Positions 1 to 64,000 of a DNA stretch of 64,000 nucleotides are shown here, piece after piece. This stretch comes from Opisthocomus hoazin (taxonomy: Eukaryota; Chordata; Aves; Opisthocomiformes; Opisthocomidae), in assembly GCF_030867145.1 (NCBI RefSeq), contig NC_134442.1, positions 7,736,966 through 7,800,965 of the forward strand. Direction: 5' to 3'. The notes below the pieces were generated by a model. The model had not been told where the DNA came from, ran no database searches, and worked only from the letters and a program-made list of their open reading frames with translations. Position 1 is the first letter of the stretch. Every line of letters begins with the position of its first letter. A program made the position numbers and the translations under genes.

Positions 1-269
1 ATGGCCCTGGTATCCCAGAGGGAATTGACCATGGATTTGGGGAGAGTGGTGGAGATGGAGCCCAAGTCTATGAGGGAGAGGTTGAGGAGGAAGAAGTACA
101 TGGGGGTGTGGAGGTGGTGGTTGCAGCCAATGGCGGTGATGATGAGACCATTGCTGAGGAGGGCAGCCAGGTAGATGGCCAGGAAGAGCCAGAAGTGCAA
201 GAGCTGCAGCTGCCGTGTGTCTTCGAATGCCAGGAGGAGGAAGTAGGTGATGAAGCTGCTGTTGGACTC
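1..269 (-). pseudogene. OR14-type olfactory receptor, 5' part, start codon lost, cut by window edge
   Basis: The minus strand reads an uninterrupted N-terminal third of an avian OR14 odorant receptor, a class A GPCR of the olfactory neuron membrane. Seen: the extracellular NSS glycosylation site, TM1 with the LLSNGLIITAI core, the intracellular-loop motif LHTPMYFFLLNLS, and TM2-TM3 up to LWDTRA, where the window ends. At 267-269 the codon aligned with the initiator ATG of the paralogues at 10449 and 20292 is GAG. The upstream frame has no ATG before an in-frame TAA. A homologous 5' exon that could supply a start (near 2565) has also lost its ATG. I infer a pseudogene or an allele needing a non-ATG start. 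The family assignment is secure. Everything after TM3 lies outside the window, so further damage cannot be judged. Confidence 0.85.
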
Positions 270-2960
270 TTGCTGTCTCTGTGGATGGGATCCTGTTCTT
301 AGAGGAAGAACTGTGAAGAGTTAGAGAACACTTTTCAGAGGAAAAGCAAAGCCTTTACCCTCACCGTGTAAACACTCCCCAGCTTTCTCCATTCATTTTC
401 TAGGAGACCTTCCTTCAGGCCCCTGGCTCGGGCTCTGGTTTGTGCTGGCTGCACGTGCTATGAGGAGCAGGACCTCTGCCCACTGGCTGCTGGGGAGTGT
501 GCCCTGCTCTGCAACAACGGGTTCATGGGCACCTTGGGTGCAGTGGTCAGTCCTACTGATCATCAGATGAAACCACTCTTCATGCACCAGGGCTTGAAAC
601 AAATCAACTCCCAGTGCTAAGGAATGGGGATATCAGAAGGCAGTTGGAGAGGTTTGGGGTTTTTAAAGCTCTCCCATCTTACCTGGAGAGTTGTCTTGGG
701 TTTCACAAACCCTCAGCATTTGTGCTTGCACAGCGAGAAGTGACAAAGTCTTGGAAGGCATGTGAAAATTTTTGTGGTTCTCAGTGCACAGAGGGCAGCT
801 GTTCTGTCCCTCTGACTTCTTCTGAGATGCCCTGAGCTTGATCTGAATGAGATAGAGGGTGATGGCTGCCCTTCGTCACACTGGAAAACAACCAGATGTT
901 ACTGAAAATAGAAGGATTCAGTGCAGACCGCTGAATGTCTTGTCCTTTCTCAAAGTCTCAGCACCTCACTTCTAGCCAAGGACACGCATGGCTCATTTCA
1001 TCAACCCAACAGCATTTCCTCCCTTGCAGCATCTCTAAGCTTCTCCATGGGGCTTTCAGATTAAAAATAAATGGGTGTGAGGGGACAAGCTGGTGTCCTG
1101 GAGGGCAACTCACAGCTTGGAAGGACACTTCAAGAAGAGAGCCAAGTGTCCGAAGGCTAGTCTGATTAAGGGAAAACCAGCCCCACAGACTGCAATGCCC
1201 ACAGCCCCACAGGGGAGATGAAAGCTGGGACACTTGTTCCCATGGACACACCTGCAGGAAAGGACCCACAAGTTCAGTCTGTGACCATACAGCTGAAACT
1301 CCACCTCCCCAGAGAGCCTGACAGCAAGAATGAAGGAACAATAGCAAGAACACAGACAAGTGAAGAAACAAGAAAAGATCCAGGGAGGGTCTGGCTGAGA
1401 GAAGCCAGGGCAGAGGCAGCCGGGACCTCAGCACAGCGTCACCCTTCCCCAGCTGTGCACGCTGCCTCCCAGACACCAACATTGCCGGGCAGTTGAGCTC
1501 TGAGCCCCTGTGATCTGCAGCAGAGAAATGGAGACGTGGCTGGAGAGCTGCCCCCTGGCTCTGCTGGAGCTCTGCTGCAGAGGAGGTGGTTCATGGCTTG
1601 GAGCCCACAGCCCTGAGGGCAGAGGCTTTGCTGGGTGGGAGAGGAGGCAAGGGGGCTTGCTCAGAGGAAGGGGTCTGCAATATGTGGAATTGGTCACAAT
1701 TTTCTGATTTCTCCCTCCCATCACATTTCTGGTTTTCCTTTCTACTCCTTCCCTGATCACACGATCGCTTCCTGTACATTTTCCTCCTGCAAGATGTTTC
1801 CATTCCCATGTCTTTCCCTGTCAGCACTCAGACCCCATCCCAACCCCTGTGCACTCACCCTGGCCCTACAGAAACCTGCCAGTTTGCAGGGCGCTGCCTG
1901 GGTGCGTGTTCCTGTTTGCAGGATGGAAAAAGCACAGGTCAGACTCAGCCTGATGGGTCCAGCAAAGGTGATGCTACTTCTGTCCATAAGCAGAGGAGTG
2001 GCTGAAAGCACATTAGGAAACTCCTGGAAGATAGACTGACCACTCCAAGCTGCAGTTCTGGGGTCTCAGTTGTCAAAATTAAGAACTCCTTCATCATTTA
2101 TCCTTTCCCATGCACCAAGTGAAGGAAATTGAAAAGCAAAGAGCCAGGAAAATCCTTATCTTTATAGCAAACCTCGTCCTGATCTTCTCTTTGAAACCCC
2201 CTGTTGGAAATACTCTGAGAGTGAGCTGAAGCTCTGAGCAGCCCTGATGCACACAGCACCCTCTCACCAGCAGCAGGACCCCACCTTGCTGGGGGTCACT
2301 CCTTCCACCCAGAGCTTCTCCCTGAAGAACCACAGGACCTCCCTGGGCAGGCTGAGCACTGACCCTGGCAGGCGGCAGAGTCCCGGCCCCAGCACACAGC
2401 CCCAGGATGCTGCAGCAGGCAATCCCTGCTCTGCAGCACGTCCTCCTCCCCTACACCAGAGTATCTCTGAGAGTTGTACTTACAGATCCCGCAGGCTGTG
2501 CGATGGGCCAGCTCGAGGAGATCCCCCCAGGATCTGCAGATACAATGTCCTGCAGCCACAGACTGACTGGCTGGGAAGGTTCCTCCCAAGAGTGAGCTCT
2601 CAGCGTCCTCCAACGCCAGACAGATGTTAACCTCTGTCTGCCTCACTCCTCTGCCCTTGCTGCCTGCAGGCAGTGCCTTCAGCCCTGCTTGGCTTTGCAG
2701 AGGAGCTGCTCCTGGGCACAGCTGTCTCTCTGCAGTGCTTCTTGGTTGTCATGAGCTCCATGCTTCCCAGGAGCCCAGCTCAGCTCAGCAGCAGAGGACC
2801 AGCCCAAGGCATCACTTTCTCTAGCCACTTGCGACTCCCTCGAGGTGTCTTTTGGTCTCCAGCACAACTTGCTCTGAAACAGGATGAAGCAATCACTGAA
2901 GTTGCCTCCCTCAGCTGGGGAGAGACAATTAGTTTCAGCAGTGACATTTCTCCTGTCATC
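270..2960 (-). repeat. Inverted copy of the OR14 5' cassette (unit 1)
   Basis: Read on the minus strand, this stretch matches the sequence upstream of the two other OR14 genes piece by piece: 2960-2640 resembles 8330-8660 and 18100-18430, 2330-2170 resembles 9010-9200 and 18750-18960, 1830-1560 resembles 19310-19590, and 1480-1150 resembles 9330-9600. It therefore belongs to the truncated receptor at the left edge and was duplicated with it. The 5' exon border near 2565 reads CCAGTCAGT where the other copies read ATGGTAAGT, so both the candidate ATG and the strong donor are lost. No other gene is visible; all open frames here are short and unconserved. Confidence 0.75.
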
Positions 2961-4189
2961 AAAAGAGTTAGCTCCAAGAATCAGTTTGTCTTTTCCCATC
3001 ATTAGGCAGCACAGCAAGACCAGGACAGGCATATCTTTATAAAATTAAGAGGCACCAAGTTGAACTGTTGCTACATCGGGAACTGTTAAAGAAGAAAGGG
3101 ATAGGGTGTGGAAACACTTCTGAGTTTAGTAAGAGGAAGTGTAGTTAGATCTGAGATACTCTGTGTCCTCTTTGCCTCTGTTAACACCAGCAAGGTCTCC
3201 CAGGCCTCGGAGCTTTAAGGCAGGACTCTGGAGAAGAATAGCCAGCAGTAGATGAGGATCAAGTCAGGGGTTACTTAGCAAATTACCCCCTTATCAGTTC
3301 ATTGAATTGGATAGTCTGCAGCCAAGGGTGCTGGTCAGCAAGGTCAGCTCATGTGGACGACTGAGCACAGCCACCCCCAGCAGTGGGCATTCCCCATCTC
3401 CTGGGCTGAGGCATGCACACCAGATGGAAATGTCCGTATCATCCTTGATGGGCACAGGAGGGAACTTCCTTCCTGCTGTGTTGTCAGAACAATCCTCTTC
3501 CTCCTCCTCTACCTGAAGGCATCATCTACTTGTTTACCATTTCTAGGCTCAGACATGGTTGTAAGGATTTGCTAAGGCCAGCAGCCAGCCAGCCTCTGCC
3601 ACTCTCTGGAGAGGGAAACCAGCAGCGGCCACGCCTCCTGGGGACACAAAGAGTGACTTTTCCAAGATCACCTTTCATCTGAACCCCTTCAGAAATGTAC
3701 TTTTAGATTGGATATCACGCCTTGTATTGCAAATTCTGATCCCATTGGCATTGCCCAGAGGGGCTGTCACAGATGCAGATTGCTCCCCTGCAGATATTTA
3801 TACTTCGGCAGGTTAATGCTTTTCTTGTTGGTGTTGTTCTTGTACATATTGCCACTCTTAGGGAAATCACACAAATACTTGAAGGGTAACTGGAGGATTA
3901 CCACCCTAGTGGCCCTCCAGTGAATCGGTTCCTCTTTGCCATTGTCTCACTGTCATTGTGCAAGATGTGGTGTGAAAGGTACTGAGCAGAGGGTGGTAAT
4001 CACTGCTTTTGGCTGGGCTCCTGCTCATACTGCCCAGGATGCTGTTGGCTGCCATTGCTGCTGGCTCCTGTTTTGCCTAAGGAAAATCAAGGACCATGAG
4101 GACCATTTCCACAGAGCTGCTGTCCAGCCACACAGCTCCTGGCCTTTGTCACCGCAGTGTGCAACTCCTTTGATCAGTCCTTGGGTCTC
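2961..4189. other. Intergenic, no gene recognised
   Basis: Only short, unrelated open frames were seen. No recognisable domain, RNA or clear repeat family could be assigned, although the ends grade into the OR14 cassette on the left and a CR1 fragment on the right. Confidence 0.5.
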
Positions 4190-4600
4190 TGCAGAAGATG
4201 TATGCAAGAGTTGCTTTCTGTTTTTTCCAGTCACGATGAACTTCCAAAATGTATCAGAGTAGCGCTGCTATGACATCGGCCTGGTCTCTCAACATCCTTG
4301 GATGCATCTCCTCTGGTCCAATGAGCTGATAAGGTTTGACCTTATCTAAAGTATCCCTGATCTGATCTTCATCCACTGCTGGGTCTCGCCTAGTGTTCGT
4401 CCTCTTAGACACCTGGAACTGGGAGACCTTGCTTGTGGAGTCAGAGGCAAAGAAGACAGAAAGAATCTCAGACCTATCAACATCTGCTCTTCCTGAATTC
4501 AGAAGTGGCCACACACAATCTTTGTTTCTTCTTTAACTCTTTCTGGAGAAGTAACAGCTCATCGTTATGGCCTTGAACTCCCATGCAAGTGTCAACTCTG
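4190..4600 (-). mobile_element. CR1 LINE fragment (reverse-transcriptase 5' part)
   Basis: The minus strand encodes residues typical of the start of the CR1 ORF2 reverse transcriptase: a segment ending in EILSVFFASDSTSKVS, then a stretch with GPEEMHPRMLRDQADV, followed after a stop by EVHRDWKK, which aligns with the usual EVPEDWKK. Stops and frameshifts interrupt it, so it is dead. It is a separate insertion from the CR1 at 5861-7330, because the segment order is wrong for a single element. Confidence 0.7.
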
Positions 4601-5860
4601 GCAGAGCTCTGTTTTTTCTAAAACCAAGCACATTTCTGAATTCCTCCTTTGTTTCAGTCCTTATTATCAGCTCTCGTATGCTTCCTTTTTTCTGTGGAGC
4701 TTTCCCATAAGTCTTCTGTTTCCCCAAGATTCTCTCCTGATAGCTCTGCTTATTGTCCTGACTACTGACATGCACAGTCTCCTGCTTCAAAGACATTGTC
4801 CTGGAAGACCAGCTGTGCTGAGCTCTGCTGCCCTTCTATGCTGGTCACATGGGGTCCCCCAACAGAAGTCACAAGACTACGCCAAAATCTGATACTTTGA
4901 AGCACAGCATCTGCATTCTTCTGCTCTCATTCTCCTTGGGAGATTAGACTCCACTATTTCACGGTCATGACAGTCAAGGTTGATACTGGTTTTTTTCACC
5001 CTTGAAGCAGCTTTTCCTTCTTTTTGAGTAACAGATGAATATGAACATCACCAATATTGATCAGCCTGACAGGTGAGCTACAAAGATTGGTGTCCCAAGC
5101 TGTGTTTGAACAAGACCCCCCAGAAACCTCTAGGACAATTTGCATGCTGTTGTGGTTCCCTTCCAGTAAATGCCAAGGCAATTAAAGTCAGCAAAGGGAC
5201 ATTAACTCGTTCTTTATCACCACCAGAGTGTCACCCTTACCAGTCTCTCCTCTAACCCTCAACCACAAGTGCTCACCCAGCCTGTTCATCCCATAGAGGA
5301 GCTCCACACATCTAAGAATCTCCTTCACACATGGGACACCTCCTTCCTGATCTTTCTGACCTGTCTCTCCTGATCAACCTGTAGCCACCCATCACAGTCC
5401 CCAGTCATGTCAGCTGTCTCAACATGCTTCAGCTATTCTTCCCTCCAAGTGGGATGAAGAGATGGCCTGCAGGTCTCCAGCTCCTCCTCTCTGTGCCCCA
5501 GGCTGAGGCCATTGGTTCATGGCTGGGCTCCAGCACCTCAGCTGTGGCATGTCTGGGTGGAGAGCAGACTTACAGAAAGAAACCTGCTACCAAGGGCCCA
5601 AGGACTTGTGTGTGCAAAGGCTTTGCTTCAGAGCAGAGACATGCTGGAGGGGATGGCAGCTGGAAATGTAAAGGAGAAAGGAGGTGTCCACAAAGAGAGC
5701 AAACCCTGCTTTTGGCAAGGCCAGGAGAGGGGTATGCTCTCTGCTGTGGCTCTGCAGCCTTGAGGGACTGTGGTGGAGGTAAAGCTGATCTCAGGAAGGA
5801 AGAAGTGATGTTGAAAATGTCCTTGGGTGTGGACATCCTGCAATCCAGGCACACTGTGAA
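4601..5860. other. Intergenic, no gene recognised
   Basis: Weakly CR1-like sequence may continue to about 4800 on the minus strand. The longest open frame (5424-5894, plus) has no recognisable domain or conserved start and ends inside a CR1 tail. Nothing else is supported. Confidence 0.45.
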
Positions 5861-7330
5861 AATCACAGAATCATTGGTTGGAAAAGACCTCTAAGATCAT
5901 CAAGTCCAACCATCAACCCAACAGCACCATGCCTGCTAAACCATGTCCCAGACTGCAATATCTACATGTTTTCTTGAACATGTCCAGGGATGGTGACTCA
6001 ATCACCTCTCTGTGCAGCCTATTCCAATGTCTGACCACTCTTTCAGTGAAGAAATTATTCCTAATATCTAATATAAACCTTCCCTGATGCAACTTGATGC
6101 CATTGCCTCTCATCCTATCGCTTGTTACTTGGGAAAAGAGACCAGCATCTGCCTCAATACAACCTCCGTTCAGGCAGTTGTAGAGAACAATAAGTTCTCC
6201 CCTCAGCCTCCTCCAGACTAAACAGCCCCAGTTCTCTCAGTCGCTCCTCATCAGACTTGTTCTCTAGACCCTTCACCAGCCTCATTGCTCTTCTCTGCAC
6301 ACACTCTGGCAACTCAATGTCCTGCTTGCAGTGAGGGGCCCAAAACTGAACACAGTACTCGAGGTGTGGCCTCACCAGTGCTGAGTACAGGGCACGATCC
6401 TCTCCCTGCTCCTGCTGGCCACACTATTCCTGATCCAACCAGGATGCCGTTGGCCCTCTTGGCCACCTGAGCACACTGCTGGCTCATGTTCAGCCAGCTG
6501 TCGACCAAGACCCCAAGGTCCTTTTTTTCTGGGCAGCTTTCCAGCCACTCCTCCCCAAGCCTGTAGTGTTGCATGGGGTTGTTGTGACCCAAGTGCAGGA
6601 CTCGGTACTTGGTCTTGCTGAACCTCATACAGCTGGCCTCGGCCCATTGATCCAGTCTGTCCACATCCCTCTGCAGAGCCTTCATAGTCTGAAGCAGATC
6701 AACACTCCCACCCAGCTTGGTGTCATCTGGAAACTTGCTGAGGGAGCACTCAGTCGCCTCATTCAGCTCATTGATAAAGATTTTAAACAAGACCGGACCC
6801 GAAAATGAGCCCTGGGAGACATCACTTGTGACTGACCACCAGCTGGATTTGGCACCATTCACCACCACTCTCTGCGCTCGGCTGTTCAGCCAGTTCTTTA
6901 TCCAGCAAAGAGTACACCCATCAAAACCATGGGCAGCTGTTTTCTCCAGGAGGATGCTGTGGGGAACAGTGTCAAAAGCCTTACTAAAGTCCAGGTAGAC
7001 GACAGCCACCGCCTTTCCCTCATCCACTGGGTGGGTCGCCTGGTCATAGAAGGAGATCAGGTTGGGGCCTGATCCCCTGGTTGTCACTCACATGCTCGGT
7101 GAGAGCACTCGGGATGAATGACTCCATGATCTTCACTAGCACCGAGGTCAGGCTGACAAGCCTATAGTTCCCAGGATCCTCCTTCTGGCCCTTCTTGTAA
7201 ATGGGTGTTACAATGACAATCCTCCCGTCACCTGGGACCTCCCCTGTTTGCCAGGACATCATCAAGAGCCCGATCCATGATTGTACCATCGAGGGGATGG
7301 TTAAACAATGGGTGAGAGAAGATCCAGCAG
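5861..7330 (-). mobile_element. CR1 LINE, 5'-truncated, degraded ORF2 plus 3' UTR
   Basis: This is a non-LTR retrotransposon copy about 1.47 kb long. On the minus strand the order is EDPGNYRLVSLTS (7160), the first catalytic block [14 protein letters not shown] (about 6990), the second catalytic block as FPDDTKLGG where active copies have FADD (about 6720), the C-terminal region [12 protein letters not shown] (about 6350), then the 3' UTR ending in CACAGAAT-type octamers at 5861. At least three frameshifts separate these blocks (near 7080, 6350 and 6130). The 5' end is missing, as is usual for CR1. It is an inactive fossil. Confidence 0.92.
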
Positions 7331-8329
7331 AGTTTGAGAGGGAATGTCCTCAAGAGCAGACCCTGCTGTGATGTTCTTGATGGTCATGCACTGCCCTGTG
7401 TCCACTGGGTAGAGAAGGGACAGAAGTGTGTCACTGCAGTTGTGGTGTTCAGTCACTGGTCATCAGGCACCAAATCTGTGTGAGATGCCCTGGGTGGTGC
7501 CTGTCACACAACGAGTCTGAATGGAGATGGGGTTCCTGTGTAGGACCTGTGCTGTCCATGACAGGTGCATGCTGTTATCCTAGAGAGCTCTGGCATTTCA
7601 GATAGCACTGCAGGCCTGGATTTGTAAATGAAATGAAGATTCAGCTGCCCTGAATGAGGTTAGGCAATGAAAGGATGCACCTTAGACAAATGCAATTATA
7701 CTTTTAAGACCATGTAGAAAATACAGCTCATAGAGAACACTTATCTCTCCCTGTACCACAGGACTCCATTTCATCATCTGATTACATCCTTAGGCAGCCT
7801 TGGACATAAGGAATAGTTACAGGTTCAGTTGTCTTAAATGTGGGCACCTTCTGTCATCTTTGCTGGCCAAAGGCCTATCCCACCAGCCTCCAGGAAGTTG
7901 CCCTCAGATGCTGCCCTGTCTCTATGAACTGCTCCATTAGAGCTTGCAGTTACCAGAATGCATCTTGATCACCTCTGGAACCAAACGTGTCACTAGGTGA
8001 CTGTGTCTGAACATCTTCCTCCTGCCCTCCACCTCAAATAATTAGCAAGGGAACTGAGAAAAGGAGCTGCCATGCAGGTGCCTGTTTTGGTGCCCATCTG
8101 AACTGAGGCAAGAGGAATCCCACCTCCTGTGGGTTTTGTAGTGAGCATGAGAGAGACCTGAGTCCTTTTGTGGCCCCAGGACTTCAAACCCAGGATGAGA
8201 TGCCTTGAATTATGAGGTTGAATCCATTCCCTCATTAGGCTTAAAGGAGATCCCTCCCTGTCACTTTCTGGTTTTCCTGTTCAATGATGGGGAAAGGAAA
8301 GATGACTTCTGTTTCTAACTTTCTCTAAG
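7331..8329. other. Intergenic, no gene recognised
   Basis: No domain, RNA gene or repeat family could be recognised on either strand; only short incidental open frames are present. Confidence 0.45.
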
Positions 8330-10439
8330 AGTTGAAATGACATTGCAGGAACGAAGTGTCTCTCCCCAGCTGAGGGAGGGAACACCAGTGATTGCTTCAG
8401 CCTGTTTCAATGCAAGTTGTCCTGGAGACCAAGAGACACCTCAAGGGAGCGAGCCCAGAGTGGTTAAAGAAAGTGCTGCCTTGTGCTGGTGCTCTGCTGC
8501 TGAGCTGGGCTGGGCTCCTGGGATGGAGGGAGCTCAAGGCAAGTGGGCAGCACTGCAGAGAGACAGCTGTGCCCAGGAGCAGCTCCTCTGCAAAGCCCAG
8601 CAGGGCTGAGGGCACTGCCTGCAGGCAGCGAGGGGAGAGGAGCGAGGCTGAGAGAGGTTAAAGGCAGCGTGGGCTGAGAGGATGCTGAGAGCTCACTGCG
8701 GGCAGGAATCTTTTCAGCCTTTGACATGGTAAGTCTCTGCATGAAGGGCAATGTGTGGGCACTTTGTGGAAAGATCTCCTCAAGCTGGCACACCCCACGT
8801 CCTACGGGATGGACCATGAGGAGTATCACAATTTACCGCATGTAGAAGATGAGGATGTGCTGCAAAGCAGGGACTGCCTGCTGCACCCTCAGAGGGACAG
8901 GCCATGACAGCTGCCTTCTCCCAGGGATGGCTGCAGGGTTGGGAAGGTGGATGTGCAGCCTGGACTGCCCCAAGCTGTCCTTCCGAGAAGGGTGTCTGCA
9001 CCAACATGGGGCTGTGTGCTGGGGCAGGAACTCTGCTGCCTACCAGGGCCAGCACTCACCCTGCCCGGGGAGCTCCTCATGCGGTTTTGAGGAGAAGCTC
9101 TGGGTGGAATGATTGACCCCAGCAGGACAGGGTAGGATCCTTCTGCTGTTGAGAAAGAGCTGCATGGGTCAGGGCTGCTCACAGATCCAGATTAGCCCAG
9201 GATATTGAACAGGGGATAAGCGAAGAGGAAAGTCAAAGCAAGGATGACAATCCAGCTCTACAGCTACATGCCTAGTTCCCTCTGAGGATCTCAGGGACAG
9301 AGAGCAACTACCTGGCTATGTTTGAGTCTGGGATGTGTGCAGCTGGAGAAGTGTAGCAGTGTCCTGAGTGCCCGGCTGCCTCTGCCTCTTTCATGCAGAA
9401 CCTCACTGTGTTTCTCCTTCTTGCTCTACTTGTCTGTGTTACTGAAGTTGTTCCCTTGCTCTCTCAGTCAGGCTCTCTGGGGATGGGAGTTTCAGCTGCA
9501 GAGTCAAGCTCTGATCTTGTGGGTCCTCCCATGCAGGTGAATGAGGTGTGTCAGCTGTGTCTAAGCTGTGGGGCTGTGGGCAGTGAAGTCTGTGAGCCCA
9601 GAGAACAAGTAATTTTTCCCAAAATCTGAAACCACCATTAGGACACATGGCTATCTTCCTGATGTGTCATTTCAAGATCTGAGCTGTCCTCAAGAGTGTA
9701 AATCTTTAACATAACACAACTGCGTTATCTGAAAACCCCAACGGAGAAGCGCAGAGATGCTATGCCTGACCGAGGAAATGCTCTTGGGTTGGTGAACTGA
9801 GCTGCAGGTGTCCTTGATTAGAAGTGATGTGCTGAGACCACAGGAAAGGGTGACATGTTAGATGGTCTGCTGTGGATTCCTCTGCTCTCAGCAGTGTCTG
9901 GTGGCTTTTCAGGATAACACGGGAGTGCGATCACTCTTGATCCTAGAACGGTGCAAGCCCATGGCAGCTGGGCAGCCCTGTTCTCCCTGAGCACAACAGA
10001 AATGCTGAGGATTTCTGAGATCCAAGAACATTCCCCAGGTGAGATGAGGGGAGCTGTCAAAAAACCCCAAACCTTTCAAACTGCCTTCTGCTATCCCAGT
10101 TCTTTAGGACAGGGAGTGCAGGTGCTGGCCAGCCCTTTTGAAGTTAGGAGCAGTTTCATCTGACAAAAACCCAGACAGGTCCCCTCCTATGCCACGCTCA
10201 TGAACCTACATCTGCAGAGCAAGGCTGACTCCTTAACAGCCCGTGGGAAGAGGTCTTTCTCCTCACAGCACATTCAGCAAGCACCAATCAAAGCTTCAGT
10301 CACAGAGATGAAGAAAAATCTGACAGAAAGAGAAAAGAAGGGGTGTGTAGCAGGGGAAGGGTCTAAAAGAAGAGGCTCAGAGAACAATCTCCTGAACTGT
10401 CACTGTCTTTTCCTCTTTGGATTGAGTTTCTATTGCCAG
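8330..10439 (+). repeat. OR14 5' cassette, unit 2 (tandem copy)
   Basis: This is the second copy of the duplicated OR14 upstream region, in direct orientation to the gene at 10449. Its blocks align with unit 3 (18030-20282) and, reversed, with unit 1 (2960-270). It contains the putative 5' exon ending at 8728 and an intron-like stretch. A block corresponding to 19200-19750 of unit 3 is missing or much diverged, which explains the shorter spacing. Confidence 0.75.
8640..8728 (+). other. Putative 5' exon of the OR14 gene, ending in ATG|GTAAGT
   Basis: A consensus splice donor GTAAGT (8729-8734) follows directly after an ATG at 8726-8728. The same arrangement occurs in the paralogous cassette at 18490-18498. 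Splicing to the acceptor at 10438-10439 would join this ATG in frame, three codons before the classical start of the receptor. The exon's 5' border is not defined by the sequence and the value given is only nominal. Confidence 0.4.
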
Positions 10440-10448
10440 AGGGACCAA

Positions 10449-11375
10449 ATGTCCAATGGCAGCTCTGTCACTGAGTTCACACTCCTGGCATTTGCAGACA
10501 CACGGGAGCTGCAGCTCTTGCACTTCTGGCTCTTCCTGGCCATCTACCTGGCTGCCCTCCTCAGCAACGGCCTCATCATCACTGCCATAGCCTTTGACCA
10601 CCACCTCCACACCCCCATGTACTTCTTCCTCCTCAACCTCTCCCTCATCGACCTGGGCTCCATCTCCACCACTGTCCCTAAATCCATGGCCAATTTCCTC
10701 TGGGACACCAGGACCATCTCCTATGCAGGATGTGCTGCCCAAATCTTTCAGTTTATCTTCTTGGTTGGAGCGGAGTATTGTCTTCTCACCATCATGGCCT
10801 ACGACCACTACATTGTCATCTGCAAACCCCTGCACTATGGGACCCTCCTGGGCAGCAGAACTTGTGTCCACATGAGAGCAGCTGCCTGGGGCAGTGCTTT
10901 TATCAATGCTCTCCTGCACACTGCCAATACTTTTTCCATACCTCTTTGCCAAGGCAATGCTGTGGAGCAGTTCTTCTGTGAAATCCCCCAGATCCTCAAG
11001 CTCTCCTGCTCACACTCCTACCTCAGGGAAATTGGGCTTCTTGGGGTTAGTGTTTCTTTAGTATTTGGGTGTTTTGTTCTCATTGTGCTGTCCTATGTGC
11101 AGATCTTCAGGGCCGTGCTGAGGATCCCCTCTGAGCAGGGACGGCACAAAGCCTTTTCCACGTGCCTCCCTCACCTGGCTGTGGTCTCCCTGTTTATCAG
11201 CACTGGCATATTTTCCTACCTGAAGCCCCCCTCTATCTCCTCCCCATCCCTGGACCTGCTGGTGTCTTTCCTCTACTCAGTGGTTCCTCCAGCGGTGAAC
11301 CCCCTTTTCTACAGCATGAGGAACCAGGAGCTCAACGGCGCCCTGAAGAACCTCATTCTGTCAGTGTTCTTTTAG
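10449..11375 (+). CDS. Olfactory receptor, OR14-like (DRY changed to DHY)
   Basis: This is a single-exon-type odorant receptor of 308 residues, the usual length for the family, and a seven-transmembrane GPCR of olfactory cilia that couples to G-olf. Visible marks: N-terminal NGSS glycosylation site, LHTPMYFFLLNLS after TM1, MAYDHYIVICKPLHY at the end of TM3, FFCEIPQILKLSCS in the second extracellular loop, RHKAFSTCLPHL before TM6 and PAVNPLFYSMRN in TM7. The start at 10449 was chosen because it aligns with family N-termini and lies nine bases after an acceptor AG; the open frame itself extends upstream to 10200. Odd: the central arginine of DRY is histidine, a position normally needed for G-protein coupling, so signalling may be impaired although the frame is intact. 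Its tandem paralogue at 20292 keeps DRY. Confidence 0.93.
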   Translation: MSNGSSVTEFTLLAFADTRELQLLHFWLFLAIYLAALLSNGLIITAIAFDHHLHTPMYFFLLNLSLIDLGSISTTVPKSMANFLWDTRTISYAGCAAQIFQFIFLVGAEYCLLTIMAYDHYIVICKPLHYGTLLGSRTCVHMRAAAWGSAFINALLHTANTFSIPLCQGNAVEQFFCEIPQILKLSCSHSYLREIGLLGVSVSLVFGCFVLIVLSYVQIFRAVLRIPSEQGRHKAFSTCLPHLAVVSLFISTGIFSYLKPPSISSPSLDLLVSFLYSVVPPAVNPLFYSMRNQELNGALKNLILSVFF

Positions 11376-12239
11376 CAGCAATAAGCTGCCCCATGTCTCT
11401 TCACAAAAGATTTTTGATGTGTCTGGGGAACCTCCTCTGCTTTGTGCATTTTTCCTGTGATAATTCTCTTTCTCCAGCAATGTCTGCATCCATTCCACTG
11501 CTGCAGAGACATGAACACAGTCTGTCTGACCTAGAGGCACATGTGTCTGTCACAATGGTACAGCTGTCATCCACTGTAAAATCTCTCTAATAAAAGGGGA
11601 TTTTCATTGTGCCAGTGTCTGGAGGTTGGGCTCTTCTTCCATGACTGAGATCAGGAACAGCCTGAAGAAATTGCCCTCACAAGGTTGTGCTGCTTTGCTG
11701 GGTTTTTGTACGGGCTGTGGGGTGGAGGACATGGGATGCTGTGATAGGGAGTGGAACTGGAGTGAGCTTTCACTGGTGACCTGACCACAGGTTTATCAAT
11801 AGTCTTTTCTGCATGGCCACTTCCCTCCTTCTGCTGGGCTCAGTGCCTGCACAGAGGGAATAGGCAGCCCTGCTCGACTTCTCTCCTTGTCTAGACCCTG
11901 GCAAACTGCGGAACAGGGATGTCTGTAAAGCCCCACAAGGCATGCGGATAGGACTGGGTAGGTTCCAGGACCTGGAGGGGGGGTATCTCAAGTAGAAGGC
12001 GCACAAGGGGGACAGGTCACAAGGAGGTGTCTTGGCAATCACCCACGATAAACTTTCCTCACAGCGAATACACCCTTTACCATGCTGAGCTCGAGCAGTG
12101 GGTCCATGGGGCCATGTGTGGGACAGTGGGGCTGGGCTGGGACTGGCCAGGCATTGACAGGGGTCACAAAGCAACGGCCATGGGGTAACCACCTAAAATT
12201 GGTGGCTGCAAGAACAGTTACGAGCAAGGAGAAGAGATT
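11376..12239 (+). other. 3' flank of the OR14 gene, conserved with unit 3
   Basis: The sequence after the stop codon aligns with 21228-22100 downstream of the next receptor, so the duplication includes the 3' UTR and beyond. No gene is seen in it. Confidence 0.6.
11589..11594 (+). terminator. Poly(A) signal AATAAA
   Basis: A canonical hexamer lies 214 bases after the receptor stop codon. The paralogue has ATTAAA at the corresponding place (21437). Confidence 0.7.
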
Positions 12240-12660
12240 CATATTTCAGATCCCCAATGCAGGAATGGTATTGGCGAGCTGGAGAGGGTTTAGCAAAGGG
12301 CCCTTGGGACAGCCAGGGACTGGACCACTTGGCCTGTGAGGAGAGGCTGAGGGAGCTGGGCTTGTCCAGCCCAGAGAGGAGAAGGCTGAGGGGGACCTTA
12401 TCCCAGCCTGCCAGTACCTATGAGGAGGACACGGAGAATACAGGGCCTGTATCTTCTGCATGGTGCATGGTGGGAGGACAAAAGACAGTATGGGGAAGGT
12501 GAAAGAGGAGACGTTCAGGCAGGACAGAGGACAATATTATTCCCCAGGGGCTCAGCCAAGTTCTGGAACAGGCCACCCTGAGAAGTTGGGCAGTCTCTGT
12601 CCTTGGGGGTTTTTGAAACTCAGACTGAACCAAGCCTTGAACTACGTGGTCTGACCCTGT
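12240..12660 (+). mobile_element. CR1-like LINE 3' fragment, old
   Basis: Contains the CR1 C-terminal signature [10 protein letters not shown] followed by a degraded 3' region with the ATGGTGCATGGTGGGAGG block. The same fragment is present at 22880-23790 after the next OR14 gene, so it was already inserted before the tandem duplication. Frameshifts throughout. Confidence 0.65.
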
Positions 12661-14190
12661 TTCTGACAGGTTGCACTGCAGACTTCCTGAGGTGCCTTCA
12701 ACGTCAGTTCTCTTACCATCCTACGATGTCTGGCCCTTTTTCTACCTGGAGCAGAGCAGATGTTTGTTGCGTATATATCCCCCTGTGCTGTAAGTGACCA
12801 TCTAAACCAACATCTAAGGCACCTCAGCATGACTCGCTTTGGGCAAAGACTGAGGATGCCTCTGCAGGGAAATTTTTAGGCCATGAGGCTCTGTTCAAGA
12901 CACCAGAAGGTCTTGTTTTAATGTCTGTAGGCCTGACAGATGTCAGTTAATAACAATGAAAATTCATTCAAGAAGGACAGAAGACAAAGAGCAAAAGCAA
13001 AGAGATGTATCAACACACTTACGGAATATTCCGTTGTTCATTTCAGGTAAGCTGTCCCATCTATGTCACCTCCCAACCACTGGCCCACCCTGAGCTAACC
13101 AGCTTTGGGGTGGTTGGAGAGACAGCCTTCACGCGGTGTGAGCACTGCTCAGTAATAGCCAAAAGACTGGTGCGTGATCAACGGCGTTCTTAGCCACAAG
13201 TCCAAGCACAGCAGCATGTGGGCTGCTGTGGGGAAACTGAACTCTGTCCCAGCCAGACCCAGAACAGTGGTGTTCAGGAGTCTCTTCCAGTCTGTGATAT
13301 TCTATGACGCAATGAATTTTTTCTTTGGAAAACTCTCAGAAGACAGAACAGAAAGCAGAAGAATAAAAAGCAGGGAGGCAGAAGCAAATATAAAAAATGA
13401 ACAAGTCTAAATAGAGCAGTTCCTCTGAGGAACATTTCTCCACTCCAAATGTTGGTAGTAAATCTTTTAGATAATTTTAAGGAGACAAGTTTATTTTTAT
13501 CTGCTCAGGAACTGGGCCCCAGTGAGGGTCATGATCAGGTACAATACCATGTGGACAATTGTTTTTAAGGAACTCACAATCCAGTAGGGAATCAATCGCT
13601 GTGAAGACCACTGTGAGCCCACTGCTGCCTCTGGTGGTCATTGACCAACAGCAAGGCACACAGCTGAGAAGGGGACCCTGACGTCACGTCTTTCTGAAGC
13701 ACCTGATAGGTCAGCCCTTGGCTCGTGGTGGGGAGATGTGTTTTTAACCTCCCCTCTGCCAGTGTCTGTGACAGGCCAGCAGCAGGCACCTGGCTGGCAC
13801 AGTGACTGGGAGACCCCCTCTGCCGAGGGACCCCGGCTCACTCTAGGAAAAGGGCTGACAGTTTGGATGTCGTGTCTCTTCTGTCCAAGCACATGATGGG
13901 ACAGCAGCAGGCACACAGCTTGGGTGTGTCTATTGGAGAAGCTGAAAGTCTGGCAGCCTTGGGAGATGGTGGGGAGGCTACTCCTTGGGGGTTAAATGAA
14001 AGGCCTCAAGAAGGCTGGTGGGTTGGGATGCTTCTTGATGGATTGTTTCCAAGATGACAGAGCTTTCCTTGGAGGTAGGAAACACCAGGGGATAGCAACA
14101 CTGACACACAGTGCAACTTGACAGGTGGACGCTGGACATGCGGAAAAAGAAATGTCACTCAGTGGGTAGTGCTGTAGTGCTGTGGTATAA
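12661..14190. other. Intergenic; first part duplicated downstream
   Basis: 12720-12860 matches 23820-23960, the distal end of the duplicated cassette. The remainder (12900-14190) shows no recognisable gene or repeat. Confidence 0.5.
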
Positions 14191-15000
14191 GAAGTAAACC
14201 TGAAGGAGGATGAGATCAGTCCATCTCTTTGTGTTTCAAGGAACAGAGCGTGAGGGTGGACAGACACCAGTGACTGGATGGAAATGGCAGGGTGAGAGCA
14301 AGGTGAGGAGGTGAGATGGGTGTCTGCAGCCTGCAGGGAAACACAAGCAGCTGTGGGACAGCGTAGGACAAGCTGTGGAGGAGATAGCAAAGGACCCTGG
14401 CAAGGTTGGCACTTGCCAAGAGAACCCAAGGCTTTGTCCCCTTGGCTATTTCAGGTGTCTCTGCCACCAAGGCCTCTGAGGAGACCTGTTGTCCTAAGGC
14501 ACTGGAGGAGGGCTCATTGCCTCCTTGCACAGCCCCAGGAAGGCAGGGAACTGTCACCCCATTGGCCTTCCCTCAGCATCACCCACCCCACCTCCCACTG
14601 CCCCAGCAAGAGCCCTGAGCAAGGCCTGAGGGACAGGATCTGCCTTGCCAGGGGCTGGGGCTCAGCCCTTGGCCTTTCTGCTTCACCAGGCACACCCAGG
14701 GTGTTCTCAGCATCTGAGCTGCCTGCACCTTCCCTTTGCTGCCTGCCATCATGGCCTCCAGTTCTCTGCTCTAACGAGCCCCTGGGGAGGCTTTGCTGGT
14801 AATGGTCCTCAGTGGGACTCAGCAATGCTTCAGGGTACTCAGGATGTTTTCCTCCTCATTTTCAATTGTGGAAAGGTTTGTGAAATCTCCTCTCAGTACC
14901 CAAGCTTCAAGGACTCAGCTCAGACACTCCATGGGGCTCATTACAGTGAAGAAAGCCCTAACAAACTATGCCTCTTCTTGTAGTTTTCTTCCAGTCTGAT
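14190..15000 (+). repeat. Segmental duplication, partner of 17400-18030
   Basis: Blocks such as the CTTTGTGTTTCAAGGA motif (14228, 17448), a GGGTGTCTGCAGCCTGCAGGG motif split across 14319/17528 and the following 400 bases are shared with 17400-18030 just upstream of OR14 unit 3. No coding capacity is conserved between the copies. Confidence 0.6.
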
Positions 15001-17399
15001 ACAGTTTATTAGAGAGGTTTCCTAATATATTTATGGAGAAAGATTTCAAAAAGCTTCTAAGAAAAACGTCTTTTCATTTTAAAGAGGTGTAGTTTATCAT
15101 CTTGGAGTTTCGATAAGTGGTGACAGCAGCATTCTCTGACTAATATTAATGCAGGGTCTCTCCTCAGGAGGTCTGGCTTGGTTGCAGAAGCTGTTTCTTG
15201 AGGTCTGACACAGTGTGGACAACTTTGCTTCACGCCTCCCCAACCCCAGCATTTCTCTCCTTGGGGCCACTTGGGACTCGCATCCCTTTTCCTTACATCA
15301 GCCTTCTCCAAGGAGCTCTGCAGCTGCCTGTTACAGCTCCTTTGCACCTGTTCCCTCCTGCTTTCCTTGGAGAACTGGCTGCACACAGGCACAGAGGGAT
15401 ACTTTCCCTTTTTGAACAAACAAAATAATACTGAGAAATCCAAAATTTTGCATAAAACACCCTCCTCCACTCTATGCCAAGTACAAGCTGCCACCAGAGA
15501 CTTTCACCTCCTCAAAACACAATCACGCATGAAATGTTTTACACAGAAAGACAATTATAAAATAAACACACTTAAAGAGTTGGGTAAAGGCAGAATTAGG
15601 CCAACTACTTAAATATGGGCAAGCTTTTAACTCTCCCAAGCTCAAATCAGCAACTGGATTGTGGAGAGATGTCTGAGTTATCAAAGAGCAAGGGGAAGGG
15701 AAATCTAGCGGGCAATCACAAGTGTATATATATGCAGATGTGCTGCTGGAAAGGTGACTTCAGCCATGGTCAAAGTAGTTTGGACTGGTGGAAATACGTG
15801 ACAGATGACGGACATTAAATGCACAGCCTAATAGAGAGCTCTGACAATGCAAATGTTGTGGAAGGTGAACAGGTCTCCTCTTGCTATTAATGCACATCCT
15901 GGAACCTTCTCATTTTCATCTCATCAGATAACACTGATATTTTATTTAAAAAATTCACCTGTTTCAGCTGATGAGGTCATACTTATAGTTTTAAACATGT
16001 GTAAAAATTTCTCAGGTTTTCAGGCAGTGCTCCGCTGTCTGACCATAAGCATGGAGTGCTCCGTCCCGAGGACGCGGTGTCTCTGCAGTCTCTGCCTGAG
16101 ACAGTCAGCTGAGCAGTTACGGCTGAGCAGTGCTTGCACAGCATCAAGGCTTTGTGGCTTCTGATGCTGCCCTATGAGCAAGTAGACTGGGGGTGCCCCA
16201 GAAGCTGGGAAGGGACGTAGCTGGGACAGCTGTCCCCATGTGACCAGAGGGGTATTCCATACCTTTTGACGTCATGAGTCAGCGAGGGACTGCATGGGAC
16301 TTAGCTCTCCACCAAGGTTAAACCACAACATCCATCCATCGTGGCAGGCTCAGACATGACTGGTTGAGGAGCAACCTCAAGGAGGAGGCTTTGGACATTA
16401 CACAGGATGCCATAGCAGCCAGTGGTGCTAAACAGGGAGGAGTGTGGCCACCAAGACAAGGGCCGTTCTTGTCCATCTTGGCTCCGCGCTGCTGTGGCCA
16501 CTTCTGGACTAGTGTGTCCCAGTGTGGGGCTCTGCATTCTGGAGGAATGGGAAGAAACTGTGACATGGCCAGAGAAAGTCTGCCGAGATAGGCTTAGGGA
16601 TCATGTGCGGAGACGTTGTCTCAAAAATGGGATTGTTTCCCCGGTGTGCAGTACATCAATTTAGACGCAGAGCAGAGGTATTGTCTTTATCGCATGTTTG
16701 CGCAGATACCGGTGCTGGGTGACAAATCCACAAAGCTAGCACACTGCTCAGCAGAGTCACAACGACTATATACTCTTACAAAACCAAAGGAATTACTTGT
16801 CACATTCTGACTGGCTCATTGCGTTACATGCTTATCTTAGAAGTATACTCCTTCCTTACTAAACTGTGCACGCTCTTACTCTGGGGGGGTGCAGACTTTT
16901 TGGTTCTGAATTGAGTCGGTGGTCACGATCTCCCCCTGCCGCTATTACCTTTTTCCTAGTCACCCTCGATCTTTGTTAAATTCATGCTTCTTCAGCAGTC
17001 ATCCAGCTTTTGGCGCCTTCTGGGCTGGCTGTTCCCCTTTTATCTGTCTGTTAGCTCCTCTCCAAGGGCATTATTGTTGGCAAGGCATGCACTGTCTATA
17101 CAAAGTAGTCAGGCCTAAAATTGAACAGTGTCACTAGGACCTAAACATTATTATACCCTAAATATTTCTGCCGGATATCAGAAAGGCTGAGAGACCTGAG
17201 CTTCATTAACCTGGTGATGTGGAGGCCGAGGGAAGAATAGTAGGACGTCAAGACAACTTCAAAGTCTCTTTCTGAGATGATAGAATTGTTTCTTTGGGTA
17301 GTGTGAAACAACATGAGAAAGGACAGCCATCAGAAACTGCAGCCTAAGAGGTCCAGAGTGGACCTAAGGATAAAGAGATGTCACTCTGATGATAGTGCT
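15001..17399. other. Intergenic, no gene recognised
   Basis: AT-richer sequence with short open frames only. The stretch 16600-17150 differs in texture from its neighbours and might be an old LTR or other insertion, but I could not identify terminal repeats, a primer-binding site or coding remnants. Confidence 0.45.
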
Positions 17400-18029
17400 C
17401 TTGTGCAAAAAAGTCACCAAGAGGGAGTCTGGATCAGCCCATGGCTTTGTGTTTCAAGGACCATCTGGTGAGAATGGAGAGACATCAGTACAGGTAGTGA
17501 CATACTAGGGTGAGAACAAGGGGCATTGGGTGTCTGCAGCCTGCAGGGCAACAGGCACAGGCATGGGACAGCATAGAGCGGCCTGCGGTGGAGATGGCCA
17601 AGGGCGCTGGCAAGGCTGAGAGGCAATGACAGAACCCAGGTCTTTGTCTCCCTGACTAAGGCAGGTTTCTCTGCAACCCAGGCCTAGGAGGAGATAAATC
17701 GTGCTTGTGGCAACAGGACCTCATTGCCTCCTTGCACCCACGCTGGGGAGGCCAGGGGATGTCACACCATTTGACTTCACTTGTGATGGACTCCCCACAA
17801 CCCCAGGAAGAGCCCTGAGTCACAAGTGAGGGACAGGATCTCCCTTCCCTAGAGATGGGTGTCAAGGCTTGGCCAGCAATTATATTCAAAAAAACCCAGC
17901 AGTTTTCTCAGCATCAGAGGTGCCTGTGCTTTGCCTTTAACAACCTGTGATCACGGCCTCCAGTTATCTGCTCTGAAGAGTCTGTGTCAGTAGTGGCCCT
18001 CAGTGAGATCCATTAATACTTGAGGGTAC
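17400..18029 (+). repeat. Segmental duplication, partner of 14190-15000
   Basis: Diverged second copy of the block at 14190-15000, directly abutting OR14 unit 3. No gene seen. Confidence 0.6.
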
Positions 18030-20282
18030 TTTGGGATTCATTTCTCACGTGGACTTCTGGAAGCGAAGGCACTTCTGGTGGCGACAGGAGAAATGCCACT
18101 GCTGAAGCTAAGTGTCTCTCCCAGCTGAGAGAGCAGCTGAGAGAGCAAACAGCAGTGATTCCTTCAGCTTGTTTCACAGCAAGTTGTCCTGGAGACCAAA
18201 AGACACCTCGAGGGAGCCCAGAGTGGGTAAAGAAAGTGCTGCCATGGGGGCAGGTCCTCTTCTGCTGAGCTGGGCTGGGCTCCTGGGATGGAGGGAGCTC
18301 ATGGCAAGTGGGCAGCACTGCAGAGAGACAGCTGTGCCCAGGAGCAGCTCCTCTGCAAAGCCCAGCAGGGCTGAGGGCTCTGCCTGAAGGCAGCAAAGGG
18401 AGAGGAGCGAGGCAGAGAGAGGTTAAAGGCAGTGTGGGGTGGGAGGATGCTGAGAGGTCTCTGACAGAGAAAGTTTCACAGTCCGTAACATGGTAAGTCT
18501 CTGGCTGTAGGACAAAGCAGGTGCCATTCCTGGAGGGATCTCCTAAAGCTGCTGCATCCCACGGTTTACAGGGTCTGTCAGGATGTCTCCCCCAGTATCT
18601 CTGTTTTAGAGCAGAAGATTGTGTTCCAGAGCAGGGCTTCCCTGCTGTCCTGTCAGGGGGACAGGGCATGACGGCTGCCTTCTGCTGGCGATGACAACAG
18701 GGATTGTGCAGCCAGAGGTGCCCAGGGCTGTCCCTCAGAGCAGAATCCCTTCACTTCAGGGGTCTTTGTGCTGCCTTCCAGGGTCAGCCCTCAGGCTGCC
18801 CAGGAGCTCCCCATGCCACTTCAGGGAGAAGCTGTGGGTGGAAGGAGTGACCTCGACAGGGCAGGGTCCTTCTGCTGTCGAGAGGGTGTTGTGTGGGTCA
18901 GGGCTGCTCCCAGATCTGGATTAGCACTAGGAAACTGCCGAGGGAGTGTTTCAAGAGGAAGTTCAGGGTAGGATCTACTATAAGGATCAAGAATTTTTCC
19001 AACTTCGTGTTTTCAGTTTCCTACCCTGAGGGCAGGGGACAGGAGGAGGGGTGGGGGGGGGAGGAAAGAGATGTAGAAAAGGACCTTTCGGGCTTGAGGA
19101 AGTCACTGAGACACCTCAGCTGTATCTTTGAGTAATCAGTACGTCTGCTAGGATTCTCCTAAAGTGCCTTCAGTCACTCCTCTTCCTACGGACAGCAGCA
19201 TCATCACCTTTTCTGGACTCATCAGTGTATTCTACACTTTTGAGCCTCCAAATAGGAACATGCAGGCAACCAGTGCCCTGCAAACAGACAGACTTCCATA
19301 GGGCCAGAGTGAGTGCACAGAGGTTGGGACAGGGAAACATCTCCCAGGAGGAAAATCTCCAGGCAGCAGGGATGTGACCAGGGAATGAGAGGAAATGAAA
19401 AGCAGCAATGTGTCGGGAAGAGGATTTCAGAAATCTCCATACGAACTCCTCCTGTGCAGAGCCCTTCCTCTGAGCAAGACCCCTTGCCTCCTCTCCCACC
19501 CACCAAAGCCTCTGTCCTTGGGGCTGTGGGGTCCAAGGCATGAGCCACCTCCTGTGAAGCCAGAGCTCCAGCAGACTTTTGGTGCAGCTCTCCACCCCTC
19601 TGGCCATTTTTCTGTCCAGAGCACAGGGGCTGTGAGCAGATGTCTGGCAACGCTTGTGTGTGGGAGGTGGCGTGCGACCGCTCTTCAAATCAGAAAGGTG
19701 CAAGCCCACCTCTGCTGGGCACAAGACGAGGGACAGACCAGCTCCCCTCACTCTGCACTAAGCCGCAGGCAATCCTCTTGCCTTGCAGGACTCGCTCTGT
19801 TCTCCCCAACTGCTGCAGAAATGCTGTGCGTTTCTGAGATCCAAGCACCAAACAGAGATGAGATAAAGGGAGTCATAAAGAAACCTCAAATCTATCCAAC
19901 TGCCTTCTGCTACCCCAGATTTCTTACTGCTGGGAGTGCAGAGGCGGACAAGCCCTGCTGCATCAGGAGCAGTTGCATGTGACAAGGCTGAACACCAGGA
20001 CTGACCCCTGTCTTCACCCTTCCCATGAACCCACCACTGCAGAGCAGGGCTGGCTCCTTGGGAGGCAGTGTGCAGAGGTCCTGCTTCTCATGGAACATTG
20101 AGACAGCACAAACATGGGTCCAAGCCACAGAGCCAAAGGAAGGTCTTGTAGGACAGGAAAAACTCTTAGTGTGTGTATGCGTACCAGGGAGAGTGTTATA
20201 CTGGGAAATGGCTTTGATTTTTTCTCAGAAAAGTCTATTCCAACTTGCTGTTTTTACTCCTCAGACAGTGCTCCATGCTCAG
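18030..20282 (+). repeat. OR14 5' cassette, unit 3 (tandem copy)
   Basis: This is the most complete copy of the duplicated upstream region, matching unit 2 at 8330-10439 and unit 1 (inverted) at 2960-270. It includes the putative 5' exon ending at 18492 and the stretch 19200-19800 shared with unit 1. Only non-conserved short frames are open. Confidence 0.75.
18420..18492 (+). other. Putative 5' exon of the OR14 gene, ending in ATG|GTAAGT
   Basis: As in unit 2, an ATG (18490-18492) is directly followed by the donor GTAAGT (18493-18498). Splicing to the acceptor ending at 20282, or to the one ending at 20264, keeps this ATG in frame with the receptor. The 5' border is nominal. Confidence 0.4.
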
Positions 20283-20291
20283 GGGAAGCAA

Positions 20292-21227
20292 ATGCTCAAC
20301 AGCAGCTTCATCACACAGTTCCTCCTCCTGGCATTCGCAGACACCCGGGAGCTGCAGCTCTTGCACTTCTGGCTCTTCCTGGCCATCTACCTGGCTGCCC
20401 TCCTTAGCAACGGCCTCATCATCACCGCCATAGCCTGCGACCACGGCCTCCACACCCCCATGTACTTCTTCCTCCTCAACCTCTCCATCTTTGACCTGGC
20501 CTCCATCTCTACCACTGTCCCCAAAGCAATGTCAGATTCCCTCTGGGATACCAGGGCCATCTGCTATGCAGGATGTGCTGCCCAGGTCTTTTTCTTTCTC
20601 TTCTTGATGACAGCAGAGTATTCTCTCCTCACCATCATGGCCTACGACCGCTATGTTGCCATCTGCAAACCCCTGCACTATGGGACCCTCCTGGGCAGCA
20701 GAGCTTGTGTCCACATGGCAGCAGCTGCCTGGGGCAGTGCTTTGCTCAATGCTCTCCTGCACACTGCCAATACATTTTCCATACCCCTCTGCAAGGGCAA
20801 TGCTGTGGAACAGTTCTTCTGTGAAATCCCCCAGATCCTCAAGCTCTCCTGCTCACACTCCTATCTCAGGGAAGTTGGGCTTCTTGGGGTTAGTCTTTCT
20901 TTAGCTTTTGGGTGTTTTGTTTTCATTGTTCTGTCCTATGTGCAGATCTTCAGGGCTGTGCTGAGGATCCCCTCTGAGCAGGGACGGCACAAAGCCTTTT
21001 CCACGTGCCTCCCTCACCTGGCCGTGGTCTCCCTGTTTATCAGCACTGGTATGTTTGCATATCTGAAGACCCCCTCCTTCTCTTCCCCATCCCTGGATGT
21101 GGTGGTGGCTGTTCTGTACTCAGTGGTTCCTCCGGCAGTGAACCCCCTCATCTACAGCATGAGGAACCAGGAGCTCAAAGATGCCCTGAAGAAGCTCATT
21201 CAATCAGCAGTCTTTCAGCAGCAGTAA
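20292..21227 (+). CDS. Olfactory receptor, OR14-like, intact
   Basis: An uninterrupted odorant receptor of 311 residues with all family hallmarks: N-terminal NSS glycosylation site, TM1 core LLSNGLIITAIAC, LHTPMYFFLLNLS, the G-protein-coupling motif MAYDRYVAICKPLHY at the end of TM3, FFCEIPQILKLSCSHSY in the second extracellular loop, KAFSTCLPHL before TM6 and the NPLIYSMRN motif of TM7. It should be an olfactory-neuron GPCR. The start at 20292 aligns with other OR14 N-termini; the open frame extends upstream to 20025 but that part is probably intronic or 5' UTR, because two acceptor AGs (20264, 20282) precede the start in frame. It is a close paralogue of the gene at 10449 and, unlike it, keeps DRY. 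Probably functional. Confidence 0.95.
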   Translation: MLNSSFITQFLLLAFADTRELQLLHFWLFLAIYLAALLSNGLIITAIACDHGLHTPMYFFLLNLSIFDLASISTTVPKAMSDSLWDTRAICYAGCAAQVFFFLFLMTAEYSLLTIMAYDRYVAICKPLHYGTLLGSRACVHMAAAAWGSALLNALLHTANTFSIPLCKGNAVEQFFCEIPQILKLSCSHSYLREVGLLGVSLSLAFGCFVFIVLSYVQIFRAVLRIPSEQGRHKAFSTCLPHLAVVSLFISTGMFAYLKTPSFSSPSLDVVVAVLYSVVPPAVNPLIYSMRNQELKDALKKLIQSAVFQQQ

Positions 21228-22879
21228 GCTCCTCATGTCTCTTCCCAAGTCATTTCCAATGTTTACCGGGACCTCCTGTGCCTTGGGCATTTGATCTGTG
21301 ACAATTCCATTTCTCCAGGAATGTCTGCATCCCCTCCACTTCTCCAAAGACGTGAACTTAACCTTTCTGACCCAAAGGCTTTAGCACATGTATCTGGCAC
21401 GACGGTAGAGGTTGCCTCCCATGTCACATCTCTGTAATTAAAGGGGATTTCCTCAGTGGCAGTTTCTGCAGGTTGGGTTCTTCTTCCAAAGCTGACATCA
21501 GGAACAGACTGAGGAAACTGCTACCACGAGGCCTTGCTGCTGAGCAGGGCTTCTTTGTGGGGTGAGGTGTATGTAGGGTGATGCATTGGGTAATGAGACT
21601 TGGGCTGAGCTTTCACTTGTTGCTGCCCAGTGCTCCTGGAGATGGTGACAGCAGCCGGGATCTGCCTGGGACAGTCTCGAAGTGGGTCCCAAGCAGCACA
21701 GCCTGGTGGCTCTGCAGAGGAGAGCCTTGAGCTTGGGGTCCTGCAGCAAGCATGGGAAGGGGCAGAAGCATCTGATGATGAAAGGAAAAACTCTCGTCTT
21801 GGGACTCTGTCTTGGGGCAGGCTGCTCTGTCACTGGAGCAGCAGGAGCAACCAAAGGAGTCCCAGGGCCAGGAACCTTGTGCTGGGGAGAGGGTCTGGCA
21901 CAGAGGGGCTGCCTGCATGGACACATAAGGAACTCTCGGAGACAACAAGAGGGGAAACATGGAGACACTGGCCTGTGTCTCCTCATGTCACCAGCCCTAG
22001 GGCTGATGGGGGAGGCTGACCCCACTCTCTGAGCTCCAAGAGCTGCATTGTCCGTCAGAGAGGCTTGGGCTGTGGGGTGAGAGCTCAGAGCTCTGCAGCA
22101 CCATGAGGCCAGGGCAGCCTGGGCTACCGTGCTGTGCTGTGCTCTGGACAAGGCAGAGGAGTTGGAGAGATCTAAGGAGGGTCTGGCCTGGGCTGAAAAA
22201 TTCCCAGAAAATACAGAAGTTAGATGAGCTGTGTGGCCATGCAGAGTGAGGACACACTCCATTGGGTTTGTGGTACAGAGCCAGGACTGATGAAAGGCAT
22301 TCAAAACATGGAAGCAGAGGAGAGAGGAATTGGTCTGCACCTTTGGTGACATGGACAGACCAGGAAAGTGTCTGTTACCCTCCAGCCCCTCTCGTTGGCC
22401 GTTTCCAGCACTGGTTGCTCATCCCAGGTTTCTGGTTGAGTTTGCTGTGAGGTCATCTCCACCTTCCTGCTGGGCTCAGTGCTCATGTCAGGGTAAAGTC
22501 CAGTCCTCCCTGGCTTCTCTTGTGGCCCAGGCCCTGTCAGACCCTGGAGCAGGGCTGCCTGTGAAGCCCCACATGTGGCATGGCCACTCCAGTGTCTTGG
22601 AGAGGCTGCCTAACAGCCACGGGGTGACAAAGCACAAGGACTGCTGTGGGCACCATGTCAGAGGCACCATTCCCCACCCAAAAGCAGCCTATCCCTGAAT
22701 GTTCCTACACAGTGGGGCTGAGGGACAATAGAAGAGGCAGCAGGGCTGGGGTGTCACAAGACAGGGCGCAGCCATGAAGCAGCTCCCAAAAGCAGACATC
22801 AAGGGCAAGTACAGAGAAGCAAGTTATCTGTACATAGCCTCCACTGAGCAAGTGTGACTTTGGGAGAAGCAAAGCTCTC
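21228..22879 (+). other. 3' flank of the intact OR14 gene
   Basis: 21228-22100 aligns with the flank after the first complete receptor. 22100-22879 shows no gene; its open frames, including a 284-codon minus-strand frame at 21498-22352, have no recognisable domain. Confidence 0.5.
21437..21442 (+). terminator. Poly(A) signal ATTAAA
   Basis: The common ATTAAA variant lies 210 bases after the stop codon, at the position of AATAAA in the paralogue. Confidence 0.6.
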
Positions 22880-23790
22880 TCAGAGTTTGTGGCTGCAAGA
22901 AAAGTCAAGAGCAAAGAGCTGGAATTGCTGTGTAAGAGACCAAGGCTGAACAAGGGAAATGCAGGGCTGCTTTTGAGTGGGGAGAGGAAGCCAAGAATAG
23001 CAGCCAGTGATGAGGCTGATGGACTCCATGCCTTCTTTGCCCGAGTCTTTCCTGACAAGGTCTCCCAGGTCTCTCTGCTCAAAGAGGGGTTCAAGCAGGA
23101 GGAAAACAGGAATTGGCAGGAACCTTATGAAATGGCAGGACAAATGCCAGTTTCTGCCCCTACAGAGGACTCGCCCAGCAATGGCACAGGCTGGGGGCTG
23201 CCTGGCTGGGAGCAGCCCTCTGGGAAAGGTCTTGATGGTCAGGGAGCTGGACCAGAGCTAATTGTGTGCCCTGGCAGCCAGGGAGGCCACCAGTATCTTG
23301 GGCTGCATGACCAGGAGCACGGCCAGCAGATCGAGGGAAGGAATTCTCTGGAATACTCCATCCAGATTTCAGATCTCCAGTTCAGGAATGAAGTTAGCAA
23401 GTGAGCAGGTTTATCAAAGGGCCCTCAGGACCTCCAGGGACTGGAGCACTTTGCCTGTGAGGAGAGGCTGAGGGAGCTGGGCTTGCTGAGCCCAAAGAGG
23501 GAAAGGCTGAGAGGGACCTCATCCCAACCTGTCAGTACCTACAAGGAGGTCATGGAGAATACAGAGCCCATCTCTTCTCCATGGTGCATGGTGGGAGGAC
23601 AAAAGACAATGAGAGAAAACTGAAAGTGGAGAGGTTCAGCCAGAAGAGAAGGAGCTTTTGTCTCCAGGAGCTCAGCCAAGTGCTGGGACAGGTCACCCAG
23701 AGAGGCTGGGCAGTCTCTGTCCTTGGGGATTTTCAAACTCAGACTGAATCCAGCCTTGAAAACAACCAAAACAAACCTTCCAGCCTTGGT
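22880..23790 (+). mobile_element. CR1 LINE fragment, degraded
   Basis: Residual ORF2 signatures on the plus strand are HAFFARVFPDKVS near 23020, SILGCMTRSTASRSREG near 23300 and [10 protein letters not shown] near 23460, in changing frames. A shorter version is present at 12240-12660, so the insertion predates the tandem duplication of the OR14 cassette. Confidence 0.7.
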
Positions 23791-24094
23791 TCTATTACGA
23801 TCCTGTTATTCTGGGCCCTATTTCTAACTGGAGCAGAGCAGATGTTTGTGGGCCATAAATCTTCCTGTGCTATAAGGGACTGTGTAAACCCACATCTAAA
23901 CCGGTGAAGAGAGGTCCACACCTCAGTGTGACTTGCTCTGGGCAACGACTGTCGAGTCCTGGGCAGGGAAGTTTTGGGGGGATGTGGATGTGCTAAATGA
24001 TTTAGTCCCAAGCAAGGTTTCAATTAATGTATCTAATTTCTTAGGCAAATAAAGGCAAGCAAACAGCGCTGGGTGCGCCAGGAGTCTCTGCTCG

Positions 24095-24830
24095 ACCAAG
24101 ACACAAACCGTACAGTCCCCGTTTCCGGTTTTGGAGTGGACCTGCTGGAGAGCAGCTCTGCGGAGAGGGACCTGGGTGTCCTGGTGGACGACAGGGTGAC
24201 CATGAGCCAGCAGCGTGCCCTGGCTGCCAAGAAAGCCAATGGGATCCTGGGGTGCATCAGGAAGAGTGTGGCCAGCAGGACGAGGGAGGTTCTCCTTCCC
24301 CTCTACACTGCCCTGGTGAGGCCTCATCTGGAGTCCTGTGTCCAGTGCTGGGCTCCCCAGTTCAAGAAAGATGAAGAGCTACTGGAGAGAGTCCAGCGGA
24401 GGGCTACAAGGATGGTGAGGGGACTGGAGCATCTCTCCTACGAGGAGAGGCTGAGGGAGCTGGGCTTGTTCAGCCTGAAGAAGAGAAGGCTGCGAGGGGA
24501 CCTTATAAATGCCTACAAATATCTGAAGGGTGGGTGTCAGGACGATGGGGCCAGACTCTTTTCAGTGGTGCCCAGCGACAGGACAAGGGGCAATGGGCAC
24601 AAACTGAGGCACAGGAAGTTCCGTCTGAACATGAGGAAGAACTTCTTCCCTCTGAGGGTGACGGAGCCCAGGAACAGGCTGCCCAGGGAGGCTGTGGAGT
24701 CTCCTTCTCTGGAGATATTCAAGACCCGCCTGGACAAGGTCCTGTGCAGCCTGCTGTAGGTGACCCTGCTTGGGCAGGGGGGGTTGGGCTAGATGACCCA
24801 CAGATGGACTAGATGACTCCCTCTTGATGC
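24095..24830 (+). mobile_element. CR1 LINE 3' part, long open frame
   Basis: A 5'-truncated CR1. The plus strand reads through the ORF2 C-terminus from [20 protein letters not shown] to [11 protein letters not shown] without interruption, stopping at 24759, followed by the 3' UTR block TAGATGACCC. It is closely similar to the copy at 28711-29607, so both belong to one relatively young subfamily. The catalytic part of the enzyme is absent. Confidence 0.9.
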
Positions 24831-24839
24831 ACCTGAGGT

Positions 24840-25060
24840 TCCCATTAGCCTTCTTGGCAACCAGGGCATGATGACTGGCTCATGGTCAACCTGTCGTCCA
24901 CCAGGACACCCAGCTCCCTCTCCACAGAGCCGCACTCCAGCAGGTCCACCCCAAGCCTGTACTGGTTCCTGGGGTTGTTCCTCCCTAGGTGCAGGACCCT
25001 ACACTTGCCGGTGCTTAACGTCATCAGGTTCCTCTCTCTGGTCGGTTGACTCTTGGCCGC
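24840..25060 (-). mobile_element. CR1 LINE internal fragment
   Basis: The minus strand reads [19 protein letters not shown] and [13 protein letters not shown], the CR1 ORF2 segment before the C-terminus. It is inverted and directly abuts the preceding CR1. Confidence 0.8.
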
Positions 25061-25185
25061 CACCTGCCCACCACGCCTCTCTCTCACTCCATCTCCTTCT
25101 TCGCTCGCCTTGGTGTCTGCAGGGTTGTTTCATTCTTCTCTCTTACAGCTGCTGCCCACTCTCTTTTGTCTTGTTTCCAATAGGT

Positions 25186-25286
25186 TATCAGAAGAGGTTA
25201 TTAGATGACCCACAGAGGTCCCTTCCAACCCCTGCAATTCTGTGATATTCTGAGATATTCTGAGATATTCTGAGATATTCTGAGAT
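25186..25286 (+). mobile_element. CR1 3' tail with altered octamer repeats
   Basis: The stretch begins with the CR1 3' UTR (GATGACCCACAGAGGTCCC) and ends in about four copies of GATATTCT, a derivative of the usual ATTCTGTG tail. The coding part is gone. Confidence 0.75.
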
Positions 25287-25489
25287 AGGTCTCATGATGA
25301 CACCAGCTAACTCCGACAACACCTCTCTGCCCCTTCCCACTCCAAAAGCCTTCTCCACATCCCACGCTTCCAGGGGAGTGCAAACAGCAAACACCTCTCA
25401 AGTCCTCAGGGTCTGTTCAGAAGAAGCAGAAATGATTTCTTCCTCCAGGGCCAAGACTCCGGTGGGATCTCTCTGCGGCTCTCAGCTTT

Positions 25490-26300
25490 CCTGAGCATTT
25501 TTTCAGCATCTGCCTCCCTGCAACCTTTCTGGTCTTCAGGTTGTGGATGAGGGGATGGTGCAGGAGAGTGAGGACGGTGTGGAAACAGAGTTTTGTCATA
25601 CTGTCTCAGGAAGAGTGTTCTAGGCATCAAACCAACAGGAATGAGGGTGTCATAGAAAGCAGTGCCACCAGTGAGGTGAGAGGAGCAGCTGCAGAAGGCC
25701 TTCTGCCTGCCCACAGAAATTTGATGCCCATGCAGGATAACCATGTGAACAGGAAGAAGGATGAGCTCTAAAGCGCAGGGTAGGAAAGGAAAGAGTGTGA
25801 GTGTCACGGTGTCATGGCGTGAGAGCTCCAGCAATGGGGTGAAATGACAGAAGAAGTGGTCTGCTCCACTGGGGCCACAGAACTGAGACAAGACCTAAAC
25901 CACCACTGTAGATGACAGAAATCCCCCTAGCTAAAGCGCAGCTGCCCTCTGGAGACAGATGTCCCCGTTCTCAGCCCTCGCTGAGGGCGTGGGGTGGCAC
26001 GCAGCCTACTACTGGTTGGAGGATGTGGTCACCAGTAAATGCTCTGTGCAAGCAATAGGTGCAGGAAACAGTAGTAACACTGTGATGAGCAGAGATGGTG
26101 CTGTCCCCAGCCGCAAATCTGGCCTTCAGCTGGGGCAGAATGCTGGATCTACAGGTCTCCAGAGAGAACAAATGCCCTGAGAAGCAGCCCGTGGGGATGT
26201 GCAGATGCTGCTTTGCCACCACCTGCCCAGTGACGAGGGTTTTCCCAAGCACGGATGCAATGCAGGGCATGAGAGAGAAGAGGAAGAGATTTGTCTGACA
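25490..26300 (-). pseudogene. Olfactory receptor pseudogene, not OR14 type
   Basis: On the minus strand, pieces of a class II odorant receptor appear in the correct order. Around 26270-26100 are a TM1-TM2 region (GKTLVTGQVVAKQHLHIP and LFSLETC) and a TM3 approach (AAGDSTISAH). Around 25890-25820 is the extracellular loop (GADHFFCHFTPLLELS). Around 25715 is RQKAFCSCSSHLT before TM6, and near 25560 the TM7 remnant LLHHPLIHNLKTRK, where intact receptors have LNPLIYSLRNRE. Frameshifts separate the blocks and the DRY region is replaced by unrelated sequence. The residues resemble OR6/OR10/OR11-like receptors more than the OR14 genes nearby, but this subfamily call is tentative. It is nonfunctional. 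Confidence 0.75.
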
Positions 26301-26734
26301 TTCCCTACCCCTAGACCTTCATGACTCCCCATTGCCCCTTTTCCATGGAAGGTTCTAGGTCCAGCTTTTCCACTCTGACACGGCAGGGAACCTGTGAGCA
26401 AGAACACTGGAGCATTTTTAGTTGCTTGGGGATCAGACAGACAGGTCACTGCAAGTACATTCGTTTTGTTTAATTAAAGATAGAATTTAGCTCCTCGTTC
26501 ACACAGTCTCTGGGTCAGAGCAGCGAGGCAGAAAATAAAGCAGAAGTGAGGTGACCACTTTTCTTTGTGGGCAGTGTTATCACAGGCAGAAAAAGCAGCA
26601 AAAGAAAAATCCCAGCCAACAACGACGACAACAAAAGCAGCCAAATAAAGGCAGGCTGGGCCTGTAAGGAGTTGCGTTACTCGTCACACGTGGAAGGCAC
26701 TCTGTACCTTCTGGAAATCATTCACTCACCAGTT

Positions 26735-26931
26735 CCCACGCTGCACTCCTGAGCTCCGGGTTCCTCACGCTGGAAATGAGGGGGTTCACTGCTGGAGGCA
26801 CCACCGAGTACAGCCCAGTCACCACTAGGTTCAGGGATGGCAAGGAGATGGAGGGGGCTTCAGATATATAGATATGGTGGTGCTCAAAAACAGAGAGACC
26901 ACAGCCAAGTGAGAGAGGCACGTGGGAAAGA
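26735..26931 (-). pseudogene. OR14-like receptor, C-terminal fragment
   Basis: The minus strand reads PTCLSHLAVVSLFLST and, after a one-base frameshift near 26850, SISLPSLNLVV and YSVVPPAVNPLISS, the TM6-TM7 end of an OR14 receptor. The rest of the gene is replaced by a CR1 starting at about 26940, so an insertion or rearrangement removed the 5' part. It is a dead relic of a further cluster member. Confidence 0.88.
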
Positions 26932-26939
26932 TTACGTGC

Positions 26940-28492
26940 CCTTCCTCTTCAGAGGGGGTTCTGGATCAGGACAGACTGGATCGATGGGCTGAGGTCAACT
27001 GTATGAGGTTCAACAAGGCCAAGGGCCACATCCTACACTTTGGGCATAACAACCCTACGCAACGCTCCAGGCTTGGGGTGGGGTGGCTGGAGAGCTGCCC
27101 AGCAGAAAAGCATCTGGGGGTATTGGTGGACATCTGGCTGGACATGAGCCAGCAGTGTGCCCAGGTGGCCAAGAAGGCCAACGGCATCCTGGCTTGGATC
27201 AGGAATGGTGTGGCCGTCCTGCCTTGGATCAGGAATGGAGTGGTCATCCTGGCTTGGATCAGGAATGGAGTGGCCATCCTGGCTTGGATCAGGAATGGTG
27301 TGGCCGTCCTGGCTTGGATCAGGAATGGAGTGGCCATCCTGGCTTGGATCAGGAATGGAGTGGCCATCCTGGCTTGGATCAGGAATGGTGTGGCCATCCT
27401 GCCTTGGATCAGGAATGGTGTGGCCATCCTGGCTTGGATCAGGAATGGAGTGGCCATCCTGCCTTGGATCAGGAATGGTGTGGTCATCCTGGCTTGGATC
27501 AGGAATGGTGTGGTCATCCTGGCTTGGATCAGGAATGGTGTGGCCATCCTGGCTTGGATCAGGAATGGAGTGGCCATCCTGGCTTGGATCAGGAATGGAG
27601 TGGCCATCCTGCCTTGGATCAGGAATGGAGTGGCCATCCTGGCTTGGATCAGGAATGGTGTGGCCATCCTGGCTTGGATCAGGAATGGAGTGGCCATCCT
27701 GGCTTGGATCAGGAATGGAGTGGCCGTCCTGCCTTGGATCAGGAATGGAGTGGCCATCCTGGCTTGGATCAGGAATGGTGTGGCCATCCTGCCTTGGATC
27801 AGGAATGGTGTGGCCATCCTGGCTTGGATCAGGAATGGTGTGGCCATCCTGCCTTGGATCAGGAATGGTGTGGCCATCCTGCCTTGGATCAGGAATGGTG
27901 TGGCCATCCTGGCTTGGATCAGGAATGGTGTGGCCAGCAGGAGCAGGGAGGGGATCGTGCCCCTGTGCTCGGCACAGGTGAGGTTGCACCTCGAGTGCTG
28001 TGTGCAGTTTTGGGATCCTCGGCGTAAGAAAGACATCGAGGTGCTGGAGCGTGTCCAGAGAAGAGCAAAGAGGCTGGTGAGGGGCCTAGAGCACAAGTCT
28101 TACAAGGAGCGACTGAGAGAGCCGGGGCTGTTTAGTGTGAAGAAGAGGAGGCTGAGGGGAGACCTTCTTGCTCTCTACAACTACCTGAAAGGAGGTTGTA
28201 GTGAGGCAGGTGGTGGTCTCTTCTCCCAAGTGATAGGACAATAGGCAATGGCCTCCAGTTGCATCGGGGGAGGTGCAGATTGAATATTAGGAAAAAATTT
28301 CTTTACTGGAAGAGTGGTCAGGCATTGGAACAGGCTGCCCAGGGCGGTGGTGGAGTCACCATGCCTGGAGGGGTTACAAAAACCGTGTAGCTGTGGCACT
28401 TTGGGACATGGTTTAGTAGGCCTGGTTGTGTTGGGTTGACTTGATGATCTTAGGGGTGTTTCCCACCCTGAATGATTCCATGATTCCATGCT
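26940..28492 (+). mobile_element. CR1 LINE carrying an internal 25-copy 30-bp expansion
   Basis: A CR1 3' part: RLDRWAEVNCMRFNKAKG, then SCPAEKHLGVLVD, the expanded segment (27186-27935), then [36 protein letters not shown] and the 3' UTR ending in ATTCCATG octamers at 28471-28492. The 440-codon open frame 26922-28244 spans the expansion without a stop, because the unit is exactly ten codons. The element has no catalytic domain and cannot move itself. Confidence 0.9.
27186..27935 (+). repeat. 30-bp minisatellite inside CR1, 25 copies
   Basis: Twenty-five copies of a 30-bp unit built on TTGGATCAGGAATGG encode LAWIRNGVAI-like decapeptides. Variation is limited to a few positions (GG/CC before TTGG, GTG/GAG, CCATCC/CCGTCC/TCATCC). 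A normal CR1 has this segment (ILAxIRNSVAS) once, so the array arose by local amplification within the element. Confidence 0.95.
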
Positions 28493-28499
28493 TCTTTTC

Positions 28500-28710
28500 C
28501 CTACGTTATGAGTTCTGTCATCCCTGTCCTTCACATGGCTGGAGACAGCGGCAGCAGGACTGGCTGTGTGACCTTCCCTGGTGAGGCTGACCAGGCTGTA
28601 ATTCTCCCAGTCCTCCTTCCTGCCCTTTTTCAACACCGGTGTCACCTCTGCATTTTCCAAGTCCCCAGGAACCTCTGTGATGGCTCTGGCCTTTTCAAGA
28701 TGTTTGACAG
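28500..28710 (-). mobile_element. CR1 reverse-transcriptase fragment
   Basis: The minus strand reads ITEVPGDLENAEVTPVLKKG and KEDWENYSLVSLT, the CR1 segment just before the first catalytic block. It is inserted between two plus-strand CR1 copies. Confidence 0.75.
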
Positions 28711-29607
28711 ACATGTGCTGACGACACCAAACTGGGAGGTGTGGTAGATACACCAGAAGGCTGTGCTGCCATTCAGCGTGACCTGGATAGGCTGGAAAGC
28801 TGGGCAGAGAGGAACCTGATGAGGTGCAACAAGGGCAAGTGCAGGGTCCTGCACCTGGGGAGGAACAACCTCATGCACCAGTACAGGCTTGGGGTGGACC
28901 TGCTGGAGAGCAGCTCTGCGGAGAGGGACCTGGGTGTCCTGGTGGACGACAGGTTAACTATGAGCCAGCAGTGTGCCCTGGCTGCCAAGAAAGCCAATGG
29001 GTTCCTGGGGTGCATCAAGAAGAGTGTGGCCAGCAGGACGAGGGAGGTTCTCCTTCCCCTCTACACTGCCCTGGTGAGGCCTCATCTGGAGTACTCTGTC
29101 CAGTTCTGGGCTCCCCAGTTCAAGAAGGATGAAGAGCTACTGGAGAGAGTCCAGTGGAGGGCTACAAGGATGGTGAGGGGACTGGAGCATCTCCAATACG
29201 AGGAGAGGTTGAGGGAACTGGGCTTGTTCAGCCTGAAGAAGAGAAGGCTGAGAGGGGACCTTATAAATGCCTACAAATATCTGCAGGGTGGGTGTCAGGA
29301 GGATGGGGCCAAGCTCTTTTCAGTGGTGCCCAGCGACAGGACAAGGGGCAATGGGCACAAACTGAGGCACAGGAAGTTCCGTCCGAACATGAGGAAGAAC
29401 TTCTTCCCTCTGAGGGTGACGGAGCACTGGAACAGGCTGCCCAGGGAGGTGGTGGAGTCTCCTTCTCTGGAGATACTCAAGACCCGCCTGGACAAGGTCC
29501 TGTGCAGCCTGCTGTAGGTGACCCTGCTTGGGCAGGGGGGTTGGACTAGATGACCCACAGAGGTCCCTTCCAACCCCTACTATTCTGTGATTCTGTGATT
29601 CTGTGAC
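28711..29607 (+). mobile_element. CR1 LINE 3' part with open frame and octamer tail
   Basis: Begins just after the second catalytic block (DTPNWE in place of DTKLGG) and reads an open frame from 28741 to 29517 ([19 protein letters not shown] to [11 protein letters not shown]). A short 3' UTR follows and the element ends in three ATTCTGTG octamers at 29581-29607. It is very similar to 24095-24830. Confidence 0.92.
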
Positions 29608-30338
29608 AGAGGTCTCACAACGACACTAGCCAGCCTTCTCAACATCTCTGATACCAAAAGCCTTCTCAATATCCCTGACACCAGAAGCTTTCTACATATG
29701 CCAGACCTTCCGAGGAGTGCCCAGGACACAACACAAGCTTGTCCATGTCCTGGGGGCCTGTTCAGAAGAGAACCAGAAGTGATTTCTTCATACGGGCCCA
29801 GAACTGTAACGAACTGTCTGTGCACTTCATGGATTTCCCGAATTATTTCAGTGGTTCCTGCCCAAAAACTTTCCGGTCGTGAGGCCATGGATGAGAAGAC
29901 TGAGTATGGGCAAGCACGGTGCAGAAAAGGGGCCTTCTCTGGTGGAGGCTGTAATTCTTTGCCACAAGAATTATGCAAGAGGTGCATTAAACTATAGTTT
30001 GAATCACAGAGCAGGAGCAAACAAACAAAACTCACTTCAGTGCATCTACAAATCCTTTAGCTAAAGCGTTATCAGTAAAATACAAAATACAGACCTCAAT
30101 ATCTGGCGACAGGGACCACGAGCAGAACAAGAGAAATGTGCTCTAAGGATCCATTCTTCTCCTTACATCATGCCAGTGAGATAAGAGACTTGAAAGAATT
30201 TTCCTGTTTCAAAAGAAAAATGAGTATGGTTTTCCTATCTAACAGGATGCAAGATGCACATAGCCACTCAAAAAAAAAACACCCCATGGTTTGTTTTTAA
30301 ATACAGACAAGCTAGAGTTTAAAGTGTGATGGGTTATG
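29608..30338. other. Duplicate of the flank at 25287-25560, then unassigned sequence
   Basis: 29608-29960 aligns with 25287-25560, including the end of the OR pseudogene; both copies directly follow a CR1 tail, so the CR1 and its flank were duplicated together. 29960-30338 shows no gene. Confidence 0.55.
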
Positions 30339-30499
30339 ATTTCATGTGGCTTGTTACATATAGAGCTCTAAAAATTACTGACATTTCATGTGGCTTGTTA
30401 CATATAGAGCTCTAAAAATTACTTATATTTCATGTGGCTTGTTACATATAGAGCTCTAAAAATTACTGACATTTCATGTGGCTTGTTACATATAGAGCT
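30339..30499 (+). repeat. 44-bp tandem repeat, about 3.6 copies
   Basis: The unit contains TTCATGTGGCTTGTTACATA followed by TAGAGCTCTAAAAATTAC. Copies start 44 bases apart (30341, 30385, 30429, 30473) and are nearly identical. Confidence 0.95.
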
Positions 30500-30525
30500 G
30501 GGGGGCGTTGGCCCCCCCAGCATTG

Positions 30526-31436
30526 ATTGATGGAGTTAGTTATCGATTTACTGGCTTATTGATTTATTACTGTTTATTTATTCACTAATTTACTTATTTA
30601 TTCATTTATTCATTTACTAATTTATTTATTTATCTATTTACTTATTTATTTATTTACTTACTTTACTTATTTATTTATTTACAATTTACTAATTTATTTA
30701 TTTACGGATTTATTTATTTATTCATCTACTAATTTATTTGTTTACCAATTTACTTATTTATTCATTTACTAATGTATTTATTTATTCATCTATTGACTAA
30801 TGTATTTATTCATTTATTCCTATTTATTTATTTACTAATTTACTTATTTATTCACTCACTAATTTATTTATTTACTTATTTATTTACTTACTAATTTACT
30901 TACGTATGTACTTACTAAGTCATTTATTTACTAATTCATTTACTCATTTATTCATTCATTTATTTACTAATTTATTTATTTATTTACTAATTTACTTATT
31001 CCTTTACTAATATATTTATTTACCAATTTATTCACTTATTTATTTATTTACCAATTTATCTGTTTCTTTCCTTATTCATTTATTTGCTAATTTACTTCTT
31101 TATTTCCCAATTTATTTATTTATTTACTTATTTATTTACTAATTTATTCATTTACTAATTTGTTTATTTATTTACTAATTTAGTTATTTACTTATTTCTT
31201 TACTAATACATTTATTTACCAATTTATTCATTTATTTATTCATTTACCAATTTATCTGTTTCTTTACTTATTCATTTATTTGCTAATTTACTTCTTTATT
31301 TGCCAATTTATTTATTTACTGACTTATTTATTTATTTACTAATTTATTCATTTACTTATTTATTTATTACTAATTTCTACGTTTATTACCAATATATTTC
31401 TTTATTTACTTACCAATTTGTTCATTTACCAATCAC
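30526..31436. repeat. TTTA-rich low-complexity array
   Basis: Degenerate (TTTA/TTCA/CTAA)n sequence, almost free of G, covers 0.9 kb. Tetranucleotide phasing dominates with frequent ACTAATTTA interruptions. No coding content. Confidence 0.9.
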
Positions 31437-31530
31437 AGACTGGGACACCCCCCCGCAGTTCCCACTCTGTCTTCTTCTCCCCGCTTCCGCGTCCCTTTGG
31501 GCTTCCCTGGGCGCCGCGAGGATCTCCTGT

Positions 31531-34005
31531 CAGATGTTCCTCAGCGGTTCCTCAGCCTGGGACTCAGAGGAACCTCCTGGCCTGAGCTGCCATGGCTGCT
31601 GGGGAAGGGGGAGGAGCTTGTTCTCCTGTCAGATGTTCCTCAGCGGTTCCTCAGCCTGGGACTCAGAGGAACCTCCTGGCCTGAGCTGCCATGGCTGCTG
31701 GGGAAGGGGGAGGAGCTTGTTCTCCTCTCAGATGTTCCTCAGCGGTTCCTCAGCCTGGGACTCAGAGGAACCTCCTGGCCTGAGCTGCCATGGCTGCTGG
31801 GGAAGGGGGAGGAGCTTGTTCTCCTGTCAGATGTTCCTCAGCGGTTCCTCAGCCTGGGACTCAGAGGAACCTCCTGGCCTGAGCTGCCATGGCTGCTGGG
31901 GAAGGGGGAGGAGCTTGTTCTCCTGTCAGATGTTCCTCAGCGGTTCCTCAGCCTGGGACTCAGAGGAACCTCCTGGCCTGAGCTGCCATGGCTGCTGGGG
32001 AAGGGGGAGGAGCTTGTTCTCCTGTCAGATGTTCCTCAGCGGTTCCTCAGCCTGGGACTCAGAGGGACCTCCTGGCCTGAGCTGCCATGGCTGCTGGGGA
32101 AGGGGGAGGAGCTTGTTCTCCTGTCAGATGTTCCTCAGCGGTTCCTCAGCCTGGGACTCAGAGGAACCTCCTGGCCTGAGCTGCCATGGCTGCTGGGGAA
32201 GGGGGAGGAGCTTGTTCTCCTCTCAGATGTTCCTCAGCGGTTCCTCAGCCTGGGACTCAGAGGGACCTCCTGGCCTGAGCTGCCATGGCTGCTGGGGAAG
32301 GGGGAGGAGCTTGTTCTCCTCTCAGATGTTCCTCAGCGGTTCCTCAGCCTGGGACTCAGAGGGACCTCCTGGCCTGAGCTGCCATGGCTGCTGGGGAAGG
32401 GGGAGGAGCTTGTTCTCCTCTCAGATGTTCCTCAGCGGTTCCTCAGCCTGGGACTCAGAGGGACCTCCTGGCCTGAGCTGCCATGGCTGCTGGGGAAGGG
32501 GGAGGAGCTTGTTCTCCTGTCAGATGTTCCTCAGCGGTTCCTCAGCCTGGGACTCAGAGGAACCTCCTGGCCTGAGCTGCCATGGCTGCTGGGGAAGGGG
32601 GAGGAGCTTGTTCTCCTCTCAGATGTTCCTCAGCGGTTCCTCAGCCTGGGACTCAGAGGAACCTCCTGGCCTGAGCTGCCATGGCTGCTGGGGAAGGGGG
32701 AGGAGCTTGTTCTCCTGTCAGATGTTCCTCAGCGGTTCCTCAGCCTGGGACTCAGAGGAACCTCCTGGCCTGAGCTGCCATGGCTGCTGGGGAAGGGGGA
32801 GGAGCTTGTTCTCCTGTCAGATGTTCCTCAGCGGTTCCTCAGCCTGGGACTCAGAGGAACCTCCTGGCCTGAGCTGCCATGGCTGCTGGGGAAGGGGGAG
32901 GAGCTTGTTCTCCTGTCAGATGTTCCTCAGCGGTTCCTCAGCCTGGGACTCAGAGGGACCTCCTGGCCTGAGCTGCCATGGCTGCTGGGGAAGGGGGAGG
33001 AGCTTGTTCTCCTGTCAGATGTTCCTCAGCGGTTCCTCAGCCTGGGACTCAGAGGAACCTCCTGGCCTGAGCTGCCATGGCTGCTGGGGAAGGGGGAGGA
33101 GCTTGTTCTCCTCTCAGATGTTCCTCAGCGGTTCCTCAGCCTGGGACTCAGAGGAACCTCCTGGCCTGAGCTGCCATGGCTGCTGGGGAAGGGGGAGGAG
33201 CTTGTTCTCCTGTCAGATGTTCCTCAGCGGTTCCTCAGCCTGGGACTCAGAGGAACCTCCTGGCCTGAGCTGCCATGGCTGCTGGGGAAGGGGGAGGAGC
33301 TTGTTCTCCTCTCAGATGTTCCTCAGCGGTTCCTCAGCCTGGGACTCAGAGGGACCTCCTGGCCTGAGCTGCCATGGCTGCTGGGGAAGGGGGAGGAGCT
33401 TGTTCTCCTGTCAGATGTTCCTCAGCGGTTCCTCAGCCTGGGACTCAGAGGAACCTCCTGGCCTGAGCTGCCATGGCTGCTGGGGAAGGGGGAGGAGCTT
33501 GTTCTCCTCTCAGATGTTCCTCAGCGGTTCCTCAGCCTGGGACTCAGAGGGACCTCCTGGCCTGAGCTGCCATGGCTGCTGGGGAAGGGGGAGGAGCTTG
33601 TTCTCCTCTCAGATGTTCCTCAGCGGTTCCTCAGCCTGGGACTCAGAGGGACCTCCTGGCCTGAGCTGCCATGGCTGCTGGGGAAGGGGGAGGAGCTTGT
33701 TCTCCTGTCAGATGTTCCTCAGCGGTTCCTCAGCCTGGGACTCAGAGGAACCTCCTGGCCTGAGCTGCCATGGCTGCTGGGGAAGGGGGAGGAGCTTGTT
33801 CTCCTCTCAGATGTTCCTCAGCGGTTCCTCAGCCTGGGACTCAGAGGGACCTCCTGGCCTGAGCTGCCATGGCTGCTGGGGAAGGGGGAGGAGCTTGTTC
33901 TCCTGTCAGATGTTCCTCAGCGGTTCCTCAGCCTGGGACTCAGAGGAACCTCCTGGCCTGAGCTGCCATGGCTGCTGGGGAAGGGGGAGGAGCTTGTTCT
34001 CCTCT
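31531..34005 (+). repeat. 99-bp minisatellite, exactly 25 copies
   Basis: The unit begins CAGATGTTCCTCAGCGGTTC and is repeated 25 times with practically two variable sites: TGTCAG/TCTCAG at the junction and GAGGAACC/GAGGGACC inside. Because 99 is a multiple of three, two plus-strand frames stay open across the array (945 and 872 codons). These frames have no recognisable domain, and the first starts inside TTTA-rich sequence, so I do not call a gene. Confidence 0.97.
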
Positions 34006-34324
34006 CAGATGTTCAAGTCACAAGACTTGAAGGACCAGCAGAGAAGGCTCCGGTCTCTGCCTGTGCTCACTACAGGGAAGAGGCCCCAGGGCACTCATCA
34101 CCAACCAGCCAATAGCAACCACCACTTCCAGCACTGACTGCTCACCACATCTTGGAGACATTTTTCCCTCCGTGGAGGGACACCAGGTCAGAAGTTCATG
34201 TTTGCTTTGTATGGACAAGACCTACGCATGCACCTTGTGCCCTCCAGAGGGACCTTGAAGAGCTTGAGATGTGGGTGTCTGCAAACATCTTGGAGTTTGG
34301 AAAGGCAGCAAGGAGAACTGGAAG
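34006..34324. other. Non-repetitive spacer
   Basis: Unique-looking sequence between the 99-bp array and a CR1 tail. No gene recognised. Confidence 0.5.
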
Positions 34325-34660
34325 ACTCATAGAATAATTTGGGTTGGAAGGGACTTTTGAAGGTCACCTAGTCCAACCCCCCTGCCATGAGCAGGGACAT
34401 CTTCAACCAGATCAGGTTTCTCGGAGCCCCGTCCAACCTGACCTGGGATGTTTTCAGGGATGGGGCACCCACCATGTCCCTGGGCAACCTGTTGCAGTGT
34501 TTCCACCACCCTCATTGCGAAAAAGTCTTCCTTACAGCCAGCCCAAATCTACCCTCTTTTAGCTTAAAACGGTCACCCCTTCTTCTGTTGGAAAAGGCCT
34601 TGGTTGGTCCCCATCTTATCACTTCCAGTACTGAAGACCACAGTAAGGTGCAGCCCATTT
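34325..34660 (-). mobile_element. CR1 LINE 3' end
   Basis: On the plus strand it starts with the reverse complement of a CR1 tail (ATAGAATAATTTGGGTTGGA), followed by the typical 3' region (CCATGTCCCTGGGCAACCTG). It is inserted on the minus strand and coding remnants are minimal. The subfamily differs from the copies at 24-29 kb. Confidence 0.85.
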
Positions 34661-34744
34661 GACAGCCATTTCTCCAAACCTTCATGACTGAGCAGTGCAG
34701 GACCAAAAGGAAGCGTAATCATTGAGTGGCTACAAAATCCAGGT

Positions 34745-35362
34745 ATCCATGAAAGCTGAAATGAATCCAACAAATCTATCCATGAAAGCTCAAATGGATC
34801 CAACAAATCTATCCATGAAAGCTCAAATGGATCCAACAAATCTATCCATGAAAGCTCAAATGAATCCAACAAATCTATCCATGAAAGCTCAAATGAAGCC
34901 AACAAATCTATCCATGAAAGCTCAAATGAATCCAACAAAGCTATCCATGAAAGCTCAAATGAAGCCAACAAATCTATCCATGAAAGCTCAAATGAATCCA
35001 ACAAATCTATCCATGAAAGCTGAAATGAAGCCAACAAAGCTATCCATGAAAGCTCAAATGGATCCAACAAATCTATCCATGAAAGCTCAAATGGATCCAA
35101 CAAATCTATCCATGAAAGCTCAAATGGATCCAACAAATCTATCCATGAAAGCTCAAATGAAGCCAACAAATCTATCCATGAAAGCTCAAATGAAGCCAAC
35201 AAATCTATCCATGAAAGCTCAAATGGATCCAACAAATCTATCCATGAAAGCTCAAATGGATCCAACAAATCTATCCATGAAAGCTCAAATGAAGCCAACA
35301 AAGCTATCCATGAAAGCTCAAATGAAGCCAACAAATCTATCCATGAAAGCTCAAATGAATCC
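34745..35362 (+). repeat. 33-bp minisatellite, about 18.7 copies
   Basis: The unit reads ATCCATGAAAGCTCAAATG plus AATCCAACAAATCT, encoding MKAQMNPTNLS-like undecapeptides. Variants are GATCC/AATCC/AAGCC and AATCT/AAGCT. The frame is open through the array but there is no sign of a gene around it. Confidence 0.95.
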
Positions 35363-35364
35363 CC

Positions 35365-35606
35365 ACAGCCCCCCCTCAGGCCGTGACGTCAGACACACCC
35401 CAGGCCGGCCAGCACCAATGGGGAGGCGCGGCCTTGGCCCCGCCCCCAGCAGTCCCGGCCAGGAGCTGCGCGGTGATTGGCTCCCTGCGCCAGGTGGGAG
35501 GACCCCGAGTGGGGGAGCCCCCGCCCGCAGAAAGGGGGGGGGGCAGGGCCCTCCCAGACACCCCCTGCCCCCGGGCCCAGCCGAGCCCCAGGAACCCCCG
35601 GGGTCC
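35365..35606. promoter_or_regulatory. CpG-rich promoter-like patch (CRE, CCAAT, GC boxes)
   Basis: A perfect cAMP-response element TGACGTCA lies at 35384-35391, a CCAAT box at 35415-35419, a GC-box run (CCCCGCCCCC) at about 35439, and an inverted CCAAT (ATTGG) at 35476-35480. This spacing is typical of TATA-less promoters. The transcript it might drive was not identified, because both sides are tandem arrays. Confidence 0.4.
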
Positions 35607-35607
35607 G

Positions 35608-36997
35608 GAGGAGGAGGAGGAGGGGGGGGAGGAAGAGGACGAGGAGGAAGAGGAGGAGGAGGACGAGGACAAGGAGGAGGAGGAGGAGGAGGAGGATGAG
35701 GAGGAAGAAGAGGACGAGCAGAACAACAATGACGAGGAGGAGGAGGAGGAGGAGGAGGAGGAGGAGGAGGAGGAGGAGGAGGAAGAAGAGGATGAGGAGG
35801 AAGAGGAGGAGGAGGACAAGGACAAGAAGGAGGAGGAGGAGGAGGAGGAGGAAGAAGAGGACGAGGAGGAAGAGGAGGAGGAGGACGAGGACAAGAAGGA
35901 GGATGAGGAGGAGGAGGAGGAGGAGGAAGAAGAGGACGAGGAGGAAGAGGAGGAGGAGGAAGAAGAGGACGAGCAGAACAACAATGACGAGGAGGAGGAG
36001 GAGGAGGAGGAGGAGAACGACATCCAGGATGAAGAGAAGGAGAAGGAGGATGGGAATGAGGAGGAGGAGGAGGAGGAGGAGGAAGAAGAGGACGAGGAGG
36101 ACGACAATGATGAGGAGGAGGAGGAGGAGGAGGAGGAGGACAACGACAACCAGGACGAAGAGAAGGAGAAGGAGGATGGGAACGAGGACAACAACGACGA
36201 GGAGAAGGAGGAGGAGGAAGAAGAGGACGAGGAGGACAACAATGATGAGGAGGACGAGGAGGAAGAGGAGGAGGAGGACGAGGATGAGGAGGAGGAGGAG
36301 GAGGCCGACAACAACCAGGATGAAGAGAAGGAGAAGGAGGATGGGAACGAGGAGGAGGAGGAGGAGGAAGATGATGAGGATGAGGATGACAACGAGGAGA
36401 AGGAAGAGGAGAAATAAGAGGACAAGGAGGAGGAAGCACAGGACGAGGAGGACGAGGAGGAAGAGGAGGATGAGGACGAGCAGAAGGAGGAGGAGGAGGA
36501 GGAGAAGGAGGAGGAGGAGGAGGAGGAGGAGAAGAAGGACGACGACAACCAGGATGAAGAGAAGGAGGATGGGAACGAGGAGGAGGAGGACAAGAAGGAG
36601 GAAGAAGAGGACGAGGAGGACGACAATGACAAGGAGAACGAGGAGGAAGAGGAGGATGAGGACGAGAAAGAGGATGAGGAGGAGAAGGAGAAGGAGGATG
36701 GGGACGAGGAGGAGGAAGAAGAGGACGAGGAGGACGACAATGACGAGGAGGAGGAGGACGAGGAAGATGATGAGGACAAGGATGATGACAAGGAGAAGGA
36801 GGAGGAGGGGGAGGACGACGACGAGGAGGAGAAGGAGGAATAAGAGGATGAGGAGGAGGAAGCAGAGGACGAGGAGGACAAGGAGGAAGAGGAGGAGGAG
36901 GACAAGGAGGAGGAGGAGGAGAAGGAGGAGGATGAGGAGGAGGAGGAGGAGAAGGATGACGACAACCAGGATGACGAGAAGGAGAAGGAGGATGGGA

Positions 36998-37029
<32 letters not shown>

Positions 37030-37476
37030 GAGGACGAGGAGGAAGAGGAGGAGGAGGACGAGGACGAGAAAGAGGATGAGGAGGAAGAGGAGAAGGAGAA
37101 GGAGGATGGGAACGAGGAGGAGGAGGACAAGGAGGAGGAAGAAGAGGACGAGGAGGACGAGGAGGAAGAGGAGGATGAAGACGAGGAGGAGGAGCACAAC
37201 AACGAGGACGAGGAGGAGGAGGAGGAAGAGGATGAGGACGTGGTGGAGGAGGAGGAGAAGCAGGAGGATAAGGAGGACACGGAGGATGAGGAGGAGGAGG
37301 AAGAGGAGGTCGAGGAGGAGGAGGAGGATGAAGATGGGGAGGAGGAGGAGGACGAGGAGGAGGAGGAGTGGGAGGAAGAGAAGGACGAAGAGAAGGGTGA
37401 GGAGGAGGAGGAGGAGGAGGAGGAAGAAGAGGACGAGGAGGAGGAGAGGGAGGAGGAGGAGGAGGAGGAAGATGAT
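35608..37476. repeat. 1.9-kb purine-only-like tract of GAG/GAA/GAC/GAT triplets
   Basis: The plus strand is almost entirely purines with interspersed C or T at third positions, reading Glu/Asp runs with recurring blocks (GAAGAGAAGGAGAAGGAGG near 36031, 36162, 36324 and 36971). In-frame TAA stops at 36415 and 36841 break the acidic frame. The long minus-strand frames (poly-Pro, poly-Ser, poly-Leu) are consequences of the triplet bias. Confidence 0.92.
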
Positions 37477-37483
37477 CATGTGC

Positions 37484-40075
37484 CCCCCAGATCGCCCCTC
37501 TGCCCATAGATCTCCCCCTTGCCCCATAGATCCCTGCGACCCATAGACTGCACCTCTGCCCCACAGATCTCCTCTCTGCCCCATAGATCCCTGTGCCCCA
37601 CAGATCCCCCTCTATCCCATAGAGCCCCTCAGCCCCACAGATTCTCCTTCTGCCCATAGACCAACTCTGCCCCATAGATCTCTTGTGCCCCACAGATCCC
37701 TCGAAAGAATAGTTCCTCATAGATCACTGTGCCCCATAGATCCGCACTGTGCCCCATTGATCCTTGTGCCCCACAGATCTCCACTGCGCCCCACAGATCC
37801 CCTCTGCCCCATAGATCCGCACTGTGCCCCATCGATCCCCTCTGCCCCACAGATCCCCTCTGCCCCATAGATCCACTGTGCCCCATAGATCCCTTTGCCC
37901 CATAGATCCGCACTGTGCCCCATCGATCCCCTCTGCCCCACAGATCTACTCTGCCCCATAGATCTTTCTTCTGCCCCACAGATTTTCCCTCCGACCCACA
38001 GATCCCCCCGTGCCCCATAGATTCCCTCTATGCCCAATAGTTCCCTCCTGCCCCATAGATCCTCCCTCCGACCCATAGATCCCCCATGCCCCACAGATCT
38101 CTTCTGCCCCACAGATCCACCCACCCCATAGATCCACTCTCTGATTCATAGATCGCTCTGCCCCATAGATCTTTCTTGTGCCCCATAGATCTCCCCCTCT
38201 GCCCCACAGATCCTTGTGCCCCACAGATCTCCACTGCGCCCCACAGATCCCCCCTCTGCCCCATAGATCCTCCCTCTACCCCATAGATCCTCTCTCTGCC
38301 CTATAGGTCTTCCCTCTGCCCCATAGATCCCGGTGCCCATAGATCCCCTCAGCCCCATAGATGCCCCCTCTGCCCCATAGATCTCCGCTAAGACCCATAG
38401 ATCCGTCTGCCCCATAGATTTCTGAGCCCCATAGATCTTCCCTCTGCCCCACAGATCCCTTCTGTATCCCACAGACCCTCCCTGTGCCCCATAGATCCCC
38501 ACCTGCCCCATAGATCACTGTGCCCCATAGATCCCTCTGCCCCACAGATCCCTGTGCCCCACAGAACCCTCTGCTGCCTCATAGATTCGCGCTCTGCCCC
38601 ATAGATCCCTCTGCCCTATAGATCCTCCCCATACCCCACAGCTCCTCCCTCTGCCCAGAGAATCCCCTGTGCCCCACACGTCCTCCCTCTGCCCCATAGA
38701 TCCCGTCTCTGCCCCATAGATCCCCACTGTGCCCCACAGATCACCTGGGCCCCACAGTTGCCTCTGCCCCATAGATCCTCCCTCTGCCCCATAGATCCCG
38801 TGTGTCCCACAGAACATCCCTCTGCCCCATAGCTCCGTGCACCCCATAGATCACCCTCTGCCCCATAGATCCCCGTGCCCCATAGATCCATTCTGCCCCA
38901 CAACTTCCTGAGCCCCACAGATCCCCTCTGCCCCACTCGTCTTCCCTCTGCCCCATAGATCCCCACCTGCCACACAGATCCCCGTGCCCCATAGATTCTT
39001 TCTGGGCCCCATAGATCACAACTCTGCCCCACAGATCCATGTGTGCCCCACAGATCCTCCTTGTGCCCCATAGAAACCGGCGCCCCATAGATCCTTCCTG
39101 TGCCCCATAGATTCCTGTGCCCCATAGATCCCTCTGCCCCATAGAACCCGGTGTCCCATAGATCCCCCTGTGCCCCATAGATCCCCCTGTGCCCCATAGA
39201 TCCCCACTGTGCCCCATAGATCCTCCCTCTGCCCCATAGATCCCCCTGTGCCCCACAGATCCTCGCTGAGCTCCATAGGTCTCCTTCTGCCCCACAGATC
39301 CTCTGTGCCCCATAGATCCCCACCTGCCCCATAGATCCTCCAGCTACCCCACAGATCTCCTCTGCCCATAGATCCCCTCTGCCCCATAGCTCCGTGCGCC
39401 CCACAGATCCCTGGGCTCTATAGATCGCTCCTCTGCCCCATAGATCCTGATTGTGCCCCACAGATGTCCCCTGTGCCCCACAGATTCCCATAGATCTGAC
39501 CCATAGATCCCCACACCCCATAGATCCCTGTGACCCACAGATCTTCCTCTGCCCCATAGATCCTCCTTGTGCCCCACAGATCCCTGTGCCCCATAGATCC
39601 CCTCTGCCCCACATGTCCCTTCTGCCCCACAGATCTTGTCTGCCCCACAGATCCCCTCTGCCCCACAGATCCGCCCATGGCCCATACATCCCCTCTGCCC
39701 CATAGATCGCTGAGCCCCATAGATCACTCTCTGTGCCCCATGGATCAACTCTGCCCCACAGATCCCCCTCTGCCCCACGGATTCTCCTTCTGCCCCCATA
39801 GACCCAACTCTGCCCCATAGATCTCTCATGCCCCATAGATCCCGCGTCCCAACGGATCCGCTCTGCCCCATAGATCCGCTCTGCCCCATAGATACCTCCT
39901 CTGCCCCATAGATCCTCGTTCTGCCCCACAGATCCTTTCTCTGCCCCATAGTTCCGCTCTGACCCATAGATCCTCTCTGCCCCATAGATCCCTTTTCTGC
40001 CCCATAGATCCTCGCTCTGCCCATAGATCCTCTCTGCCCCATAGATCCTCGCTCCGCCCCACAGATCCCTGCCCC
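37484..40075. repeat. About 20-bp minisatellite (CCCCATAGATCC family)
   Basis: Well over a hundred degenerate copies of CTCTGCCCCATAGATCC or GCCCCACAGATCC with unit length fluctuating around 18-24 bases. All open frames in it are repeat-driven. Confidence 0.93.
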
Positions 40076-40079
40076 CCAC

Positions 40080-40150
40080 AGCCCCCCCCCCCGCTCGATC
40101 CCCGGGGGCGGGGCCGGGGGCGGGGCCAGGGCAGCGGGCGGGGCCCAAAC
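40080..40150. promoter_or_regulatory. Cluster of GC boxes
   Basis: Three GGGCGGGGCC-type Sp1 sites lie within 45 bases (about 40104-40146) between two arrays. No adjoining exon was recognised, so a promoter is only a possibility. Confidence 0.3.
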
Positions 40151-40164
40151 CCACCCCCCCCCCT

Positions 40165-43100
40165 CTGGGGGGCGAACCCGGTTTTTGGGGCAAAAAACCC
40201 CATTTTGGGGTCAAAACCCCCATTTTGGGGGGTCAAAAATCTCATTTTTTGGGCAAAAAAAACCCATTTTGGGGCCAAACCCCCCATTTTGGGGCCAAAA
40301 ACCCCATTTTTGGGGTCAAAAACCCCCATTTTGGGGGGTCAAAAATCTCATTTTTTGGGCAAAAAAACCCATTTTGGGGCCAAACCCCCCATTTTGGGGC
40401 CAAAAAAAACCATTTTTGGGGTCAAAACCCCCATTTTGGGGTCAAAAATCTCATTTTGGGGTCAAAACCCCCATTTTGGGGGTCAAAAATCTCATTTTTC
40501 GGGTCGAAAATCCCATTTTTGGGGTTGAAAACCCCCTTTTGGGGCCCCAAACCCCCTTTTTTTGGGGTGAAAACGCTGCATTTTGGGGTCCGAACCCCCT
40601 TTTTTTAGGCTCAACCCCTCATTTTGGGGCAAAAACCTCAATTTTGGGGTCAGAACCCCCAATTTTGGGGAACAAACTTAACTTTTAGGGTCCACGCCCT
40701 CCAGTTTTGGGGCCAAATCCACCTTTTTTGGGTGCAAACCCATTTTTGGGGGTGAAAAACCTCAATTTTAGCGTCCAAACCCCCATTCTGTGACCAAAAA
40801 GTGACATTTTTGGGGCCCAAACCTTCATTTTTGGGTCAAAAACCTCATTTTTTAGTTCCAAAAGCTCCTTTTTAGGATCAAAACCACCATTTTGGGGTCT
40901 AAAACTCCATTTTTGGGGCCAAACCCCGCATTTTAGGGTCAAAAATCTCATTTTTAGGACCCAAATCCTGTTTTTTTGAGCTCCAAATCGCATTTTTCAC
41001 CTCCAAAAATGTCATTTTTTGGGTCCACACACCCCTTTTTTGGGGGCAAAACTCCCTTTTTTAGGGTCCAAACCCCCTTTTTAGGCCCCAAAAATCACAT
41101 TTTTGGGTCAAAACCTCGATTTTTCAGCTCCAAAATCCCGTTTTGGGGGGTCCAAAAGCTCCTTTTCAGGGCCCAAAATCGTGCTTTTTGGCTTTTGGGC
41201 CCAAAAAGGAGGGTTTGGACCCAAAAAATGAAATTTTGCAACCAAAAACTGAGGATTTAGACCCCAAAAATGTAAATTTGGGCCCAAAATGAAAATTACA
41301 GAGCTCAAAAATGAGGGTTTGGACCCCAAAAAAGAGATTTTGTACTCAAAAATGAGGGTTTAGTGCCCCAAAAACGTGGTTTCTGGCCCCAAATATGAGG
41401 CTTAGGCCCCACAAATGGGTGTTTGGGTCCAAAAAATGAGGATTTAGACCCCAAAAATGAGGATTTGGCCCCCAAAAAGGGGATTTGGTGCCATAAAAAG
41501 AGCAGTTGGACCCAAAAAAAAGCTTTTGGGCCCCAAAAATGAGGGGTTTGACCCCAAAAATGGGTGTTTGGGCCCCAAAAATGAGGATTTAGACCCCAAA
41601 AAATGTGATTTGGGGCCCAAAAATTGGGGTTTAGGCCCCAGAAATGTGGTCACTGGCTCAAAAAATGAGGGGTTAGACCCCAAAAATGGGGATTTTGGGA
41701 CCAAAAATGACGATTTAGAGCCCCCAAAATGTGATTTCTGTCCTCAAAAATGAGGTTTTAGACCCAGAAAAGTGCATTTTGGACCCAAAAAATGAGGTTT
41801 TGGGGGCTAAAAAGGGGGTTTGGACCAAAAATTGTGCATTTGGGCCCAAAAATGACCCTAAAAATGAGGGGTTTAACCCAAAAATGAGGGTTTGGGCCCT
41901 AAAAATCATATTTTTGACCCAATAAACCAGTGTTTGGACCCCAAAAACCAGATTTTGGACCCAAAATCTGAGGGCTTGGAACCAAAAAACGAGGTTTTTG
42001 ACCCAAAAATGAGAGTTTGGACCCTAAAAACCAGAATTTTGACCCAAAAATGAGGGCCCAGGCTCCAAAAATGTGGTTTCGGGCCTAAAAAAAATGAGAT
42101 TTTTTGAGCCTAAAAAGGGGATTTGGGGCCCCAAAAATGTGGTTTGGGCCCAAAAAAAGCGAGTTTGGGCCCTAAAACGTGGGGTCGGACCCAAAAACTG
42201 AGGGTTTGGACCCAAAAATGGTGTTTGGGACCCCAAAAATGAGGCTTCAGACCCCTAAAAATGAATATTTGGACCCAAAAATGTGGGTTTAGGCCTAAAA
42301 AATGAGGGCTTTGGCCCAAAAACCGGGTCTTCGGGCCCAAAAAGGGGGGTTCAGACCCCAAAAATGTGGTTTCTGGCCCAAAAATCCATGGTTTAGGCCC
42401 CAAAAACGTGATTTTGGGGCCAAAAATGAGGATTTAGAGCCGAAAAATGTGGTTTCTGGCCCAAAAAGTGAGGGTTTAGGCCCAAAAAATGGGATTTTGG
42501 GCCTAAAAAAAGGGATTTCGGGCCCCAAAAAATGAGGATTTAGGCCCCAGAAATTGTTGGTTTGGGCCCAAAAATCAGGATTTAGACCCAAAAAATGTGG
42601 TTTTCAGCCCTAAAAATCAGGGTTTCTGCCCAAAAAATGCGATTCTGGACCCCAAAAATGAGGTTTTGGACCCAGAAAATGAAGGTTTAGACCCCAAAAA
42701 TGAGGTTTTAGGCCCCAAAAATGTGATTTTGGACCCCAAAAAATGAGGATTAAGACGCAAAAATTGAGGTTTTTGACCAAAAAAAGTGGGATATGGACCC
42801 TAAAAACCAGATTTTGCACCCAAAAATGAGGGTTTAGATCCTAAAAATGAGGGGTTTGCCTCAAAAATGAGGGTTTGGCCCCTAAAAAGCAGATTTTGGA
42901 CCCAAAAATGAGGATTTGGGCCCGAAAAATCGAATTTTTGACCTGCTAAATCAGGGTTTGGACCCTAAAAACCAGATTTTTGACCCAAAAACGCAGGCTT
43001 TGGACCCTAAAAATGAAGTTTTTTACCCAAAAAAGCAGGGTTTGGACCCTAAAAACCAGAATTTGGACGCCAAAACGAGGGCTCGGACCCAAAAACTGCG

Positions 43101-43262
43101 GGTTTTGACCCAAAAATGAGAGTTTGAACCAAAAAAAACGGATTTTTTGGCCCACAAATGAGGGTTTTGACCCTAAAAATCGGGGTTTTGACCCCAAAAC
43201 CACCGGGTTTGGAACTTGAAAACCAGATTTTTGCCCCCAAAATGAGGGTTTGGGCCCAAAAA
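40165..43262. repeat. About 22-bp minisatellite (CCCCATTTTGGGG / CCCCAAAAATGAGG)
   Basis: Degenerate copies of a short unit carrying the inverted-repeat core CCCCATTTTGGGG in the first kilobase and the strand-flipped form CCCCAAAAATGAGG in the rest. Orientation switches near 41200. Coding potential is repeat-driven only. Confidence 0.9.
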
Positions 43263-43337
43263 ACCAGCTCCGGGCGGGGCCCCGGATCTCCTCAGGAGGC
43301 CACCGGTGGTGGGGACCTCGCTGGGCCTGGGGCCACC

Positions 43338-45945
43338 AGCGCCGCTGACCATGGCCAACCTTCTTGGAGACCTCCAATGCTGTTGACCCCGTTGGGTCTT
43401 GGAGCCTCCCAACGCCGTTGACCATGGCCAACCTTCTTGGAGCCCCCCAACGCCGTTGACCATGGCCAACCCTCTTGGAGACCCCCAACACTGTTGACCC
43501 CGTTGACTCTTGGAGCCCCCCAACACCATTGACCATGGCCAACCCTCTTGGAGCCCCCCAACGCCGTTGACCATGGCCAACCTTCTTGGAGCCCCTCAAC
43601 ACCATTGACCATGGCCAACCTTCTGGAAGACCTCCAATGCCGTTGACCATGGCCAACCCTTCTTGGAGCCCCCCAACGCCGTTGACCCCGTTGAGTTTTG
43701 GAGCCCCCCAACGCCGTTGACCATGGCCAACCTTCTTGAAGACCACCAATGCCATTGGACCCTGTTGAGTCTTGGAGCCCCCCAACGCCGTTGATCATGG
43801 CCAACCTTCTTGGAGACCCCCAACGCCGTTGACCATGGCCAACCCTCTTGGAGACCCCCAACGCCGTTGACCCCGTTGACTCTTGGAGCCCCCCAACACC
43901 ATTGACCATGGCCAACCTTCTTGGAGCCCCCCAGTGCCTTTGACCCCGTTGGGTCTTGGAGCCCCCCAACGCCGTTGACCATTGCCAGCCTTTCTTGGAG
44001 CCCCCCAACGCCGTTGACCATGGCCAACCCTTCTTGGAGCCCCCCAACGCTGTTGACCGCGTTGAGTTTTGGAGCCTCCCAACGCCGTTGACCATGGCCA
44101 ACCTTCTGGAAGACCCCCAATGCCATTGACCCCGTTGACTCCTGGAGCCCCCCAACGCCGTTGATCATGGCCAACCTTCTGGAAGACCCCCAACGCTGTT
44201 GACCCCGTTGAGTCTTGGAGCCCCCCAACGCCGTTGACCATGGCCAACCCTCTTGGAGACCCCCAACGCTGTTGACCCCGTTGAGTCTTGGAGCCCCCCA
44301 ACGCCGTTGATCATGGCCAACCTTCTTGGAGCCCCCCAACGCCGTTGACCATGGCCAACCTTCTGGAAGACCCCCAATGCCATTGACCCCGTTGACTCCT
44401 GGAGCCCCCCAACGCCATTGATCATGGCCAACCTTCTGGAAGACCCCCAACGCTGTTGACCCCGTTGAGTCTTGGAGCCCCCCAACGCCGTTGACCCCAT
44501 TGAGTTTTGGAGTCTCCCAACGCCGTTGACCATGGCCAACCTTCTGGAAGACCACCAATGCCATTGGACCCTGTTGAGTCTTGGAGCCCCCCAACGCCGT
44601 TGATCATGGCCAACCCTCTTGGAGACCCCCAACGCCGTTGACCCCGTTGACTCTTGGAGCCCCCCAACACCATTGACCATGGCCAACCTTCTTGGAGCCC
44701 CCCAGTGCCGTTGACCCCGTTGGGTCTTGGAGCCCCCCAATGCCGTTGGCCATGGCCAACCCTCTTGGAGCCCCCCAACGCCGTTGACCATGGCCAACCT
44801 TCTTGGAGCCCCTCAACACCATTGACCATGGCCAAACTTCTGGAAGACCTCCAATGCCGTTGACCATGGCCAACCCTTCTTGGAGCCCCCCAACGCTGTT
44901 GACCGCGTTGAGTTTTGGAGCCTCCCAACGCCGTTGGCCATGGCCAATCTTCTGGAAGACCCCCAATGCCGTTGACCCCGTTGACTCCTGGAGCCCCCCA
45001 ACGCCGTTGATCATGGCCAACCTTCTGGAAGACCCCCAACGCTGTTGACCCCGTTGAGTCTTGGAGCCCCCCAACGCCGTTGACCATGGCCAACCCTCTT
45101 GGAGACCCCCAACGCTGTTGACCCCGTTGAGTCTTGGAGCCCCCCAACGCCGTTGACCATGGCCAACCTTCTTGGAGCCCCCCAGTGCCGTTGACCCCGT
45201 TGGGTCTTGGAGCCCCCCAATGCCGTTGACCATGGCCAACCCTCTTGGAGACCCCCAACGCCGTTGACCCCGTTGACTCTTGGAGCCCCCCAACACCATT
45301 GACCATGGCCAACCTTCTTGGAGCCCCCCAGTGCCGTTGACCCCGTTGGGTCTTGGAGCCCCCCAATGCCGTTGGCCATGGCCAGCCCTTCTTGGAGCCC
45401 CCCAACGCCGTTGACCATGGCCAACCTTCTGGAAGACCCCCAATGCCATTGACCCCGTTGACTCCTGGAGCCCCCCAACGCCGTTGACCATGGCCAACCT
45501 TCTGGAAGACCCCCAACGCTGTTGACCCCGTTGAGTCTTGGAGCCCCCCAACACCATTGACCATGGCCAACCTTCTTGGAGCCCCCCAGTGCCTTTGACC
45601 CCGTTGGGTCTTGGAGCCCCCCAATGCCGTTGGCCATGGCAAGCCCTTCTTGGAGCCCCCCAACACCGTTGACCATGGCCAACCTTCTGGAAGACCCCCA
45701 ACGCCGTTGACCCCGTTGAGTCTTGGAGCCCCCCAACGCCGTTGACCATGGCCAACCCTCTTGGAGACCCCCAATGCTGTTGACCCCGTTGAGTCTTGGA
45801 GCCCCCCAACGCCGTTGACCATGGCCAACCCTCTTGGAGCCCCCCAACGCCGCTGACCCCGTTGAACCTTCTGGAAGACCCCCAGCGCTGGTGACCACGG
45901 CGGATCCTGAAGGCCACCAACGCCGCTGACCACGCCGAACCTTCT
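43338..45945. repeat. 35/38-bp alternating minisatellite
   Basis: Two related sub-units alternate irregularly: about 38 bp with TTGACCATGGCCAACC and about 35 bp with TTGACCCCGTTGAGTC, both ending in CCCCCAACGCCG. The 38-bp unit contains the palindrome TTGGCCATGGCCAA or a one-base variant. Small satellites of the same unit sit in intron 3 of the Ig gene (about 53145-53225 and 53325-53370). Confidence 0.93.
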
Positions 45946-45959
45946 TGAAGACCCCCCCA

Positions 45960-46597
45960 CCGCCCCTCCCCCACCCGCAGGCCCTCCCCCACCCCCAAAC
46001 CCCCCGACTCAGCGTTTTCTCCCCCAAAAATGGGGAAGGGCCGCGCCCGCCGCCGCCGCCGAGGGGAAGTCCTCCCGCGCCCGGCCGCTTCCTCCCGAAG
46101 GGGGAAGAGAAACCGGGGGGGGCGCCGCCCGCCTCCAAAATTGCCCGTTTTTACCCTTTTTCACCCCAAAACGGAGCCGTGGGGCCTCCCGGCTCCAGAA
46201 ATCGACCCGGATTTGGGGGTTTTTCACCCAAAATCAAGCTGGGAAGGCGGAGGAGAGGAGCGGCCAGGAGGGGGCGCCCCTCGCCATCGTCCCGCCGGTT
46301 GGGGGCGCTCCGCCAGCTCCAGTCGCCCAACTGGGATGAACTGGGAGCGGCTTTTTCCCCCGATTTGAGGGTTTTTTGACCCAAAAAAAAGCAGCGGCTC
46401 GCCCTCGCCCGGCCTTGCGCCGGCGGCCGGTGATGTCATCGCGACGCCGCGGCCGGCGATGGCGCAATCGGGGCCGAGCCCGGGGGCGGGGCTGCCGGGG
46501 CGGGGAGGGGGGGTTTTTTGGGGTGAAATGCCCCGGTTTTGGTCACTTTCCGCCTCGCCGCGGGAGAGGGGACGACGCCGACGCCGACGCGGCCGCC
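45960..46597 (+). promoter_or_regulatory. CpG-island promoter of the Ig-receptor gene
   Basis: A GC- and CpG-rich, non-repetitive stretch leads into the first coding exon. Visible elements are a CRE-like TGATGTCA at 46431-46438, a GGGGGCGGGGC Sp1 box at about 46482-46492 and a CTCF-like CCAGGAGGGGGCGC at 46264-46277 that differs from the consensus at one position. There is no TATA box. The initiation site cannot be placed. Confidence 0.55.
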
Positions 46598-46628
46598 ATG
46601 ACGCCCCCGCGCCTCGTCCCGCTGCTGG
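46598..46628 (+). CDS. Ig receptor exon 1: signal peptide, first part
   Basis: ATG in a strong Kozak context (GGCCGCCATGA) starts MTPPRLVPLL, followed by the donor GTGAGC at 46629. The exon ends after the first base of a codon (phase 1), matching the next exon. Confidence 0.82.
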
Positions 46629-49600
46629 GTGAGCCCCGCCCCCGCCCCCTCCCCCGCGCCGGCCCCAGCCCCGTTGCCGACCTTTTTACCCATTTCTGCC
46701 TTTTTTTCCCCGTTTCTGTCCTTTTTCCCCCATTTCTGCCCTTTTTTCCACCATTTCTATCCATTTTTGCCCATTTCTGCCCAATTTTGCCCATTGCTGT
46801 CCAATTTTCCCCATTTCTGCCCAATTTTCCCCATTTCTGCCTTTTTTTCCCATTTCTACCCTTTTTTTCCCATTTCTGGCTGCTTTTGTCCCGATGTCTT
46901 CCTTTTTTTCCGCATTTCTGACCTTTTTTGACCCATGTCTGCCCTTTTTCCCCCATTTCTGTCCGTTTTTACCCATTTTTGTCCTTCTTTTCCCATTTCT
47001 GGCCTTTTTTTAACCATTTCTGTGCTTTTTTCCCCTATTCCTGACCGCTTTCCCCCATTTCTGACTTTTTTTACCCATTCCTAACCTTTTCTCCCCATTT
47101 CAGACCTTTTCCCCCCAATTTTGGTCCTTTTTTCCCCATTTCTGGTCTTTTTTGCCAATTTCTGGCCTTTTCTCCCCATTTCTGACCCGTTTTCCCCCAT
47201 TTTGGTCCTTTTTTTCCCCATTTCTGTCCTTTTTTTCCCCAATTCCTGTGCATTTTTCCCCATTTCTGAAGTATTTTCCCAATTTTGGACCATTTTTAAC
47301 CAATTTCTGCCTTGTTTTTACCAATTCCTGACCTTTTCTCCCCATTTCCTTCCTTTTTTAACCAATGCCTGTACATTTTTCCCCATTTTCGATTTTTTTT
47401 CTCCATTTTGGTCTTTTTTTTGCCCATTTCTGACCATTTCCCCATTTCTGACCTTTTCCTCCCAATTTCTGGCCTTATTTGCCAATTTCTGGCATTTTTT
47501 TCCACACTTCTGACCCATTCTCCCCATTTCTGACCCATTTTTCACCATTTTTGTCCTTTTTTCCCCATTTCTGGCATTTTTTTCCCCCATTTTGGTCCCT
47601 TTTATCCCCATTTCTGGCCTTTTCCCCCCATTTTGGTGCTTTTTTCCCCATTTTGGAATTTTTTTGCCCATTTCTACCCTTTTTCCCCCTTTTTGGTTCT
47701 TGTTTTGCCCATTTCTGGCCTTTCTTCCCCATTTCTGACCCTTTCCCCCCATCTTGGTGCTTTTTTCCCCATTTCGGACCTTTTTTGTCCCAATTTCTTA
47801 CTTTTTTCCCATTTCTGGCCTTTTTTTACCCATTCTGGTCCCTTTTTGCCCATTTCTGGCCTTTTTTACCCATTTCTGTGCTTTTTCCCCCATTTCTGTG
47901 CTTTTCCCCCCCATTTCGGTGCTTTTTTCCCCATTTTGGACCTTTTTTGACGCGATTTCTTCCCTTTTTTCCCCATTTCTGTCCCTTTTTTCCCCATTTC
48001 AGTATTTTTTCGCCCATTTCTGTCCATTTTCACCCATTTTGGTCCTTTTTTCCCCATTTCTGGCCTTCTTTTACCCATTTCTGTGCTTTTTTCCCCCATT
48101 TCTGACTGTTTTCACCCCATTTCCGCTCTTTTTTCCCTATTTCTGCCCTTCTTCCCCCATTTTGGTCCCTTTTTCCCCATTTCGGACCCCTTTTGTCCCG
48201 ATTTCTTCCTTTTTTTCCCATTTCTGCCCTTTTTTTACCCATTTCTGGCCTTTTCTACCCGCTCCTGACCTTTTTTTTTCCATTTCTGACTGTTTTTTTC
48301 CCAATTTCTTCCTTTTTTTCCCATTTCTGCCCTTTTTCCCTTGTTTCTTCCCTTTTCACCCCATTTCTGCCCTTTTTTCCCCATTTCTGACTTTTTCCCC
48401 CCATTTTGGTCCCTTTTTCCCCATTTTGGCCTCTTTTGTCCCCATTTCTGACTGTTTTCACCCATTTCTAACCTTTTCCCCCATTTTGGGTCCTTTTTTC
48501 CTCATTTCTTCCTCTTTTTTCCCCATTTCTTCCCCTTTTTTACCCATTTTGATCCCTTTTTCCCCACTTCAGACCTCTTTTGCCCATTTTGGTCCCTTTT
48601 TCCTAATTTCTGCCCCTTTCCCCCCATTTCTGCCCCTTTTTTCCTACATTTCTGACCTTTTTTGACCCATTTCTGGCCTTTTTTGCCCCATTTTGATGCT
48701 TTTTTTCCCCATTTTGGACCCTTTTTGTCCCAATTTCTTCCTTTTTTCCCCATTTTCTGGCCCTTTTTACCAATTTCGGTGCTTTCTTCCCCGTTTCGGA
48801 CATTTTTTCCCCATTTCTGCCCTTTTTTAAACCTATTTCTGTCCTTTTTTACCCATTTCTGAACTTTTTTCCCCCATTTCTGGCCTTTTCCCCCCATTTT
48901 GGTCCTTTTTTCCCATTTCTGTCCTTTTTTACTCATTTCTGACCTTTTTTCCCCATTTCAGTCCTTTTTTTCCCATTTTTTACCTTTTTCTCCATTTCTG
49001 CCCATTTTTTACCTATTTTAGCCCTTCTTTTTACCCATTTCTGCTCTTTTTTTCCCCATTTCTGTCCCTTTTTTCCCCATTTTGGACCTTTTTCCCCCAT
49101 TTCTCCCCTTTTTTACCTATTTCTGTCCGGGTTTTACGCATTTTGCTCATTTTCTCCCCATTTCTGCCCTTTTTTCCCTATTTTGGACCTTTTTTCCCCA
49201 TTTCTGCTCTTCTTTACCCATTTCTGACTTTTTTTCCCCAATTTCTACCCTTTTTTCCCCGATTTCTTCCCTTTTTTCCCCAATTTCTCCCCTTTTTTCC
49301 CCAATTTCTGCCCTTTTTCCCCAATTTTTCTTTTTTTCCCCAATTTCTTCGTTTTCCCCAATTTCTCCGTTTTCCCCAATTTCTCCCTTTTTCCAATTTC
49401 TTCCCTTTTTTCCCAATTTCTGCCCTTTTTTCCCCAATTTCTGCCCTTTTTTCCCAATTTCTGCTCTTTTTCCCCAATTTCTTCCTTTTTCCCCCAATTT
49501 CTTCCTTTTTCCCCCAATTTCTTCCTTTTTTCCCCAATTTCTCCCCTTTTTTCCCCAATTTCTTCCCTTTTTTCCCAATTTCTCCCCTTTTTTCCAATTT

Positions 49601-52600
49601 CTTCCCTTTTTCCCCAATTTCTCCCCTTTTTTCCCCAATTTCTGCCCTTTTTCCCCAATTTCTTTCTTTTTTTCCCCAATTTCTTCCCTTTTTCCAATTT
49701 CTTCCCTTTTTTCCCAATTTCTGCCCTTTTTTCCCCAATTTCTGCCCTTTTTTCCCAATTTCTTCCTTTTTTCCCCAATTTCTTCCTTTTTTTCCCAATT
49801 TCTGCCCTTTTTCCCCAATTTCTCCCCTTTTTCCCCCAATTTCTTCCCTTTTTTCCCAATTTCTCCCCTTTTTTCCAATTTCTTCCCTTTTTCCCCAATT
49901 TCTTCCCTTTTTCCCCAATTTCTTCCCTTTTTCCCAATTTCTTCCTTTTTTCCCCAATTTCTTCCTTTTTTCCGAAATTTCTTTTTCCAATTCTTCACAC
50001 ATTTTTCCCCATTTCTTCCCTTTTTCCCCCATTTTCCCTTTTCCCCCCATTTCTTTCCCTTTTCCCCCGTTTTTTCCCTTTTCCCCCATTTTCCCCCATA
50101 TTTAATTTTTCATTTTTCTGAATTTTTCATGTCCATTTTTCCATTTTCCTTCCCGCCCCTCCCCCAGCCTCCCTCCAGCTCCTCCTCCCGCCGGCCGCCC
50201 CCACCGGTAACGCCTTTTGGGCCCAAAAACCTCATTTCCGCCGGTCACGTGACCGCCCGCGGCCCCGCCCGCCCCAAATCCGGCGGATTCCGCCCCAAAA
50301 TCCCGGGCGGGGCCGGGCTGAACCCCCAAAAACTGCCCGAATGCCCCAAAAGAGCCCTTTTTACCAGAATCGGGGGTTTTCTCCTCAATCGGCTCCCATC
50401 TCACCCCCCCGCCGGTCAAAAACAGCAATTTTGGGGAAAATTGGGTGCTTTCTCCTCAATCTGCTCCTCTCCACCTACCAAAAAAAACCGATTTTTAGGA
50501 AAATCCCGTGGTTTCTCCTCAATCTGGTCACCTCTGACCTCCTCCGCCCACCAAAAATCTCCATTTTCATCAGAATCTGGTGGTTTCTCCTCAATCTGGG
50601 CCTGTCCAACCACCAAAAATATCAATTTTGGGGAAAATCCCGTGGTTTCTCCTCAATCTGGTCCTGTCCAACCACCAAAAATATCAATTTTGGGGAAAAT
50701 CCCGTGGTTTCTCCTCAATCTGGTCCTGTCTGACCACCAAAAATATCAATTTTTTAGGAAAATCCCGTGGTTTCTCCTCAACCTGGTCCCATCCCATCTC
50801 CTCTCCCCACCAAAAATACCAATTTTGGGGAAAATCCGCTGGTTTCTCCTCAATCTCATCCTATCTGACCTCCCCCACCCGCCAAAAATACCAATTTTGG
50901 GGAAAAATGGGCGGTTTCTCCTCAATCTGGGCCTGTCCAACCCCCAAAAATCTCAATTTTTAGGAAAATCCCGTGGTTTCTCCTCAATCCGGTCCCACCT
51001 CACCTCCTCCACCCACCAAAAATATCAATTTTTAGGAAAATCCGGTGGTTCCTCCTCAATCTGGTCCTGTCCAACCACCAAAAAATCCAATTTTTAGGAA
51101 AATCGGGCGGTTTCTTCGCATTCTGGTCCCCTCCAACCACCAAAAATATCAATTTTCATCAGAATTGGGTCGTTTCTCCTCAGTCTGGTCCCGTCTCACC
51201 TCCTCTGCCTGTCAAAAGCATCAATTTTTGAGAAAATCTTCTGGTTTCTCCTCATCTTGTCCTGTCCCACCTCCTCCACCCACCAAAAATACCAATTTTT
51301 GGGAAAATCCAGTGGTTTCTCCTCAATCTGGTCCCATCTCACCTTCTCCACCTGTCAAAAATAGCAATTTTTAGGAAAATCACGGGGTTTCTGCTCAATC
51401 TGGTCCTGTCTCACCTCCCCACCCACCAAAAATATCAATTTTCACCAGAACTGGGTGGTTTCTCCTCATTCTGGTCACGTCTAACCACCAAAAATAGCGA
51501 TTTTTACCAAAATCAGGAGATTTCTCCTCAATCTTGTCCCACCTCACCTCCTTCACCTGCCAAAAACATCAACTTTTAGGAAAATCCCGTGGTTTCTCCT
51601 CAATCTGGTCCTGTTCCATCTCCTCCACCCACCAAAAAAATCAATTTTTAGGAAAATCCACTCTTTTCTCCTCAATCTGGTCCTGTCCAACCCCCCAAAA
51701 AATCAATTTTTAAGAGATTTGGGTGGTTCCTCCTCAATCTGGTCCCATCTCACCTTCTCCACCTGTCAAAAACAGCAATTTTTAGGAAAATGAGGCAGTT
51801 TCTCCTCAATCTGCTACTGTCCAACCACAAAAAATATCAATTTTCAGTAAAATTGGGTGGTTTCTCCTCAATCTGGTCCTATTTGACCTCATTCACCCAC
51901 CAAAAACACCAATTTTTAGGGAAATCCCATGGTTTCTCCTCAATCTGGTCCCGCCCCACCACCAAAAAATCCAATTTTTAGGAAAATGCCGTGGTTTCTC
52001 CTCAATCTGGTCCTGTCTCATCTTCTCCAACCACCAAAAATATCAATTTTTAAAAATTTGGGTGGTTCCTCCTCATCCTGGTCATGGTCCCACCACCAAA
52101 AATTCCAATTTTTAGGAACATCTGGTGGTTCCTCCTCAATCTGGTCCCATCTCACCTCCTCCACCTGCCAAAAATAGAAATTTTTAGGAAAATCAGGCGG
52201 TTTCTCCTCACTCTGCTACTGCACAACCACCAAAAATATAAATTTTTAAAAATCTGGGTGGTTCCTCCTCATCCTGGTCATGGTCCCACCACCAAAACTT
52301 CCAATTTTTAGGAAAATCTGGTGGTTTCTCTTCAATCTGCTCACGTCTCACCACCAGAAATTCCAAATTTGGGGAAAATCCGGTGGTTTCTCCTCAATCT
52401 GGTCCCGCCCCACCACCAAAAAATCCAATTTTTAGGAAAAAGCCGTGGTTTCTCCTCAATCTGGTCCTGTCTCATCTTCTCCAACCACCAAAAATATCAG
52501 TTTTTAAAAATCTGGGTGGTTCCTTCTCATCCTGGTCATGGTCCCACCACCAGAAATTCCAAATTTGGGGAAAATCCAGTGGTTTCTCCTCAATCTGCTC

Positions 52601-55600
52601 ATGTCCACCAAAAATTCCCATTTTCATCAGAATTGGGTGGTTCCTCCTCAATCTGGTCCCATCTCCCCACCAAAAACGTCCATTTTGAGGAGAACCGGGC
52701 GGTTCCTCCTCCGTCTCACCCCGCCCCTCCCCCTCTTCCCCTCCCCCAGCCCCTCCCCCCCGCCCCCTCCATCTCCATCACCCCCGAGAAGCCGCAGTAC
52801 CTGATTGGCGACGCCGTCTCCCTCCGCTGCCTGGCTCCGCCCACCCAGAAGGTCCAGGGCTTCCAGTTCACGGCCACCAGCGGTTGGGCGGCCCACGCCG
52901 TCGTCGCCGGCAGGAGGCGGAGCTACGTCTACGCCTTCAACGTCACGGGGCCGCGCGACGGCGGGGCGCACGCCTGCGCCTACACCGTCCTCGACCGCGC
53001 CCGACGCCCCGTCCGCTCCATCCTCATCAACGTCAAAGGTAGGGGAGATGCCACCACCAAACCCAACGTCCAACCCAACAGCTTCATCCCGGCCTCAAAA
53101 CGCGGCGGTTTCTCCTCAAAACATGGTGGTTACTCTTGGGTCGTGGACACCCCAACGCCGTTGACCATGATCAACCTTCTCGGGTCTTGGACCCCCCCAA
53201 TGCGTTGACCATGGTCAACCTTCTTGCAGACCCCCAAAGGTTTCTCCTCCAAATGCGGCCATTTCTGCTCCAAACGCAGCCGTTTTCTCCTCAAAACGCG
53301 GCGGTTTCTCTTGGGTCTTGCACCCCCCAACACCGTTAACCATGGTCAACCTTCTTGTAGACCCCCAAAGGTGTCTCCTCAAAACGCAGCCGCTTTTTCT
53401 CAAAACGCGGCGGTTTCTCCTCAAAACGAGGTGGTTTCTCCTCAAAATCTGGCGGTTTCTCCTCAAAACGCGGCCGTTGCTTCTCGAAACATGCCCATTT
53501 CTCCTCAAAACGCGCCGGTTTCTCCTCAAAATGCGGCAGTTTCTCCTCAAAACGCGCCATTTCTCCTCAAAACGCGCCATTTCTCCTCAAAACGCGGCCA
53601 TTTCCCATTTCTCCTCAAAAAGTGGCCGTTTCTCCTCAAAACGCGGCCGTTTCTCCTCAAAACGCGGCCGTTTCTCCTCAAAACGTGGCCATTTCTCCTC
53701 AAAACGCGGCCTTTTCTCCGCAAAATGTGTCGGTTTCTGGTTTCTCCTCAAAACGCGGCCGTTTCTCCTCAGAACATGGTAGTTTCTCCTCAAAATGCGG
53801 CGGTTTCTCCTCAAAACGCGGCCGTTTCTCCTCAGAACATGGCGGTTTCTCCTCAAAATGCGGCAGTTTCTCCTCAAAACGCGGCCGTTTCTCCTCAGAA
53901 CATGGCGGTTTCTCCTCAAAACGCGGCGGTTTCTCCTCAGAACGCGGCCGTTTCTCCTCAAAATGCAGCGGTTTCTCCTCAAAACGCGGCCGTTTCTCCT
54001 CAGAACATGGCGGTTTCTCCTCAAAATGCGGCTGTTTCTCCTCAAAACGCGGCCGTTTCTCCTCAGAACATGGCGGTTTCTCCTCAAAATGCGGCGGTTT
54101 CTCCTCAGAACATGGCCGTTTCTCCTCAAAACGCGGCTGTTTCTCCTCAAAACATGGCGGTTTCTCCTCAGAACGCGCCAACGCTGCCCGCCGCGCTCCG
54201 CGGGTAAAACCTCCGTTCTTCCCGAGTCCCCAAACCCTCACGTTTTTGGGGTCGTTTCGCTACTCCGCCCCCAGATCGCCCACCTCGACCCACGCTGACC
54301 TTGACGTCCTCCACCGGCATGGCGGTGCAAGGCCACGCCCTCGCCTTCCTCTGCGCGGCGCCGGCGGCCGACGGCGAGCGGCGCTTCCACTTCGCCAGGG
54401 AAGGAGGCGGGGCGGTGGGCGGGGCCACGGTGGCGACCTCGGCCAATGGGGAGGCGCGGCTCGACGTGGCGAAGAGCGAGGCCAACCACACGGGGAACTT
54501 CACCTGCGGCTACGAGGAGAAGACCGAGGGGCGGTGGATCGCCTCCTACCCCAGCCCGCCCGTCGCCGTCGTCGTCATCGGTAACGATTTGGGGAGAAAA
54601 CGGGGGGGGTGGGGGGTGGGGGGAGGGGCAGGCGGGGGAGGGGAGGGGGAGGGGCGGGAGGTCTTCTCCAGGCGGTGCTGCCCCACCTTGGCCAAATGCT
54701 AGAAATGGGAATTTTGGGGGAGGAACGGGAGGTTTCTCCTCAAAATGGTCCCACCTCACTTCCCCCACCCGTCAAAAATATCAATTTTTAGGAAAATTCG
54801 GTGGTTTCTCCTCAAGCTGGTCCTGTCCCACCACCAAAAATATCAATTTTTAGGAAAATCATGGGGTTTCTCCTCAACCTGCTCCATCTCACCACCTCCA
54901 CCCACTAAAAATTCCAATTTTGGAGAAAATTCGATGGTTTCTCCTCAACCTAGTCCTGGCCCACCACCAAAATTCCAATTTTTCGGAAAATCCGGTGGTT
55001 TCTCCTCAACCTGGTCCCATCTTACCTCCTCAAACCACCAAAAATATCAATTTTTAAGAGATCTGGGTGGTTTCTCCTCAATTTGGACCTGCCCCACCAG
55101 CAAAAATACCGATCTTCAGGAGAATCAGTTGGTTTCTTCTCAATCTGGTCCTGTCCAACCACCAAAAATGTCAATTTTTATGACAATCATGAAGTTTCTC
55201 CTCAATCTTGTCCCGTCTCAGCTGCTCCACCCACCAAAAACATCGATTTTTTAGGAAAATTGGGTGGTTCCTCCTCAACCTGGTCCCATCTCTTCTCCTC
55301 CAACCACCAAAAATAGCAATTTCTAAGAAAATTGTGGGATTTTTCCTCAATCTGGTCCTGTCCAACCACCAAAAATATCAATTTTTAGGAAAATCCGGTG
55401 GCTCCTCCTCCATCTCATCCCACCCAAGCTTGTCCCACCACCAAAAATCCCAATTTTTAAGAAAATATGGTGATTTCTCCTCAATCTGGTCCTCTCCACC
55501 CACCAAAATTCCAATTTGTAGGAAATCTGGTGGTTTCCCCTCAATCTTGTCCTGTCCAACCTTGTCTACCCACCAAAAATCCCAATTTTTAAGAAAATCG

Positions 55601-58600
55601 TGGGATTTCTCCTCAATCTCGTCCTGTCCCACGACCAAAAACATCAATTTTTAGGAAAATCGGGTGGTTTCTCCTCAACCTTGTCCTGTCCACCCACCAA
55701 AAATTCCAATTTTTAGGAAAATCCAGTGCTTTGTCTTCAATCTGGTCCTGTCCCACCACCAAAAATATCAATTTTGAGGAAAATCATGGGGTTTCTCCTC
55801 AACCTGCTCCCATCTCACCACCTCCACCCACTAAAAATTCCAATTTTGGAGAAAATTCGATGGTTTCTCCTCAATCTGGTCCTGTCCAACCACCAAAAAT
55901 ATCAATTTTTAAGAAAATCTGGTGGTTTCTCCTCAACGTGGTCCCATCTGACCTCATCCACCCACCAAAATTAGCAATTTTTAGCAGAATCAAGGGGTTT
56001 CTCCTCAATTCAGTCCCGTCCCATCTCTTCCAACACCAAACACATCAATTTTGGGGAAAATCTTATGCTTTCTGCTCAATGTGGTCCTCTCCACCCACCA
56101 AAATTCCACTTTTTAGCAAAATTTGGTGGTCTCTCCTCAATCCTGCCCCGTCCAACCACCAAAAATCTCAATTTTTTAGGAAAATCCGGTGGTTTCTCCT
56201 CAATCTGGTCCCATCTCACCTCCTCAACCTGTCAAAAACATCAATTTTTAGGAAAATCCGGTGGTTCCTCCTCAATCTCGCCCTGTCCAATCTCGTCTAC
56301 CCACCAAAAATCCCGATTTTGAAGAAAATCGTTGGATTTCTCCCCAATCTGGACCTGTCCCACCACCAAAAATGTGAATTTTGGGGAAAACTGTGGGATT
56401 TTACCTCAATCTGGACCTGTCCACCACCACAAATGTGAATTTTGGGGAAAATTGTGGCATTTTACCTCAATCTGGACCATCCCGCCACAAAAAATGTGGA
56501 TTTTGGGGAAAATTGTGGCATTTTACCTCAATCTGGACCCGTCCCGCCACCAAAAATGTGAATTTTTAGAAAATTCTTGGATTTCTCCCCAATCCGGTCC
56601 CGTCCCACTACCAAAAATCCCAATTTTTAGCAAAACCCGGCGTTTGCCCCTCCCCCCGGCCCCGCCCCCTCTCACGGCCGCTCCCCCTCCCCCGCAGCGG
56701 CTGCCCCCCGCCCCCCGCCTGTCCGTCGACCCGCCCGGCGGCCTGCTCAGCGAATCGTACCCCCTCGGCCTCACTTGCTCCGCCTCCCGCGCCTCCTTCC
56801 CCGCTCCGCTTCCGCTTCTTCCGCGACGGGGCGGAGCTCCCGCCGGCAGGGGGCGGGGCCTCGCCGACCGACACCGCCTCCTCCGGGAGCTCCGCCCACC
56901 TCCTCGTCCCGCGAAGCCCCCGGCGTTTCGGCGGGAAGTTCAGCTGCGGGGTGGAGGAGGAGGTGGGCGGGGCCTGGGTGGCCACGCCCCGCAGCGACGC
57001 CGTCGAGGTCATCGTCAAGGGTAGGTGGGGCCACGCGGGGTGGGGGGGGAGGGGGAGGCCGGTTTTTGGGGGAAAAAAGGCCCAAATTGGGGGGGACTGG
57101 TGGTGGGGAAGGGGGCTGGAGCTCCATATCGCGACGAGGAGCTTCATGTCACGACGAGGAGCTCCATCTTCTGATGATGATGAGTTCCACGTCACGATGA
57201 TGAGCTCCATCTCGTGATAGTGAGCTCCACCTCACGATGAGGAGTTCCACCTCACGACGATGAGTCCCATGTCATGACGATGAGCTCCATCTCGTGACGA
57301 TGAATCCCAGGTCATGATGATGAGCTGCGTCTCACGACAAGTCCCATGTCACGATGATGAATTCCATCTCGTGACCAATAAGTCCCATCTCACGATGATG
57401 ACCTGCATCTCGTGACTGTGAATCTCATGTCATGACGATGAGCTCCATCTCGTGACGATGAGCTCCATCTCGTGACGATCAGCTGCGTCTCACGATGATT
57501 TCCACGTCATGACAATGACTCCCATGTCACAACGCTGAGCTCTATCTCACGACGATGAGCTCCACCTCATGATGATGCACCTCATGATGATGAGCCGCAC
57601 ATCATGACGATAACTTGCCTGTCATGATAATAAATCTCGTATCATGACGAGTCCCACCTCATGATGATCAGCTCCATCTCATGATGATGAGCTGCTGCAC
57701 GTCGTGACGACGACCTCCCTGTCATGATAAGTCCCACGTCATGAGTCTGACCTTGTGACGATGAGCTTCACCTCATGATGAGTCTCATGTCACGACGAGT
57801 CCCATGTCACGACGATGAGCTTCATCTCGTGACGACTCCCATGTCATGACGAGTCCCACCTCATGACGAGTCCCACGTCACGACAACGACTGCCATGTCA
57901 TGACAACGAGCTTCAACTCATGACGATGACTCCCATGTCATCACGACTCCCATGTCACGACGGTGAGTCCCAAGTCGTGACAAGTCCCACCTCATGACAA
58001 TGAGTCCATGTCACGATGGCGAATCCCGTGTCATGACGAGCTCCACCTCATGATGAGGAGCCCCACGTCACGACGATGAGACCCATATCACGACGATGAG
58101 ACCCCTGTCGTGACGATGAGCTCACCTCACAACGAGCTCCATATCATGACGAACCCCATGTCGTGACGCCGAGTCCCCTGTCGTAACGACGAGCTCCCTG
58201 TCACGACGACCCCCACGTCACGACGCCCAATCCCACCTCACCGCCGCCCCCCACCCCACCCGCTGACGACAAACCCCGCCCCCTCCCCCTTGGCCCCGCC
58301 CCCGTCTCTCCCCAGACCTCCCCCCCCCGCCCGCCCTCCTCCTGGACCCCCCGTCGGGCCGCGTCGCGGAGGGCGCCCCCTTGCTGCTGACCTGCGCCGC
58401 CGCCGCGCCCCCCGCCCCGCGCCGCTTCGCCTTCTACAAAGATGGCGGCCAGGCCTACGCCGCCGACGCCGCCGCCGACCACGCCCACTTCCGCCTCGCC
58501 GCCGCCACCCCCGCCCTGGCCGCCGGCCGCTTCTCCTGCCGCTACGAGGAGAAGGTGGGCGAGAGGTGGGTCCCGTCGCCCGCCAGCCAACCGGTGACCG

Positions 58601-59833
58601 TCCTCGTCCAAGGTGAGCCCCGCCCACCCACCAAACCGAGGCTCTGAGGACCTCCAGGGCCTTCACGGCCCTCCCAAGGGCTTGGGGTGGGTCAGCAAAA
58701 ACCTCATTGGCCCGAGGAACCTTCTGGTGGCCTCAAAAATAGGGGGAAATGGGGGATTTGGGGGTGGGTGGGCGGAGCTTGACCTCCTCCAGCCAATCCA
58801 TGGCGGTCCTCACCCAAGACAAGCTCCACCCACCCAACCAATGGAGGTTCTGAAGACCTCGAAGACCTTCACGGCCCTCCCAAGGGCTTGGGGTGGGTCA
58901 GCAAGAACCTCATTGGCCCAAGGAACCTTCTGGAGGCCTCAAAATTGGGGAGATATGGGGGATTTGGGGGTGGGTGGGCGGAGCTTGACCTCCTCCAGCC
59001 AACCCATGGTGGTCCTCGCCCAAGACAAGCTCCACCCACCCAACCAATGGAGGTTCTGAAGACCTCGAAGACCTTCACGGCCCTCCAAAGGGCTTGGGGT
59101 GGGTCAGCAAGAACCTCATTGGCTGGAAGAACCTCCTGGTGGCCTCAAATTTGGGGGGAAATGGGGGTTTTGGGGGTGGGTGGGCAGAGCTTGACCTCCT
59201 CCAGCCAACCCATGGTGGCCCTCGTGTGAGCTGACCAGGAACCTCATTGGCTGGAGGAACTTTCCAGCAGCCTCAGGATTGGTGGAAATCGGGGCTTTTC
59301 GGAGGTGGGGTGGGACCTAGGGGCTGAAGCCCCGCCCCAGGGGTCACCAAGAGGGGAAGGGGGAGGAGCTCCTGGTGGGACGGAGGCGGTCGCTCACCTT
59401 TGGGCTTCCTGATTGGCTGTCTCTCTGTCCACCAGCCCGCTCTCAGCTGATCCCGTTGGCCGCCGGCTGCGCCGCTGGTGCCGCCGCGTTGCTCCTGGGG
59501 CTCCTATTGGTCGTTTGCCTGTGCCGGAGGCGGAGAGGTGAGCGGCGGGGGCGGGGCTTGGGGCGGGCAACAGAGGAGGCGGGGAAAGGACGTGGGTGAC
59601 GCCCAGGAGAAGACACCAGGTCGAGAACCCCGCCCACCTCCTTCCCGATTGGAGGACCCCTGTAACAGCACCCGCCCCCCCAGAAAAACTGACCAATCAC
59701 GGCGCCGCGGGGGGCGGGGGCACCTTCCAACCCGCCCCTCCCCCACGCAGGCTCCGCCCACTGGAAGGGTCTCCACAACAAGGACGACCCCGGCGCCTAC
59801 CCCATGGCCAGCGTCAGTGCCAGCGACCTCTGA
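46598..59833 (+). CDS. Four-Ig-domain cell-surface receptor, leukocyte-receptor/FcR-like (8 exons)
   Basis: The spliced model is 46598-46628, 50168-50206, 52750-53038, 54275-54580, 56698-57020, 58316-58612, 59436-59537 and 59751-59833. Every border is GT-AG. It encodes a signal peptide split over two exons, four C2-like Ig domains, a transmembrane helix and a short tail, about 487-489 residues. Split signal exons and phase-1 Ig exons are typical of leukocyte-receptor-complex and Fc-receptor genes. Domains share GRFSC.YEE and W..S..S..V.V patterns like the WSxPS region of that superfamily. The ligand is unknown. Exons 3 and 5 contain three one-base frame discrepancies in C-rich runs, which may be assembly errors or real damage. 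No plus-strand poly(A) hexamer was seen in the 3' flank. I do not recognise the orthologue. Confidence 0.8.
46629..50167 (+). repeat. Intron 1: about 20-bp pyrimidine minisatellite (TTTTTCCCCATTTCTGCC)
   Basis: From about 46683 to 50110 the intron consists of hundreds of degenerate copies of TTTTTCCCCATTTCTGCC; from 49240 on the unit shifts to TTTTTTCCCCAATTTCTTCC. The coding strand is almost free of purines except A in the ATTT core. Long frames on either strand (PFFPNF- or GKKGRNW-like) are repeat artefacts. Confidence 0.9.
50168..50206 (+). CDS. Ig receptor exon 2: signal-peptide mini-exon
   Basis: This 39-base exon lies between the acceptor CCTCCCCCAG and the donor GTAACG. Joined in phase to exon 1 it continues the signal peptide as ASLQLLLPPAAPT. 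A mini-exon of about 36-39 bases here is a hallmark of leukocyte-receptor-type genes. Confidence 0.78.
50207..52749 (+). repeat. Intron 2: 62-75-bp minisatellite
   Basis: From 50355 to about 52700, tandem units read CCACCAAAAATATCAATTTT, then GGAAAATCCGGTGGTTTCTC, then CTCAATCTGGTCCTGTC. The same family fills intron 4. No exon was found within it. Confidence 0.9.
52750..53038 (+). CDS. Ig receptor exon 3: Ig domain 1
   Basis: The domain reads SISITPEKPQYLIGDAVSLR with first cysteine in LRC, a strand C region FQFTATSGW, an N-glycosylation site FNVT, and the second cysteine in GGAHACAY; it ends INVK before the donor GTAGGG. The acceptor CTCCCCCAG is unambiguous, but the Ig frame begins at codon position 1 whereas exon 2 leaves phase 1, so one base is surplus, probably in the C7 run at 52755-52761. 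Read literally, exons 3 and 4 would be translated out of the Ig frame without meeting a stop. Confidence 0.8.
53039..54274 (+). repeat. Intron 3: 21-bp minisatellite (TTTCTCCTCAAAACGCGGCCG)
   Basis: From 53096 to 54182 the intron is made of about fifty 21-bp units, TTTCTCCTCAAAA plus CGCGGCCG or a variant, open in all phases as SPQNAAV-type repeats. Two short pieces of the 35/38-bp array (53145, 53325) are embedded. The CpG density is striking for an intron. Confidence 0.9.
54275..54580 (+). CDS. Ig receptor exon 4: Ig domain 2
   Basis: In phase with exon 3 (K-D join). It reads RPTLTLTSSTGMAVQGHALA with first cysteine in FLC, strand C as RFHFAREG, overlapping glycosylation sites NHT and NFT, second cysteine in FTCGYEE, and W-ASYPSPPVAVVV at the end; donor GTAACG. 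306 bases, symmetric phase 1. Confidence 0.85.
54581..56697 (+). repeat. Intron 4: 62-75-bp minisatellite, same family as intron 2
   Basis: From 54720 to 56640 copies of the CCACCAAAAAT / GGTTTCTCCTCAATCTGG unit recur; the last part (56340-56600) is a more homogeneous 62-bp subset with GGGGAAAATTGTGGCATTTT. No exon within it. Confidence 0.9.
56698..57020 (+). CDS. Ig receptor exon 5: Ig domain 3 (frame discrepancies)
   Basis: The first half reads RLSVDPPGGLLSESYPLGLT with cysteine in TCSAS. The second half, one base out of frame from about 56806, reads RFRFFRDGAELPAGG, then GGKFSCGVEEEVGGAWVA and ends EVIVK before the donor GTAGGT. The beginning is also one base out of phase with exon 4. Removing one base at each place would give a 321-base symmetric exon. 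The domain itself is convincing; whether the shifts are real is open. Confidence 0.75.
57021..58315 (+). repeat. Intron 5: about 20-bp minisatellite (CATGACGATGAGCTCCATCT)
   Basis: From 57118 to 58235 degenerate units of CTCATGACGATGAGTCCCAT are repeated. TGACGA and GTCATGAC motifs recur in each. No exon within it. Confidence 0.9.
58316..58612 (+). CDS. Ig receptor exon 6: Ig domain 4 (membrane-proximal)
   Basis: In phase 1 at both ends, 297 bases. It reads ALLLDPPSGRVAEGAPLLLT with first cysteine in TCAAA, RRFAFYKDGG in strand C, GRFSCRYEEKVGERWVPSP with the second cysteine, and ends VTVLVQ before the donor GTGAGC. It has no internal stop or shift. Confidence 0.88.
58640..59240 (+). repeat. 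206-bp tandem repeat in intron 6, about 3 copies
   Basis: Copies start 206 bases apart (CTTGGGGTGGGTCAGCAA at 58681, 58887 and 59093). Each copy carries an ATTGG/CCAAT motif. It occupies most of intron 6 (58613-59435). Confidence 0.93.
59436..59537 (+). CDS. Ig receptor exon 7: transmembrane segment
   Basis: The exon encodes ARSQLIPLAAGCAAGAAAL followed by LLGLLLVVCLCRRRR: one hydrophobic helix of about 23 residues with a basic stop-transfer cluster. No charged residue lies within the membrane, so pairing with FcR-gamma or DAP12-type adaptors through an arginine or lysine is not indicated. Phase 1 on both sides, donor GTGAGC. Confidence 0.86.
59751..59833 (+). CDS. Ig receptor exon 8: short cytoplasmic tail and stop
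   Basis: After the acceptor CCCCCACGCAG the frame continues in phase as GSAHWKGLHNKDDPGAYP, then MASVSASDL and TGA. The single tyrosine (AYPMAS) does not fit an ITIM or ITSM. The tail has about 27 residues after the basic cluster. Confidence 0.8.
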
Positions 59834-60177
59834 CCTCGGCGGCGACCCGGCCCACGCCCCCCCAAAGAGCCTCCCTCATTGGCCGCCTCAGGCCCCGCCC
59901 TGCCGGTCACTAAACACCTCGCCAAACCCTCGTTCGCCTCGGGAGCCAAGATGGCCGACGGGGCGGGGAGGGGGGAGGAGCGGCGGGAGGGGGCGGGAAG
60001 ATGGTGGCGGCGGGCTCGGGGGGGACAACGGGGTTGGCCAACGCAACCTTGACCAACGCTGCCTTGGCCAATCACCGCCAAGGTGTGGGGGGGAGGGGGG
60101 AGGGGAAGGGGGCGGGGCCATCGCGGGTCTTACCTGGGAGGGGGGCAGCGCGGCAGCGCAAGATGCTTCTCGGCGCA
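59834..60177 (+). promoter_or_regulatory. 3' region of the Ig gene merging into a CpG-rich, YY1-like patch
   Basis: No AATAAA or ATTAAA follows the stop codon. CCAAGATGGCCG (59946) and GGAAGATGGTGGCGGC (59997) resemble YY1 sites and lie with GGGGCGGGG boxes in a CpG-rich context, as in housekeeping promoters. No exon was recognised. Confidence 0.35.
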
Positions 60178-61345
60178 CAAAATGGCGGCCTGAGCCCCCC
60201 AAAATGGCTTCCCGCCCCCCAAAATGGCGGCCTGAGCCCCCCAAAATGGCGGCCTGAGCCCCCCAAAATGGCTTCCTGCCCCCCAAAATGGCGGCCTGAG
60301 CCCCCCAAAATGGCTTCCTGCCCCCCAAAATGGCTTCCCGCCCCCAAAATGGTGGCCTGAGCCCCCCAAAATTGGCGGCCTGAGCCCCCCAAAATGGCTT
60401 CTTGCCCCACAAAATGGCGGCCTGAGCCCCCCAAAATGCCCCCCTGCTCCCCAAAATGGCTTCTTGCCCCACAAAATGGCAGCCTGAGCCCCCAAAATGG
60501 ACTCCTGCCCCCCAAAATGCCCCCTGCTCCCCAAAATGGCTTCTTGCCCCACAAAATGGCCTCCTGCCCCCCAAAATGCCCCCCTGCTCCCCAAAATGGC
60601 TTCTTGCCCCACAAAACGGCCTCCTGCCCCCCAAAATGCCCCCCTGCTCCCCAAAATGGCTTCTTGCCCCACAAAATGCCCCCCTGCCCCCTCCAAAATG
60701 GCCTAATGCCCCCCCAAATGCCCCCCTGGCCCCCCCAAATGCCCTAATGCCCCTCAAACCGCCACCCCGCCCCCCCAAATGGCTCCTAGAGCCTCAAAAT
60801 GGCTTCCTGTTCCCCCAAAATGCCCCCCACCCCCCCAAAATACCCCTTGCCCCCACAAAATGCCCCCTGCCCCCTCCAAAAGGGCCTAATGCCCCACAAA
60901 GTGCCCCCCCGCCCCCAAAATGTCCCCCCAAAAGCCCCCCTAGCCCCCCCAAATGCCCTAATGCCCCTCAAAATGCCCTCCCGCCCCCCAAAATGGCTCC
61001 TAGAGCCTCAAAATGGCTTCCTGCCCCCCAAAATGCCCCTTGCCCCTTTAAAATGCCCCCCTTCCCCCCCAAATGGCCTACTGCCCCTCAAAATGGCTTC
61101 CTGCCCCATAAAATGCCCCCCTGCCCCCACAAAATGGCCTCTGCCCCCACAAAATGCCCCCCTGCCCCTCAATATGCCCCCCTGCCCCCCCAAAATGCCC
61201 CCCCTGCCCCACAAAATGCCCCCCTGCCCCCCAAAATGGCTTCCTACACCCCCAACCCGGCCTCTTGCCCCCCCCAATGCCCCCCTGCCCCCCCAAAATG
61301 GCTTCCTACACCCCCAACCCGGCCTCTTGCCCCCCCAAACGCCCT
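60178..61345 (+). repeat. About 20-bp minisatellite (CCCCCCAAAATGGC) with YY1-type sites
   Basis: Roughly fifty units of CCCCCCAAAATGGCTTCCTG and shortened relatives. Five units carry a perfect AAAATGGCGGC (60179, 60221, 60243, 60285, 60411). The 3' two thirds decay to CCCCCAAAATGCCCCCCTG. Confidence 0.93.
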
Positions 61346-61389
61346 CCCGCCCCTCCCCTCCCCGCACCCCCTCACGGGGTCACCGCCGC

Positions 61390-61980
61390 GCACTGCGCAT
61401 GCGCGGAGCCCTGAACGGGCGGGGGGGGGCGGTGGCGCGAAGCCTCTGCGCATGCGCACTTCCGGTTCGAGAGGGGCGGGGGAGCGGCGCGAAGCATCTG
61501 CGCATGCGCACTTCCGGTCCGAGAGGGGCGGGGGAGCGGCGCGGAGCAGTTTCGGCAAGGGAGGGGGAGCGGAGCGGGACTGCGCATGCGCAGTTCCGTC
61601 TCAGAGGGGAGGGGGAGCGGACGCGGAGCGCATTCGGGAAGGGAGGGGGAGCGGAGCGGGACTGCGCATGCGCATTTTCTGTCCCGGAGGGGGGGGAGCG
61701 GGCGCGGAGCAGTTTCGGGAAGGGAGGGGGAGAGGAGCGGACTGCGCATGCGCACTTCCGGTCCCGGAGGGGAGGGGGAGCGGGCGCGGAGCAGTTTCGG
61801 GAAGGGAGGGGGAGCGGAGCGGGACTGCGCATGCGCACTTCCAATCCCGGAGGGGAGGGGAGCGGAGCGGGCGCGGAGCAGTTTCGGGAAGGGAGGGGGA
61901 GAGAAGCGGGACTGCGCATGCGCACTTCCAGTCCAGGAAGTGGGGAGCGGCGCGGAGCTGCTGCGCATGCGCAGATGGTT
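61390..61980 (+). repeat. About 82-bp tandem repeat with NRF-1 and ETS sites
   Basis: Units contain GAGCAGTTTCGGGAAGGGAG, then GGGGAGCGGAGCGGGAC and TGCGCATGCGCACTTCCGG. Nine NRF-1 palindromes start at 61394, 61447, 61499, 61581, 61663, 61743, 61826, 61913 and 61962; all but the first are TGCGCATGCGCA. Perfect ETS/GABP sites ACTTCCGG follow at 61458, 61510 and 61754. This looks like an amplified TATA-less promoter module. Confidence 0.85.
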
Positions 61981-61983
61981 CCG

Positions 61984-62002
61984 CCCCCCCCCCCCCCCCC
62001 CC
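61984..62002 (+). repeat. Run of 19 C
   Basis: An uninterrupted cytosine homopolymer that directly follows the NRF-1 array and precedes an ETS-type ACCGGAAGCGG (62038). Confidence 0.9.
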
Positions 62003-62061
62003 GCGCCCTGGGGGGGGGGCGCCGGTAACGGAGAGAAACCGGAAGCGGCAACGCTGCGGCC

Positions 62062-62067
62062 TTTATT
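62062..62067 (-). terminator. Minus-strand poly(A) signal AATAAA
   Basis: The plus strand reads TTTATT, so a transcript coming from the right would carry AATAAA here in otherwise GC-rich sequence. This suggests the 3' end of a minus-strand gene whose body lies to the right. Confidence 0.4.
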
Positions 62068-62142
62068 AACCGAGGGTCCCGGTAACGGCCCGGGGTTAAA
62101 GGTCACGGCCGGCGAGGGTCAGAGGTCACTCGGGGGGGGGCG

Positions 62143-63668
62143 CAGGAGAAGGGGGGGGCCCAGGAGGGATTGGGGGGGCCCGGGGGGTCTTGGGGGGGGG
62201 GCGCCGGGAGGAACTGGGGGGTCCTGGGGGGGTTTGGGGGGTCCCAGAGAAATTGGGGGGTCCCAGAGGGTCTTGGGGGGTCCCAGGGGGTCTTGAGGGG
62301 GTCCTGGAGGGGTCCTGGGGGGGTTTGGGGGGTCCCAGGAGAAATTGGGGGGTCCCAGGGGGTCTTGGGGGGGTCCCAGGGGGTCTTGGGGGGGTCCTGG
62401 GGGGTCCCAGGAGGAATTGGGGGGTCATAGAGGGGTCTTGGGGGGTTTGAGGGGTCCTGGGGGGTCCCAGGGGGAATTGGGGGTCTTGGGGGGGTCTTGG
62501 GGGGTCCTGGGGGAATCCCAGGGGGAATTTGGGGTCATGAGGGGGGTCGCAGGGGGATATTGGGGGTCTTGGGGGGCTCCGGGGGGGTCCCAGGAGGAAC
62601 CGGGGGCTCCTGTGGGGGTCTCAGGGGGGTCCTGGATGGGTCTTGGGGGGATATTGGGGGTCCTGGGGGGGTCTTGGGGGATGCTGGGGGATTTTGGGGG
62701 TCTTGGGGGGGTCCGGGGGGGTCCCAGGCAATTGGGGGGTCCCAGGGGGTCTTGGGGGGGTACCCAGGGGGAATTGGGGATCATGAGGGGGGTCTCAGGG
62801 GGATATTGGGGGTCTTGGGGGGGTCTTGAAGGGGTCCTCGGGGGTCCCAGGAGGAACTGGGGGGTCCTAAGGGGGGTATTGGGGGGCCAGGGGGGCTCCG
62901 GGGGGGTCCCAGGAGGAACCGGGGCTCCTGGGGGGGTCTCGGGGGGGTCCTGGATGGGTCTCGGGGGGATATTGGTGGTCCTGGGGGGGTCTTGGGGGAT
63001 GCTGGGGGGATTTTGGGGGGGTCTCAGGGGGTCCGGGGGGGTCCCAGGAGCAATTGGGGGGTGCTGGGGGGATCTAGGGGGGATATCGGGGGGTCCCAGA
63101 AGGAATTAGGGGGTCATGGGGGGTTTCAGGGGGGTATTGGGGGTCTTGGGGGGTTGTGGGGGGTCCAAGATGATTGGGGGGGTCCTGGGTGATTCTTGGG
63201 GGATATTGGGGGTCCTGGGGGGGGGTTGGAGGGTCCTTGGGGGTCCCAGAAGGAAATGGGGGGGTCATGGGGGGTACCAAGAGGAACTGGGGGGTCCTTG
63301 GGGGGGTCCTAGGGGGGTATTGGGGGGGTCCTGGGGGGGGTTGGGGGGTGAAAAGGGGTCGGGGGGGGTTGGGGGGTCCCGGGGGGGTTTGGGGGGTCCG
63401 GGGGGGGTCTCAAGGGGTTTTGGGGTGTCCCGGGGGGGGGTTGGGGGTCCAAGGGTATCTTGGGGGGTCCGGGGGGGGGTTTGGGGGAGTCTTAGTGGGT
63501 TTTAGGGGGTCCCGGGGGGTTGGGGGTCCTGGGGGGGTCCCGGGGGGGTTTGGGGGGTCCCAGGGGGGTTTGGGGGTCCTGGGGGGGTCCCGGGGGGGTT
63601 TGGGGGGTCCTGGGGGGGGGTTGGGGGGTCCCAGGGGGTCTCAAAGGGGCTTGGGGAGTCCCAGGGTT
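62143..63668 (+). repeat. G-rich minisatellite (GGGGGGTCCCAGG / GGGGGGTCTTGG)
   Basis: Short units of 12-17 bases with four or more successive G-runs, for example GGGGGGTCTTGGGGGGTCC, cover 1.5 kb. If a minus-strand gene ends at 62062, this would lie in its 3' UTR or an intron. Frames are repeat-driven. Confidence 0.92.
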
Positions 63669-64000
63669 CTTCAGCCTTGTGCTTCCGGGGGGCGTGGCCT
63701 CGGGCGGGGTGGTGGGCGTGGCCTCAGGGGGCGGGGGAGGGGCTGCCGCGGGACAGGGTGCGGCTCCGCCCCCGCTCGCCCTCCCCCGGAGGCGGAGCTG
63801 GAGAGGGAGGCGGTGCGGGAGCGGAGAGGCGCGTCATGGCCGCCGCCGCCACTTGCCGCAGGGGGAGGGGCCTCGTCAGGGCCACGCCCCCTCCCCGCCG
63901 GGACACGCCCCCCTCCCCGCCGGGCCACGCCCCCTCCCCGGGGGCACCGCCCCCGCCCGCCTCACCCCCCTCCCACACCCCCCCCCAGTACCTGCAAGGA
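63669..64000. other. GC-rich, possibly coding patch at the right edge
   Basis: Both strands are open here and I cannot decide between them. Minus strand: an exon end CAG|GTACTG at 63992, an acceptor-like CTCCCTCTCCAG near 63795 and a frame ending PRQPLPRPL-PPEAQG. Plus strand: ATGGCCGCCGCCGCC from 63836 stays open to the edge, and CCCCCCCCCCAG at about 63988 is a good acceptor. The minus-strand AATAAA at 62062 slightly favours the minus strand. Confidence 0.3.

Follow-up and report, generated by a model that had tools for sequence, protein, structure and literature searches.

The window analysed here, 64,000 nucleotides of DNA from the hoatzin (Opisthocomus hoazin), lies at the very end of a 7,800,965-base contig in a 1.48-Gb assembly. 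It carries on its forward strand a gene that spans positions 46598–59833, from the ATG at 46598 to the end of the stop codon at 59833, with eight exons (31, 39, 289, 306, 323, 297, 102 and 83 nt) separated by seven GT-AG introns. The gene encodes a split hydrophobic leader followed by four immunoglobulin (Ig) domains, a hydrophobic helix that bears no charge and a short tail. About 35 and 25 kb upstream of the gene lie two intact frames for olfactory receptors (Pfam 7tm_4), at 10200–11372 and 20025–21224 respectively, and six olfactory receptor-like frames are recognisable by motif within the final 134 kb of the contig. A LINE-like reverse-transcriptase fragment (PF00078, 58 bits) occupies 6314–7087 on the minus strand. 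Arrays of 30-, 99- and 33-bp units fill 27185–27936, 31523–34014 and 34744–35362, where long frames stay open on one or both strands (one, of 945 aa, runs over 31300–34137); these frames are probably not genes, since every unit length is divisible by three. Shortly before the contig end, an approximately 82-bp tandem array (61434–61958) contains the repeated element TGCGCATGCGCA, which we take to be an NRF1-like promoter motif. An AATAAA on the minus strand at 62062, together with splice-like signals at about 63.8–64.0 kb (63680–64000), hints at a further gene cut by the contig end.

Exon 1 (46598–46628) holds the start codon and the first half of the leader (MTPPRLVPLL), which aligns with bird leaders, and ends in a phase-1 donor; exon 2 (50168–50206), 39 bp long with phase 1/1, provides the second half and aligns without gaps to bird relatives. 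The leader is a prediction, judged by eye and by alignment with relatives. The Ig domains follow at one exon each: a CHIR-like domain 1 (exon 3, 52750–53038, 289 nt), whose frame is mismatched to the exon 2 donor; domain 2 (exon 4, 54275–54580, phase 1/1); domain 3 (exon 5, 56698–57020, 323 nt), mismatched in frame to the exon 4 donor and with a second frame change inside, at about 56799–56807; and domain 4 (exon 6, 58316–58612, phase 1/1), which the Pfam HIDE1 Ig model matches weakly (19.7 bits, short of its cut-off of 23.2). Exon 7 (59436–59537) encodes the uncharged transmembrane helix followed by CLCRRRR, and exon 8 (59751–59833) the cytoplasmic tail SAHWKGLHNKDDPGAYPMASVSASDL and the stop codon. 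Searched singly against Pfam, the exons of the window yield weak Ig matches, all below cut-off. Neither AATAAA nor ATTAAA was found at 59801–61000.

Six of the seven introns are mostly minisatellites. Introns 2 and 4 (50378–52711 and 54731–56635) share one minisatellite family with a unit of about 62/134 bp that includes CCACCAAAAATATCAATTTTTAGGAAAATC, and introns 1, 3, 5 and 6 are composed of other arrays. Open frames alone are little proof of a gene in such GC-rich DNA, where 516 of 2000 shuffled versions of the Ig1 exon were stop-free in one frame. Homology, on the other hand, makes a chance origin untenable: when proteins of Buteo, ostrich and ruff are aligned to the DNA of the window, their four Ig domains and the tail fall in order on the corresponding exons, each exon pairing best with its own domain, and the joined translation without Ig3, used as query, retrieved 50 proteins with E-values from 2.1e-161 to 2.2e-38, of which 45 are from birds, four from turtles and one from another source. 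The structure predicted for the Buteo orthologue has a single helix besides the four Ig domains (mean pLDDT 83.1, pTM 0.55). The four-Ig membrane receptor proposed in the sequence-only reading is borne out.

That reading had also considered the gene unrecognised and could not match its tail or first domain to a named avian receptor. In fact the locus is already in RefSeq, as the uncharacterized locus LOC142364833 of Opisthocomus hoazin, whose protein contains Ig1, Ig2, both parts of Ig3, Ig4, the helix and the tail of the window letter for letter; tail and domain 1 match this entry as well as other database proteins. The RefSeq protein is flagged LOW QUALITY, and its model omits both leader exons (exon 2 included), carries additional residues ahead of Ig1 and of Ig3, and spans the internal break of Ig3. 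Orthologues in other birds share the domain order, the helix and the tail, and are labelled FCRL1–6, A1BG-like, IGSF1, TITIN, LILRB2, hemicentin-2-like or HIDE1. Unlike the hoatzin gene, several of their models lack Ig4 while keeping helix and tail (P0007, P0008, P0027, P0028, P0030 and P0035), be it through gene-model error or exon loss. A literature search returned no paper recognisable as describing this four-Ig gene.

A tree built from 26 rows places the window inside the 13 Neoaves rows (support 100/100); all 16 bird rows form one branch (100/100), and a branch of 21 rows (100/100) unites the birds with four short-tail turtle proteins, as opposed to four other turtle proteins and a skink protein; the tree program flags the letter composition of the window and skink rows as unusual. 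The window therefore belongs with the bird and turtle four-Ig family by domain order, uncharged helix, W...DD...PM tail and tree branch alike. Most bird species appear once in the match lists apart from isoforms (Lonchura striata appears twice, as P0035 and P0050), whereas individual turtle species contribute many proteins each, which suggests one copy in birds and an expansion in turtles.

The hoatzin copy contains three frame breaks, one at the 5' end of Ig1 and two in Ig3. With lengths of 289 nt (1 mod 3) and 323 nt (2 mod 3), neither Ig1 nor Ig3 can be a phase-1/phase-1 exon. Of the consistent borders that had been claimed for the eight exons, the exons themselves, their coordinates and the GT-AG sites stand, but the 5' end of Ig1 and, twice, Ig3 are out of frame. 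If the splice sites are followed strictly, no stop interrupts the message before the final stop codon, but Ig1, Ig2 and the initial third of Ig3 are not read in their own frames. The breaks are most likely sequence errors in the hoatzin assembly. Alternatively, they could be real and the gene a young pseudogene, the receptor having been lost in this species. Three breaks within the coding part, the LOW QUALITY flag, the failure to find a polyadenylation signal within 1.2 kb and a 5-residue gap in Ig1 relative to its homologues all speak for such a loss. Set against it are frames that, once aligned to the relatives, contain no stop and retain all eight of the eight Ig cysteines, the seven GT-AG introns, and the position of two of the three breaks in long C runs, which would be typical of sequence error. 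Moreover, of 64 columns with at least 95% conservation among the other rows, 60 are retained in the window and four are not, much as in eight relatives under the same test (57–61 kept, 0–8 lost). The absence of stops, the cysteines and the conserved columns make an old pseudogene less likely than an error or a defect of very recent origin, and we regard a genuine recent loss as rather unlikely.

The helix and tail were compared across the family. From 111 proteins collected, 78 have a clear hydrophobic stretch, and 26 of these (25 birds and P0010) were picked for a readable tail. The helix is free of charge in the window and in all 26 picked relatives, none of whose tails contains an ITIM, an ITSM or YxxM; a loose ITIM pattern, [SIVL]xYxx[ILV], is likewise absent from the tail of the window and from all 26. 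The earlier description of an uncharged helix without ITIM accordingly holds, and extends to every picked relative. Outside this set, the little owl protein P0048 has an aspartate in its helix and the model P0017 has no helix. The loose ITIM occurs in 10 of the 78 proteins, nine from turtle (two of them short-tail, with SSYSPI) and one from skink with three motifs. ITIM-like tails such as VVYSEI are seen in the turtle and skink proteins P0061, P0066, P0067, P0073, P0102–P0104 and P0106, and by virtue of such tails the family looks like one of paired receptors outside birds. The 26 picked tails follow a pattern resembling W(K/R/S)..(..)DD..(Y/F)PM, in which the tyrosine position is occupied by Y in 16, F in eight, I in one and L in one. 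Mean pairwise identity is 0.61 for the helix and 0.59 for the tail, compared with 0.55–0.56 for the Ig domains (Ig4 from 91 pairs only). The tail is thus conserved, but, given F, I or L in some rows, not through a phosphotyrosine common to all birds.

Where the family belongs among Ig receptors is less clear-cut, and it is best filed as LRC/FcR-like, leaning towards LRC, with a possible link to HIDE1. The LRC/FcR plan with phase-1 Ig exons anticipated for the gene applies in part: the plan is LRC/FcR-like and exon 2, Ig2, Ig4 and the helix exon are 1/1, but the borders of Ig1 and Ig3 are out of phase in this assembly. Among solved sequences, domain 1 of the ostrich orthologue matches CHIR-AB1 (E 2.6e-6, the next match at 0.16), and domain 1 of the window also ranks CHIR-AB1 first, weakly (E 0.013). 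The second signal exon of LRC genes measures 36 bp. The commonest database label, FCRL5, would make this a true Fc receptor-like gene. Besides the names of the matches, it can be argued for from the solved sequences, in which human FCRL5 is the best match of the whole-family profile (161 bits, PirB 85) and the top match of the Ig2 and Ig4 exons of the window, by summing many weak repeats. Nevertheless, a plain FCRL5 label fails on the second signal exon, which is 39 bp here and not the 21 bp that FCR/FCRL genes keep in the portion of the literature consulted (PMC7940838), a length retained by only a fraction of such genes in Xenopus (PMC2413239, likewise in part). The match of domain 1 to CHIR-AB1 and the occupation of Foldseek ranks 1–6 by PirB/LILRB point the same way, and ITIM/ITAM-like motifs, common in FCRL tails and, for ITIMs, overrepresented in FCRL according to an excerpt of PMC4016189, are missing from the tail of the window. 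A true FCRL gene thus appears highly improbable.

Mammalian HIDE1 (C19orf38) offers another identity, of which the gene would be a bird four-Ig form. The Pfam model Ig_C19orf38 (PF17737) scores above its cut-off in the RefSeq hoatzin protein, at 25.8 bits, as well as in seven of seven relatives, and 36 of the 50 proteins of the joined-translation search are listed with it; segments of PirB and FCRL5 give no match to it at E 1, and RefSeq names the Calidris orthologue HIDE1. The model is not specific, however, as it exceeds its cut-off in five proteins beyond those seven relatives, among them an IGSF1-like one from shark and a receptor from skink. The single exons of the window stay below that cut-off, no mammalian protein is among the scored candidates of the family searches, and HIDE1 has one Ig domain, as against four here. 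The neighbours of HIDE1 are CARM1 and TMED1. We consider it unlikely that the gene is a bird form of HIDE1.

Taken together, the architecture, the orthology, the uncharged helix, the lack of an ITIM and the conserved tail are established: the gene is the hoatzin orthologue of a bird and turtle four-Ig type I receptor, probably of mixed LRC/FcR kind, with a CHIR-like first domain. It probably does not signal through tyrosine motifs, and its frame breaks are most likely sequence errors. Its role is best read as recognition or adhesion by an LRC/FcR-type receptor devoid of such motifs, which would be the bird counterpart of a turtle family with ITIM-bearing members. Such a receptor would be displayed on a cell, perhaps a leukocyte, although the cell type is a guess, and its Ig stack would bind a putative ligand. 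As both an ITIM and a charge in the helix are absent, it would signal neither through an ITIM of its own nor through a charged-helix adaptor such as FcR-gamma. The short conserved tail (W-K/R-G ... D-D ... aromatic-P-M), together with the Cys-plus-basic membrane border, may position the receptor or dock a partner; in birds this action need not depend on phosphotyrosine, because phenylalanine replaces tyrosine in songbirds and pigeons. The origin would lie in a paired-receptor family, the bird member of which has presumably lost its tyrosine motif. The sequence-only reading had also raised the possibility of a decoy or cis-acting molecule, which would compete for the ligand of signalling receptors and whose tail would merely anchor it. 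The uncharged helix and the lack of an ITIM in all 26 picked relatives fit such a molecule, as does the existence of ITIM-bearing turtle relatives with similar Ig domains, that is, of a family with both signalling and silent members. A mere anchor would be expected to drift faster than the Ig domains, though, and the tail identity is not below theirs; nor does the last 134 kb of the contig contain a copy that could serve as signalling partner. A pure decoy is weakened because helix and tail show roughly the same degree of conservation as the Ig domains, and is in our view quite improbable.

If the recognition-receptor reading is true, a single conserved four-Ig receptor that seems not to have been studied persists in many birds, hidden under seven unrelated kinds of name. 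Goose is a relative of duck, a lineage without a reported CHIR gene. No homologue of CHIR could be found in zebra finch or duck according to PMC3601082 (abstract and excerpts). The gene with its CHIR-like first domain nevertheless occurs in both zebra finch (P0027) and goose (P0042), making it a candidate stand-in for CHIRs outside game birds. A bolder scenario, which we put forward as speculative, is that a CHIR-like LRC receptor survives across birds, CHIR-less lineages included, and has given up the tyrosine motif represented in turtles by YSPM, SSYSPI and full ITIMs in favour of a phosphorylation-independent W...DD...(Y/F)PM tail; a paired family would thereby have been reduced to one motif-less receptor.

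Several known systems bear comparison. The tails of LILRB proteins carry ITIMs, and mammalian LILRB/PirB hold the top six Foldseek ranks for the Buteo model, with whole-chain TM-scores of only about 0.2 and an identity of about 18%. HIDE1 resembles the family in so far as its Pfam Ig model matches it. The IgY receptor CHIR-AB1, from the chicken LRC, is the only clear match of domain 1 among solved sequences; its solved chain is a single Ig domain, whereas the hoatzin gene has four and neither an activating nor an inhibitory motif. Chicken ggFcR, an IgY receptor on chromosome 20 with four C2-type Ig domains, is alike by description in being avian, of four Ig domains and encoded outside the FcR and LRC clusters (PMC4016189, as excerpted). 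According to the same excerpt ggFcR requires FcR gamma; the hoatzin helix, by contrast, has no charged residue, which argues against an equivalent route. The short-tail turtle relatives (e.g. P0013, P0029, P0076 and P0080) share the Ig type, the PLVAGC helix and a short tail with tryptophan, but differ in having four or more Ig domains, a tail tyrosine in YSPM or SSYSPI, and close paralogues that bear ITIMs. The turtle proteins would lend themselves naturally to comparing ITIM-bearing tails with ITIM-free ones.
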